Shown one piece after another: positions 1 to 64,000 of a stretch of DNA of 64,000 bases; position 1 is the stretch's first letter, and every line of letters begins with the position of its first letter. The notes below the pieces were generated by a model. That model was not told the DNA's origin and did not search any database. It saw only the letters and a list, made by a program, of their open reading frames with translations. Source of the stretch: Stomoxys calcitrans (lineage: Eukaryota > Arthropoda > Insecta > Diptera > Muscidae). The stretch lies in NCBI RefSeq assembly GCF_963082655.1, contig NC_081554.1:192230206-192294205 (forward strand), written 5' to 3'. Both the position numbers and the translations under genes were made by a program.

Positions 1-655
1 CGGATAGGAATTTCGCTATCTAGAAGCTCAAAAAGTCAAGTCCTCAGATCGGTTTATATGGCAGCTATATCCGGTTATAAGCCGATTTGAACCATACTTG
101 GAACAGTTGTTGGATATCGTAAAAAAATACTTCGTGCAAAAATTCATTCAAATCGGATAAGAATTGCCCCCTCTAGAGGCTCAAGAAGTCAAGACTCCAT
201 ATCGGTTTACATGACAGCTATATCGGGTTATGGTCCGATTTGAACCATACTTGGCACAGTTGTTGGATGTCATAACAAAACACTTCGTGCAGAATTTCAG
301 TCAAATCGGATAAGAAATGTGCACTATAGTGGCTCAAGAAGTCAAGGTCTAAGATCGGTTTATATGGCAACTATATCAAAAAATGGACCGATATGACTCA
401 TTTATAATACCAACCGACCTACACTAATATGAAGTATTTGTGCAAAATTTCAAACGGCTAGCTTTACTCCTTCGGAAGTTAGCGTGCTTTCGACAGACAG
501 ACGGACGGACATGGCTAGATCGACATAAAACGTCGCGACGATCGAGAATATATATACTTTATGGGGTCTCAGACGAATATTTCGAGTAGTTACAAACAGA
601 ATGACGAAATTAGTATACCCCCCATCCTATGGTGGAGGGTATAATAATTGATTTA
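1..655 (+). repeat. Dispersed muscid repeat, family I
   Basis: Several copies of a unit near 165 bases (GATCGGTTTATATGGCAGC, CTCAAGAAGTCAAG, AAATTTCAGCCAAATCGG), then the element end with GACAGACGGACGGACATGGC, TATATATACTTTATGGGGTC and the CCATCCTATGGTGGAGGGTAT boundary. No coding content. Short open frames in it are fortuitous. Confidence 0.8.
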
Positions 656-689
656 ATTAATATTTGAATTGAAAGTATTTTTATTATAA

Positions 690-1735
690 ACACCACCGAA
701 GGATGGGGGTATATTCATTTTGCCATTCCGTTTGCAACACATCGAAATATCCATTTCCGACCCTATATATTATATAAATTCTTGCTCAGCGTAAAAATCT
801 AAGACTATTTAGCCGTGTCCATCCATCAGTGTTGAAATCACGCTACAGTCTTTAAAAATAGAGATATTAAGCTGAAACTTTGCACAGAATCTTTTTTGTC
901 CATAAGCAGGTTAAGTTCGAAGATGGTCTATATCGGACTATAGCTTCATATAGCCCCCATATAGACCGATCCGCCGATTTAGGGTCTTAGGCCCATAAAA
1001 AACACATTAGTTATCCGGTTTTGCTGAAATATGGGACAGTAAGTTGTGTTAGATCCTTCGATATCCTTCTTTAATTTGGCCCAGATCGGTTCAGATTTGG
1101 ATATAGCTGCCATATAGACCGATCTCTCGATTTAAGGTTTTGGGCCCATAAAATGCGCATTTATTGTCCGATGTCGCCGAAATTCGGGACAGTGAGTTAA
1201 GTTAAGCCCCTCGACATTCTTCTGCAATATGGCACAGATCGGTTCAGATTTGGATATAGCTGCCATATAGACCGATCTCTCGATTTAAGGTTTTGGGTCC
1301 ATAAAAGGTGCATTTATTGTCCGATATCGCCGACATTTGGGATAGTGAGTTGTATTAGGCCCCCCGATATCTTCCTGCAATATGGCCTAGATCGGTCCAG
1401 ATTTGAATATAGCTGCCAAATCGCCTTTATTTTCCGATTTTGCCGTAATTTGGAATAGTGAGTTGCGTTAGGTTGTTCGACAACATTCCGCAATTTGGCC
1501 CAGATCGACCAAGATTTGAATATAGCTGCCATATAGACCGATCTCTCGATTTAAGGTTTTGGGCCCATAAATGCACATTTATTGTCCAATTATGTTATGA
1601 GTGCATAAATAATCCTTATTTTTCCGGATTATTACGAAATGTGGTTTACATATTTACCCGAGGTGGTGGGTATCCAAAGTTCGGCCCTGCCGAACTTAAC
1701 GCCGTTTTACTTGTATTTGATTACATTATTAATTT
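690..1735 (-). repeat. Dispersed muscid repeat, family II
   Basis: Begins with the CACCACCGAAGGATGGGGGT boundary and ends with GGCCCTGCCGAACTTAACGCC. Between these are tandem units of about 165 bases with ATAGCTGCCATATAGACCG and TTTAAGGTTTTGGGCCCATA. It is a relative of family I with its own unit consensus. Confidence 0.8.
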
Positions 1736-1749
1736 TCATGGTATTTTTT
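1729..1749 (-). CDS. Possible terminal exon of the mini-exon gene
   Basis: After a pyrimidine-rich stretch ending ATTACACAG, the phase-0 frame reads KKYHEN and then TAA. This would close the long frame. There is no poly(A) signal close by and the sequence runs straight into a dispersed repeat, so this is only a candidate. Confidence 0.25.
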   Translation of the reverse strand, partial: KKYHEN

Positions 1750-1960
1750 CTGTGTAATGAAAACACAGGAAAACAGAACGCGGAAAAAAATTTTAAAAGG
1801 GTTAAAAAAATTAAACTTCGTTACTTAGTTGTATTGGTCTTAAGTTATGGGTATTACTTTATAGCTAAAATGTTATTATTTGAGAATATGGCAAATTGTA
1901 CTAAATTGTGTACCTTATTACCAATTTTTAGACCTTAAAATAAAAATGCTATTTATTTAC

Positions 1961-2080
1961 CGTGTTATTCCTTGATACTGCATTGTTCTGAGTATGATTT
2001 ACTTTTGTTATGCTCGTCGATAATGGATTCTTCCATACCATTGCAGGGGTAAATGTATTATTGGCTCTAGGAATGTTTTT
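1961..2080 (-). CDS. Mini-exon gene, 40-codon exon type D
   Basis: 120 nt, outside the duplicated unit. Acceptor TTTACAG, donor GTAAAT. It starts KNIPRANNTFTPAMVW and ends QNNAVSRNNT. Sequons NNT, NHT and NNT align with those of types B and C. Read-through meets TAG after three codons and overlaps an AATAAA, so a transcript could also end here. Confidence 0.7.
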
Positions 2081-5000
2081 CTGTAAAATATTAAAAAATG
2101 CATTTAAAATTGTGGTTGCAGCAATTGATACGAAATTTAATGCCACATATTTAAGAATGACATTCCCAGAAAACCATAAAAGTCAGAATTCACTTTGGCA
2201 ACTAATATTTTCCCATTCCGTACCGAAGTAATGCGCCCGGTCATAAAAATCAAATTTTATATGAACACTATGCCCGTCCCTTTTTTTTTTTGCTTTCTGA
2301 CCTCTCACTAACAAAGAGTAGAGAAGGCTCTAACATTTTTCGAAACAGACATATGTTGAGAATGCATCAAATTATACCAAATTTTGTAGCACATAACAAA
2401 TTTTTGCTCTGCACAGTTAAATGTATACAGATATTTACCGTGCTATTCCATGGTACAGCTGTGTTTTGGGTTCGATTTACTTTTGTTGTGTTCGTCGATA
2501 ACGGGCTCTTCAAAACAATAGAGGGGGTAATTGTATTATTCACTCTTGGAACGTTATTCTGTGAAGTAATAAGAAAATTATTAAAAAATATCATAAAAGC
2601 TGAACGACATTTAATATCCTGTCTTTAAAAAAGATGGACAGAGATATGCGAATGCCTCAAAATTTGTTTCAAAGGTATTAAATGACTAAAACTCACCCTC
2701 CACCATGGATAACATTTATCGAGTTCTTTGCGCGGTATCTCTTTTTAGGCAAACAAAGAATAATAAATGAGAACTAGGGGCTCAAGAAGCAAAATCGGCA
2801 GATCGGTTTATATGGGAGCTGTATTAAGCTATAGATCGATTCAGACCATATTGGACACGTATGTTGAAGGTCATGGGAGACGCCGTTGTACAAAATTTCT
2901 GCCAAATAGGATGAGAATTGCGCCCTCTAGAGGCTCAAGAAGTCAAGATACCAGATCGGTTTATATGGCAGCTATATCAGGTTATGTATCGATTTCTGCC
3001 ATACTAAACACAGTTATTGGAAGTCATATCAAAACATCTCATGCAAAATTTCAGCCAAATCGGATGAGAATTGTGCCCTCTAGCGGCTTAAGAAGTCAAG
3101 ATCCAAGATCGGTTTATATAACAGCTATAGCAAGTTATGAAGCGATTTGAATCATACTTAGCACAGTTGTTGATAGTGATACCAAAACACCACGTGCAGA
3201 ATTACAGCCAAATCGAATAAGAATTGCGCCCTCTAAAAGCTGATGAAGTCAAGACCCAAGATGGGCTAGGTTTCAGCTTAATATTTTCAATTTTAAAAGA
3301 GTGTAGCTTGATTTTAACAGACAGACGGACGGAAATGACTAAATCGCATTAGATTTACGACTATCAAAAATATATAATCTTTATAGGATCGGAAATGGAT
3401 ATTTGGATATTTTGCAAACGGAATGACTAAATGAATATACCCTCTATCCTATGGTGGTGGGTATAAAAATTTTTCAGCGGTGATTATCACCCACTAATGC
3501 AGGCAACATTTGTGAGTTGCTATGCCTTGTTAAAACTTCTCCCTTAAGTGATGTCGCAATGCGGCACACGAACTCGGCTGTAAGAAGTAGGTCCCTTATC
3601 ATTGAGCTTAAACTTGAATCGGACAGCACTCATTGATATGTGAGAAGTTTGCCCCTGTTCCTTAATGGAATGTCCATGGGCAAATTTGAATTGCATTTTC
3701 GTTTGCATTACACGCGGTTTTAACCCACAACTTTTGCCAATGGCTCCCTTGCGGGTGCATAGGGCAAGTTTTTCCTTTCTTGCCCTTTTCAAAATGTTTG
3801 ATTTGAAGTTCAATTTCATTTTGCGCTTTCAGTAAATGAAACATTCTCTCCTCCCAAGGAGACTGGTGCCACCGTGGGTAACTCGCAAGAGTTACTAAAG
3901 AGAAAAACCCTCGCCTCAGACGGATTTACGCCTAGACCACTTTTAGCAGCCCACTGCGTTTTCGTACGTAGAGTTTCCTGAAGTTTTATCTTTATGAGTG
4001 CTTTCCCCTTAACCCAAAAGCTGTGTCATCTGCATACCACTTTTACACCCTTTCCCTCCAGGAACAAGATATATTGTTGATGGATATATTCAAAAGTAGA
4101 GAAGACAATACACCTCCTTGAGGAGTTTCTATGCTGATCCATCTTTTTATACCCTCCACAATTAGATGGGGGTATACTAATTTCGTCATTCTGTTTGCAA
4201 CACTTCGAAATATGCGTCTACAACCCCATAAAGACCTTCAACATACGTGTCCAATATGGTCTGATAAAGCTCCCATATAAACCTATCTCCCGATATTATT
4301 TCTTGAGCCCCAACAAGTCGCAATTCTTATCCTAATGAACTGAAATATTACACAATGACTTCTATTGTACAATGTTCAGCATTCAATTCATTTATGGTCC
4401 CAATCGGACTGACTTGATATAGCTCCAATAGCATAACAGTTCTTATTCATTATTCTTTTTTTTTGCCTAAAAAGAGATATCGCGCAAAGAACTCGACAAA
4501 TTCGATCCATGGTGGAGGATATATAAGACTCGGCCCGACCGAACTTAGCACGCTTTTACTTATTAGATCTACATTTCCCAGTCGTAGTGCATCTAACTCC
4601 AAACTCCAGCTTCTTTATGATTGAGATCATTGAAAGCAAAGTTATATAATTACCGTGTTATTCCGTGTTACAGCTGTGTTCTGGGTACGATTTACTTTTG
4701 TTATGTTTGTCGATAATGGAATCTTTCCATTAACAGTGGGGATAATTGTATTATTAACTCTTGAAACGTTATTCTGTAAGATTATAAGAAAATAATTAAA
4801 TTAGTAATATTTACTACAGTGTAGTATGAAATGGTACAAAATGTAATAACCTGTGTTTGAAAAATACTGGCAAGGAAGTGTGAGTACCACAAAATAAGAA
4901 GTTAAATGACTAAAACTCTAGCCAAATAATGACAATTTTTGAAATTTAAAAAAATATAAATAAATTAAAAAAAAATATTTCCATATGTCTTATTATCTTA

Positions 5001-8000
5001 GTCTTCATTTCGTTTAGTACCAAATTACGTCAAAAAATAGTAAAATCTTATACATTATATGGCATGTAATATGTTCTATAAAATAAAGATTTTCTATTTC
5101 TTTACATTATTTCTCCCAAAGGGGAGATTTTCCGTTACAACTGTGTAAAGTAGCACAAAATCTTGTATCATACATTAATCTATAGTTCTTATGGTCATAG
5201 TTTTATATTTACAGTTTTTGTGTTATTCCTTGATACTGCTGTGTTTTGGGTAGTATTTAATCTTGTAAAGTTTGACGTTAAAGTTCCCCTCATACCAATG
5301 ACAGGTGTTTTATTTGTTGCAGAGAAGCTGGTCTGTAAAATAAAATAAATATATAGATTTATTGTTTATTTCTCTTTCGAGAAGAGCGTAATAATTGAAA
5401 ATCTTTCTTGCAATGAAAAAGAAAATGCCAGAGGTAACCACACACCAAGAAACATTTCGACCTTGGTTATGGCTCATCCATTAACTGGGGTATAGAAGCT
5501 TTGAAGGCCATTCGCCGAAGTTAAAGCATTAACGAAGTGATACGAGACTAACCAATTTCGACACCTTGTCACACTAAATGTCCTTATCCAATTCATGTGT
5601 TTTTGTGGTAGTGATGGGTGATTATTATTTTTATACTCTCCACAATGGGATGGGGGTCATAAAGATCAAATTTTATATGAACACTATGTCCGTCCCTTTT
5701 TTTTGTGCTTTCTGACCTCTCACTAACAAAGAGTAGAGAAGGCTCTAACATCTTTCGAAACAGACATATGTTGGGAATGCATCAAATTATACCAAATTTT
5801 GTAGCACATAACAAATTTTTGCTCTGCACAGTTAAATGTATACAGATATTTACCGTGCTATTCCATGGTACAGCTGTGTTTTGGGTACGATTTACTTTTG
5901 TTGTGTTCGTCGATAACGGGCTCTTCAAAACAATAGAGGGGGTAATTGTATTATTCACTCTTGGAACGTTATTCTGTGAAGTAATAAGAAAATTATTAAA
6001 AAATAACATAAAAGCTGAACGACATTTAATGTCCTGTCTTTAAAGAAGATGGACAGAGATATGCGAATGCCTCAAAATTTGTTTCAAAGGTATTAAATGA
6101 CTAAAACTCACCCTCCACCATGGATAACATTTATCGAGTTCTTTGCGCGGTATCTCTTTTTAGGCAAACAAAGAATAATAAATGAGAACTAGGGGCTCAA
6201 GAAGCAAAATCGGCAGATCGGTTTATATGGGAGCTGTATTAAGCTATAGATCGATTCAGACCATATTGGACACGTATGTTGAAGGTCATGGGAGACGCCG
6301 TTGTACAAAATTTCTGCCAAATAGGATGAGAATTGCGCCCTCTAGAGGCTCAAGAAGTCAAGATACCAGATCGGTTTATATGGCAGCTATATCAGGTTAT
6401 GTATCGATTTCTGCCATACTAAACACAGTTATTGGAAGTCATATCAAAACATCTCATGCAAAATTTCAGCCAAATCGGATGAGAATTGTGCCCTCTAGCG
6501 GCTTAAGAAGTCAAGATCCAAGATCGGTTTATATAACAGCTATAGCAAGTTACGAAGCGATTTGAATCATACTTAGCACAGTTGTTGATAGTGATACCAA
6601 AACACCACGTGCAGAATTACAGCCAAATCGAATAAGAATTGCGCCCTCAAAAAGCTGATGAAGTCAAGACCCAAGATGGGTCTATGGACAGCTATATCAG
6701 GTTAACCTGCCTATTGATAACGAAAGAACCTGTGCTAAGTTTCAGCTCAATATTTTCAATTTTAAAAGAGTGTAGCGTGATTTTAACAGACAGACGGACG
6801 GAAATGACTAAATCGCCTTAGATTTACGATATATCAAGAATATATAATCTTTATAGGATCGGAAATGGATATTTGGATATTTTGCAAACGGAATGACTAA
6901 ATGAATATACCCTCTATCCTATGGTGGTGGGTATACAAATTTTTCAGCGGTGATTATCACCTCGTAATGCAGGCAACATTCGTGAGTTGCTATGCCTTGT
7001 AAAAACTTCTCCCTTAAGTGATGTCGCACTGCGGCATACGAACTCGGCTGTAAGAAGTAGGTCCCTTATCATTGAGCTTAAACTTGAATCGGACAGCACT
7101 CATTGATATGTGAGAAGTTTGCCCCTGTTCCTTAATGGAATGTCCATGGGCAAATTTGAATTGCATTTTCGATTGCATTACACGCGGTTTTAACCCACAA
7201 CTTTTGCCAATGGCTCCCTTGCGGGTGCATAGGGCAAGTTTTGCCTTTCTTGCCCTTTTCAAAATGTTTGATTTGAAGTTCAATTTCATTTTGCGCTTTC
7301 AGTAAATGAAACATTCTCTCCTCCCAAGGAGACTGGTGCCACCGTGGGTAACTCGCAAGAGTTACTAAAGAGAAAAACCCTCGCCTTAGACGGATTTACG
7401 CCTAGACCACTTTTGGCAGCCCACTGCGCTTTCGTACGTAGAGTTTCCTGAAGTTTTATCTTTATGAGTGCTTTCCCCTTACCCCAAAAGCTGTGTCATC
7501 TGCATACCACTTTTACACCCTTTCCCTCCAGGAACAAGATATATTGTTGATGGATATATTCAAAAGTAGAGAAGACAATACACCTCCTTGAGGAGTTTCT
7601 ATGCTGATCCATCTTTTTATACCCTCCACAATTAGATGGGGGTATACTAATTTCGTCATTCTGTTTGTAACACTTCGAAGTATGCGTCTACAACCCCATA
7701 AAGACCTTCAACATACGTGTCCAATATGGTCTGATACAGCTCCCATATAAACCTATCTCCCGATATTATTTCTTGAGCCCCAACAAGTCGCAATTCTTAT
7801 CCTAATGAACTGAAATATTACACAATGACTTGTATTGTATAATGTTCAGCATTCAATTCATTTATGGTCCGAATCGGACTGACTTGATATAGCTCCAATA
7901 GCAGAACAGTTCCTATTCATTATTCTTTTTTTTTGCCTAAAAAGAGATATCGCGCAAAGAACTCGACAAATGCGATCCATGGTGGAGGATATATAAGACT

Positions 8001-11000
8001 CGGCCCGACCGAACTTAGCACGCTTTTACTTATTAGGTCTACATTTCCCAGTCGTAGTGCATCTAACTCCAAACTCCAGCTTCTTTATGATTGAGATCAT
8101 TGAAAGCAAAGTTATATAATTACCGTGTTATTCCGTGGTACAGCTGTGTTCTGGGTACGATTTACTTTTGTTATGTTTGTCGATAATGGAATCTTTCCAT
8201 TAACAGTGGGGATAATTGTATTATTAACTCTTGAAACGTTATTCTGTAAGATTATAAGAAAATAATTAAATTAGTAATATTTACTACAGTGTAGTATGAA
8301 ATGGTACAAAATGTAATAACCTGTGTTTGAAAAATACTGGCAAGGAAGTGTGAGTACCACAAAATAAGAAGTTAAATGACTAAAACTCTAGCCAAATAAT
8401 GACAATTTTTGAAATTTAAAAAAATATAAATAAATTAAAAAAAAATATTTCCGTATGTCTTATTATCTTAGTCTTCATTTCGTTTAGTACCAAATTACGT
8501 CCAAAAATAGTAAAATCTTATACATTATATGGCATGTAATATGTTCTATGAAATAAAGATTTTCTATTTCTTTACATTATTTCTCCCAAAGGGGAGATTT
8601 TCCGTTACAACTGTGTAAAGTAGCACAAAATCTTGTATCATACATTAATCTATAGTTCTTATGGTCATAGTTTTATATTTACAGTTTTTGTGTTATTCCT
8701 TGATACTGCTGTGTTTTGGGTAGTATTTAATCTTGTAAAGTTTGACGTTAAAGTTCCCCTCATACCAATGACAGGTGTTTTATTTGTTGCAGAGAAGCTG
8801 GTCTGTAAAATAAAATAAATATATAGATTTATTGTTTATTTCTCTTTCGAGAAGAGCGTAATAATCGAAAATCTTTCTTGCAATGAAAAAGTAAATGCCA
8901 GAGGTAACCACACACCAAGAAACATTTCGACCTTGGTTATGGCTCATCCATTAACTGGGGTATAGAAGCTTTGAAGGCCATTCGCCGAAGTTAAAGCATT
9001 AACGAAGTGATACGAGACTAACCAATTTCGACACCTTGTCACACTAAATGTCCTTATCCAATTCATTTTGTGTTTTTGTGGTAGTGATGGGTGATTATTA
9101 TTTTTATACTCTCCACTATGGGATGGGGGTATACTAATTTCGTCATTCTGTTTGTAACTCCTCGAAATATTCGTCTAAAATCCCAAAAAAGTATATATAT
9201 TCTTGACAGTCATGACAGTTTAAGTCCATCTAGCTAAGTCCGTCCGTCTGTCAGTCGAAAGCACGCTAACTTTCGAAGGAGTAAAGCTAGCCGTTTGAAA
9301 TATGGAAATGCACAAATACTTCTTATTAGCGTAGGTCGGTGGAAAGATTGTAATCCGTTTTAGCTGAAATTTTGCATAACGTGTTCTGTTATGACTTCCA
9401 ATAACTGTGTCAAGTATGGTTTAAATCGGACCATCATCTAATATAGCTGCCATATCAACCGATCTTGGATCTTAACTTCTTGAGCAACAAGAGTGGGTAA
9501 TTCTTATCCGAAGATTATCTTGGCTCAAATTTTGCATCAGGTGTTTTGTTATGATTTCCAACAACTGTTCTAAGTATGGTTGAAATCGGTTCATATCCAG
9601 ATGAAAACTCCCATATAAACCGATCTGGGTTCTTGATTCTAGATAGCGCAATTCTTATCCGATTTGGCTGAAATTTAGCATGACGTGTTTTGTTATGACT
9701 TCTAATAAATGCACCAAGTATGCTTTAAATCGATTCATCATCTGATATTGCTTCTTTAGCCACAAAAGTGCTCAATTCTTATCCGATTTGGCTGAAATTT
9801 TGCACGACGCATTTTGTTATGACTTCCATAACTGTGCTAAGTTTGGTTCAAATCGGTTCTTAATCTGATATAGCTGCCATATAAATCGATCTTGAATATT
9901 GACTTTTTGAGCCACAATGGGTACAATTATTATCCGATTTGGCTGAACTTTTGCATTACGCGTTTTGTTATGACTTCCAATAACTGTGCCAAGTATGGTT
10001 TAAATCGGTTAAATTTCTGAGCTGCTAGAGGGCGCATGACGTGTTTCGTTACGACTTCCAATAACTGTGCCAAATATGATTTACGTAGGTCCATAACCTG
10101 ATATAGCTGTCATGTAAACCGATCTGGGCAATTATTATTCGATTTGGCTGAAATTTTTGTACAACGGCTTTTCCCATGACCTTCAACATACGTGACAAAT
10201 ATGGTCTGAATCGGTTTATAGCCTGATACATCACCCTATACGATCCCCTATTTTATTTCTTGAGCCCCTTAAGGGCGCAATTCTAATTCGAATTGACCGA
10301 AATTTTACACAATGACTTCAACTATGGTCTCCAACATTAAATTCATTTATGGTCCGAATCAGACCATAACTTGATATAGCTCCAAAAGCAAGGCAATTCT
10401 TTTCTTTTATCCTTTGTTTGCCTTAAAACTGATACCGGGAAAAGAACTCTACAGATGCAAACCATGGTGGAGGGTATATAAGATTGGGCCTGGCCGTACT
10501 TAGCACGCTTTTACTTGTTTTCGATTTTTTATAGCCTAAACCACCACTTTGGTACATGGTATTATAACTAAGTGCATTTCTTTGTAACTCCCGGATCGAC
10601 CGATCGACTAAGAATCACTTTCTGATTCGATTTAGCTATGTCCGTCTGCATATCTATCTATCTATCTATCCATCTGTCCATGTTAATTTGTTTACGTAAC
10701 TTTCGTCCGATTGTCTTAAATTTGATACACTCATGTTTTTTGGCCTAGAGACGGTACCTATTGAAATTGGAAAAAATCGGTTCAGATGTAGATATAGCTC
10801 CCATATATATACTCGTCCAATTTGAACTAATAAAGCAATAATGTGGTCATTTAACCGACCGATTCTGTCGAACTTTGAAAGGATTGAGTTTCTTGTGACT
10901 CTCGACATTACTGGCGAATTTCATAGCAATCAGTTCAGATTTAGATATAGCTCTCATATATATGTATCGCCTGATTTTTACTTCTAAAGCCACTGTTAGC

Positions 11001-14000
11001 GCATTTATTGACCAATCTCCCCAAAATTTTGTTCAACGCTTTCCTCGACGACTACCACAATATCTATAGGGTTTGGTCCAAATCGGTTCAGATTTAAAGT
11101 AGCTCCCATATATATGTTCGTCAAATTTTGAGAAATATTACAATCAAGTGCTTGATTGTTAATCGTTTCTCTCGCAATTTGGCAGGAATGATTTTCTCGC
11201 GACTCTCAACATTACTGATAAATTTTATAGAAATCAGTTCAGATTTAGATACAACTGCCATATATATATATTGCAATTGCATTTATAGACCAATCTTGCC
11301 AAAATTTCTCTTTTCTCAACGGCTCAACGACGGATTGTTTAATAACCCATCTGAAAAATTAAAATTAAAAGCTTCTAGGAACACGGATGATCGAGAGACC
11401 GTTTTACAAGGGAGCCATATCAGGTTATAGACAGATTTATACCGTACTTGGCACAGTTATTGAAAGTCATTACGGAACAGCACATGCAATATTTCAGGCA
11501 AATCGGGCAAAAATTGCGGCTTCCAGGGGCTCAAGAAGTCTAATCGGGATATCGGTTTATATGGGAGCTATATCAATATGGACTGGTTTAGACCGTACTT
11601 GGCACAGTTGGTAGAAGTCAAAACGGAACAGCACATGCAATATTTCAGCCAAATCGGACAAGAATTGAGGCTTGTAAGCGCTCAAGAAGTCAAATCGGGA
11701 AATCGGTTTATATGAGAACTATATCTTAATCTGAACCGTTATAAAGTATCTGTTCAAAATTTCAGGCAGCTAGCTTTACGCGTTCGACATCTATCCTGAT
11801 TTTGACAGACGGACGGACGGACATGGCTAGATCGATTCAAAACGACGAGACGATCAAGAATATATATACTTTATGGGGTCTAAGACGAATATTTCGAGGT
11901 GTTACAAACGGATTAACTAGATTAGTATACCCCCATCCTATGGTGGTGGGTATAAAAATGTACCAAGTGCCGCACTGATGTTACAACACCTTACCTTAAT
12001 AAATACTTACCGTATTAACTTTCCCCCCTGAATTGAATGCAGTTTTTGTAACATTTCTTTGACCTCCATTTATGTGAAAATTTCCCGTCACATTCCTGCT
12101 TGGACTCTGTGAATTAAAAAAAAAAAATGCATATATATTATCCTATTTTAGTGATATACATAAATATTTGTACTGGGTATAGTGTGGCCTAAGTAGTTAA
12201 ATAATAAAAAGACTTCTACATTGAAATATATATTAAAATATTTTGTAAAACAAAAAAATACCTGATTAACGTTGTTTCGAATTTCATGAGCAGTAAAGTT
12301 ATTTCCAGTTCTCAGGCGATTACCTAAAGATGTGGTATTAAATTTCTAAAAAAAATTTAAAAAGAGAAAAAAACATAATTTATCCATTTTTAATTGGCGA
12401 AATTGTAACACACTTCTTTTATTTTACTTATTCTTCATTCCTTTTTTATTTTGTTTAATTTGTAAGAATTTTATTTTATTTTATTTTATTTTATTTTATT
12501 TCCAAGATTTTAATTATGTCATTGTGATTTTTTGTTGTATGAAATATTTAACTACACTTACTTTTGCCGAAAGTGGTGCTCTGAAACCTGGTGGTGTGTT
12601 CACTAATTGTTGTTTGTTGGAAATATGGGTTAAATGATCTGGTGCCTACAATCAATAATAAACAAAATTATGCGACATTTTGACATTACAAATATTGAGG
12701 AGAAATGGATTTTATTATTAAATTCTAAAATTTGTTAATAAATTTACTTACTGGTGGTGGTGGGGCCGATGGCGTATGTGTTTGCTATCCAATGAAACAA
12801 AGCAAAATAAAATTTCAAAATAACACTTGTTTCTGATTTAATATTTTTCCACAAATTTTTTTACTTACCCTAGTGGGCAATCGTGCCTGTGGTTTAAAGG
12901 ATTGCTTGAAAAAAGAAGACATTAAGCAATTAACACAAAATTTTGTTTTAAGGTAAGCAATAGGCATTTTTCATAACATTTTTAAAATCTATTGTTTTAT
13001 ACCCTTAGTGTAGGTCGGTTGGGATTGTAAATGGCCAAATTGGTCCAAGTTTTAATATAGCTGCCATATAAACCGATCTTGGGTCTTGACTTCTTGAGCT
13101 TCTAGAGGTCGCAATTCTGATCCGATTTGGCCGAAATTTTGCATGACGTGTTTTATTTTGACTTCCATCAACTGTGTTAAGTATGGTCTAAATCAGTGTA
13201 TATCCTTATATGCAAAAATGCAAATTTTGCCCATGAACATTCCACTAAGGAACAGGGGCAAACTTCTCACATATCAATGAGTGCAGTCCGATTTAAGTTT
13301 TAAGCTCAATGATAAGGGGCCTCCTTTTTATAGCCGAGTCCGAACGGCATGCCGCAGTGCGACACCCCTTTCGGAGAAGTTTTACATGGCATAGTACCTC
13401 ACAAATGTGGCCAGCATTAGGAGGGGAAAACCACCGTTGAAAATTTTTTCTGATGGTCTCGCCAGGATTCGAACCCAGGCGTTCAGCGTCATAGACGGAC
13501 ATGTTAACCTCTGCGCTACGGTGGCCTCTGCGCTATCCTGATATAGCCGCCATTTTACCCGATCTTCCGATTAGAATTCTTGGGCTTCTAGAGGGTGAAA
13601 TTCTTATCCAATATGGTGGAAATTTTGCATATGTCGTTTTGGTATGACTTCTAACTACTGTTCTAAGTATGGTCTAAATCGGTATATAACCTGATATAGC
13701 TGCCATATAAACCGATCTCGCAGTTTGACTTTTTGAGCCTTTGGAGGGCGCAATTAATACTCGATTGGCCGGAAATTTTGGAGGTGGTGTTTTTTCTATG
13801 ATTGGTGTTTTTCTATTCCAAAAAGTCATTTAAAGAACTTGTCAAATGCGATCCATTGTGGAGGGTATAAAAGATTCGGCCCAACTGAACTTAGCACGCT
13901 TTTGCTTGTTCATATTAGTAGCAAACTTAATTATGGTGGAGCAAGACAGCATAAAAACCTAAGTCTGATTGCAAACAGATATTAACAACTAATACAACCT

Positions 14001-17000
14001 GCTTTTAAGACGGTTAAGGTTGGGAGGCTAAGCATATTGTAGAAAACTTCAACAACTTAGTCTTCTTCAATTTCGTACGAGGGCTTCTATATAAGTTTCT
14101 GGCCTAGGCAACACCAAGTGTTGTCAGCTGCAATCTGACATTTCCGTTGGAAAGTTTGACGTTCTCTAGTTTAATTGTACTCAGAACGTTTTGACGAACG
14201 ACCATCATATGTGTTGTTTGCAATGACTTGCAAAAATTAATTTGGTAAAATATGGAATTAACTCGTAAACATTTTCACGCGACCATTTTTCACAACTTTC
14301 GACATGGATTTTCTTGACAAGAGAGCATTGATGAATTTGATGAGTGCATTGATGAATTATGTGGCGTTGAAGAACCATCCTATAGCACTGTAAAAAGCTA
14401 GTTTAGTGAATTCATCCGTGGGCGATGATCGCTCAAAATCTAATTCCGTGAAGGTCGTCCAAGAATGTTCATTGTACCAGAGAACATTGATGCTGTGCGT
14501 GAACTTATAATGCCCGTTAAGTGAGATACTTTAAAATAGAGGGATCCTTAGGCACTTCTTCCACCACCACACATTCTATATTGCATGAACACCTTGCCTT
14601 AAAAAAGGTTTGTTCATCCTATTTGGACCAATATTGCAATAATTAATTATCAATCGACCTACTCAAAATTTTGCACAACAATAGAATGAGCAAGGACTTT
14701 GGTCGAAATTCTAGGTATTAAATTAAAACAGATATTACCTTCGAAGACTTAGCCGCCATACCCAAGGTGGTCGTGGGTATTAAAAGGTCGGCTTTGCCCG
14801 GTTTCAGCCCATCCTTACTTGGTATTGATTAATTTTTACGTGTTAATACTTACTTTTTGTGGTGGTGGTGGTGGCGGCGGTGGCGGTGGTTGTGGTATAA
14901 ATGAGTTAAATGGTTTCTGTCATAGGAAAAAAAAAAATAAAAAATTATATTAATTCGATAATATAAATATTTTTTTTTGCATTAGGGATCTTATAAATGA
15001 TGCATGCGATCATTTCCCAATAATTTAAAGTTTTTTTTACTTACTGGTGGTGGAACAAGAGTATCAGATGGTTTCTAGAATGGGAAAAATTAAATAAAAA
15101 AAATTCATTAGTTAGTAGGAATAAATATTTGTTCTTTATTTAAATAAAGAAAATGATTAAATAATTGTCCATTAATCTATGTCCGTGATCGATGGAGTAG
15201 ACCGATCCCCTGAAGACTTTTTAGCAAATTTTTTTATTGATCCAATTGAAAATATTATTGAAATTTCCGAAATATCCACTTAATTAAAAAAAATTACTGA
15301 ATCCATTAACTTTTTAATTGAAAATGACAAAAATTTCAATCACGATCGTAAATGAAAAATGTCAGATTCAATTAAAAAACTGATTAAATCCATTAACTTT
15401 TTTTATTGAAAATTGCCTAAATATCAATCACTATCGTAATTGAAAAAAAACCGGATTGGGTAAAAAAATGATTGATTGAATTAATTTTTTAATTGAACAA
15501 ATTTTAATAACCAATTAAGTTTTTAATTAAAAAAATTTTCGTGACATTTTTATCTGTGTACTTCTAAAAACCTTTCATTTGAGTCCCTTATTCCCAATAC
15601 AAAAACAAAATTCCCCATCAACATTCCATTAAACGGGGAGCAGGGGATACTTCTCCCATATCAATGAGTGCAGTCCGATTTAGTTTAAGCTCAATGATAG
15701 AGTTCCTTCTTTTTTATGCCGAATCTGAATGGCGTGCCGCATAGCAACACCACTTAGTGGAGAAGTTTTAACATGGCAACATACCTCACAAATGTAGCCA
15801 GCATTAATAGGGGATAACCACCGCTGAAAATTTGTCTGATGTCCACGCCGGGGTTTGAACCCATGCACTCGGCGTCAAAGGCGGACATGTTAACCTCTGT
15901 TCGGTTTGACATTGTTTTTGGGGGCGGGATTGCCACCCAGACACTTGCCTCTAAATATAGATATCAGATTCCTGCTCTACTCCGAAATACCTTTCATTTA
16001 AGCCCCTTATAGCCATGGTGGGTAAATATGTCCGATTTGGGAGGGTTTTGGGAGTGGGGCCCCCCATAGACTTAGCCTCGCTATTTCAAATCACGTCACA
16101 ATATATAAAAATAAAGATATTAAGCTGAAACTTTTCACAGGTTCGTTTTTATACGCACCACCGAAGGATGGGAGTATATTCATTTTGTCATTCCTTTTGC
16201 AACACATCGAAATATCCATTTCCGACCCTATATTCTTGATCGTCGTAAAAATCCAAGACGACCTAGCCATTTCCGCTGGTCTGTCCGTTTGGATGATGAA
16301 ATCATGCCACAGTCTTTTAAAATAGAGCTATTAAGCTGAAACTTTGCACACGTTCTTTTTTTGCCCATAGGCATGATAAGTTCGAAGATGGACTATATCT
16401 TGATATAGCCCCCATATAGATCGATCTGCAGATTAAAGGTTTTACGCCCATAAAAGGCGCTTTATTATCTGATTTTGCTGAAATTTTGGGCAGTGAGTTG
16501 TGTTAGGCCACTCGGTTACCTTCTTCAATTTGGCCCAGATTGGTCCAGATTTGGATATAGCTGCCCTATATACCGATCTCTCGATTTAAGGTCTTGGACT
16601 CATAAAAGCCACATTTATTGTCCGATTTCACAGAATTTTGGGACAGTGAGATGTGTTAGGCACTTCAACATATTTTTTTTTTCAAATTGGCTTAGATCGG
16701 TCCAGATTTGGATATAGCTGCCATATAGCCCGATCTCTCGATATAAGGTCTACAAATGTAGCCAACTGACCAGTCCCGAACGTGAAATAAAATTTTCACT
16801 GAACTCGCCTCACAATAAGTCCATTGTTACGAGTGTGGCATGTAGCATCGTCTTGTTCAAACTATATGTCACGCAAGTCAAGCTCTTGCTTTTTGGGCAA
16901 TAGAAGTTGGATATCATCTCAGGATAGCGCTCACCATTCACAATTGCATTACGATTCGTCTCATCTTTGAAGAAGTACGGTCCAATGACGCCACCAGCCC

Positions 17001-18381
17001 ATAAACCGCACCAAACTATGACTTTTTCTGGATGCATTGGTAGCTTTTACAATGCTTCTGGCTCAACTTCACTCTAAAATCGACAATTCCGCTTATATAC
17101 GTACCCATTGAGCCAAAAATGAGCTTCGTCGTTCAATAGAAGAGGCGTGCGTTGAACTTTCTTAACAGAGCACGCATTTTGATAATAAAATTCAATAATT
17201 TGCAAGCATTGTTCGTTTGTAAGACGATTCATGGTACAATTATAGACCAAACTGAATATGTTTGACAGTGAAACAAAACACGAAACGTGCGTTAGCTGTT
17301 TAAATTAATGTTGCCAAAAAGATAATAGCTAAAAAATCACCCTTTATGAGAAGAATTTGTTTCTACATCCAAATACCTAACATTTAAATTTCTTGTTGTA
17401 CTGAAGCGTTTGATACTTGACTAAAATTTTTATTTCAAATTCGTACACTACTCCCCAATACCTTTCATTTGAATTGCAATTAGTTCCGATCGGAACTAAT
17501 GTGGGAATGGAATGTGGCGGCTCTACAAACATGGGGAGCGAAATGTTAATATTTGATTAATTGTTAACTTCAAAATACCATCCATTAGCGTGAGAGTTTT
17601 TGAGAATAATCTCCTTTTAATGTCCGCTTATGACGCTGAACGATTAGGTTCGATTCCTGGCGAGAACATAAGAAAAAATTTCAGTGGTGGATATTCCCTC
17701 TTAGTGCTTGCGACATTTGTGAGGTACTGTACCATTCGGTATGGCAGCCATGTATAAACTTCTTCACAAAGAGGTGTCGAATTGCGGCACGCCGTTCGGT
17801 CTCGGCTCTAAAAAGGAGACCTCTTATCAATGAGCTTAAATTTGAATCGGCCAGCACTCATTTATATGTTAGAAATTTGCCCCTGTTCCTTAATGGAAGA
17901 TGATGATTTATTGATACCACATAAGTGAGAGCCCAAAGACTCTGGTGGGAATCCCCCAATCACATATACACAATTTTTAAAAAATCGTTGCCGCAAGCAT
18001 ACAGCTTAAATACTACTACGAATGGCAGTAGAATTTAACCTTTCCCCACCTTAGTCATTATTTGCTTACTCAATAAAATATTTTTATTTATATACTTACA
18101 TTTACTAATCTTTTTGCATTAGGATTATATCGGCGGCTTGAAGGCTGAAATGAGATGAAAAAAATATTAAAATCAAATTGAAGACTATATAGATTTAACT
18201 AAATCTCAGAGAAATTTAGTAGTTTTAGTTGAATTCTCTATTCAGATCTTACTGCCTTTAATATCTTACTGCCCGAGGAATATTGAGCACAGTCCTTTTT
18301 GGAGCCGTTGGCACCACAAACTTTTGTCACACAAATATGTAAGACTAAGCCGGATATTATTGTCATCCATTTCAAATTCAT
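1961..18381 (-). CDS. Mini-exon gene for an unknown secreted, N-glycosylation-rich protein (16 exons)
   Basis: I do not recognise this gene. Read on the minus strand, exons are 18381-18253, 18144-18100, 15074-15045, 14916-14854, 12904-12869, 12784-12752, 12645-12562, 12345-12262, 12106-12011, 8802-8683, 8243-8124, 5973-5854, 5332-5213, 4773-4654, 2558-2439 and 2080-1961. Every exon is a multiple of three (30 to 129 nt) and every junction is phase 0, giving 480 codons with no stop. Most donors are GTAAGT, GTAAAT or GTAATT. Exon 1 encodes a signal peptide (MNLKWMTIISGLVLHIC, cut probably after VCG). Exons 3 to 6 are proline-rich. Exons 10 to 16 are 40-residue repeats with three to five N-x-T/S sequons each. 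The only cysteines are in exon 1. This suggests a secreted, heavily glycosylated, disordered product. The 3' end is unsure: the last exon may be 1749-1729, lie outside the window, or be any read-through exon. Inference from sequence only. Confidence 0.75.
2439..2558 (-). CDS. Mini-exon gene, second copy of exon type C
   Basis: 120 nt, partner of 5973-5854 at an offset of 3415. The smaller offset is explained by a 55-base deletion in this unit near 3265. Frame and splice sites are intact. Confidence 0.7.
2700..3460 (+). repeat. Family I repeat inside duplication unit 1
   Basis: Units with GATCGGTTTATATGGCAGC and the end CCTCTATCCTATGGTGGTGG. It lies in an intron of the mini-exon gene. The partner copy is at about 6115-6935. 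Confidence 0.8.
3470..3690 (+). mobile_element. tRNA-derived SINE, 3' part
   Basis: Starts TTTTCAGCGGTGATTATCAC and runs through CGAACTCGGCTGTAAGAAG, GAGCTTAAACTTGAATCGGA and GTTTGCCCCTGTTCCTTAATG. The tRNA-like head is missing. The same fragment is at about 6940-7155. Confidence 0.7.
3840..4140 (-). mobile_element. LINE reverse transcriptase fragment
   Basis: On the minus strand a broken frame reads TPQGGVLSSLLLNI, which matches the TPQGGVLSPLLWN block of R1/LOA-type reverse transcriptases, followed by GKGVKVVCR (from the GVKVVAYADD region) and GLGVNPS. Stops and frameshifts make it dead. The partner is at about 7310-7615. Confidence 0.65.
4142..4562. repeat. Family I repeat fragment
   Basis: From TATACCCTCCACAATTAGATG to GACTCGGCCCGACCGAACTT, the two ends typical of family I. 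It has only one internal unit and a TTTTTTTTGCCTAAAAAGAG junction. The partner is at about 7618-8036. Confidence 0.75.
4654..4773 (-). CDS. Mini-exon gene, second copy of exon type B
   Basis: 120 nt, partner of 8243-8124 at an offset of 3470. It has threonine where the other copy has proline near the C-terminal end (VTRNNT). Splice sites are kept. Confidence 0.7.
5213..5332 (-). CDS. Mini-exon gene, second copy of exon type A
   Basis: 120 nt, the tandem-duplicate partner of 8802-8683, at an offset of 3470 bases, with the same splice sites and reading frame. Confidence 0.7.
5854..5973 (-). CDS. Mini-exon gene, 40-codon exon type C
   Basis: 120 nt. Acceptor TTCACAG, donor GTAAAT. It starts NNVPRVNNTITPSIVL and ends QNTAVPWNST. 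Four sequons. The only difference from the copy at 2558-2439 is synonymous (CGT against CGA, Arg). Confidence 0.72.
6940..7160 (+). mobile_element. tRNA-derived SINE, 3' part (duplicate copy)
   Basis: Tandem-duplicate partner of the SINE fragment at 3470-3690, with a few substitutions. Confidence 0.7.
7310..7615 (-). mobile_element. LINE reverse transcriptase fragment (duplicate copy)
   Basis: Tandem-duplicate partner of 3840-4140 with the same TPQGG block and the same disruptions. Confidence 0.65.
8124..8243 (-). CDS. Mini-exon gene, 40-codon exon type B
   Basis: 120 nt. Acceptor CTTACAG, donor GTAATT. It starts NNVSRVNNTIIPTV and ends QNTAVPRNNT. Five sequons (NVS, NNT, NIT, NRT, NNT). 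It differs from its copy at 4773-4654 by one base, which gives proline here and threonine there. Confidence 0.72.
8683..8802 (-). CDS. Mini-exon gene, 40-codon exon type A
   Basis: 120 nt. Acceptor TTTACAG, donor GTAAAT. It starts TSFSATNKTPVIGM and ends QNTAVSRNNTKT, with sequons NKT, NFT, NTT and NNT. The sequence matches the exon at 5332-5213 base for base as far as I can read. It is the most divergent of the three exon types within the duplicated unit. Confidence 0.7.
9105..10515 (-). repeat. Family I repeat, long copy
   Basis: Opens with CCACTATGGGATGGGGGTAT and closes with ACCATGGTGGAGGGTATATA and GTACTTAGCACGC. It holds about six internal units (GCTGAAATTTTGCACGACGC, ATAGCTGCCATAT). 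No gene seen. Confidence 0.8.
10520..11385. repeat. Dispersed repeat, family III
   Basis: Opens ACCACCACTTTGGTACATGG with TAAGTGCATTTCTTTGTAAC, then units with TATAGCTCCCATATATAT. A second copy opens at 54168. It abuts a family I fragment at 11386-11960. Confidence 0.65.
11386..11960 (+). repeat. Family I repeat fragment
   Basis: Two to three units (GGAGCTATATCA, GAAGTCTAATCGGG) and the canonical end CCCATCCTATGGTGGTGGGT. Located between exon 9 and the 40-codon exon array of the mini-exon gene. Confidence 0.75.
12011..12106 (-). CDS. Mini-exon gene, exon 9
   Basis: 32 codons, starting SPSRNVTGNFHINGG and ending GGKVNT. Acceptor TTCACAG, donor GTAAGT. Two NVT sequons. Read past the donor, a stop comes after four more codons, so this could also be a last exon in some transcripts. 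It is the upstream neighbour of the 40-codon array. Confidence 0.66.
12262..12345 (-). CDS. Mini-exon gene, exon 8
   Basis: 28 codons, starting KFNTTSLGNRLRTGNNFTAH and ending RNNVNQ. Acceptor TTTTTAG, donor GTATTT. Two N-glycosylation sequons (NTT, NFT). Confidence 0.66.
12562..12645 (-). CDS. Mini-exon gene, exon 7
   Basis: 28 codons, starting APDHLTHISNKQQ and ending FRAPLSAK. Acceptor TTGTAG, donor GTAAGT. Same length as exon 8. Polar, with no cysteine. Confidence 0.68.
12752..12784 (-). CDS. Mini-exon gene, exon 6
   Basis: 11 codons, QTHTPSAPPPP. Acceptor GATAG, donor GTAAGT. It lies 84 nt downstream of exon 5. Confidence 0.64.
12869..12904 (-). CDS. Mini-exon gene, exon 5
   Basis: 12 codons, QSFKPQARLPTR. 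Acceptor TTCAAG (a weaker AAG type), donor GTAAGT. It contains a KP pair like neighbouring exons. Confidence 0.62.
12990..13950 (-). repeat. Family I repeat with a SINE inserted
   Basis: Units on both sides (ATAGCTGCCATATAAACCGA at about 13055 and 13700) are split by the SINE at about 13218-13530. The element closes with GATTCGGCCCAACTGAACTT near 13880. Confidence 0.75.
13218..13530 (-). mobile_element. tRNA-derived SINE, nearly full length
   Basis: Minus strand: a head GGCCACCGTAGCGCAGAGG with A-box-like sequence and a B box GGTTCGAATCC, then the TTTTCAACGGTGGTTTTCCC body and the tail GTTTGCCCCTGTTCCTTAGT. The pol III boxes mark it as tRNA-derived. It is not a tRNA gene, since it cannot fold a full cloverleaf beyond the head. 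Confidence 0.75.
14252..14650 (+). mobile_element. Mariner transposase fragment
   Basis: Starts MELTRKHFHATIF and keeps the mariner N-terminal helix-turn-helix region (SYSTVKS..FSEFIRG, then EGRPR, PENIDAVRELIM), with stops and frameshifts. The catalytic part is absent. It lies in the intron between mini-exons 4 and 5, in opposite orientation to the gene. Confidence 0.7.
14854..14916 (-). CDS. Mini-exon gene, exon 4 (proline tract)
   Basis: 21 codons: KPFNSFIPQ, then ten prolines, then QK. Acceptor GACAG, donor GTAAGT. The CCA/CCG run is visible on the plus strand as a GGTGGTGG tract. Tracts like this are prone to length change. Confidence 0.7.
15045..15074 (-). CDS. Mini-exon gene, exon 3 (30 nt)
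   Basis: Ten codons, KPSDTLVPPP, between acceptor TTCTAG and donor GTAAGT. It opens with KP like exon 4 and ends in proline codons like exon 6, so exons 3, 4 and 6 are probably copies of one another. Confidence 0.68.
15150..15565. repeat. AT-rich internally repeated element
   Basis: Two or three imperfect copies of a unit with ATCCATTAACTTTTT, ATTGAAAATGACAAAAATTTC and AATCACGATCGTAA, ending TTTTTATCTGTGTA. It looks like a non-autonomous transposon, but I do not know the family. Confidence 0.45.
15610..15905 (-). mobile_element. tRNA-derived SINE
   Basis: Same family as 13218-13530. The B box region appears as GGGTTTGAACCC on the plus strand. Body and tail motifs are present. Confidence 0.7.
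15905..16755 (-). repeat. Family II repeat (with a short family V scrap)
   Basis: From the CACCACCGAAGGATGGGAGT boundary near 16156, with units carrying ATAGCTGCC and CGATTTAAGG. It is cut at about 16752 by a mariner remnant. 15905-16100 holds a scrap of family V (CTTTCATTTAAGCCCC). Confidence 0.65.
16755..17345 (-). mobile_element. Mariner-family transposon remnant
   Basis: Minus strand: MHPEKVIVWCGLWAGGVIG and GPYFFKDETNRN match the catalytic-domain region of a mariner-superfamily transposase. Upstream is the MNRLTNEQ-type start region, and the AAAAAATCACCCTTTA end near 17330-17345 is the terminus shared with 35659-36266. Disrupted by stops and deletions. Confidence 0.75.
17610..17905 (+). 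mobile_element. tRNA-derived SINE
   Basis: Starts inside the head (TATGACGCTGAACG, GGTTCGATTCC B box), then body CAGTGGTGGATATTCCCTC and tail GCCCCTGTTCCTTAATG. Confidence 0.7.
18100..18144 (-). CDS. Mini-exon gene, exon 2
   Basis: 15 codons, PSSRRYNPNAKRLVN. The acceptor is TTTCAG and the donor is GTAAGT. Basic and short. The intron that follows is 3 kb long and carries a SINE, a mariner remnant and other repeats. Confidence 0.7.
18253..18381 (-). CDS. Mini-exon gene, exon 1 (signal peptide)
   Basis: 43 codons from ATG at 18381. Residues 1-17 read MNLKWMTIISGLVLHIC, a charged start followed by a hydrophobic core, then VTKVCG and a mature end with two cysteines. Two GTAAGA donors are present. 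The distal one (exon end 18253) keeps phase 0 like all later exons; the proximal one (18270) would leave phase 1. An Inr-like TCAGTT lies at 18430-18425, about 50 nt upstream. The start shares the M-x-L-K-W...I-S pattern with the small gene at 20892. Confidence 0.75.
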
Positions 18382-18699
18382 TTTGCCGTTTAGGTATATT
18401 TTAAATCTTTACTGTATGAAAGCGAACTGAGAATGTTTAGGATTTTATTATTTTTATCATATTTGCAACAGAAATATATATTTATAATAAACAGCCAGTC
18501 ATAATTGTGGCTGAATAAAAAGAAAACCCTTTTTGAAAGTGATTCAGACAAATGTAATGACTTCGTATACCTCTTCTACTAATAATAGGCAATCAGTTGA
18601 TTCTATAGATCTGATGAAGAACTTTTTTTTAGATTCTATAGTAATAGCTATTGGCTATACAGATACTTAGAACTGTAGAAAACTCAAAAAAAGACAGTG

Positions 18700-19030
18700 A
18701 CCTTTGGAATAAAACAGGTTAGGTTATAGTGGCAATCTGCAATCAGACTCTCTTAGATATTTTCATTCAAGCTGTACCGTAGTAACAAGAGAAAGAAGAT
18801 CGATTAAAAAATCCTAATAATTTGCAAAAGTTATCACAACTGCTAATTCAAAGAAGTTTTTCAGGAAATAAGAATCTAAGGTGGAACTCCTTTTGCTAGG
18901 CAGTGCGAAACACTTACGCGGTAGATGTTCTATAGTTTCGTCTTCCTTGAAATTATAAAAGCCTCTGCTGAAATTGGTAATTGGAAACATTAGTCCATCA
19001 GCATGGCTTCATGCTTAAGCAAGCGGTATG
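18700..19030. repeat. LINE 3'-tail-like fragment
   Basis: Contains GGTTAGGTTATAGTGGCAAT and GTGGAACTCCTTTTGCTAGG. The same blocks occur at about 31768-31980 and, inverted, at 61070-61290. No frame survives. Confidence 0.5.
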
Positions 19031-19089
19031 TTAAAAGCGCACCAAACGACTATACGCAAAAAAAAGCTAACTCTTCATTTGCAAATGCA

Positions 19090-19240
19090 AATTTAGCCCA
19101 TGAACATTCCAATAAGCAACATGAGTAAACTTCTCACATATCAAGGAGTGCAGTACGAATTAAATGTAAGCTCCTTTTTGAAGCCGAGTCCGAACGGCGT
19201 GCCGCAGTGCTACACCTCTTTGGGAAGAAGTTTTCATTTA
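19090..19240 (-). mobile_element. tRNA-derived SINE, 3' fragment
   Basis: Tail and body only (CCCATGAACATTCC, GCCGAGTCCGAACGGCGTG). Confidence 0.65.
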
Positions 19241-19294
19241 ATTTCACTTTATAACGCTTGTATCATAAGCGCCTAAATTAGTGTCATCCATATT

Positions 19295-20620
19295 ATACCC
19301 ACCACCATAGGATGGGGTATAGTAATCTAATCATTCCGTTTGTAAAAAAATATTAATCTAGGACCCCATAAAGTATATACATTCTTGATTGTTTCGATAT
19401 TAAGTCGATCTAGCCATGTCCGTCCATCCGTCAGTCGAAATCACAATAGCCATCGATCGCGTAAAGCTAGCCGCTTGGAATTTTGTGCATATACTTCTTA
19501 TTGATGCAGGTCGTTGGGGATTGTAAATGGGCCATATTGGTTCAGATTTGGATATAGCTCCCATATAAACCGATCTCCCGATTTGACATCTTGAGCCCCT
19601 GGAAGCCACAGTTTTTGTACGATTTGGCTGAAATTTTGCACGTAGTGTTCTGTTGTGACTTCCAATGACTGTGCCAAGTACAGTCCAAATCGGTCAAGAA
19701 TCTGATATAGCTCCCATATAAACCGATATCCTGATTTGATTTCTTGAGCCCATTGAGCCTTGAGAAGATGGGTTATATCGGACTATATCTTCATATAGCC
19801 CCCAGATAGACCGATCCGCCGATTTAGGGTCTTGCGCCCATAAAAGCCACATTAATCACCCGATTTTGCTGAAATTTGGGGCAGTGAGTTGTGTTAGTCC
19901 CTTCGTCTTTTTGGCTCAGATGGGTCCAGATTTGGATATAGCTGCCGTATAGACCGATCTCTCGATTTAAGGTTTTGGGCCCATAAAAGGCGCTTTTATT
20001 CTCCGATTTCGCTAAAATTTGGGACGGTGATTTGCGTTGAGCTCTTCAATAATTTTCTGCAACTTGGCCCAGATCGGTCCAGATTTTGATATAGCTGCCA
20101 TATAGACCGATCTCTCGATTTAAAGTTTTGGACCCATAAAAGGCGCATTTATTGTACGATTTCAACGAAATTTGGGACTGTGGGTTGTGTTAGGCCCTTC
20201 GACAGCTCTCTTCAAAGTGGCCCAGATCGGTTCAGATTTGTATATAGCTGCCATATAGACCGATCTCTCGATTTTAAATTCTAGCCCCATAAAAAGCACA
20301 TTCATAATCCGATTTCACTCAAATTTGACACAGTGACTTATTTAAGGTTTTTCGACATCCGTGTCGTATATGGTTCTGTATTTGGATATAGCAACCAAAA
20401 AGACCAATATTTTGTTCTACAAAATTAAGCAATGACTTGTAGTTATTACACCTCTCAAAATGCGTGTCAAATTTGGTCCAAATCGGACCATATTTCGATA
20501 AAGCTGCTATGGAGGCATAATTCTACATTTTTCACGAAAGGTGGTTTACATATATACCCGAGGTGGTGTGTATCCAAAGTTTGGCCCGGGCGAACTTAAC
20601 GCCTTTTTTACTTGTTTCTA
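19295..20620 (-). repeat. Family I fragment joined to a long family II copy
   Basis: CCACCATAGGATGGGGTATA opens family I, which switches near 19755 to family II units (CGATCCGCCGATTTAGGG, GCCATATAGACCGATCTCTC) and closes with GGCCCGGGCGAACTTAACGC. Such I/II hybrids suggest recombination between families. Confidence 0.75.
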
Positions 20621-20676
20621 TATAATCTGCTGCCTATAGCCTATATTCAATTATTTTAATAATCCTTTGCATCACT

Positions 20677-20892
20677 TTACCAACTTACCCCTGTGTGTAT
20701 AGCAGGCTTGACTCTTTGATGTGAAAGGCGATTTCCGGGTTTAGACCAACTTTTCCCTGTGTGCGTAGCGGGCTTGATTCGTTGGATATTTCCGGTTTTA
20801 GACTTCGAAGAACTACTACCCTTTGAGCGTGCAGCATTTGCATAAGTGCATAGAATTACACACGATATAAGTAAAATCCACTTTAAATGCAT
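20677..20892 (-). CDS. Small secreted peptide, 71 aa, with tandem HTGxSW repeat
   Basis: Not a family I recognise. ATG at 20892. Residues 1-20 (MHLKWILLISCVILCTYANA) form a clear signal peptide; the mature part is basic and starts ARSKGSSSSK. Two imperfect repeats follow, each of the form SK-x-GN ... QR-x-KPA-x-HTG-x-SW, the second ending at the stop. The start resembles exon 1 of the mini-exon gene 2.3 kb downstream (M-x-L-K-W, I-S), so the two are probably related. In the second repeat GGG-GTA-AGT replaces GGG-AAA-AGT, which creates a perfect GTAAGT donor in phase 0 (exon end 20689). Either the gene is intronless, which the repeat favours, or it splices there. A TATA box lies about 90 nt upstream of the ATG. 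Confidence 0.6.
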   Translation of the reverse strand: MHLKWILLISCVILCTYANAARSKGSSSSKSKTGNIQRIKPATHTGKSWSKPGNRLSHQRVKPAIHTGVSW

Positions 20893-20975
20893 TTCACAGA
20901 AAAGTATTTGCAATAAACGTTAGAACGATTTCAATACACGCTGTAACTAAATGGTCTAGAGAAAAATCATCAGCG

Positions 20976-20982
20976 TTTTATA
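20976..20982 (-). promoter_or_regulatory. TATA box of the small secreted peptide gene
   Basis: TATAAAA on the minus strand, about 30 nt before an Inr-like TTAGTT near 20949. This gives a 5' leader of about 57 nt before the ATG at 20892. Motif and spacing are canonical; use is inferred. Confidence 0.4.
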
Positions 20983-21789
20983 CGTATTGGAGTCAGTCAA
21001 CGTATTGGTATTGGTGTCAGAACAACGGTAAATCATGACAAAGCGGTGTAAATAACTTATGGTTATTTTAGACCATATGAATCAAAATCATTTCGCAATA
21101 GAGTAAATTATTAAATACCCTATAGTGACTGCAAGATAATGCTATGCTATGCTTTCATTAAATGTGGATAATGAATCAACATTATGTCCGATATGGCATA
21201 ACTATTTCTTGTTATATGGATAGTGTGGAAAATTTATTTCATGAAAAAACCACCTGCGGATAATTAATCCAAGGCATTTTGATCTAAAATTTTTGTTATC
21301 CACTATATGCGGATAAACAATCCATGGATAGTGGAAAAAAATTTACTATATGCGGATGTTTTGTAGATGAAATATCCACATTATGAAGATGTGGATCAAA
21401 TATTCACGTAATGTGGATAAAATACCCACATTATGTGGACAAAATATCCGCATTATGTGGACAAAATATCCGCGTTATGTGGATAATTTATCCACGTTAT
21501 GTGGATACAATTTTCACGATATATGGATAAACTATCCAATTTATGGGGATAAACAATCCACTATATGTGGATAAAATATGTACTTGATTCGGAAAAAATA
21601 TTGTGTGGATAATATATCAAATATATGTGATTAATTTATTCACGATATGTGGATAAAATATTGTGTGATTAATTTATTCACATTATTCGGATAATTTAAC
21701 CACGTTATGTAGATAATTTAACTACCTTATGTTACACGTTATGTAGAATACATATCCACTTTTTGAGCTTTTGTTCATTCATAAAATGA

Positions 21790-23270
21790 GTAAAGGGCAA
21801 CCCATCGGCAATCCCAACTCTTGTTAAGGATGATCAGGTATTCACTGACCCGATTGATAAGGCTAATGTACTGGCTGAAATGTTTGCAGAAAATTCTTCC
21901 TTGCCGTTTAGCAATCAAGCTCTCCCCGTGATTGATAGTGTTCCTAGTTCGATGCCTTTCGAACACGTGGAGTTAAAAGGGTCCTTGCGGAACTCGACGT
22001 TAATATATCTCCGGGCCCGAAAAGGTATATCAACACTTGTCCTTTGTAAGTGTTATTCGACGCTTGTTCGTCCATTACGCAACCCTTTCAACCTTGCTTA
22101 CCGTGCGGAGTTTTCCCGGCGCGTTGGAAGGTTGCGAACGTTGAGCCTATCCCCAATAAAGCTGGGACGAACAACCCTGCGAATTAACGGCGATATGCCG
22201 TTCTCTCCAAGGTTATGGAGATTATGGTTAACCATCATCTTGTCAGATACTTAGAGTCCAATGGCCTTCGTAGCGATACCCAGTATGGGTTCCGCAGAAA
22301 TCAATCTACGGGAGACCTAATGGCATTTTCGTCGGAACGATGGAGTCGCTCTATCCACCAGTTTAGTGAGAGAAAGGTCGTGGCACTGGATATCTCCTAG
22401 ACATTTGATAGGGTCTGGCCCAGTCCTCAAGAAATTGTGGACAGGAGACGCATTATGGATGAGACGCTCTCCCAGGATATGTTGGCCATTTCCGAGTAGG
22501 GTAGTATAAACAGAGTAAACTTTAACGCACAGAAGACGCAGTGCTGTTTCTTGTTTCACAAGCGATTCACTGACCCACTACAACCGTCGATATCTATCGA
22601 CGGTATAGATATTGAGCAGTCAGATGCTCTTGATGTTCTGGACATGAAGATACAATGTGTTGTGCTTTGGTCAAAATACGTATTCGAAGTGTCGAAAGAA
22701 GCATTCAAGTGTTTGAGCTTATTAAAGCGGTGCAAGAAATATTTCACCTCTTCTGATCTTCTCAGGCCGAGTATGAAATATAACTGTCATATATGGACAG
22801 GAGCTCCAAAATAATCCTTGGAGCTACTTGACTGGGTTCAACGGAGAGCGATGGTGTTGATTGAGCACAGTAGAGTATCTAACTCTACTGCTTCTCTTAA
22901 ACACCGTCGGAATGTGGATATCGTTATTTTCATGGCGTGTGTTCCAGGGATATTCGTCTTCTTATCCCTGACGTAAGGATGTTCACCAGGAATACAAGAG
23001 TTGCCAGGAACTCACACCCGTTTGTAATTGATTGGCCAGTCGACCGAACCATGCATTACCGAGAAAATTCATTTTTCGCCCGAACCATTCGTTTGTGGAA
23101 TCGACTTCCGGCTAATGTATTTCCCACCGACATTGACATTCCGATACTTAAGACGAATATCAATAAACACTACTCCCTCTTTCCCCCTCCAACCCTTAAC
23201 TTTCCTAATTGCCAACGCAATGCACTGCATATATAGGGGACATCCTCTGCGTGTTGGTTACGTGAAAAAA
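21790..23270 (+). mobile_element. Non-LTR retrotransposon (LINE) remnant, RT region
   Basis: Broken frames in order: NVLAEMFAENSSLP (linker), MEIMVNHHLVRYLESNGL, TQYGFRRNQSTGDLMAF and KVVALDIS followed by TFDRVW (RT palm, with a stop between), INRVNFNAQKTQCCLF, and a C-terminal RLWNRLPANVFP. This is an RT-bearing LINE in the same orientation as the plus strand. The catalytic core between palm motifs is deleted. Inserted within the minisatellite. Confidence 0.8.
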
Positions 23271-23722
23271 AACCTAATGTGAATATATCCACGTAATGTG
23301 GATAATTTATCTATGTTGTTTAGATCATTTATCCACACTATATGGATAATCTATCAAGCTCATGAGTATTATTTATCGACGTTATCTTATCCACGTTTAA
23401 AAAATCCACGGGGATTATGGGTTCATTCCCACCAGAGTTCTTGGCCTGTCACTACCGTGGTATCACAATGTACTTAAAATTGTCTGTACTGAGTACCTAA
23501 CCCTAACCTATGGGTATAATTAATCCACGTGTTGTGGATTATTCATCCATGTTATGTGGATAATTTATCTACATTATATGGATAATTTATACACATTATG
23601 TGGATAATGTATCCATATTAGGTGGATAATATATCAACGGTATGTGCATTATTTAACCATTATTTATGTTGATAATTTATACGCGTTATACGCATAATTC
23701 TCCATGTTATGTGCATAATAAA

Positions 23723-23852
23723 GGGTGATTTTTTTGAGGTTAGGATTTTCAAAGCATACTGAGCATCTTTCTCTTTGACACCATGTCTGAAATCCCACGT
23801 GATCTGTCAAATACTAATGCATGAAAATCCTAACCTCAAAAAAATCACCCTA
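23723..23852. mobile_element. Mariner-derived MITE
   Basis: About 128 bases with inverted ends GGGTGATTTTTTTGAGGTTA and TAACCTCAAAAAAATCACCC. The interior matches the ends of the larger element at 35659-36266 (TTTGACACCATGTCTGAAAT). Flanked by TA-rich sequence as expected for TA target sites. Confidence 0.85.
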
Positions 23853-24984
23853 TATATACAGGTTGTGTGAGCAATTTATCCACGTTATGTGGAGAATTTA
23901 TCAACGCTATGAGGACAATTGATCCACGTTTTTAAACATTATGTGAATAATGGATTCACTTTATGTTGGTATTATATCCATGTTTTGTGGATAATTTATC
24001 TTTACATTTGATCCACGCTATGAGGATAATTTATTAACGCTATTAGGATAACTTATCCACGTTATGCGCATTATTAATCCACATCATATGCAAAATTGTT
24101 CCATGTTATGTGCAAAATCTATCCACATTATGTGCATAATGTAACCATGTTATGTGCATAATTTATCCACGTTATGTGGATAATTTATCCACGTTTTGTG
24201 GATACATAATCTACGTTAAGTGAACGATTACTCCACATTATGTGCAAAATGTATCTAAGATATATGGTTAATTTATTTAGCTCTTATGGATAATTTATCT
24301 TCTTTATGTGGATTATCTATCCACGTTTGTGGATAGCCTATCTTCGTTATGTGAATGATTTTCCACGTTAAATGCATAATTTATTTACATTTTTTCATAC
24401 TATGGGGGTCATTTATCGTTGCTTTGGTAATTCATCCATCTTATGTGGATAAATAATCTAAGTTTTGTGAATAATTTATCCACGTAATGTGGAAAATTTT
24501 TTCATGTTATGTGCATAATTTGTCCTCATTTTGTGGATAGCTTATCTACGTTATGTGAATGATTTATCCACGTTCTGAGCATAATTTCTCAACATTATGT
24601 GGAAATTTATCCATATTATCCAATTTATCCATGTTGTCTAACTTATTTATATGCGTTATGTGGATAATTCATTCACGTAATGTGGATAATTCATCCACGT
24701 AATGTGGATAATTAATCCACATTGTGTGGCAAATTTTTCCACATTATTCGCCCACGTTACGTGGATAATTTATTTGTGTAAGTTATACAAGTTGTGTGGA
24801 TAATTCTTAGAAGTTGTGTGAATATTTTATACATATTTTGCAGACAACTTGTCCATGTTGAAAGAAAATTTATGTAATGTGAACAATAATAATAAGTAAC
24901 AAGGAAAGCGTACTCAGTTCCTAAGGGTCGAATCTTGGGAACCCACCACCATGGGTTCTGCCAAAAATTTATACAAACTTTAGT

Positions 24985-25540
24985 TAGTTCATAGGTATAA
25001 TTTTATTCTACATACCAAACTTCTATAAAACCTGCAAAAAATAAAGCTTCTAGGAGCTTCGAGAGACCGGTTTATATGGGAGCTATATGAGGAAAAATCG
25101 GAAAAAAATTGGGGCTTCCAGGGGCTCAAGAAGCCCAATCAGGAGATCGGTTTACATGGGAGCTATTTTAGGTTATAGACCGATTTGGACCGTACTTGAC
25201 ACAGTTGTTGAAAGTTGTAACAGAACCATATCTGCAAAAATTTATTAAAATTGGAAAATTGTGGCTTCCAGGGCTCAAGAAGTCAAATCGGGATATCGGT
25301 ATCCAAATCCCTCAAGATATCCAAATCTGAACCGATATGGCCCATTTGCAATCAATAAGATAAATCTGTGCAAAATTTCAAGTGGTTAGCTTAACGCGTT
25401 AAACCGCTATTGTGATTTCAACAGATGGACGGACATGGCAAGTTCGACTTAGAATGTGGAGACGATCAAGAATATATATACTTTATGAGGAATGACTAGA
25501 TTAGTATACCCCCCATCCAATGGTGATGAGTATAAAAAGG
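24985..25540 (+). repeat. Family I repeat
   Basis: Three units (GGTTTATATGGGAGCTATAT, GGGGCTCAAGAAG) and the end CCCCCCATCCAATGGTGATG. Confidence 0.75.
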
Positions 25541-25544
25541 CATT

Positions 25545-26690
25545 AAGTTAGGCCGGGACGAACTTTGGATATCCACCACATCGGGTATATATGTAAATCA
25601 CCTTTCGTCACCATATTGGATACATATGTCGAAAAGCCTAGCATATTTTACCGTGTCAAATTTCAGCGAAATCAGATAAAAAAATGTGCCTTTTATAGGG
25701 CCAAGACTTTAAATCAAGAGATCGGTCTATAAGGCAACTATATCCAAATCTGATCCGATATGGGCCATAACAAAAAAGGATGTCGAAGGGCTTAACACAA
25801 CTCACTGTCCCAAGACCTTAAATCGGTAGATCGGTTTATATCGCAGCTACATTCAAGTCTAGACCGATCTGGGCCAAATTGAAAAAAAGATACCAAAGGG
25901 CCTAACAGAACTCACTATCGCAAATTTCGAAATCGAACAAAAATACGCCTTTTATTGGCCCAAAACCTTAAATCGAGAGACCGGTCTATATGGCAGCTTA
26001 AATTGAAGACGGATATCTTGTGCCCTAACATAACTCACTTTCCCAAATTTCAGAGAAATTGCATAATAAATTCACCTTTTATGGACCCAAGACCTTAAAT
26101 CAAGAGATCGCTCCGTATGACAGCTATAATAACATCTGGACCGATCTTGTCCAAATTGAAGAAGATACCGAGTGGGTTAGCACAACCCACTGTCTCAAAT
26201 TTTTATCAAAATCGGACAATATATGCGGTTTTTATGGGCCCAAAACCTTAAATCAGGAGATCGGACTAAATGGCAGCTATATCCAAATCTGGACCGATCT
26301 GAGCCAAATTTATAAAGAATAGCGAGTGGCCTAACTCAACTCGTTAACCTAAGTTTCAACAAAATCGAATAATAAGTGTGGCCTTAACGGGTCTATATGG
26401 CAGCTATATCAAGCCATGGTCCGATATAGCCCATCTTCGAACTTAACCTGCCTATAGACAAAAAAAAGGATCCGTGCAAAGTTTCTAAGCAATATCTCTA
26501 TTTTTACAGACTGTAGCGTAATTTCAACAGACAGACGGATAGACGGACGGACATGGCTAGATCGTCTTAGATTTTTACTATGATCAAAAATATATATAAT
26601 TTTTAAGGCCGGGCATGGATATTTCGATGTGTTGCAAATAGAATGACAAAATGAATATACCCCCATCCTTTGGTGGTTGATATAAAAATA
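25545..26690 (+). repeat. Family II repeat, near full length
   Basis: Opens with GGCCGGGACGAACTTTGGAT and ATCGGGTATATATGTAAATC, about five units (TATGGCAGCTATATCCAAAT), and closes with CAGACAGACGG...CCCCATCCTTTGGTGGTTG. Confidence 0.8.
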
Positions 26691-27064
26691 TTCCATTACC
26701 AACCATATCAATAACTTTAAACCCTATTATATTGTAGGGAACACCATATTGAGAACAGCCGTTTTGTGGTTTAAAAATATTTCGTTTTTTTTATATAAAG
26801 TATTTCTGTCTATATATTATTTTGGGAAATACGTAGAAAGCTGACTAAATACTTTTATTATAATACGTATTCTAAATATCGTAAATTGAAGACAATATTT
26901 GAATCCTCTCAATAATTCAACGTAAATAATAAAACCACAATTTCTGAGTTTGTTATCAATGAGTAATTCGTTGGAAAAAACGAATCTGTATATTACAAAT
27001 GACAGTTGATTGTGTGCAGCAAGTAATTCTAGACAGAGTTTATTTTATCACTGGAGGAGATATA

Positions 27065-27330
27065 ATGAATAAATTACAGTATTTTTCACTTATTATGTGT
27101 CTTTTGGCTCTCCTAATGCTACCAACCCTGGCAAAAAGCAAAGGTTCAATGGTAAAAGGTACCCAAGGATCTAAACTTGTGGTGAGTATTAAATGTTTTG
27201 AATTTGGGTTTGTTACTGCTAATTATGTCCCTTTTAACAGTCCCAAGTAAGCCCAACTGCTAGGAGGGCAGATGAAATTGTTGGTCGGAGTTTGTATGAT
27301 GTATTTTCGAATGATATTTTTTCAAAGTAA
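27065..27330 (+). CDS. Small secreted peptide, 68 aa, two exons
   Basis: Not recognised. Exon 1 is 27065-27181 (39 codons) and exon 2 is 27241-27330 (29 codons and TAA), with a 59-base intron GTGAGT...AACAG in phase 0. Residues 1-23 (MNKLQYFSLIMCLLALLMLP then TLA) form a signal peptide. The mature start AKSKGSMVKG resembles ARSKGSSSSK of the peptide encoded at 20892 on the other strand. Exon 2 holds a dibasic TARRADEIVGRSLYDVF stretch that could be a processing site. An in-frame ATG at 26999 would put 22 residues before the signal and is less likely. AATAAA follows at 27497. Confidence 0.65.
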
Positions 27331-27339
27331 ATAACATGT

Positions 27340-28010
27340 GTGACATATCACGAGTAAATACATTGAGTATGAAGTTTTACTATACACGTATAGCAATTTC
27401 TTCCAAACTTTAAAGTTTTATTAATTTTGGACATCGTTTTTCTGCCGCAAACTTAAAGTGTCCGAAATATTATATATATTTTTTGTTTTTTTTTTTAATA
27501 AATTTTCACTCTGAAAGTTTCTTTAGTACATTTACACTATGAAAATTTACTGAAGAAATCTACCATTACAGACTTTTTTAAAACTTTTTTATTTCCACTG
27601 TGCCACGTTTTAAGTAACGATTGCTGAGTAGTTTACATGGCACATCTCATGCATGGTCATTGTAATAGTATTGGTGTATGTACCATATGTACACGTAACT
27701 ATCAGTCATGGCTGAAAATCAAAATCATTTGATTTTTTTCGATGATTTGCGTCTATCGATTACCGTTTACAAAGAAATGTGTAATCATTAATTGACAGAT
27801 ATTGAAAAAGACGTTATTGAACAGATATTGAAAAACACAAATAAAGTTATAAAATGAGAATTTAAGTATGAAAAATTAAATAAAATCAAAGAAAAGAATA
27901 AAACGTTATACCGTTTTTGGCAAAAGCTGTAATCAACATGTACACACGATGAGTACAATCATGATGTGCCGTCTAAAAGGGACATTATATACATAACAAA
28001 ACCACAATAC
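27340..28010. other. AT-rich sequence with no recognised feature
   Basis: Low-complexity AT-rich stretch after the 68-aa peptide gene, up to a dispersed repeat at about 28015. No frame, RNA gene or repeat family recognised apart from the poly(A) signal already listed. Confidence 0.5.
27497..27502 (+). terminator. Poly(A) signal AATAAA after the 68-aa peptide gene
   Basis: AATAAA about 167 nt after the stop codon at 27330, followed by AT-rich unique sequence. Candidate only. Confidence 0.35.
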
Positions 28011-28014
28011 CTTG

Positions 28015-28320
28015 CAGTACGTTTACATTGGCCACTAAAACCTTGTTTACACTGTTCTTTAAATCCGGATTCAATGGCGCGATCATCTGTTTTCCCTTTA
28101 TAAAATCAGCTGACGAGGGCCTTAAATCCGGATTTAATGAGCAGGATAAACAGGACTTAAATCCGGATTTATGGACTTATCGAGATTTAAGTTCTAAATC
28201 CTGTGTTTTTTAGCAGGTATTGCCATACAAAAATAAATCATATTTTGCAGGATTTATGGGTACATAATCGATAAAAGTAAACGGACAAGATTTGATTTAG
28301 TTAAATCCAGATTAAAACAA
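28015..28320 (+). repeat. Dispersed repeat, family IV
   Basis: ACGTTTACATTGGCCACTAAA, repeated TTAAATCCGGATTTA palindromes and AATCGATAAAAGTA. Related blocks lie at about 40975-41235 and, inverted, at about 51555-51800. Confidence 0.6.
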
Positions 28321-29650
28321 GTAAAAATGCGTTAAGTTTGGCCGGGCCAAACTTGGGATACCCACCACCTAAGGTATACATGTAAACCACCTTTCGTCAA
28401 AAGCCATAGAAAAATTTATGCCCTATGCCCCATCTCAGCTATAACGAAATATGTTCTGATTCGGACCAAATACTAATAACTACAAGTCATTGTTCAATTG
28501 TGTGTAACAAAATATTGGTCATTTTGGCAGCTATATCAAAATATAATATAAGTCACTGTGCCAAATTTCAGTGGAATCGGATTATAAATGCGCCTTTTGT
28601 GGGGTCAAGAGTTTTAATTGATATATAGGTCTATATGGCAGCTATATCTAAATCTGGACCGATCTGGGCCAAATTGCAGAAATATGTTGAGAGCCTTAAC
28701 TTAACTCACTGTCCCAAATTTCGGAGACATCGGACAATAAATGCGCCTTTTATGAGCCCAAAAACTTAAATCAAGTGATCGGTCTATATGGCAGCTATAT
28801 CCAAATCTGGATCGATCTGTGCCATATTGCAGAAGTATGTCGAGGGGCTTAACCTAACTCACTGTCCCAATTTTCGGCGACATCGAACAATAAATGCCCC
28901 CTTTATGGGCCCTAAGCCTTAAATCGAGAGATCGGTCTATATATGGCAGCTATATTCAAATCTGGACCGATCTGTGGCATATTGCAGAAAGATGTCGACT
29001 ACTCCAAATTTTGGCGAAATCGGACAATAAATGCGCCTTTTATGGGCGCAAAACCTTAAATCGAGAGATTGGTCTACATGGCACCTATATTCAAATTTGG
29101 ACCTATTTAGGCCAGTATTCGAGTAGCCTAACACAACTCACTATCCCAAATTTCAGCAAAATCGGATAACAAATGTGGCTTTTATGGGCCTAAGACCCTA
29201 AATCGAGAGATCAGTCTTTATGAACGCTATATCTAAGTCTGAACCGATCTAAGCCGAATTGAAGAAGGATATTAAAGGGCCCAAAACAACTCACTGGCCC
29301 AAATTTCAGCAAAATCGGATAATAAATGTGGAGTTTATGGGCCTAAGACCCAAAATCGGCGGATCGGTCTATATGGGGGCTATATCAAAATATAGTCCAT
29401 CTTCGAACTTAACCTGCTTATGGACAAAAAAAGAATCTGTACAAAGTTTCAGCTCAATATCTTTATTTTTTAAGACTGTAGTGTGATTTCAACAGACAGA
29501 CGGACGGACATGGCAAGATTGTCTTAGATTTTTATGCTGATCAAGAATATATATATATACTTTATAGGGTCGGAAATGGATATTTCGATGTGTTGAAAAC
29601 GGAATGACAATATGAATATACCCCCATCCTTCGGTGAAGGGGATTAAAAA
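28318..29650 (+). repeat. Family II repeat, long copy
   Basis: GGCCGGGCCAAACTTGGGAT to CCCCATCCTTCGGTGAAGG with six to seven units (GGTCTATATGGCAGCTATAT). Confidence 0.8.
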
Positions 29651-29936
29651 ATGTCCATATAAACGTGCTATTGGCCCCTATAAAAGAGTTAGCCATATCT
29701 TTTGATAAACGTTTGTCTTATAGGTCGATTATGGATTGCAATCCAACTTCAGTTGATTTACAGGATCTATGTAATCCGGATTTAGTTTGATTTTAGTTTC
29801 AAACTACCACTCAAGCGATATTGCTTTAAACATACTTTGGTGAGCCCATATGTTAAGTGTAGGTGGTGTCCGCATGCCCTTACCGGTTTCAGCTTCTTCA
29901 TGAAGTAAGAAAACATTTAAAATACATTTGTAGGCA

Positions 29937-29942
29937 TTTATT
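29937..29942 (-). terminator. Poly(A) signal of the cytochrome b561 gene
   Basis: AATAAA on the minus strand 72 nt after the stop codon at 30014. Position is normal for an insect gene. Confidence 0.5.
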
Positions 29943-30013
29943 TTCAAAAATCTCCAGCGTTGGCATTATTTGCATGTTAATCTCATTGTTTGACTTATCC
30001 CATAGTTCTAACT

Positions 30014-33000
30014 TCACTTTTTCTGTTTGGCTGCCTTGCGATATTTCATTTTATCAATTAGCGATGTTACAGGTCCAATAATTGTCAACAGGAATACCAA
30101 AGCGGTGGCCAAGGCAAAGGCAGGTATGACATCAGCATCCACATGCTTCGTAAAGAATTCGGTGAAATATCCCATAACAACGGTGTTCATGGCAAAAGCA
30201 AATCCCAAAATGCCAAATAAGTTATGACGAAATTTAATTTCAGCTGGTGTATAAACTTTGTGGGCAAATTTGGGTTGAAAGAAATTCACTGTGCCACCAA
30301 GCACACTGGCAAAACTGGAGAAGGTGGCAATAAGACCTGAAAACAGCAAAACAGGAGATTCGAATTAGTTTTGATACAAATAGAACAGTTCCAGCCAATC
30401 TTACCCAATTTGCCATGCAATGTTGTAAAGTGTTCACCTTCGGTGTTGAAAATCTTTCCCAGACTACCCCAAATAGCCATTATACCTCCTATCAATTGCA
30501 AAATGCCATGAAATCTGGATTTATTACGATGTGATAGACTCCTGGTTATGGGATTGTAGGCATAGTGGGACATCAAAGCTTCAGCTGCCAAAAAGTTCCA
30601 CTGCAAAAATAGGAGAGAAGGGTTAAGATATTTTAAAACCAAAAATTAAAAAATAAACTACAAAAATCATCAATTCGAATGCAAGGAGAAGTAATTCACT
30701 TTTTTTAAAATAAAATCCAAAATACCTTTCAGGCAGGGTTTGAATTGCTTGAACATTTTTCAATGTAAAGCAAAGTTATTTTTGCTTTGCTGCCTCCATT
30801 TTGAAGTCAGCAATTCAAACCCTGTTTTTAAGCTTTTATGTACTTTTTTTAGATATTTGGTGTTTTTCCTATACTCAAAATTAAAAAAAATTGTTAGGTC
30901 ATTTTGCATTTTATATGATTTTATATTAATACTAAATGCAGGAAGCTTTTGCAGTTAAATGTCATTGGTTCAAATGAACTTTGATTTTCTAAAGCAAATT
31001 TGTATCTACTTCTCGTTGAGCGTAATAGCCTGCAATTTATTAGTTGTCTCTATTGTAACAGTTCGTTGACACAAATGTGTTTTTTGAGTATTGTAGTACT
31101 CAACATAAACCTTGTATGCCTAATGGGAATGGCCAATATATTGTACAAATTTCCATACAGGTATAAAAAAAAGTTATAAAAATAACTTGTCATTGCTTGC
31201 CTATTAATTGCCATTTTGAGGTTAAACGTTTTCAATTTCATATCAACATTTCAAAATTTACAGCATTTTTAATGTCTTAATATTCCATAAAAATTCAACT
31301 TTTTGACAAAATTGCCTTTAGATTAGATTAGGTTGAAAAGGGGGTGCGTATATCTTTAATCTGTAACTGTTCGCCATACCACGCCCCTAAGTCGGTTCAT
31401 ATCCGGTGTTGTGGACCAAACTTAGACCCGGTGTCTGTTATCCAGGAAAGCCATAGGAAATGCTCCAACGTCATTTCATCATCCCCACATGCCCCACCTA
31501 TGCTATCACTTACCGCCCTAATTTTGCCTGCTTACTTGGAGCTTGGATCTTCCTACCGACCGTTTTTCTGTTCCACTCGGACTGCGTCGCCCCGAAATTC
31601 TTCGAGTTGAACAAGTTTATTGACGGCGGTCCTCTGGCCTTCACTGCTAAATCGTTTGATCTTTTATTCCCTCTTACTCTGCTGTGATCCGACATCCAAA
31701 CTAGAGTTGGCAAACTATCGATAATACAAACAATTGATATTTTCGATATTTCCAATAATAAATATCGATAGGTTAGGTTAAAGTGACTCTAAAAGCCCAA
31801 CAACTTGCGAACATTCACATCCCCTAAATCAGACAGGTTCTCAAAGAAATGAGAACCTAAAATGGAACTCCTTCTAACTGTAGGATACACACACAGAAGG
31901 TGTTCTATAGTCTCTTCTTCCTCGATGTCCCTACAGCTTCTGCAAAAGTCATTGCTGGCAACGACGATACAATCTTTAATTTCCCTTCACCTATATTTCA
32001 AACGAAAATGAGAAGTAAAAATCAGGAGTCCGATTTAGGTAGTAGCAATATCAATACACAGACCAAACAAAACCAAGTCAGTTAGAGGTCATGAAAGAAA
32101 TAATTGCACAAAGTTAGCCCAATCGAATGAAAATTGCGCCCTCTATGGGCATCATCAAAAGCATCAATCGATATTCAGACAAAAAATTAATTATCGATAG
32201 TGCCACCGATATTTTGCTAGCTCTTATCCAAACGATGCGGATCGTGCCGTCCCAGTTTACCAGTTTAAAGATGTTCACACTCGACGTCCTCGTGTTAACA
32301 CACACCACCTCACGCATTCCGTTATCGCCCGGAACTCTGCAGGACCGAATTATGGTTAGGCAGGCGAAAACAATCAGTCTGTCATCAAGCTTTGATCCAT
32401 CTGTGCAGCTTGATCCCCCATATGGCAATACCAGGTTTTTGTCAATCCAAAACTGTGCTGCAGGCAGCAGTATCTCGCACCCGATCTCTTCTTTTACGCA
32501 ATGGTATGACCTGCTCCTATCCTCTATCCGTTCTCCCATCGCCTTACGTCTCATAGCCACAGTGGCTGCCTCACACTAAATCTGTATGTCTATGGGTCGG
32601 ATATATAGATTACTCTCCAGTGCCCTAGTGGACGTGGTCCTCATCGGTCCGCCTATGCAGAGACAACATGTTCTCTGAACCTGTTGTATTATCCTCACGT
32701 TGAACTTTTTCTCCATCGCAGTACAAAAGTTACTGAGGCGTAAATAAATATTGGTCTAATCACACTCCCACCGTAGCACAGAGGTTAGCATGTCCGCCTG
32801 TGACGGCGAACGCCTGGGTTCGAATCCTGGCGAGACCATCAGAAAAAATTTTCAGCGGTGGCTTTCCCCTCCTAATGCTGGTAACATTTGTGAGGTACTA
32901 TGTCATGTACCACTGCGGCACACCGTTCGGACTCGGCTATAAAAAGGATGCCCCTCAAACTTGAATCGGACTGCACTCATTGATATGTGAGAAGTTTGCC

Positions 33001-36000
33001 CCTGTTCCTTAGCACCCAATACAGTTTATCCAGTTTCTAAGGACTCGGTTCACCCGATACTGGTCTAAGGATTGGATCAGTATGTCGTTCCTCACATGGT
33101 TAAAAGCCCCTCGATGTCAAAGCATACCTACAATATGTAGGTCTTGGTATCGAAGCATCTTCTATTTAATGACAAACCTTCCCTTCACATAGGCACGCTG
33201 ATTGTATTTAAGCAGTTCGCTGGATATCCTTCTCTTTATCATGTTCCATGGTTTAACAGAAAGGACATAAGGCTTATAGGTCTGCAGGTCTTTGATGTCG
33301 CATAACTTGCCTTTCCGGGCTTGGGTATAAATACGCTTGCCTCCTGCCACGCTTTCGGAGTATGTGCAAGTACTAGGCACGATGTGAAAGGGTGGCCAGA
33401 TGGTACAACCGATAGTCGGCCTCCTTCTGTAGTAAAGCCGGAAATATTATGTGTGACTCAAATGGTTGGTTGAAGCTCCTCAAGGCTTCCTTTACCAGGA
33501 ATTCTATAATGACAAGCATTCGATCAACCTCATTATTCTAAGATTCCGGTGTTTTGCGTGAGTCCCATCGTATCCTTGGAAAAATGCGTTTTCATCAAAA
33601 GCCTAAATATGTACTCAGTTGTCTCTCATGTCTGCCCATATGTATATTAACGTTTCCGTTTGGACATGGCATGACATGACATTTTTTTCATCTTGGCTGT
33701 TTGCAGAAAAGCTCGTTTTGCCGCTCTGATCATCTCAATAAGCTGCCACGTCTGTTTAACTTGTATGTATCTTCTGTTTCTGACATTCCAGACGATCATG
33801 CCTTCACACCAAAAAATGTAAAGAAAGGAAATTGCTGATTGCATTTAAAACAATTGGCCAGCCGGTGATAATCTCTGGAGCGCGTGAATGGACTTGCTAA
33901 TTGAATGAAAGGCAGTGGTATACGATTCAGACACGCAAGAGGCTGTTAAGTACTGCGACCGGTTCTCTCCTTAGCTATCGACCATCTGCATCAGCAGATA
34001 ATGATCCTACCCTTTCGAAGAGAGCTATATATTGTCTAAGCAGTGTGAACTGCACTACTATCACAGCAGCCTTCCAAAATACCATCTCATGAATAGACAA
34101 TCACCGCTTAGAGGTTGGCAGATTTTTGTTGTTTTAGTAAAAATTTTTGCTGTTTTTACTAAAAAATTTCGCTGGATGAAACTCCATAGGTTCAGGCCTA
34201 CCTCTTTCATACAGCTTATAAGGCAGGATTTAAGAGAATATGGGAGAAGTTTGCCTCTGTTCCTTAAAGCAATGTTCGTGGGCAAACTTTTAGGTGCAAC
34301 AAATAATATATGATGGTACAATAACCATTATCTGAACTATAATTTTTACACCGAAAAAAAATTAATACCATATAGTGTCAATGGTATACCGTAAATTAAT
34401 ACCACAACAACACGGTATGGTATGTATAACGCTCTAGATCATTCGTACTACACGGAATTATTTTAGTATTTATTTACTATCAAAACCATTATTATCTATT
34501 CTGCATGCTTTTCTCATAAAATGTTTGGTGATACAAGTATGTGGCCAAGTTTTGGGGTTTTAAACATAATGCGATTTTACTTGCTTTTCAGCGAAAATGG
34601 TTAAATTTTTGGAAATTCGCTAGAATCTTGGAAGCGATTCCTTTGCTCACATCATATATGACCAGGCCATAGTCTCATATAGGACATCTAGACATGTAAA
34701 TAATCAAATTCCCATTAAAATTTAACTTTTAATTATGTTGGTTATACAAAATTCTGCCAGTCTCAAATTTAATGCCGATTTATTACTGGGTAAAGTTTAT
34801 CAATTTCTTATCTTCATTCGATCACTCTCTTGACATGACCATACGCTTTAGTAAATAAGTTAAAGAAAAGCATTCTTCATACATTTTCCCTTGATTAGAG
34901 TGGGCTCTATTTCATCAGACAAGCGATAGCCGTTATCGTTTTACCTATTTAAATACCATAATATTTTAACTTCCCAAAATGATACGGCAATTTCATGACA
35001 TGACAGTTCCTAATACAAGGTATATTAAAAGAAATATCGTCGTTTGCCTGCAAAAAAAAGAGGGGATCTTCTTAGCAAAAATGTACATATGCTACTTTGT
35101 AATAACTTTCCACTTCTTTGTTGAACTCTATGGTATATGTTTGTATATGCCATTACATTTTCTATTTCTGAATTGTAATAATTTTTTATACCCACCACCG
35201 AAGGATGGTGGTGGGTATAAAACCCTATAAAGTATATATATTCTTGATCAGCGTAAAAATCGAGGACGATCTAGCCATGTCCGTCCGTCTGTCCGTTGAA
35301 ATCACGCTACAGTCTTTAAAAATAGACATATTGAGCTGAAATTTTGCACAGATCCTTTTTTTTGTCCATAAGCAGGTTAAGTTCGAAGATTGGCTATAAC
35401 GGACAAAAACTTGATAAAGCCCCCATATAGACCGATCCTCAGATCTGTTCAGATTTGAATACAGCTGCCAAATAGACCGATCTCTCGATTTAAGGTTTTG
35501 GGCCTATAAAAGGCTCATGTATTGCCCGATTTTGTTAAAATTTCGAACAGTGCGTTGTGTAAGGCCCTTCGACATTCCTCTTCAGTTTAGCCCAAATCGG
35601 TTTAGATTTGGATATTGCTGCCATATATACCGATTTCTCGATTTAAGGCACATTTATAAAGGGTGATTTTTTTGAGGTTAGGATTTTCATGCATTAGTAT
35701 TTGACAGATCACGTGGGATTTCAGACATGGTGTCAAAGAGAAAGATGCTCAGTATGCTTTGACATTTCATCATGAATAGACTTACTAACGAGCAACGCTT
35801 GCAAATCATTGAATTTTATTACCAAAATCAGTGTTCGGTTCGAAATGTGTTCAAATTTTGACAAATTTTGTTCAGCGATGAGGCTCATTTCTGGTTGAAT
35901 GGCTACGTAAATAAGCAAAATTGCAGCATTTGGAGTGAAGAGCAACCAGAAGCCGTTCAAGAACTGCCCATGCATCCCGAAAAATGCACTGTTTGGTGTG

Positions 36001-39000
36001 GTTTGTACGCTGGTGGAATCATTGGACCGTATTTTTTCAAAGATGCTGTTGGACGCAACGTTACGGTGAATGAACACATTTCGAACCGAACACTGATTTT
36101 GGTAATAAAATTCAATGATTTGCAAGCGTTGCTCGTTAGTAAGTCTATTCATGATGAAATGTCAAAGCATACTGAGCATCTTTCTCTTTGACACCATGTC
36201 TGAAATCCCACGTGATCTGTTAAATACTAATGCATGAAAATCCTAACCTCAAAAAAATCACCCTTTAATAGGATTTCACTGAAATTTGACACAGTGACTT
36301 ATGTTAGGCTTTTCAACATACGTGTCGTATATGGTTCAAATCGGTTATTTTATTTTTTTTTTTGATGAAAGGTGGTATACATATATACCAGAGGTGGTGA
36401 GTATAAAAGTTCGGGCCGTCCGAACTTAACGCCTTTTTACTTGTTTTGTAATCATCTATTTTTCAAATTAATTTCAGAAAATTCGGCGTAATTTGTTATG
36501 CAATTCGTTATGTTATGTCGGCCAATATATTATGTAACGTTATTTCTATTTTAATTGAGAAAATTTTGTGCTGTGCAATAATGCTTATTGCGCTATTCCA
36601 TTATTAACAAAGTTTTGGCGGTAAGCTAGAGGATGCGTGGAATACTACCAAACATAAGACAAAACTTATTAAATTGTTTAAGTTGAGTAATAAGTAGAGA
36701 GAGAGCTCCGAGAGCAAGCAAAAAAAATATTTGTTCAAACATTGATAAATGTCAAAAGAAGACCATTACGGAATTAGTTTGTTGGAATTAGCAGAAGTCC
36801 TAGTTTCAAAGTCAACTGGTTACTCCAATGACAAACCCATATTAAATTCAACAGTTGCTTACACTGAAAGTAAACAAAAGGAGAACCAGTTTTGATTACT
36901 TTGGAACTTGTGAATAAACAGATTTAGAACTAGCGGCGTGGGCTACTGGGTGTGTTGTCTTTTGGATATTTGAAGAGCAGTGACGGAACTTTCACACATT
37001 TGCACAGTACTTCGAACCCAGCAGTCTTATTTGGTGTACTTAGAAATATGGACACTACTCATATAAGAAAAAAATCGTATATCTGTATAAGAAACTAGTT
37101 TCTTATATGCAATAATTCTGTATAGGAAAAAACGCATATAAAGAAAAATTGGAATTTTTTGGAATTTCTTATATCCGTTGTCTACTGAATGAACATATTA
37201 CCTTCTTTTTTATGCACATTGAACTGCCTTTTTCGATGGCTTCTGGGACCATGGTAAGAAGCATACTTTGTGGCAATACTACTCTTTAAAAAAATCATCG
37301 ATGGAAGGATTTATAAAACCCTTGTTTTTTTCTGGAGCAGCAGAATGCATAAAATGGGTTTTTATAGCTTTTAAAAATTTCCAGTTTGACTGCGTTTAAT
37401 CTTAAACAATTTTAAAAACAACAACAAATTTATGAATTTCTAATCAACCAAACTTTTTTGCATTAATTATGGGAAGTTGTTTTGTGCCATCTTCGCGGAG
37501 TGAAGTGCAACCCAGTGGGAAAATGGCAAATGTATTACATTTGAAATACATAGTATAATTCGTTATGGGATTGACATGTTTAAAAAAATCTCGAAGAATA
37601 AAGGGGGTAATTTCATTTGACAAAAATTGCACGTTGATTAACCAGTGTAATACCTGCTGTGTTTTATAAACCAGTCTACCAGGTTCGATGGATAAATAAA
37701 ACGCTCTTCCTGCTAAAAGCTTTGTACGTTAACGTTTGCAGCACTGACACCACATCCGAAATAATCAAATATCAATAAAACCAACAAAATAAGTTATTTT
37801 AATTTTATTTAAATATTTCTCTGAGTTCATAAATGTGATTTTATTAAAATCCTAAGCAATTTTGCCACACCAAAATGTTTAATAAATAAATGTTGAATAA
37901 ATATGTTGCGTTCTTCCTCTTTTAGTTTTATTATTCCAATTGAATGATGACACCATATCTTTTGATAAATGGGAATAGTACGCGGCTATAATATTAGCCA
38001 CAAACTAATCTGGTTAATGTGTAAATAAAACTCCCCTTCTATTTCAAATGAATTTGGAATGTAGTGTTTTTGTGAATCTTTTTCTTCTCATTTCAAAAAA
38101 AACATATGTGATTTAGTTTGCTTGCCTTGTGTAGAATAAAAAACGTTTCTTAGGAAAACAATCATTTAATATTGCATTTTCATATAAAACGATTTTATAC
38201 ATGGTCTAAATTAGTCCATTTTTGGCTTCTTTTTATGGGCTTATAAAAGACGATTCTATGATCGGATTTTGCTAAGCCCTCATATCTATATCAAATATAT
38301 TCTAAATCGAACCATAATTGGGTATAATTGCCTTATAGATAGATCTCCCGAACAATTTCTTGATTCCTAAGAAAGCTAATTTTTCCAAATTCATATGGAG
38401 TTTGAAATCCCTCATATACTTTATGATAAGCAATATTTTTGCTCTTTTTGCATTTCTCATTTTTGTATTTCGGAGGGTAAATAATTAAATTTTTTATGAA
38501 ATTATAAAAATAATGAGGTATTAAAATTAAAAAAAAACTCATTCCAAATATATTGTTGAAAAATGTATTATGCTTATAATAATAAAAATGTATTATGCTT
38601 ATAATAATAATGATAATCAATGGTATATGAGAAGCTAATCAATAACCTCTATAGCTTATTGATTCCAGAATACGTTATTCTTAACACGGAAGATGTCCTA
38701 GGAATAAAATAAATTATTTTTATATGCTCCACAGAAACATTATATAATTCGTTTAATAGAATACATTATTTAACTATGTATGTATTTGGAATGAATTTTA
38801 TAACTTATGTGTTTTTTTTGCGTTATGTTATAAAATATCAATCCTATTACGAATTATATCATGTATTCCTAATGTAATACATTCGCTATTTTCCCACTGG
38901 GTAGGTATATGTTAATTTGCTCTCATGGTGTCAGAAACATATGTTATGTTGCGGCTTGACAACTCTGCACACCAAATCGGCACACACACACACACAAACC

Positions 39001-39279
39001 ACCCACCGGTACCGAAGAATTGTAAACAAAACACAAATCAATGACGTCACACATAAGTACATACGTAGCTCCATCATACAAACATGTCTCCATACAACTT
39101 ACCCCAATTACAGTTAGAAACATATGAATCGCCGTATCTTTAAAATCTAGACTTCTAGCCAAGATTGTGACAAAAACAGCAATTAGTATAATTAAAACAT
39201 GGTTGATTGTATTTAAAATACTTTGGATTTGAGGCCAAATGGCTGGATTTTGTTTTGTTTTAGCACCGCTTGATTTCAT
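30014..39279 (-). CDS. Cytochrome b561 domain protein, CYB561D2 type, 231 aa
   Basis: Transmembrane ferric/ascorbate reductase of the cytochrome b561 family; by family knowledge it passes electrons across an endomembrane between two b haems. Exons: 39279-39103, 30600-30405, 30336-30014 (177, 196 and 323 nt; phases 0 and 1), with GTAAGT, GTAAGA and canonical AGs. The 231 residues match the usual length of about 222. Six hydrophobic segments are visible, about 25-41, 48-70, 92-107, 121-141, 162-183 and 194-218. Four histidines fit the two haem pairs: H51, H90, H121 and H162. The C-terminus is basic (KYRKAAKQKK). ATG is at 39279, after an in-frame TTG that I did not use. Intron 1 is 8.5 kb and packed with nested mobile DNA; intron 2 is 68 bases. 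The gene lies head to head with Cep104. Confidence 0.93.
31704..32207. mobile_element. CTATCGAT-rich non-autonomous element with a nested fragment
   Basis: Opens GTTGGCAAACTATCGATAA and closes TTAATTATCGATAGTGCC. The interior matches the insert at 55355-55696 (TTTCA.ACGAAAATG, AAAATTGCGCCCT, CGATATTCAGA). A LINE-tail fragment (about 31768-31980) is nested within it. Confidence 0.55.
32768..33020 (+). mobile_element. tRNA-derived SINE, best preserved copy
   Basis: Head CCACCGTAGCACAGAGGTTA, perfect B box GGTTCGAATCC at about 32818-32828, body TTTTCAGCGGTGGCTTTCCC, tail GAAGTTTGCCCCTGTTCCTT. Confidence 0.8.
33600..35185. other. AT-rich intronic sequence, mostly unrecognised
   Basis: Apart from a SINE tail fragment near 34235-34300 (GAAGTTTGCCTCTGTTCCTT) I see no gene or known repeat. 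Lies in intron 1 of the cytochrome b561 gene. Confidence 0.45.
35190..35655 (-). repeat. Family II repeat, 5' piece
   Basis: CACCACCGAAGGATGGTGGT boundary, TGTCCGTCCGTCTGTCCGTT, and units with GCCATATATACCG. Interrupted at 35656 by a mariner; the rest of the repeat resumes at about 36268. Confidence 0.75.
35659..36266. mobile_element. Internally deleted mariner-family element with long terminal inverted repeats
   Basis: Ends GGGTGATTTTTTTGAGGTTA and TAACCTCAAAAAAATCACCC; the arms stay complementary for nearly 200 bases (35659-35856 with about 36070-36266). The left arm carries a transposase start (MNRLTNEQRLQIIEFYY). The centre carries a plus-strand fragment with FSDEAHFWLNGYVN, PMHPEKCTVWCGLYAGG and GPYFFKDA. 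The second half of the transposase is lost and replaced by an inverted copy of the first part. Inserted into a family II repeat at a TA. Confidence 0.85.
36268..36450 (-). repeat. Family II repeat, 3' piece
   Basis: GATTTCACTGAAATTTGACA to GGCCGTCCGAACTTAACGCC. Continues the copy interrupted by the mariner. Confidence 0.7.
36455..38910. other. AT-rich intronic sequence
   Basis: No gene or recognised transposon. Short features only: a block AATAAAACGCTCTTCCTGCT near 37697 that recurs near 51505, and a tandem pair with ATGTATTATGCTTATAATAA near 38560-38612. Part of the 8.5 kb intron 1 of the cytochrome b561 gene. Confidence 0.45.
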
Positions 39280-40179
39280 GTTTGTCAATACTGCGATACC
39301 GCGTGTACCTACGAACTAAACTGTTTTAAAACCTGTCAAAAACTGAATTTTTTATGTGCTCTAAGCAACAAGCGAACTTCGTGATACGAAATCTAGCCCT
39401 CATAGTGTATTCGATGGATGACGAATGAGTTTGTTTACATTTCGTGACTGGCAGGGTTTACACGAGTACACGAGGCGTCTGTCGCTTGAAAATGCTGCAA
39501 GCGATACTATTGGAATTTTTTAAAGAGCATGAATTAGTTCAATTTTAGCATAAAATATAAAATAAATATAGAAAAAAAACCAAATGAACACAATTCCAAA
39601 AATTTTTTATAAAAATAGAATTTTGATTGTTACACGTATTAAATATTGCCCAAATTTTCTATAGAAATAAAAAAAATGTATAGACATATATTTATACCAA
39701 ATCTTCTACAGAAATCTTTGTTTTTGGAATAAAATTTTTTAACAAAATATTATATAGAAATAAAATTTAAACAGTATGTTGAAAAATTAATTTTCTGTAC
39801 AGTAAAATTTTCCAAAATTATCAATAGACAAGCATTATAAAATTTTTTCTGTAAAATTTTTAAGGTTTTTCCAAAAGAAATTTCTACAGATTAATATATA
39901 AATAATTGTTAAGCATTTTCAAAATTTAATTTCAAACAAAATGCTTACAAAATATCCATTCAAAATAATTAGGACCAATTTTCTATGGAAATCAAATCTT
40001 TACACACTTTTCGGCAGAAATAAAATGTTAATGAAATTTGCTACCTACCCTACCTTCTGCGTTTTTTATCTGTTTACAATATTATCGACTTTGTAAAGTA
40101 TGCAGTGCCGATAACAAAATTCTAACTTGACATGTGTTTATTCAGTAGTGCCGTTCATCTTTAAATTCAATTTGTGTTT

Positions 40180-40660
40180 GTTTGTTTGTTCCGTATAGAC
40201 TCATAAACGGCTGAACCAATTATCTTGAAATTTTCACAGATTGTGTAGTTTGGTCTCCCCCTTACCACAAAAGTACTGCCCAAAAAAAAGTGGACCGATC
40301 GGGACAATATGGGATTCAAATGAAAGGTATTCAAGAGTAGAGTTCGAATTTCGTTATAAAAGTTGTGCCCAAGTATCTGGGGGCCACCCAGCCCAAAACT
40401 CCTTAAAATAGGTTTATTTGGCGATCATGACAATATGGGACTCAGATGAAAGAAGATTATATTACGAATATGGTCAGGAGTAGGAATAGGCTTTATAATT
40501 TTTTAATAACGGAAGGGGGCGGACCGTTACCCTAAAAACACCACCCAAAATCAAAAGTGTACCGATGAGGATAATATGGGTATCAAAGAAAAGTATGCGG
40601 GAGTAGATAACAAATCTGGTCGTACAAGGTATTTGTGCAATTCATATGCTTAAAAGGTGG
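40180..40660 (+). repeat. Dispersed repeat, family V
   Basis: GTTTGTTCCGTATAGACTCA, AACGGCTGAACCAATTATCT and GACAATATGGGATTCAAATG. Other copies are at 54518-55170 and, in the other orientation, about 56250-56720 and 63050-63700. Confidence 0.7.
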
Positions 40661-40974
40661 AATTTAAGAACACAAATGTTTTGTTGTTTGTTTTACATTA
40701 TTTGCTTAAAAAATTGAGGGTAAAAGTATGATTTTTATCAATTTGTTTAGATTTGTTTCTGACTCCTGCAAGGTCTGCCAATCAATCTCTCAAATCTTTC
40801 TTTTTGTTCGCTATACTCAGTCTTCGAATGCAACTCTACCTTCTCTTGATTTGTGTACCTTGGCGTCTGTTTACAATATTATCGATAATTAAAAGTATTT
40901 GCTGCCGATAACTAAGTTCCTCTTTAACAATAGTTTATAACGCCGGTCATATACAAAAAACTTCAAATATAAAA

Positions 40975-41235
40975 GTACGTTTACATTGGCCACTAAATCC
41001 AGTTTTATGGCCTTTCCCAGATTTAAGTACTAAAACCTGTATTAGTTGCCAGGTTTAACAAGACAAAACTAAATCCGATTTTTGCTGAATTTTTTTAATC
41101 CCAAATAAAACCGATTTCATGGCTGAATAATCGATAAAAGTACCAAAATATGCAACTGTTTTCAAGAATTGTAAATGAATGGGTGTGATTTGCGCATTCA
41201 TGTTTACGCATGTACGCTAGTGTTTGTTACCAAAA
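40975..41235. repeat. Family IV repeat just upstream of Cep104 exon 2
   Basis: TACGTTTACATTGGCCACTA, TTCATGGCTGAATAATCGAT, CAACTGTTTTCAAGAATTGT and the tail with GCATTCATGTTTACGCATGT. The last part is the inverted counterpart of about 51650-51760. It ends about 90 bases before the exon. Confidence 0.6.
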
Positions 41236-41321
41236 ACGCAGTGTTAACGGACTCTTCCCTATTAACATTCAGTTCATAATTATTTCTTATACTGATTCAC
41301 CTTTTTATTATGTATTTTTAG

Positions 41322-44300
41322 ATGAGGACCCTAACTATCCTGCCAGTGAACTAAATACACACGGACCAACGGTACATGGTTGGAGAAGTGCACCGAACAG
41401 TTCCATAACCCCCCATGATATTGTACTCAGATTTCATAAACCAGCCAAGATATATCGCATACAGTTATTAGCCCACCAATATTTGATACGTAAGTCATGG
41501 CTAATGTTAAAGAATTTAGCAACATTTTCCTAATTCATTTCTTTCCCCGTTTAGCCGAAAAGGTTGAACTTTGGCTACACTATTCACCAAAAAGTATACC
41601 CAGTACACCGTCATCACAATGCTTTGATTTCCTTGGCTTTGTGGCCTTAGCCGATAATGCAGCTACCAATTACAAATCGCGCGAATTGCAAAGCGTGTCT
41701 GTAAATCCTCGCAAGGGTACTCATCTAAAACTAAGACTCAGCGGAGCATATGCCAATGAATTTAATACAGAGAATCAAATTGCCTTAATTGCCGTCAATG
41801 TGTTGGGTGAAGATTTGGAAACGGCACCAGGAAATACAACAAAGGAAAGTGAAGAGAATGCCAATGGCAGTGGTGTTGGTGTTGGTGGAGCAATGGCGGA
41901 CACTAGCGATGGTGGGGAACAACCCTTGGCCTCTATGTGCGATGACTTGCTGTTCTCCATGTATGTGGAAGAATCCATAGCGGAAATTATACGCGAAATG
42001 GAAGATCGCAAATCCAAGGCAGTGGCTTGCGAACGCTTTGAGTATGCCCGCAAATTGAAGCTGTGTATGAGTGCCTTGCGAACTGCAGGAGAACGCCTGG
42101 GTCGTTATGCCCTGGCCAAACGACAAGCTGTGCAGCAGGAAGACTTTACCACGGCCAAGTTGAGAAAGGAGCAAATTGAGATGTACAAATCTTCGGTATT
42201 TAAACATTTGCTGGTCGATGAGTTGCTGGAGAAGAATGGTGAATCGCTGGCGGCCAATGATGTGGCCTGTGAAGTGTATGCCTCAAAGCCGGTGCTGCCA
42301 GTTGCTCCCAGTTTGCAGGATGTGGCTCAGGCCTTGGCCGAGGCCCATATGAACGCAGCCATGAGTCCAAAAAGTTGCCAGGAAGATAAATCCTCTACAG
42401 ATGGTAATAGCTCCACTGGAGGTGGCGTCGGCGGCGGTGGAGGCTTGGCAGGAGGTGGGAAACTAAAGCTTAGTCATAACCATAGTAACAGCTTAACTGA
42501 TCATGTTTCACCATTATCCGCAGCCAATTTGCGCAAGTCCCACGACGAAATTCCCATGTCGCCAAAGCTCAATATGAGACGTAGTCCCAGCCGCCACAGC
42601 TCACCCATGTCCAGTCATCAGGGTTCTTTGAGGCGACGCAACAAAAGTGCCCCTCGCAATTCCTACGAAGAGTATGAGGATCGAGCCATACCCACTCTAA
42701 GGCAGTAAGTATGGATTGCAACTACTGGCAGCTAGTGATCGATGTATATTTTCACCCCCTTCAAGACTCTAGATGTTGCCCTAGATCTAGATCCTTTAGA
42801 GCGAAAACATTGAAACTAATTTTGAATGTCTTACTTAGTCTGAAGAGAGAAAGAGATGATAAAAGAAATCTAAATAGTATAGAAAACAATTATTGATTTT
42901 GTATTTTCTTTATGCATGCATTCTTTGAACTACAACTCTACTTATAAAACATACATATGTACATACCTAGCCAAGTAGATGATACGATACCACCATCGAC
43001 TACATCCTCGTCATGGTCATCGACATCGTCATACTCCTCAGGTCAATTATAATTTGTAGCTCCAATTAGTTCTAACACTCGTTTCTCTTTTTCTCTGTCT
43101 ATCTTTTGCTTTGGAATTTCTTCATGTCATTTTCAACAAACAAACACTACAACAATCATCTATAACTGGAATCATCATATATGGCCACTCATTGAATTGA
43201 ATCCCCCTTTATCCGTTATCAAAATTCCCTTTTCCCTCCAACTCTTCCCCGTTTTTGTAATTTTTTTTCTTTATAACTTTTTCGTTGTTTTGATGTAATC
43301 GATGTTACACTTAAACCTTAAACCAAACAAACCATCCCATTGAACTGAGCCAGTTCGAATACTAATGAATTTTTAAGAGAGTGTCAAGGTACGGCTTTAT
43401 TGGAAGCGGATCCAAATCGTGGCCGTTCGCGTCTGAATGATCGTGAACGTCGCCAGGCTGCATTACCCATTTTGGTGTTTGGCAATGATATGGTGAGTAT
43501 GACTTTGCGGTTATCATTTTGTTTTCCACCAATAATGAATAATAATGATTTAAAGGGAATCTCGTAGTCTCGCTAGTCTTGAGAAATACAATCATTTGTG
43601 TAATCATTAAATGTTAGACATATTTAATCATCCCCCACACAGGTATCAGAATTCATTTTTAGGGATTCATGTAGTTCCTACTTGTAGTTTAAATACTTTC
43701 ATAAGATGTGTTTATAGTTTTAATAGGCATTTGCAAAAAAAAAACTCAATTGAAAAACCAATAACATTTGATTGTTTACACTGTACTGCAATTCATTTCG
43801 TGAAGTGATCGACTGACAACGTTATCGCTTTACTCTATTACCAATGGGTGTCGTTAACAAAGTAGTCAACCGATAATGCTAACATGGAAGTGATCGACTG
43901 ACAGTATTATCTCTTTACTCTGTTATCAATGGGTGTCGTTAACGAAGCATTCGACTGATAATGCTGTCACTTAACTATATTACCGTGAATTGTCGTTAAG
44001 AAGGTCTTTGTAGATCCATGGAAGTAAAATCGATTTGGCATCAATTCAGCGAATTATTTATAGACTTCTTTCTTTATTGATTCATAGTCAGGTTTTTCAA
44101 AATAGAAGAAGTATCGATTTTTGCAAATGCGCCGCTTATATTTATAGCTTTTCGGTACTAAGACCAGATTTCTAGGCTACCAGGCTAGGTTAAAGTGCGT
44201 TGTTTGCTAAAAGTGAGTTCTGTCACAGATCGCAAGGACGGAACTCAGCGCTATTGATGAACTTTGTTGTGGAGGTAGGAGAGGCAGCTTGGTAAAGAAA

Positions 44301-47300
44301 TCGCAACTCCAGGACAATTTATCTCTTGTCAACACTTGATGTGAAGAACGCATCCAATAGCCTCACATAGTCTGACGTTCTTCACTTACCTTAAGAGGAT
44401 TTTAATTTACCCGCGTATTAAATGGGTAGTTAACTGCGTAACGGAGTACTGATTTAAAACTCTCCAGATGGAACCAATGGAAATAAGGTAACATCAGGAG
44501 CGGCACTGGGCTCCGTACTTAAACCGGATCTTTGGAATTCCAGTTATTATAGAATACACTGAACAGAAATGGCAGACACGGAATAAACACGGAAGGGGGA
44601 GAGCACAAACTAGCTAGCTAGACTCTCATATCTTGAACCTTACAATGTACAAGTAAGTACAATGTTCTAGCAAGTGCATTTATAAGTCGCTAGAAATTGC
44701 AGATAACACCTTCTTCATTGTGAGTGCTGGGTCGAAGGACGCAGGACGCAGGAAATTGTAAATCCCCTGCGACAAATTTCCACAGAATGATGGAAAACGA
44801 AAGAAACTGGGAGACGGTGATGAGAGACGACGAACTAGTACTAGTACAGGAAGAAGATGGACCTGGCCGCAGTGACGTAGATTGCAGAGGTCTGCACACA
44901 GATGTAATGAAGATGATTTGGATAATCACCTGAAATAGGGTTCACCTCGAAGTAATGCGAAAGCGGTTACGTAGGAAAATTAACCCCCCATGGTGACGAG
45001 TGGTTGGGTTTTCGCTGGTACAATTGATAACAATGGAGTCTGGTATACGACGAGAGATGAACTCGTTAGATGCGCAATGCATTTTACCCATCCTGACCAG
45101 CAAAAAGTAAGTGCCCTGAAAGATCGTGCACTCGTCCGGAAGTGTCATCAATATGTCGAAGTAAAATTCACCAAAGTAGACCCCCTATCCCGTTTCCTAC
45201 ACGATCATAGACCTATCCAGGGAACCTTCTCTTCTTTCTCCAAGCATCGATTGTATCCAAAATGAAAATGTGTTTATACCCATCCTCCTTCTGCATTTTC
45301 CGAGTTCCCTAATCTAAGCGCAAACTTGACAGTAAGTTCTACCAATGGGCGGTTTAGACGTCTGATTCCAACGCAAGTAGGTATAGAGTCTTCCAATCCC
45401 CAAATTTACACCATATCTCTGACCCATATGTCAATAGTAGTGTAACGATGCACAGTGGGCCAAATGGCAAAAAATTTGAAATAAATCTTCAACTTTTTAC
45501 TGTTGATCTTAACCACTAAGATCAACAGTAAAAAGTTGAAGATGTTCTGGGCGTTTATAGAAGAGGACATTGGCTCTCAGGTGCATATTTTTAATACAGG
45601 GTGAGATATAGGGCACTGTTTGATCTGGTTTAGACGAGGACTGCATAGTCTGACTTCGGCTCGAAGTGTGCTTACTCAACTTTAAACCAGACTCTGGCTA
45701 AATACTGCGACCCGACCTTCAAACCCCGACTCCGTAACTTTGGTCAAGACCTCTGCGTGCAAAGCAGTGAAATTCATGCTGAAGTTGAACCATTGGAATT
45801 GGATGGTGTTCCCAAAGAAATTTTGATTTTCTCATAGGGTTGAGTTTCGGAAAGTCTGGCAAACATTCTAACATCAGAAATAGGACGGATATTTTCGAAG
45901 CCCACCCCAAAAAAGGAAATATAGAATAGTACCACATTGTCAATTTTTTGAAGATGATCGCGGGAAATCTGTGAAAAGTATGTCTGTAGATTGAAAATCC
46001 CTTTCTGTCTGAATTGGACAAGGATCAAAACCTAAGACATCAATGCTGACATAGATTATTTCTCATGCTTCTAACTTCTTTAAACTAGTGAAAAAATTTC
46101 CGCAAGAGATCTGCCGCGATATTCCTCTTAATCATACCCCACTCGGATTCTTCAACACAATGAATTGGTTTTCTTTCTTCTCTTCTCTTTCAGGTAGAAC
46201 AATTCTATTCACGCCAATTTCAAGATCGCGAAGATGGTCTCGTTCGTTTGCGCAATTTCCTTAAGGGCCAGGAAACTGAAATACCCAACAATTCCAACAA
46301 CACAGAAAATACTGCTGGTCCCAATAAAGTGGCTCGCAGTGCTGCCTTCTTGTTGCACCGATCGGTGCGGGATGCTGTCTACTCTGTTTTCAATCAGGCC
46401 ACCGAAACGGTGAGAGTTCTATTTCTGGAATATGTACCCGGACGGGTGTCACAAAGCGAGGTGGCTCGTTGTGTAGATCGTTTGCTGCCAGAACTTTTGG
46501 CCAAATCGGGTGATCCTTCAGCCCGCATACACACCTTGGCCCAGCATACCATACTGAGTATGGCCTCTTGTCCCGAGGTGGCGGAACAGCATTTAGTGGC
46601 GCCCGCCCTATCAAGGACCGTAAGTTCTGGCACCCATCCGCGTTTGGCCTTGAGCCGAATGCAAATGTTAGAGCAATTGGTGCTCAGCCAAGGTATCAGC
46701 ACTGACAAGCACAGCGGTTTGACATGTCGTGCCCTCTCGGAATGCGGCTGTTCGGGTATACATCATCCCGCGGAGCCGGTGCGTAAGGTAGCCGAAAGGA
46801 TTCTATTGTTGGTGTACAAAGTAAATCCACGTCTAGTGCGTAAACAGCTACCGCCCGATGATGATATAACGCGACGTAATCTGCTGTATCGCCAATTATT
46901 TACCGAGTTCGACAAGTTGGACCTGGAGCGCAAAACGGAAATGCTGGAGGCTAATAAATATGCAGGCGGCCATAGTTCCAGTGATCCCCAATCACCTCCC
47001 TCAAATCGTAGTGCAGTGGAACATTTGCAATTGGGTGGTGGTGGTGGTGGTGGAGGAGGAGCAAGTGGTGGCAGCTCTGACAGTAGGGCCAGTCCCTATG
47101 GATTTTCCTGCAAGTCGCCTGACTCACAATCAAGTCCTATGCGCCGCTCGGAAACACGCATACTAAAAAGCCGAAGTGGTCAAACATTGGCCCAAGGGGG
47201 CAATAATCCTGGAACCAGCAATGGCTATGCAGGACGTGAAAATTCCAAATGTAATGGCAAGCAGCAGTATAATGAGTTGCTGAAGCGCTCCATGATATCA

Positions 47301-47980
47301 GCCAGCAGTTCTAGAAAGAATTCCCATTCGAATTCCAATTCGGAATCATTTGAAGAGACTGGAGATGTGATGTAGGTTATTTTTTAAATAAACAGAAGAA
47401 GGAGAGAGAGGACAGTAAGTTGTTTTTTTTTTTTTGTTGTTGTTGCAGATGTTGTCCATTTTGTGATTGGTCCTCCCAAAATGGTGATCAATCCCAATTG
47501 GATCGTCATTATTGGAAATCCTGTCCATTTCTTACAAAGTGTCCCCAATGCAGTCAGGTGTTGGAGGTGGCGGCTTTAAATTATCATTTGACCAGTGAGT
47601 TGCTTTGAAAAGAGAGAGAGAGAGACAGACAGAAATAATTCCAATACTTTGTTGATATTTTCAGAGGAATGCGAGACCAAAGACAACTACATCATGTGTG
47701 AGCGTTGCACAGAATCGGTGCATAAGCAACTCTATGATCTGCATCAAATGGAAGACTATTGCAGAGGTAACAAGAATCATAGTACAGCAAAGCTTTAGCA
47801 TTTATTAACTTTTTTCTTTTCTCTCACATAGAACTAAAAACCGGAGCTGCTCGTTGCCCTTTGTGTCACGACGATGTACATTTGCCCTTGGATGGTGGCT
47901 GGAAACTACATTTACTGAGTGCCTCCGGGTGCCCCGGTAATTCAAGAAGACGTTCCAAGAAATCCACCTCATCTTCATAA
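41322..47980 (+). CDS. Cep104: Centrosomal protein 104 (CEP104), ciliary tip protein, first exon missing
   Basis: CEP104 is a conserved microtubule-binding protein of centrioles and the tip of growing cilia; its TOG domain binds tubulin. Exons: 41322-41489, 41555-42704, 43378-43492, 46194-47371, 47449-47594, 47665-47766 and 47832-47980. All phases agree and give 1002 codons plus stop. Counting from exon 2: 1-160, N-terminal jelly-roll domain (ASELNTHGPTVHGWRSAP, QLLAHQYLI, QIALIAVNVLGEDLE); 190-280, a helical region with FEYARKLKL and ERLGRYALAKR; a Gly/Ser-rich linker; 525-720, the TOG array; 872-1002, zinc fingers with CCPFC, HYWKSCPFLTKCPQC, CERC, and CPLCH...GC. The start methionine and about 13 residues belong to an upstream exon I could not find; exon 2 begins in phase 1, so it is not the first. 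Introns run from 65 to 2701 bases. Confidence 0.93.
43493..46193 (+). other. Large Cep104 intron (2.7 kb)
   Basis: Between GTGAGT at 43493 and TTTCAG at 46193. Contains a perfect 27-base hairpin (45485-45543), a LINE-derived scrap at about 45260-45420 shared with 55970-56110 and 48780-48890, and otherwise no recognised gene. Short open frames at 44690-45265 show no recognisable domain. Confidence 0.6.
45485..45543. repeat. Perfect inverted repeat, 27-base arms, 5-base loop
   Basis: Arms 45485-45511 and 45517-45543 are exact reverse complements (ATCTTCAACTTTTTACTGTT... and its complement), with loop ACCAC. Lies in the Cep104 intron, so it would be transcribed into a long hairpin. Confidence 0.95.
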
Positions 47981-48611
47981 ATCTCTGCCAACTTGAGTTT
48001 TTGTTCCATGACAAATAAGCACAGTCTCCTAAATGAATTATTTTCGGGACAATCACATCAGTCGGTCCACCATCTGCCTTATTAAGATGCAAACAAGGGC
48101 GACAGAATAATTTGGGAAAATAATCAAAAAACATCACTAACAAAATCAATTAAAATATTGAGAAAGTCAATGAGATGCTACAGGGGGGAGCAAATCTAGC
48201 CCCCTTCTCTATGTTGAGCTCTTCTATACTCTACATAATTTAGGGATTTATAATCATAAGCACATTTGAAACTGAATTTAAGACAGAAATCCTCATAAAA
48301 CGTCTTAAACTGTTAAGTGATACAATTTTTTTGGAGCTTAAACTTAAACAAGAATTTGAAAAAACACATGCTATTGCAATAGATAACCATTTCAAATCAA
48401 ACCGTTAATAGCAACTGCAGCATTAAAATCTTAAACATAAAGCACTAGCCTACATGAGGGGAAAGTCTTCGCCTGGTGGGAATGAAGTCAGTGAGCTTGC
48501 ATACATTGAATGATTTTCTATACTTTAAGTTCTGGAGAGGTAGAGTAATTCCTACTCTAGTCCTGGCGATATTTATGAGGGCTTCACCTTATAAACTTTT
48601 ACCAAAATTAC

Positions 48612-48715
48612 CATTTCACTCAAATGTCAACATCGAGAAGTTGGTCTCTTTCGTTTACGCGATTGCCTTAATAGTCAGGAACATGAAAGACCCCACAATT
48701 GCAAAAACCAGAATT
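48612..48715 (+). pseudogene. Decayed partial copy of Cep104 exon 5
   Basis: GAAGTTGGTCTCTTTCGTTT and GACCCCACAATTGCAAAAAC align with GAAGATGGTCTCGTTCGTTT and TACCCAACAATTCCAACAAC at 46231-46305, about three bases in four identical over roughly 100 bases by eye. Same strand, about 0.6 kb after the Cep104 stop. Not coding now. It may have been carried by a mobile element, since SINE- and LINE-like scraps flank it. Confidence 0.55.
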
Positions 48716-48959
48716 TGGTAAAATTTTAGAACTTTTGGCTGCTTGATTAACACGCTCACTTCTTTCCGAGCAGTGGGAGTATCTAATCACTGCACGGTGC
48801 ATTCTTAGCCAGCCTGGGGTCTTTATTTGGAACTTTGCCGCCAAAATTGCACTTAGCCTGAGAGAGCTCGGCATGCTCAAAGGGGACGGGTATGGCCACC
48901 GTTTTTAATATTATGTATGTATATCGAAGGAAAGTATATGGAAGAAGAGCTAGCCCCCA

Positions 48960-49930
48960 TAGTTCATATGCGGGCTATTAGACGCATATTTCGAGGTGTT
49001 ACAAACAGAATGGCGAAATTAGTATACCTCCATTCTATGGTGTAGGGTATAAAAATAGATATATTGAGCTGAAGCTTTGCACTGATTCTTTTTTGTCCAT
49101 AAGCAGGTTAAGTTCGAAGATGGGCTATACTGGACTATATCTTGATATAGCCCCCATATAGACCGATCCGCCTATTTAGGGTCTTAGGCCCATAAAAGTC
49201 ACATTTTGCTGAAATTTGGGACAGTGAGTTGTGTTAGGCCCTTCGACATCTTTCTTCAATTTGGCTTAAATCGGTTCAGATTTGGATAAAGCTGCCATAT
49301 AGACCGTTCTCTCGATTTAAGGTCTTGCGCCAATAAAAGACACATTTATTGTCCCATCAAGCCATAATTTGGGACGGTGAGTTGTGTAAGGCCCTTCGAC
49401 GTCCATCTTCAATTTGGCTCAGATCGGGCCAAATTTGGATATAGGTTTTGGGCCCTAAAAGGCGCATTTATTGCCTGATTTCGACGAACTTTGGGACAGT
49501 GAGTTGTGTTAGGCCCTTAAACATTCGACTTTAATTTGGCCAAGATCGGTTCAGATTTGGATATAGCTGCCACATAGGTCAATATCTCCATTTAAGGTCT
49601 TGGTCCCATAAAAGGCGCATTTATTGTCCGATTTAGTCAAACCTTGGGACAGAGAGTTGTGTTAGGCCCCTCGAAATCCTTGTCGTATATGGTTCAGTTC
49701 GGCCAAAAAGACAATATTTTGTTCTACAAAATTGAACAATGACTTGTACTTATTAGACCACTCCATGTCCGTGTCGAATTTGGTCCTTATCGAACCATTT
49801 TTCGGTATAGCTGCTATGAGCGCATAAATTATACATTTTTAACGGTATGACGAAAGGTGGTTTATATGTATACCCGAGGTGGTGGGTATCCAAAGTTCGG
49901 CCCGGCCGAACTTAACGCCTTTTTACTTGT
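48960..49930 (-). repeat. Family I scrap joined to a family II copy
   Basis: TAGTATACCTCCATTCTATG at about 49020, then family II units (GCCCCCATATAGACCGATCC, GCCATATAGACCG) to GGCCCGGCCGAACTTAACGC at 49900-49919. Confidence 0.75.
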
Positions 49931-50083
49931 TTTTATTGAAAATTTTTCTTTCGGCTAACTGAACAAAATTGGGTGGGGCCAAGGTGGCTAACTTTTAAGA
50001 CCCAGCTATGGGCCCCAGGCTTTCTAGTGCCCCGAAGTAACACGGTTTCCACATCAAATATAATCATTGTAAACTTTTTGCAG

Positions 50084-50295
50084 GAGGCCACCGTAGCGCA
50101 GAGGTTAGCATGTCCTCCTATGACGCTGAACGCCTGGGTGCGAATCCTGGCGAGACCATCAAAAAGGTGTCGCATTGCGGCACGCCGTTCGGACTCGGCT
50201 ATAAAAAATAAGGCCCCTTATCATTGAGCTTAAACTTTAATCGGAATGCACTCATTGGTATGAGAGAAGTATCCCCTATTCCTTAATGGGAAATT
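50084..50295 (+). mobile_element. tRNA-derived SINE with internal deletion
   Basis: Head GGCCACCGTAGCGCAGAGGT, B box changed to GGTGCGAATCC, then a jump from GAGACCATCA to AAAGGTGTCGCATTGCGGCA (body deleted), then the tail ATTCCTTAATGGG. Confidence 0.75.
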
Positions 50296-50309
50296 TAGTT
50301 TAGTAGTAG

Positions 50310-51480
50310 TAATTCTCCTCAGACAGAATGTCCTCAAACTTGTTATCAACCCGGAGACAAACTCCGCAATGGAAAGGGTACATGCAAATTCAGGTACTCA
50401 TTCATTAGGGTTGCCAATACATACAAATACCTACATACTATTTATCCCCATTATTCAATTCTTCCCAGGCAAAAAGGTGATCTCCCCGTGCGAAGGCTTT
50501 ATTAAAAATTACAATTCAACAAAACAAAAAACAAACACGACTATAAAATTAAGTTTTATACATTTATACATAATAACACGTATTATTTTGTATAACAGCA
50601 TTGAAAACTACTATTTTTACTTATTTTGTTACAAAATAAAATATGTAATGCTACACTACATATAAACGATTTATTTATTTATTTTATAAAACTAAGTTTG
50701 TATTTTAAGTTCCTATTTTAAGCATAAAACTTTGTTATGAATTAGTTTTTGTTTTGGAAATTGTGTTTTTGTTAAACTTCATTATACAATACAAAAACAA
50801 AAAACCTGTTATGTTCATGGCGTGTTTACACAGGAAGATAAATTAAACAAGTTTGGAAAAAGGTAGTTTCCTATACACAAAATAAGCTTTTCAATTAAAT
50901 AGATTATTGGACTTTCAAGTTTTTTGTCTTTAACCTTTGTCCACCAACTTGTTGAATTAATTTATCTCCTTGTACGAACAGCTCATTGCCGATTAAGCAC
51001 CTAAGTATTTTTTTTTTAAAGTTTCTCTCAAAGTGTTAACCCAATAATCTTTGTTATCAATGTTATTATATGGTACATAAATTATGTTTTGTTTGAATTT
51101 TAAATAAAAATCCTCCTCTACTACTATTCAAACTATATATTCTGTTCAAATGTCTCAAATAAATTTGTACTTAGTTTATTTTCAACAAAAACTATAGTTA
51201 AACGTCCGTTAAATGAAACCCATCCAATTTGAAATAAAATATTAATAAAGAAAAACAAAACCAAACAAGACAATTATTAGAAAATTAAATTAATAAATAT
51301 GAAATGAATACAATTCAATTGTAGATTAAAGATTGATGAATGATTCTGAATAAAATTACATACAAAAATTAAGTTTTTTTCTAATTGTAAAACTTTGGTA
51401 AGTAATGGCAAAATAATGCACCTGACCTTTTCAGTCCACTAAACGCATATCATTTGATCAGTTTTATTTCCCAATCTGGC
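50310..51480. other. AT-rich sequence with no recognised feature
   Basis: Very AT-rich, with many short open frames. I see no conserved protein motif, RNA gene or repeat family, apart from a block near 51490-51540 that recurs near 37697. Confidence 0.5.
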
Positions 51481-51554
51481 GGATTAGCTAGTTTATGTAC
51501 AAATAAAACGCTCTTCCCGCTAAATGCTTATCCCCATATTCACAAACTATAGGA

Positions 51555-51800
51555 AGTTTACATTGAAGTTTTTATGATCTGAATTTAATTAAATCCAAAA
51601 ACAAATGCTGTCCGTTTACACTGCGTTTTTTGGGGATTTAAGTGACATACGCCAGCGTACATGCGTACACATGAATGTGCATATCACACGCAACCATAGA
51701 CAATTCTTGAAAACAGTTGTATATTTTGGTACTTTTAACGATTATTCAGCCATGAGCGGGATTTAAAAATAAATCCCTCCCCTATAAACAGGGTTTTTTA
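51555..51800 (-). repeat. Family IV repeat, inverted copy
   Basis: Mirror of the block at 40975-41235: ACATGCGTACACATGAATGT, GACAATTCTTGAAAACAGTT and AACGATTATTCAGCCATGAG. Confidence 0.55.
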
Positions 51801-51804
51801 AGAT

Positions 51805-52390
51805 ATAATGACGGAAAACAATAACTTAGGTCCTGTTGCTAGTGATATTGGCTTTATGGATAATTGTATCAGTCGATGTAATAATAATCTTATTTCAGGC
51901 CATATTAATGCCCAAAGTTTTTGTCCCTCGAATTCGAACACGACACTAGAGGAATTTAAAAAAAAATGTTTGCCAAATGTAGTCTCGATGTTATTAGAAT
52001 CACGGAGATATGGTTTAACCATGACATATTTACAAGGTAGTGTACCGTAAACAGCTGAGTAAATTTTTTTTTCGCGAAGTGCACTATCTCTCAACGAATT
52101 TTGGTTCTGTGTGTATGTATTATTGTTAAGAACCATCACACACACAAACAACGAAAAATGGCGCGAAATAATAACACACACAAAATCAGAGTTGCACTAA
52201 TCACTGATTTTGACAGATAGTGCACTCAATATTTTGTTGTTGGGCAACTGCCACTACCTGTGAATCTTTATATATTGAAATTGTTGGGAATGGGTCTTCT
52301 ATGGTTGTTTATTTACCTAACGGGAATGTTGATTTTGACAAGTATCCTGGGCTTGTTGTCATGGGTGACTTTTTGAACCTGTCAAATCAT
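51805..52390 (+). mobile_element. LINE endonuclease remnant split by a MITE
   Basis: SGHINAQSFCPSNSNTTLEE, then after a frameshift DVIRITEIWFNHD, the endonuclease start of a non-LTR retrotransposon. After 52226 it resumes with YIEIVGNGSS, VVYLPNGNVDFDKYPG and VVMGDFLNL. Stops and frameshifts throughout. May be the same family as the RT remnant at 21790-23270. Confidence 0.7.
52078..52226. mobile_element. Short MITE-like insert
   Basis: 149 bases bounded by inverted AGTGCACTATCT (52078-52089) and AGATAGTGCACT (52215-52226). It sits where the LINE endonuclease reading is interrupted. Family unknown. Confidence 0.55.
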
Positions 52391-52562
52391 TTAATATGAG
52401 GTTTTGGTCCTTAGATGTGGCCTGCAAACTGTTCACAATTCTTTACCAACACACCTACATCTACAGAATAATAGTACCTCCCTCATCTTTAATAGCGCGT
52501 AAATTTCAGTTACAGTTTCCCTTTTTCTGCTCCCATCATAGCTTTATTGTAATTTCCATTGT

Positions 52563-53265
52563 TATACCCTCCACCATAGGATGGGGGTATACTAATTTCG
52601 TCATTCTGTTTGTAACACCTCGAAATATACGTCTAAGACCCCATAAAGTATATATATTCTTGATCGTCATGTCGATCTAGCCATGTCCGTCCGTCCGTCT
52701 GTCTGTCGAAAGCACGCAAACTTTCGAAGGAATAAAGCTAGCCGCTTGAAATTTTGCACAAATACCTTTTATTAGTGTAGGTCGGTTGGTATTGTAAATG
52801 GGCTAAATCGGCCCATGTGTTTTTTTTGTTCGTTATACTCTTTAAGGTAAGTGGCGAACTCGGAGTTCATAAATGTGAACCTTAATTCAGGGTATACCAT
52901 ACATTTTAGGGGCACAATTAGGTTGTCCCTATTAGGTGTAAAACAAAACAATGTGGTATTTGTATGCAGAGATGCATTTTTCAACGCAACGCTCAAAAAG
53001 AAAATTTGCCCATGAACACTCCATTAAGGTATAGGGGCAAACGTTTGCCCCTGTACATCAAAAAGAAATATCTGTGCAAAATTGAAGCGGCTTTCTTTAT
53101 GCCTTTGGCCTCTATAGTGATTTCGACAGACAGACGGACTGACAGACATCGACACGATCGAGAAAATATATACTTTATGGGGTCGCAGCTCAATATTTCG
53201 AGGCGTTACAAACGAAATGACTAGATTAGTATACGCCCCATTCTATGGTGGTGGGTATAAAAATA
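52563..53265. repeat. Family I repeat with internal deletion
   Basis: Opens TATACCCTCCACCATAGGAT and closes CCATTCTATGGTGGTGGGTA. The middle holds a SINE tail scrap (CCCATGAACACTCCATTAAG) at about 53010. Confidence 0.7.
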
Positions 53266-53395
53266 TTAAATAAAACTTTGAAATTTCGTTTTGAATAGCA
53301 ATTAACATCATGCATTGTGATTAAATCACCCTTTGTAACTATCCAAATTAAAATATAAAATGTCAATAAGTTCTAATTTCATGTTTTTTTAACCA

Positions 53396-53566
53396 TTATT
53401 TCTTTTTTAAACATTGATTTAATTCAACACGTTCCGATACTTCACCGTCCTCTACCACCATCAAATGTGAACTGAGGCCACAGTCCCCAACATTCCATCT
53501 ACCAGGCCAAAGAAGAATTTCATTCACCGGTACTTTGGGCAATAATTCAATTTGAAATTTGGTACA
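53396..53566 (-). CDS. Unidentified coding-like open frame or last exon
   Basis: Minus-strand frame open from a stop near 53567 to TAA at 53396-53398, without an internal ATG near its start. It reads CTKFQIELLPKVPVNEILLW, then PGRWNVGDCGLSSHLMVVED, and ends ELNQCLKKK. GC content is higher than the flanks and the composition looks protein-like. I do not recognise it. It could be a last exon (possible AG after CCCAAAG near 53528), a transposon scrap, or chance. Confidence 0.25.
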   Translation of the reverse strand, partial: CTKFQIELLPKVPVNEILLWPGRWNVGDCGLSSHLMVVEDGEVSERVELNQCLKKK

Positions 53567-54162
53567 ATTAAAAAATGAAGCTTATAATTAAAAGCTGTCG
53601 CAATTACCTATCACTAATAAACAAACAAATGTTGTAATTAATCGTGGTGGACTACTATACTAAAGATAACTTATTTTAAAATTTACACTGGAAAAATTAT
53701 GTTGGTAGAAATACAAGAATGGTTTTTAATGGAAATGGATTTAATGAAGAAAACTAGGGAGCTAGAGCTTATCAGACACATTTGTCCTTATGGACCTTAA
53801 TGTCGTCAAGATACCTTCCGTGATAATCATTATGCGAGATTTCAATGTGCGCAGCTGAATGGACTACTGCAAAGTGCCCGGTTTTAGTCCTTTTATCAAA
53901 ATCCAGTAGTTCCTTCATCCTTCTTCGATCGATGCACAGTGTTGCAAAATTGAAAAATTTTGGAAATAACACTTTGGAACGGATAGAGAAATGTACACGA
54001 AACTTAACATTGTCTATGTAGAGGGGTTTTTTGATAAGTATGGAAAATTTGGGGACCCTCAGAAGCGGACCCACGGCGCTTAACAGTGCATCACCTCGAG
54101 CATATCAAATTTTTAATTGCTTACCAAACAATCATTTATGGCCCGTTCGGCTTGACTCTTTT

Positions 54163-54510
54163 TATACCCTACACCACTACTGTGGTACAGGGTATTATAA
54201 CAAAGTGCATTTGTTTGTAACACCCAAATGGAAGAGAGAAAGACCCATTGATAAGTATAGCGATCGACTCTGAAATCACTTTCTGATTCCATTTATCTAT
54301 GTCCGTCTGTCTGTCCGCCTGTCCATGTTAATTTGTGTACGAACTACAGGTCGCAATTTTCATCCGATCGTCTTCAAACTTGGTACAGGCATGTTTTTCG
54401 GCCTAGAGACGAAGCCTATTGAAAGTGGAAAAAATCGGGTTAGATTTGGATATAGCTCCTATATATGTGTTCGTCCGATTTGCAGTATCTTACATATATA
54501 TAAAATTCAA
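54163..54510. repeat. Family III repeat fragment
   Basis: TATACCCTACACCACTACTG, GTACAGGGTATTATAACAAA and GATTTGGATATAGCTCCTAT. Partner of 10520-11385. Confidence 0.65.
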
Positions 54511-54517
54511 TTTGTGT

Positions 54518-55175
54518 TTGTTTGTTGGTTTGTATAGACTCAAAAACGGCTGAACCGATTACCTTGCAATTTTAGGCTATATAATTTTTTGATATCGGGA
54601 GGGGGAGGACCCTCCCTCTTACCACAAAAGTATTACCCAAAAATAAAAATGGACCGATCGGGTCAATATGGGATTTAAATGAAAGGTATTCAAGAGTAGA
54701 GTACGAATTTCATAATAAAAGTTGGATCTAAGTACCTGGGGAGCCGCCCCAGCTCCAAATCCCTTAAAAAGGGGTTATTTGACGATCATGATAATATGGA
54801 ACTCAAATAAAAGGAATTTGGGAGTAGTTTTCGAATATGGTCAGGAAGTAGGAATAGGCTTTATAATTTATTGATAAAGGAACACCAAAAACACCACGCC
54901 AAACCAAAAGTGGATCGATAAGGACAATATGGGTATCAAATGAAAAGTATGCGGGAGTAGATAACGAAACTGGCATACAAATTCATGTCGAAGTATAGGG
55001 GGTCAACCCTCTCCCACAAAAACGCCCAAAAAGGAAACATTAGCCAATCACGGATATATGGGACTCGGTTTGTTTGTTCCGTATAGACTGAAAAACGGCA
55101 GAACCGATTTTCTCGAAATTGACGTATATTGTATAATTTTTCAGTATCGGAACTTTTCTGTTATCGCTTTTAAAC
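54518..55175 (+). repeat. Family V repeat
   Basis: TTTGTTGGTTTGTATAGACT, AACGGCTGAACCGATTACCT and GGTATTCAAGAGTAGAGTAC. The start of a second copy follows at 55065. Confidence 0.7.
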
Positions 55176-55191
55176 TAAGCATTAGAATTCT

Positions 55192-55810
55192 ACTACTACT
55201 GAGCTCGAATCCTGGCGAGAACATCAGATAAAACTTTCAGTGGTGGTTATCCCTCCCAATGCTGGCGACATTTGATAGGCACTGTATATTTTGATATGCC
55301 TTCCATGTAAAATCTCCTCTCCAAAGAGGTGTCACACAGCCGCACGTTGTTCGGAGCTGGCAAACTATCGACAATCGTAGCATTCAATATTTCTTGTTAT
55401 ATTGTAAGTATCGATAGCATCGATGCTATCGTTATTTTCCCTATATTTCACACGAAAATGTAAAGTAAAAATCACGAGATCGGTTTATTTAGGCAGTTGG
55501 AAGCCATGAGAGAATTCATTATACAAAATTTTAGCTTAATCTGATAAAAATTGCGCCCTTTATAGGCCCAATGCATCTTAAGGGTTAATTTCACTGTCGG
55601 ATAGCTTATTTGTGCTCAATTTTGCAAAAAATTTAACTTTGCCGATAGTATCGATAGGACATATATCAATGGATATTCAGATAAAAAATAAAATATCGGA
55701 CTCGGCTATAAAAAGGAGGCTCCTTAAAATTGAGCTTAAACTTTTATCGTAAAGCACTCATCGATATGATAGAAGTATCCCCGTTGTTCCTTAAAGAAAT
55801 GTCCATAATC
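55192..55810 (+). mobile_element. tRNA-derived SINE interrupted by another element
   Basis: The left part (CGAATCCTGGCGAGAACATC, body to GTTCGGA at 55354) and right part (GGACTCGGCTATAAAAAGGA from about 55696, to CCGTTGTTCCTTAAAG) join exactly into the SINE consensus. The 340-base insert between is the CTATCGAT-rich element also seen at 31704-32207. A GGA is present on both sides, a possible target duplication. Confidence 0.75.
55355..55696. mobile_element. CTATCGAT-rich non-autonomous element
   Basis: Opens GCTGGCAAACTATCGACAAT. Contains ATCGATAGCATCGATGCTAT, a palindrome, and TTGCCGATAGTATCGATAGG. No frame. Its ends are defined by the interrupted SINE. Confidence 0.65.
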
Positions 55811-55839
55811 GAATTTGCAAAATCCCATTCCAGGATTTC

Positions 55840-56190
55840 ATTTGTGGCTATCATCATGGCACTGACCTCTGCCTGAAACAGCGTACAATAGTTTGGCCGT
55901 CTCACCGCAATATCGAGTCAAGTCGGTGTCAAATAGTCAGGTATATTGCTCATCCTACCCATCGCATCTTTAGAATCTAAAATGGAACTGTAGCCACACC
56001 CGTTCTCCTTCGGCATGCCGAGTTCCCTCAGCCTAAGGGCAACCTTGGAGGACAGTTTCGGGTACAGACCCCAATAGGTCTCATATTCGCTTTCAAACCT
56101 GTCTGCGGTGTGGACCTTGACATTTCCGTGATTACAATGCCAGCCAGTCTTCGCACCTCTCACAATTACCTGAACATTGGGGTAGATCAA
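55840..56190 (-). mobile_element. LINE RNase H remnant
   Basis: Minus strand: VIVRGAKTGWHCNHGNVKVH, then LSSKVALRLRELGM, then after 55920 VRRPNYCTLFQAEVSAMMIA, the RNase H TLFQAEV block of I/LOA-type LINEs. Order is partly scrambled and no full frame remains. Confidence 0.6.
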
Positions 56191-56249
56191 TTTGTGTGGA
56201 CAAAAAGAAACATCAAGTGGTAATCATTATCTAGATTTTCTCTAAATTC

Positions 56250-56720
56250 GTCGCATTAGCACGCTTTTATTTTTTTACACCCTCGTCTGATATCAATATT
56301 CGGGAAAAAGTGTCTATGGGGGCACCCCACCACCATAACACCACCCATATAGGAAGTATTTGCTGACGATTGCAATATGGGGCTCAGAGGTACTGTAAAG
56401 TAGAACACGAATATGATATATACTTTCAAGGCCAAGTCAATGAGTGGCCGCCCATCTCCCAAAACACCCCCAAACCGGTCATGTTTGCCGACTACGGAAA
56501 TATGGGGCTCAAATGAAAGGTGTTTGAGAGTAGACCACAAATCTGATGTCAACATTCGGGACCAACTGTCTTGAGGAAACGGATTTGATATATTATTTCG
56601 AGGCCAATGCCAATATGGGGTTCAAATAAATGATATATAGATACATGAGAATAGAGCACGATGCTGATATATATCCAGGGATTAATGTTTGGGAGACCAC
56701 CCCTATCACACTTTAACCGG
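56250..56720 (-). repeat. Family V repeat, opposite orientation
   Basis: GGGGCTCAAATGAAAGGTGT and related blocks (ATATGGGG, GAGAGTAGA.CACAAA) in several imperfect units of about 110 bases. Confidence 0.55.
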
Positions 56721-57438
56721 GCATATTTACCAACCATGTCAATTTGCTGAACATGCCAATAAATTATTGGAAACAAGCTTATGGGCCTATAGGACAAATC
56801 GAAATTTTCAGGCTTGTTTGGATTAAGAATCATAAAAATGTTAGCAAGTTTCCATTGGATAGGAACACAGCTTAGTCGTAAAGCAGAATTAAAAAGTACA
56901 GTTAGATAAATTATGCCTTTTTTGGTAATGCTTTCCGCACTTTCCCATCAATGAGGTCATATCCTGGAGATTTTTGGTATTTAAAAAGCTATGATTGGTC
57001 TAAATATCTGACAACGAACATCAAAAAAATCCAGAATATCAATTTCGTGTGTATTTTTGTTTGTGTCTGATGATCAAAATTACTATGCTCATGAATATCA
57101 ACAGATCATTTTCTTTCAGTCTAGTCTTCTGTTCGTTTAAATACAACCATTCCCTAGGCAGAGGTGTAAAATGACATATATGAAAACAACCCATTTAATA
57201 ATTCATTCATATTTACATATCGTGGCCTATGCCATCAGTTAGTAGTATCTTTTTCCATTTATAGTCCCTTTAAAATTTAGTGTGAAAAAGGTTAACAAGC
57301 GGTTTCAACCAAAGCAATTAAAAGAAAATGATTTGCAGACACTTCACTAACAATAGACCACTTCCAAAATAGAACATCACTAAAATGCCAAGAGCTTAGT
57401 TTTTAAAAATCCAGTTAATTTTGCGACGATCAACAACC

Positions 57439-60400
57439 ATGTCATCATTGGCGGAGGAAACACAAAATTTGAAGTTTCTTAAAATTCAACGCTACGCTAT
57501 GGGCATCCTAGGACTGGATCTGGGGGTTACTTCTCGCAAGCAACTCATCAAATCACCGGGAACTTTAGCTTTCTTTACCTTTTCCATTGTGTTATTCCAA
57601 TATGGATTCTTTAATTATGCCAAGGATAGCATCACCGATATAGATACCATCACCAGTTCCTTATCGATGTTTAATAAGGGTGGTCTACTTTTGTTTAAGG
57701 GGTCTATGCTTATACACTATGGTGGCAAGATGTTGAATTTAATATGGAATTTAAACTCTTTGGCCAAAGAAGGTATGCAGGTATATGGCTGAAAAGCAAA
57801 CAATTGTTAAATTTTTTATAGAATGCCCCATATGTCTGCTGATATGTCTGATCCGAAGTGCTTTAGGTTTTTAAAAGTAGTTTTTCCTATTCCCTTTTTC
57901 GTTTCTCTAAAGCCAATGCCGAGGAATATGAAAAATGGTTATCGGAGAATCGGCGCGCCGTATTGCTGGCCAAATCTTATTTTTGCGCTTGTTTGACATC
58001 GGTTGTCTGTTGTGCACTTTTACCATGGCTTTTTGTAATCTATGAATACTTTAAAGGAGTGGAGCCTCATTTGGAGTTGCCCTTTGCAGTGAAGTCAGTA
58101 TAAGGGGATCCTTAAAGCCTTTACACTTCTTTATTATATTTGATTCACCCTCGTAGATTTTAAGTAAACTTCTTTTCTTTCAGATTCCCCTACGATGATG
58201 GCGGTTGGATTGCCTCTTTGGTCATTTATATCTTGACATTAAGCCTATTGCGAGCCTTATCCAATACCTCCATAGGCATTGATACCCTGTTTGGTTGGTA
58301 TATTTTCGCCATATCTGGCCACTTTCACATTTTACGTGATAAAATCCAAAAGGCGGCCATGAAAATAGATTTGTATGATAATCATTTGGATTTTCAACAG
58401 GACATTGCAGCATTTGTTACGTACCATAATCATGTGGCAATATTTGTCGAAGATCTGAATGAGCTTTACGGTGCCATATCATGGGCCGAAATAACTTTGA
58501 GTTGTTTGCAAATGTGTTTTCTTTTATATTCCCTGGGAAATGATCCAAATTTAGCTAGCATACCATTTCATTTTCTTGCCACCGCTGCTATTATAATACA
58601 GTTGATGATCTATTGTTTTGGAGGGGAAAAGTTGAAGTATGAGGTAAGTTTTGAAGAAAAGTCAAACATATTTACAACTTACTGTGTAATGGACAAGCAC
58701 ACACATACACACTATTACACGATATTGTGTACGTAGACCAGGGTTGAGCACATGTGGTAGTGTGCGTAATATTTCCAAGCCCATGGGCCTATGTTCTTGT
58801 GTCCTACAAATATTTTTGATCGCCAAACAAGCTTCCGCGAATCTTCTAGAACAAGGCTACGATCGCGGATGAGCTTGTCTTAGAGTCGTAGACGAAAACG
58901 AATCTTCTGAAAGAGTGTTCCGCGAATCTTCCCTATGTGTAGACTAAGAGTAAGTCAGAAGAGTCTTGAAAGATCTTCGAATCATGTGGGCAGTTGTGTA
59001 ACAAACGAGTGTTTTGGAAGATTAATAAAATGGTCTTCTAGAAGAGTTGCGCATATAAGTATTTCTGAATATTTATTAAATAATGTTTTAAAAGAGTTGG
59101 GCGTTATTCGCTTGAAAGATCTAAAAATACAGATCAAGATTAGTTTATTCATCGAAAACGCAACAGCTACGAAAAAACTTTAAACAATGTTTATATTACT
59201 AGTCATGTTCGTCATATAAGCAAAGTGAGAATACTGTTTGGTGTTGTGGAAGTTGTCCACTCAAAACAAAACATCGCACCAGGCTTGAAAATAAAAGCAA
59301 TAGCGAAAAATTAACTCATGTGATTAATAAACAAATCTTCTGGACGAGTATAACGCAATGAGTTGCGTAATAACCATTGCGAATAGTTGCTAAAACTAAA
59401 AACCGCACACGCAATGGGGATATCCATTGATAACATAGAAGAGTGTTTCGCGAGTCATACGAAAGATTATAACGCAATGGGTTGTAAGAGAATCGTCACG
59501 AAGAGTTTACTAAAACTTACGCACACGCAATGGATTGTCCAATGATATCGTAGAAAAGTGTTTCGAGACTCATACAGAAGAACAATTGCGAAAAAAATCT
59601 TCCAGAAGTTTGTTTTATTCATCGTGGATACAAACACTCTTCCAAAGTAATGAACAAGTAAGAGCGTGCTAAGTTCGGCCGGGCCGAATCTTATATACCC
59701 TCCACCATTGATCGCATTTGTCGAGTTCTATGCGCGGTATCTCTATTTAGACAAACATAGAATATTGAATAAGAACTGTTATGCTATTGAAGCTATATCA
59801 AGTTGTAGTCCGATTCGGACCATAAATGAATGCTGAACATTGTAGAAGTCATTGTGTAATAATTCAGTTCATTCGGATAAGAATTGCGCCTTATAGGGGC
59901 TCAAGAGGCAAAATCGAGAGATAAGTTTATATGGGAGCTATATCAAGCTATTGATCGATTCCGACTATATTAGACACATATGTTGAAAGTCATGAGAGAA
60001 GGCGTTGTACAAAATTTCTGCTAAATCGGATGAGAATTCCGCCCCATAGAGGCTCAAGAAGTCAAAATCCCAGATCGTTTTATATGGCAGCTATATTAGG
60101 TTCTATACCGATTTTCGCCATACTTAGCACAGTTATTGGAAGTTATAACAAAACACCTCATGCAAAGTTTCAGCCAAATCGGATGAGAATTGCGAGCTCT
60201 ATTGGCTCACGAAGTCAAGATCCACGATCAGTTTATATGACAGCTATACCAGATTATGAACTGATTTGATTCATACTTAGCACAGTTGTTGTTTCAGTTA
60301 AATCGGACAAGAGTTGCGCCCTCTAGAGGCTCAAGAAGTCAAGACCTAAGATCGGTTTATATGGCAGCTATATCAAAACATGGACCTCTTTAAACCATAC

Positions 60401-61737
60401 TTGGCGCAGTTATTGGAAGTGCTACCAAAACACTACGTGCAAAATTTCAATAAAATCGGATAATAATTCCGCTTTCTAGAGGCTCAAGAAGTCAAGATCT
60501 CAGATCGGTTTATATGGCAGCTATATCAGGTTATGAACCGATTTAAACCATTTTTGGCAGAGTTGTTGGAAGTCATAAAAAAACACGCTATGCCAAGTTT
60601 CAGCCAAATCGGATAAGAATTGCGCCCTCTAGAGGCTAAAGAAGTCTAGATCCAAGATCGGTTTATATGGCAGCTTTATCAAAACATGGACCGGTATGGC
60701 CCATTTATCCTATGTTAAAATCACAGCATTTGGTGCAGTTTTAGTATACATCCAGATGCTCAAAAACTTAATATTTTCTATATCTATCAAAGCAAACAGT
60801 TTACTGAGACTACTGCATACTATTTCATGTAATACTTCAAGTACTATTTCGAACTACTCCAGTTACTATTTCGTACTACTCCAACTTCTATTTTGTACTA
60901 CTCCAACTTCTATTTTGTATTTCTTAGATACTACCCCAAGAACTACGAACTTCGCTCTACTCTAAATGCTTTCTCGTGCTACTCCATATGATACCTTGTT
61001 CTGGTCAGTATGGTACTTTGTGTTACTTCAAGCAACACGTACTACAACTACAACCAGTAATGTACGCAGTTAGAAGGAGTTCCAATTTAGGTTCTCATTT
61101 CCTTGAGAACCTGTCTGATTTAGCGGATGTGAACATTCTCAAGTTATTGGGCTTTTTAAAGCAATGTAGATGGTTCAACGGTAGGAACTAGAAGGCATAT
61201 TTCTTCTTCTGCTCCTGTGGAATTACAATGGACGAAAACGTCTAAGTGAGTCTGATGGCAGACTGCCACTTAAACCTAACCTAACCTAACGTACTACTCC
61301 CAGCACAGCATGGTGCTAAGCCATGTACTTCTTCTTATTACTCCAAATACTACTTTGTACCTTCCGGTTGCTCAAGAAGTTAAAATGGGAGCTCGCTTTA
61401 TATAGGAGATATAATAGATTCTATAGTTCGATTCAGACCATACATAGCATGTACGTTGGAAGCCATAACACAAAATCAGTTCAATCGTATAAGAACCTCG
61501 CCATCACGGTTCTCAACAAGTCAAATAAAAAGATCATAATGAATGACTCTGACTTGTTGTTCTTCTTACTTATTTTTTCAGAACGACTTGCTTTGCAAAG
61601 AAATCTACATGGTCATGCCCTGGGAGAAAATGCATCTATCGGAGAAAAAGTTGATATTAATCGCTCTAGTTCGCACCCAAAAGGAAACCATATTGAAGGG
61701 TTTGTTTTATCATCTAAATCAGAGTCTCTTGGTGTTT
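57439..61737 (+). CDS. Odorant receptor, 7tm_6 family, 3' end uncertain
   Basis: Insect odorant receptor, by family knowledge a seven-helix ligand-gated channel subunit working with Orco in antennal or palp neurons. Exons: 57439-57772, 57913-58093, 58184-58643 and 61582-61737 (phases 1, 2 and 0), giving 377 residues. ATG at 57439 (MSSLAEETQNLKFLK); an upstream TTG in frame was not used. Hydrophobic segments include GTLAFFTFSIVLFQYGFF, SVVCCALLPWLFVIYEYF and GWIASLVIYILTLSLL, and the C-terminal exon has the diagnostic MPWEKMHLSEKKLILIALVR-TQK block followed by QSLLVFV. A perfect GTAAGT follows at 61738, so a short last exon may lie beyond what I can identify. Otherwise read-through adds 17 residues to TAA at 61789, which would suit the family length but lacks the usual S-Y-S-x-F-T-L-L motif. 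The receptor subgroup was not resolved. Confidence 0.92.
59350..59587. repeat. Tandem repeat, two units of about 119 bases
   Basis: Both units run from ATAACGCAATG.GTTG through CGCACACGCAATGG and GTAGAA.AGTGTTTCG to GAAAGATT or a variant. Similar GAAGAGTGTT and GCGAATCTTC blocks lie upstream in 58830-59100. Confidence 0.6.
59660..60720 (+). repeat. Family I repeat, long copy
   Basis: Opens GTGCTAAGTTCGGCCGGGCC, about six units (GGTTTATATGGCAGCTATAT), no canonical closing end. It lies inside intron 3 of the odorant receptor gene. Confidence 0.8.
61070..61290 (-). repeat. LINE 3'-tail-like fragment, inverted
   Basis: TTCTCATTTCCTTGAGAACC, GTCTGATTTAGCGGATGTGA and a terminal CCTAACCTAACCTAAC. 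Counterpart of blocks at 31768-31980 and 18700-19030. Confidence 0.6.
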
Positions 61738-61799
61738 GTAAGTCCAAACATGTTACTCTTAACAACTGAATGCGTATTATTAATAAAATAATATTTTTT

Positions 61800-62760
61800 A
61801 TTCCTCCTTAATTTATCGTAGATTTTTAAAACTGCATTTTCTTTCATCACTTTACTAGGCGCCATAAAGGAATAATAAAAAAACAAAATAATTGTATATC
61901 TTTCCTCCATCCGAGGTCCTTTTTAAGTTAAAGCTTTTACTGTTGTTTCGCTTAAAAAATCTGTGAAATAAAGCATATATGTTGTTGTATGAGCATTAAA
62001 ATAGAAATTGGTTTTATTGTTCAAATCCCCAATTAATTTGGTTAAGGATTGCGCGCTTCAGGTCCTTAAGAAGTTCTATCGTAAAATCTGATGATGATGA
62101 TGTGACTAAATTGCTACCAAATTAGGAAGGAAGTACACCCTCCAGATGCTCAAGAAGTCGAATCTAAAGATCTCCTAATAAGATCATTGTTGGCTGTTGA
62201 AAGGATCATGGTCATGCAAATTTTCTGAATAATCTGTCAAATAATTGGACCTCCAAGTTACAAAAGAAGTCAAGTCCGAAGAGGTTTTTCATATTTTACC
62301 GTAAGATTGGTTTATAAGAAAGCTGTCCTAAAGTTAACAAGAGTTGACCCAATTACAATCTCTACCTACAACTAAAATAAGTATTTGTTTAAATATATGA
62401 AAGAAATATAACTTAGAATGCATATATCTTCCTAAACGAAGTATCCAAAAATGGACCTTCACAAAGGTAACCCCAGCTCGTTTTAGTGTAATAGGCTTTA
62501 AAACAGACTCATTAAGATATTAGAATGGCTTTACGAGTACGAGAACGATGACGAAGAGGTATGCCATTTAAATCCATACTAGGCATTAAAATACATACTA
62601 TACGTAAATAGTAAAAAAATATTTACTCCACCCATATACGGAATCAGCTTATTCATTACCACCCAAAAATTTGCTGATGTGAGGAACGCCCTGCTGTTAT
62701 TCCTGAGATTATTTTTTTTTTTTTGGCAATTAAAGGGAAATACCATGCTACGAAAATAGT
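61800..62760. other. Sequence after the odorant receptor exon 4
   Basis: AT-rich. I searched for a short last receptor exon (aromatic-rich, AG acceptor in phase 0, stop) and did not find a convincing one. Some family I-like scraps (CTCAAGAAGTCGAATC) near 62150. Confidence 0.4.
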
Positions 62761-62771
62761 AGTTGTATGTA

Positions 62772-63006
62772 TTGGGTTGCCCAAAAAGTAATTGCGGATT
62801 TTTCATATAGTCGGCGTTGACAAATTTTTTCACAGCTTGTGACTCTGTAATTGCATTCTTTCTTCTGTCAATTATCAGCTGTAACTTTTAGCTTGCTTTA
62901 GAAAAAAAGTGTAAAAAGTATATTTGATTAAAGTTCATTCTAAGTTTTATTAAAAATGCATTTACTTTCTTTTAAAAAATCCGCAATTACTTTTTGGGCA
63001 ACCCAA
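62772..63006. mobile_element. Mariner-like MITE
   Basis: 235 bases with inverted ends TTGGGTTGCCCAAAAAGTAA and TTACTTTTTGGGCAACCCAA, flanked by TA on each side. Interior not coding. These ends are typical of mariner elements of insects. Confidence 0.85.
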
Positions 63007-63049
63007 TATATCGCTTGGCAATTTCAATGCCTTTATATGAATCCCATAT

Positions 63050-63720
63050 GATCTTAACTGATTTATGAATTTGCTCAAAGGGTTTGGGTCATTTGAGTTT
63101 GTATAGTCGGCAAACATGTCCGATTTGGGGACGGCCATTCAGTGACTTTCTCTGAAAATATATATTAGCTTCTTATTCTACTCTGAAGTACCTCTTATTT
63201 GAGACCCATACATTACAATGGTCAGCAAATACTTCCTATTTGGGTGGTGTTATTGGATGAGTAGAAACTTTTTCCGAATATTGATATCAGATTCGTGCAG
63301 TACTTCCAAAGATCTTTCATTTGAGTCCCATATTGCTATGCTCGTAAATTTGTGCACTTTGGGGGTGTTTTTGGAAAGAGGCAGCCCCCAAAACACTTGG
63401 TTCCACATTTGGATATCATATTCATATTCTACACTCAAATACCTTCTATTTGAGCCCTATATTGCGATGGTCAGTAAATAAGTCCTGTTTGGGGGTGTTT
63501 TTAGGGAGGGGAGGCCCCCCAACACTTGGTCGCACATTTTGAGTCCCATATTGTCGTGATTGATCTACATATCTATTTGGTAGGTTTTGGGGTGGGGCGT
63601 CCCCCCAGGTACCCCATCCGAAATTTGGATATAAAACTTTTGTTTTCAGGTGAGCAAAAGATAGGACACAAAATTTCGCTTAAATTGCACCCCCATCTCC
63701 GAGTTCTGGAGTTTCTGAAA
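63050..63720 (-). repeat. Family V repeat, multi-unit copy
   Basis: Repeated units with GAGTCCCATATTGC.ATG, GGGGGTGTTTTTAGGG and TTGATATCAGATTCGTG. Five or so units of about 110-120 bases. Confidence 0.65.
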
Positions 63721-63744
63721 ATAAGAAATGTGTCACAAATCATT

Positions 63745-63945
63745 CATCAGTGGTAATGCTGGCGATATTTGTGAGTTATACAACCTAGTAGAAACTTCTC
63801 TACGAAGTGGTGCTGCTATACGGAATGCTGTTCAAACTCGGTATAAAAAAGAGGGCCCCTTATCATTGAGCTTAAGCTTAGATCGGACTGCATTCGTTGA
63901 AATGAGAAAAAAATTCCCCATTCCTTAATGAAATCTTCATGCGAA
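63745..63945 (+). mobile_element. tRNA-derived SINE, body and tail
   Basis: CATCAGTGGTAATGCTGGCG, GAGGGCCCCTTATCATTGAG and CCCCATTCCTTAATG. The head is missing. Confidence 0.7.
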
Positions 63946-64000
63946 ATTTTATTACATATTAACATTCTTGGATCAACCCCCACAATATTTTTACAGAAAA

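What the first reader, a model, noticed from the sequence alone, without database searches (positions are those of the whole stretch)
1961..18381. Previously undescribed mini-exon gene: sixteen phase-0 exons of 30 to 129 nt encoding a secreted protein
Seen: every exon is a multiple of three, all junctions are phase 0, splice signals are consistent, and the chain from signal peptide to type D exon stays open for 480 codons. Known: schistosome micro-exon genes and aphid bicycle genes also use many small exons to make variable secreted proteins. Inference: because all exons are symmetric, any of them could be skipped without changing frame, so one locus could make many secreted variants. I see no sequence homology to those systems.
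Basis: partly seen in the sequence, partly recalled or inferred. Interest (0 to 1): 0.92.

Follow-up and report, generated by a model that had tools for sequence, protein, structure and literature searches.

The report
Stable-fly membrane glycoprotein with cassette exons
The stretch holds most of a little-studied stable-fly gene, built from many small in-frame exons, whose predicted product looks like a sugar-coated protein anchored in the cell membrane rather than a freely secreted one; an apparent three-exon duplication and an exon remnant hint at how such genes gain and lose pieces without breaking.

Summary
All 16 minus-strand exons are there, each a multiple of three with AG/GT ends, open for 480 codons. 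A strict exon filter finds 12 candidates on this strand, 0 on the other, and a mean of 0.57 in 60 shuffles.

The interpretation needs correcting. UniRef already holds a predicted protein from this locus, Stomoxys calcitrans A0A1I8P5M7, 550 aa. (2) It runs past the window start to a transmembrane segment, so this isoform is membrane-anchored. (3) Six of the last seven reported exons are two copies (98.2-98.7% identical) of one three-exon block; the prediction has one copy. (4) A 10-codon exon of the prediction has no donor at its place here.

No homologue outside Stomoxys was found, although the neighbouring b561 gene finds many flies. Best reading: a Stomoxys-restricted N-glycosylated single-pass membrane protein changing by gain and loss of phase-0 exons, as vertebrate SCPP genes do. 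Expression and exon skipping are untested.

The parts
20689..20892 (-). First coding exon of the public prediction (exon B, 68 codons): signal peptide MHLKW..., phase-0 donor GTAAGT; not in the finding
   Evidence: 68 of 68 residues identical to A0A1I8P5M7; TATAAAA at 20982 and TTAGTT at 20950, 32 nt apart (not tested against chance)
18253..18381 (-).
   Evidence: Open, phase-0 donor; TCAGTT at 18430; resembles exon B over its first 14 residues (score 41; 4 of 500 composition-keeping shuffles as good); not in the public protein; signal-peptide-like starts with a donor are common here (16 rows in the window-wide screen)
18100..18144 (-). exon PSSRRYNPNAKRLVN, 45 nt
   Evidence: 14 of 15 residues as in A0A1I8P5M7
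15045..15074 (-). Pro-rich mini-exon, 30 nt
   Evidence: 10 of 10
14854..14916 (-). Pro-rich mini-exon, 63 nt
   Evidence: 21 of 21
12869..12904 (-). mini-exon, 36 nt
   Evidence: 12 of 12
12752..12784 (-). Pro-rich mini-exon, 33 nt
   Evidence: 11 of 11
12562..12645 (-). exon, 84 nt
   Evidence: 28 of 28
12262..12345 (-). exon, 84 nt, 2 sequons
   Evidence: 26 of 28
12168..12188 (-). Remnant of a 10-codon exon (ATLYPVQ of ATLYPVQGSK) of the public protein; no GT where its 30-nt exon would end
   Evidence: tblastn match 7 of 7; DNA printed
12011..12106 (-). exon, 96 nt, 2 sequons
   Evidence: 30 of 32
8683..8802 (-). N/T-rich 40-codon exon, block copy 1 (TSF)
   Evidence: 39 of 40
8124..8243 (-). 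N/T-rich 40-codon exon, block copy 1 (NNVS)
   Evidence: 40 of 40
5854..5973 (-). N/T-rich 40-codon exon, block copy 1 (NNVP)
   Evidence: 40 of 40
5213..5332 (-). N/T-rich 40-codon exon, block copy 2 (TSF)
   Evidence: 120 of 120 nt identical to 8802-8683
4654..4773 (-). N/T-rich 40-codon exon, block copy 2 (NNVS)
   Evidence: 119 of 120 nt
2439..2558 (-). N/T-rich 40-codon exon, block copy 2 (NNVP)
   Evidence: 119 of 120 nt
1961..2080 (-). N/T-rich 40-codon exon (KNIP); last exon found inside the window
   Evidence: 38 of 40
5655..9133 (-). Tandem duplication, copy 1
   Evidence: blastn self-comparison
2239..5661 (-). Tandem duplication, copy 2, 98.2-98.7% identical to copy 1 in two aligned pieces
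   Evidence: junctions share GGTCATAAA

Best explanation
One gene of the stable fly Stomoxys calcitrans, minus strand, from about 20.9 kb down past the window start. It encodes a single-pass membrane glycoprotein: signal peptide, Pro-rich stem, a run of about 40-residue Asn/Thr-rich units each encoded by one 120-nt exon with 3-5 N-glycosylation sequons, a Lys-rich stretch, a transmembrane helix and a tail of a few residues. It probably works as a mucin-like, sugar-coated surface layer or spacer (inferred); the tissue is unknown. As every junction in the window is phase 0, exons can be duplicated, lost or possibly skipped without a frame shift; the window shows one three-exon duplication and one exon remnant. 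Shown: exons, phases, duplication in this sequence, match to the predicted protein. Inferred: expression, glycosylation, surface role, use of two signal-peptide exons, isoforms.
For: Exon chain and phases. Match to A0A1I8P5M7: 377 of 385 residues over 13 exons, same order, same joints. Neighbouring b561 gene 172 of 172 residues identical to S. calcitrans LOC106080452. Hydrophobic segment in residues 516-546 (19-residue mean up to 2.91), helix 518-546 in a single-sequence model. 24 sequons, 22 of them in residues 166-430 against 13.1 +/- 2.9 in shuffles (7 of 2000 reach 22; the repeats are not independent). The three older repeat exons (NNVS, NNVP, KNIP) are 78-85% identical, their 100-nt intron flanks 55-72%, random intron pairs 60% on average (maximum 75%); dN/dS 0.34-0.66 in the 8 pairs used.
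Against: The public protein is a gene prediction, not a sequenced transcript; it bears only UniRef/metaclust tags, no NCBI tag, unlike its neighbour. No RNA data reached. The C-terminal exons were seen only as protein. The structure model, made without relatives, has mean pLDDT 42.9 and also draws low-confidence strands over 208-429, so neither disorder nor a repeat fold is shown. Selection evidence is weak: few changes, and NNVS against NNVP shows no third-position excess (6, 6, 6).
Confidence: 0.68

Rival explanations
1. One reading: a secreted protein of 16 exons from 18381 to the exon at 2080-1961, diversified by exon skipping like schistosome MEGs.
For: Exon A has a signal peptide, a TCAGTT initiator-like site and a phase-0 donor; reading through the donor of the last exon gives VNK and a stop, so a short secreted end is possible; all 16 exons symmetric.
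Against: The only known full-length product starts at exon B and ends in a transmembrane segment beyond the window. No evidence of skipping either way.
Confidence: 0.15
2. A decaying or barely expressed gene in repeat-rich DNA, with no selected function.
For: Found only in Stomoxys; repeats throughout the introns; one exon lacks its donor; no NCBI-tagged protein; third-position excess absent in one of three old exon pairs.
Against: Old exon copies better conserved than their flanks and still open at dS 0.24-0.58; 13 exons 97.9% identical to the public version without stop or frame loss.
Confidence: 0.12
3. About the duplication only: it is an assembly artefact (two alleles placed in tandem), or the single copy in the public prediction reflects a collapsed repeat in an older assembly.
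For: Copies are 98.2-98.7% identical. The 2021 reference was built from Illumina reads with contig N50 11.3 kb (sections 5 and 19), so a collapse is easy; that A0A1I8P5M7 comes from that assembly is assumed.
Against: Clean head-to-tail junctions with nine shared bases, GGTCATAAA, as in a real tandem duplication, though not proof.
Confidence: 0.3

Closest known systems
Stomoxys calcitrans A0A1I8P5M7 (UniRef, uncharacterized protein, 550 aa)
   Same: Same locus: 13 window exons, 377 of 385 residues identical
   Different: One copy of the three-exon block instead of two; extra exon ATLYPVQGSK; starts at exon B; has the C-terminal 155 residues that are absent from the window
Vertebrate SCPP genes (e.g. 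ameloblastin)
   Same: Virtually all introns phase 0; exons added by tandem duplication (human AMBN exons 8 and 9 from exon 7), so frame is kept (passage of PMC6732285); small exons and signal peptide are recalled
   Different: No sequence relation found; SCPPs are secreted (recalled), this prediction is membrane-anchored with N-glycan repeats
Schistosome micro-exon genes (MEGs)
   Same: Symmetric exons; products secreted or membrane-anchored, the anchored ones predicted heavily O-glycosylated (passages of PMC5825161)
   Different: About 80% of MEG coding sequence is in exons of 6-36 bp; here 99 of 1515 nt
Aphid bicycle genes
   Same: Many small internal exons of one phase; signal sequences; many gene-specific changes (passages of PMC9168663)
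   Different: Almost all internal exons phase 2, CYC motifs, 476 genes in one aphid (same passages); here phase 0, 2 Cys after residue 20, one gene seen

Membership tests
Schistosome MEG | About 80% of coding sequence in symmetric exons of 6-36 bp | tested here: not met
   99 of 1515 nt of the window chain (exon B start) in exons of 36 nt or less; definition from a passage of PMC5825161
Schistosome MEG | Symmetric exons | tested here: met
   16 of 16 reported exons and exon B (204 nt) divisible by three; exons beyond the window not seen
Schistosome MEG | Signal peptide; secreted or exposed membrane-anchored product | tested here: met
   By prediction only: hydropathy and model helices at residues 2-21 and 518-546 of P0001
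Schistosome MEG | Protein variants made by alternative splicing | not testable with these tools
   no transcript data
Aphid bicycle genes | Internal exons phase 2 | tested here: not met
   All phase 0; definition from a passage of PMC9168663
Aphid bicycle genes | CYC motifs | tested here: not met
   Cys 0.4% of P0001 after residue 20; no CYC on reading the sequence
Vertebrate SCPP | Virtually all introns phase 0 | tested here: met
   feature from a passage of PMC6732285
Vertebrate SCPP | Sequence homology with SCPP proteins | tested here: not met
   At the sensitivity used: no Pfam match, one homologue, from Stomoxys
Peritrophin-type mucin | Chitin-binding (peritrophin) domains | tested here: not met
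   No Pfam match
Single-pass membrane glycoprotein | Signal peptide, sequons outside, one transmembrane segment, short tail | tested here: met
   By prediction on P0001
Single-pass membrane glycoprotein | Sugars attached and protein at the cell surface | not testable with these tools
   needs the bench

The most novel reading that the evidence does not exclude
An insect counterpart of micro-exon genes in a blood-feeding fly: one polymorphic locus with two alternative signal-peptide first exons and a pool of phase-0 cassette exons, whose number differs between genomes of one species and which splicing combines into a varied set of heavily N-glycosylated surface proteins.
Probability: 0.15. Interest if true: 0.75.

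Novelty: new variant of a known kind. Interest (0 to 1): 0.45.

Why it matters
Genes built of many small exons of one phase are known from schistosomes, aphids and vertebrates, in unrelated proteins. A stable-fly case with an apparently recent three-exon duplication and an exon remnant would let the idea that symmetric exons speed the turnover of surface proteins be tested inside one species. Stable flies are livestock pests, and a fast-changing surface glycoprotein would bear on gut, saliva or reproductive biology once its tissue is known.

Tried and rejected
Strict exon filter elsewhere in the window: 4 scattered candidates, no chain. Further exons between 20700 and 18400 on the minus strand: none by the strict filter. 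Downstream exons for the plus-strand signal-peptide-like exon at 27065: one 27-nt candidate at 32557 up to 41500. The C-terminal 155 residues in the window: tblastn matches from residue 396 on fall on the repeat exons or at noise level, so those exons are taken to lie off the window. A membrane-active role for the Lys-rich helix (residues 458-478 of P0001): its helical moment is reached by 286 of 5000 shuffles, not put forward. Faster change than the neighbouring gene: 8 of 385 versus 0 of 172 residues, p = 0.06, not significant. dN/dS: of 21 pairs, 10 between a TSF exon and another unit were set aside because they align only with gaps, 1 TSF-TSF pair has no differences and 2 are the recent duplicates; 8 were used. 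Resemblance of exon A to the 27065 exon: 68 of 500 shuffles as good, none shown. A phage search with a CEP104 exon was beside the point and empty. Whether the salivary membrane proteins XP_013114823.1 and XP_013117270.1 of the stable-fly genome paper (section 14) are this gene could not be checked; in the library only that paper names them. Horn-fly sialome passages on mucins (PMC6664567) gave no link. Paper searches were seen as listings, apart from the passages cited.

Full report
What was checked. The 16 exons reported on the minus strand between 18381 and 1961 were re-derived from the sequence. All 16 lengths are multiples of three (30 to 129 nt), the 15 acceptors and 16 donors are AG and GT, and the joined frame is open for 480 codons. 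With a strict filter the gene strand gives 12 candidate exons in 16.7 kb, 11 of them reported exons and one (3448) inside a repeat; the opposite strand gives 0, the rest of the window 4 on both strands, and 60 dinucleotide shuffles a mean of 0.57 and a maximum of 2. Frames 1 and 2 of the gene strand give 3 and 0. Four of the 15 internal exons fail the strict filter, and a looser one lists many non-exons; it is the chain, not each exon, that is beyond chance.

Species. Two 3' exons of the neighbouring cytochrome b561-type gene (30600-30014, minus strand) are 172 of 172 residues identical to Stomoxys calcitrans LOC106080452; the Haematobia irritans protein is 88% and the Musca domestica protein 71% identical. 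The window is from the stable fly.

What the gene is. A search with the 480-residue translation returned one protein at E 0.001 or better out of 2304 candidates: A0A1I8P5M7, an uncharacterized 550-residue S. calcitrans protein. An automatic predictor rarely calls exons of 30-36 nt unaided, so transcript evidence may lie behind it (inference, not checked); the genome paper says that over 94% of predicted transcripts have RNA-Seq support, of the set as a whole (section 5). Against this, the entry carries no NCBI tag, while its neighbour does.

Four corrections follow. First, the prediction starts at an exon not in the finding, 20892-20689, with its own signal peptide, and with a TATA-like and an initiator-like site 32 nt apart upstream (not tested against chance). 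It resembles the other over 14 residues (4 of 500 composition-keeping shuffles score as high) and has a TCAGTT site 49 nt before its ATG, with the nearest TATA-like sites at -99 and -105, not at the usual distance; it may be an alternative first exon, unproven. Signal-peptide-like starts followed by a donor are common in this DNA (16 rows in the window-wide screen). Second, 155 residues follow the last window exon in the prediction, ending in a Lys-rich stretch, a hydrophobic segment (mean hydropathy up to 2.91) and a tail of a few residues; this isoform is a predicted membrane protein. Third, exons 8802, 8243 and 5973 and exons 5332, 4773 and 2558 are two copies of a head-to-tail block of about 3.4 kb, 98.2-98.7% identical in two aligned pieces; they differ at 2 of 360 exon sites and at 46 of 3044 compared intron sites, gaps left out. 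The prediction has one block. An older assembly from Illumina reads, contig N50 11.3 kb, could have collapsed it, or the window's assembly could have set two alleles in tandem. Fourth, the prediction has a 10-codon exon ATLYPVQGSK; the window keeps ATLYPVQ at 12188-12168, but no GT stands where that 30-nt exon would end; the only phase-0 GT nearby is a poor donor (GTACAA) after five codons.

Selection. The older 40-codon exon copies (NNVS, NNVP, KNIP) are 78-85% identical to one another, their 100-nt intron flanks 55-72%, and random intron pairs 60% on average with a maximum of 75%; the TSF exon is 71-73% like the others with gaps. dN/dS in the 8 pairs used is 0.34-0.66. Differences by codon position are 6, 6, 6; 9, 7, 12; and 5, 8, 13, so one of three pairs shows no third-position excess. 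This suggests mild purifying selection at most.

Protein character. P0001 has 24 N-x-S/T sequons, 22 of them in residues 166-430 (7 of 2000 shuffles reach 22; the repeats are not independent), and after residue 20 it is 15% Asn, 12% Thr, 10% Pro and 0.4% Cys. It has no Pfam match. A single-sequence AlphaFold2 model has mean pLDDT 42.9, with 443 of 550 residues under 50; it draws helices at 2-21, 184-193, 456-476 and 518-546 and many strands between 208 and 429, those at low confidence. Without relatives to align, low confidence proves neither disorder nor a repeat fold.

Relatives. A second search with the C-terminal 155 residues at E up to 1 found only the same protein among 483 candidates. 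The database holds Haematobia, Musca, Lucilia, Sarcophaga and Drosophila proteins, as the b561 search shows. At this sensitivity, which needs shared five-residue words and a similar length, the gene is known only from Stomoxys; diverged relatives could be missed.

Comparison with known systems. Exon size keeps it out of the schistosome MEGs: about 80% of their coding sequence lies in exons of 6-36 bp (passage of PMC5825161), here 99 of 1515 nt. Phase and motif keep it out of the bicycle genes (phase 2, CYC; passages of PMC9168663). Nearest in architecture are the vertebrate SCPP genes, in which virtually all introns are phase 0 and exons were added by tandem duplication (passage of PMC6732285), with no sequence relation found. 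Searches for the accession (0 papers) and for at least two of Stomoxys, micro-exon, microexon, symmetric exons and exon duplication (138 papers, 10 listed and looked at) showed no description of this gene; most subscription papers are not in the library.

Limits. No transcript data were reached, the window's own genome could not be searched (eleven unanswered calls, listed under steps to tell), and the C-terminal exons were seen only as protein.

Noticed in passing
window 27065-27181 (+): Signal-peptide-like exon on the other strand (MNKLQYFSLIMCLLALLMLPTLAKSKGSMVKGTQGSKLV, donor GTGAGT), resembling exon B over about 25 residues (12 of 500 composition-keeping shuffles as good); perhaps a diverged relative. 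No clear downstream exons.
   Followed up: partly
window 30014-30600 (-): Two 3' exons of a CYB561D2-like transmembrane reductase, identical to S. calcitrans LOC106080452.
   Followed up: yes
window 41497-47375 (+): CEP104 gene pieces (Pfam CEP104_N and CEP104-like_TOG).
   Followed up: partly
window 58218-58736 (+): Part of an odorant receptor (Pfam 7tm_6).
   Followed up: no
window 1-1.6 kb, 2.9-3.3, 6.3-6.7, 11.4-11.7, 19.8-20.3, 26.1-26.4, 28.5-29.2, 60.0-60.7 kb: Arrays of a repeat with a period near 153 bp, in introns and between genes; inverted copies occur in the first 20 kb.
   Followed up: no
window 17240-16870 (-): Looks like a broken mariner-type transposase fragment in the intron before exon 15074; named from memory, not searched.
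   Followed up: no
window 21.4-21.7 and 23.5-24.7 kb: Degenerate 22-bp tandem repeats (consensus such as TATGTGGATAATTTATCCACAT) upstream of the gene.
   Followed up: no
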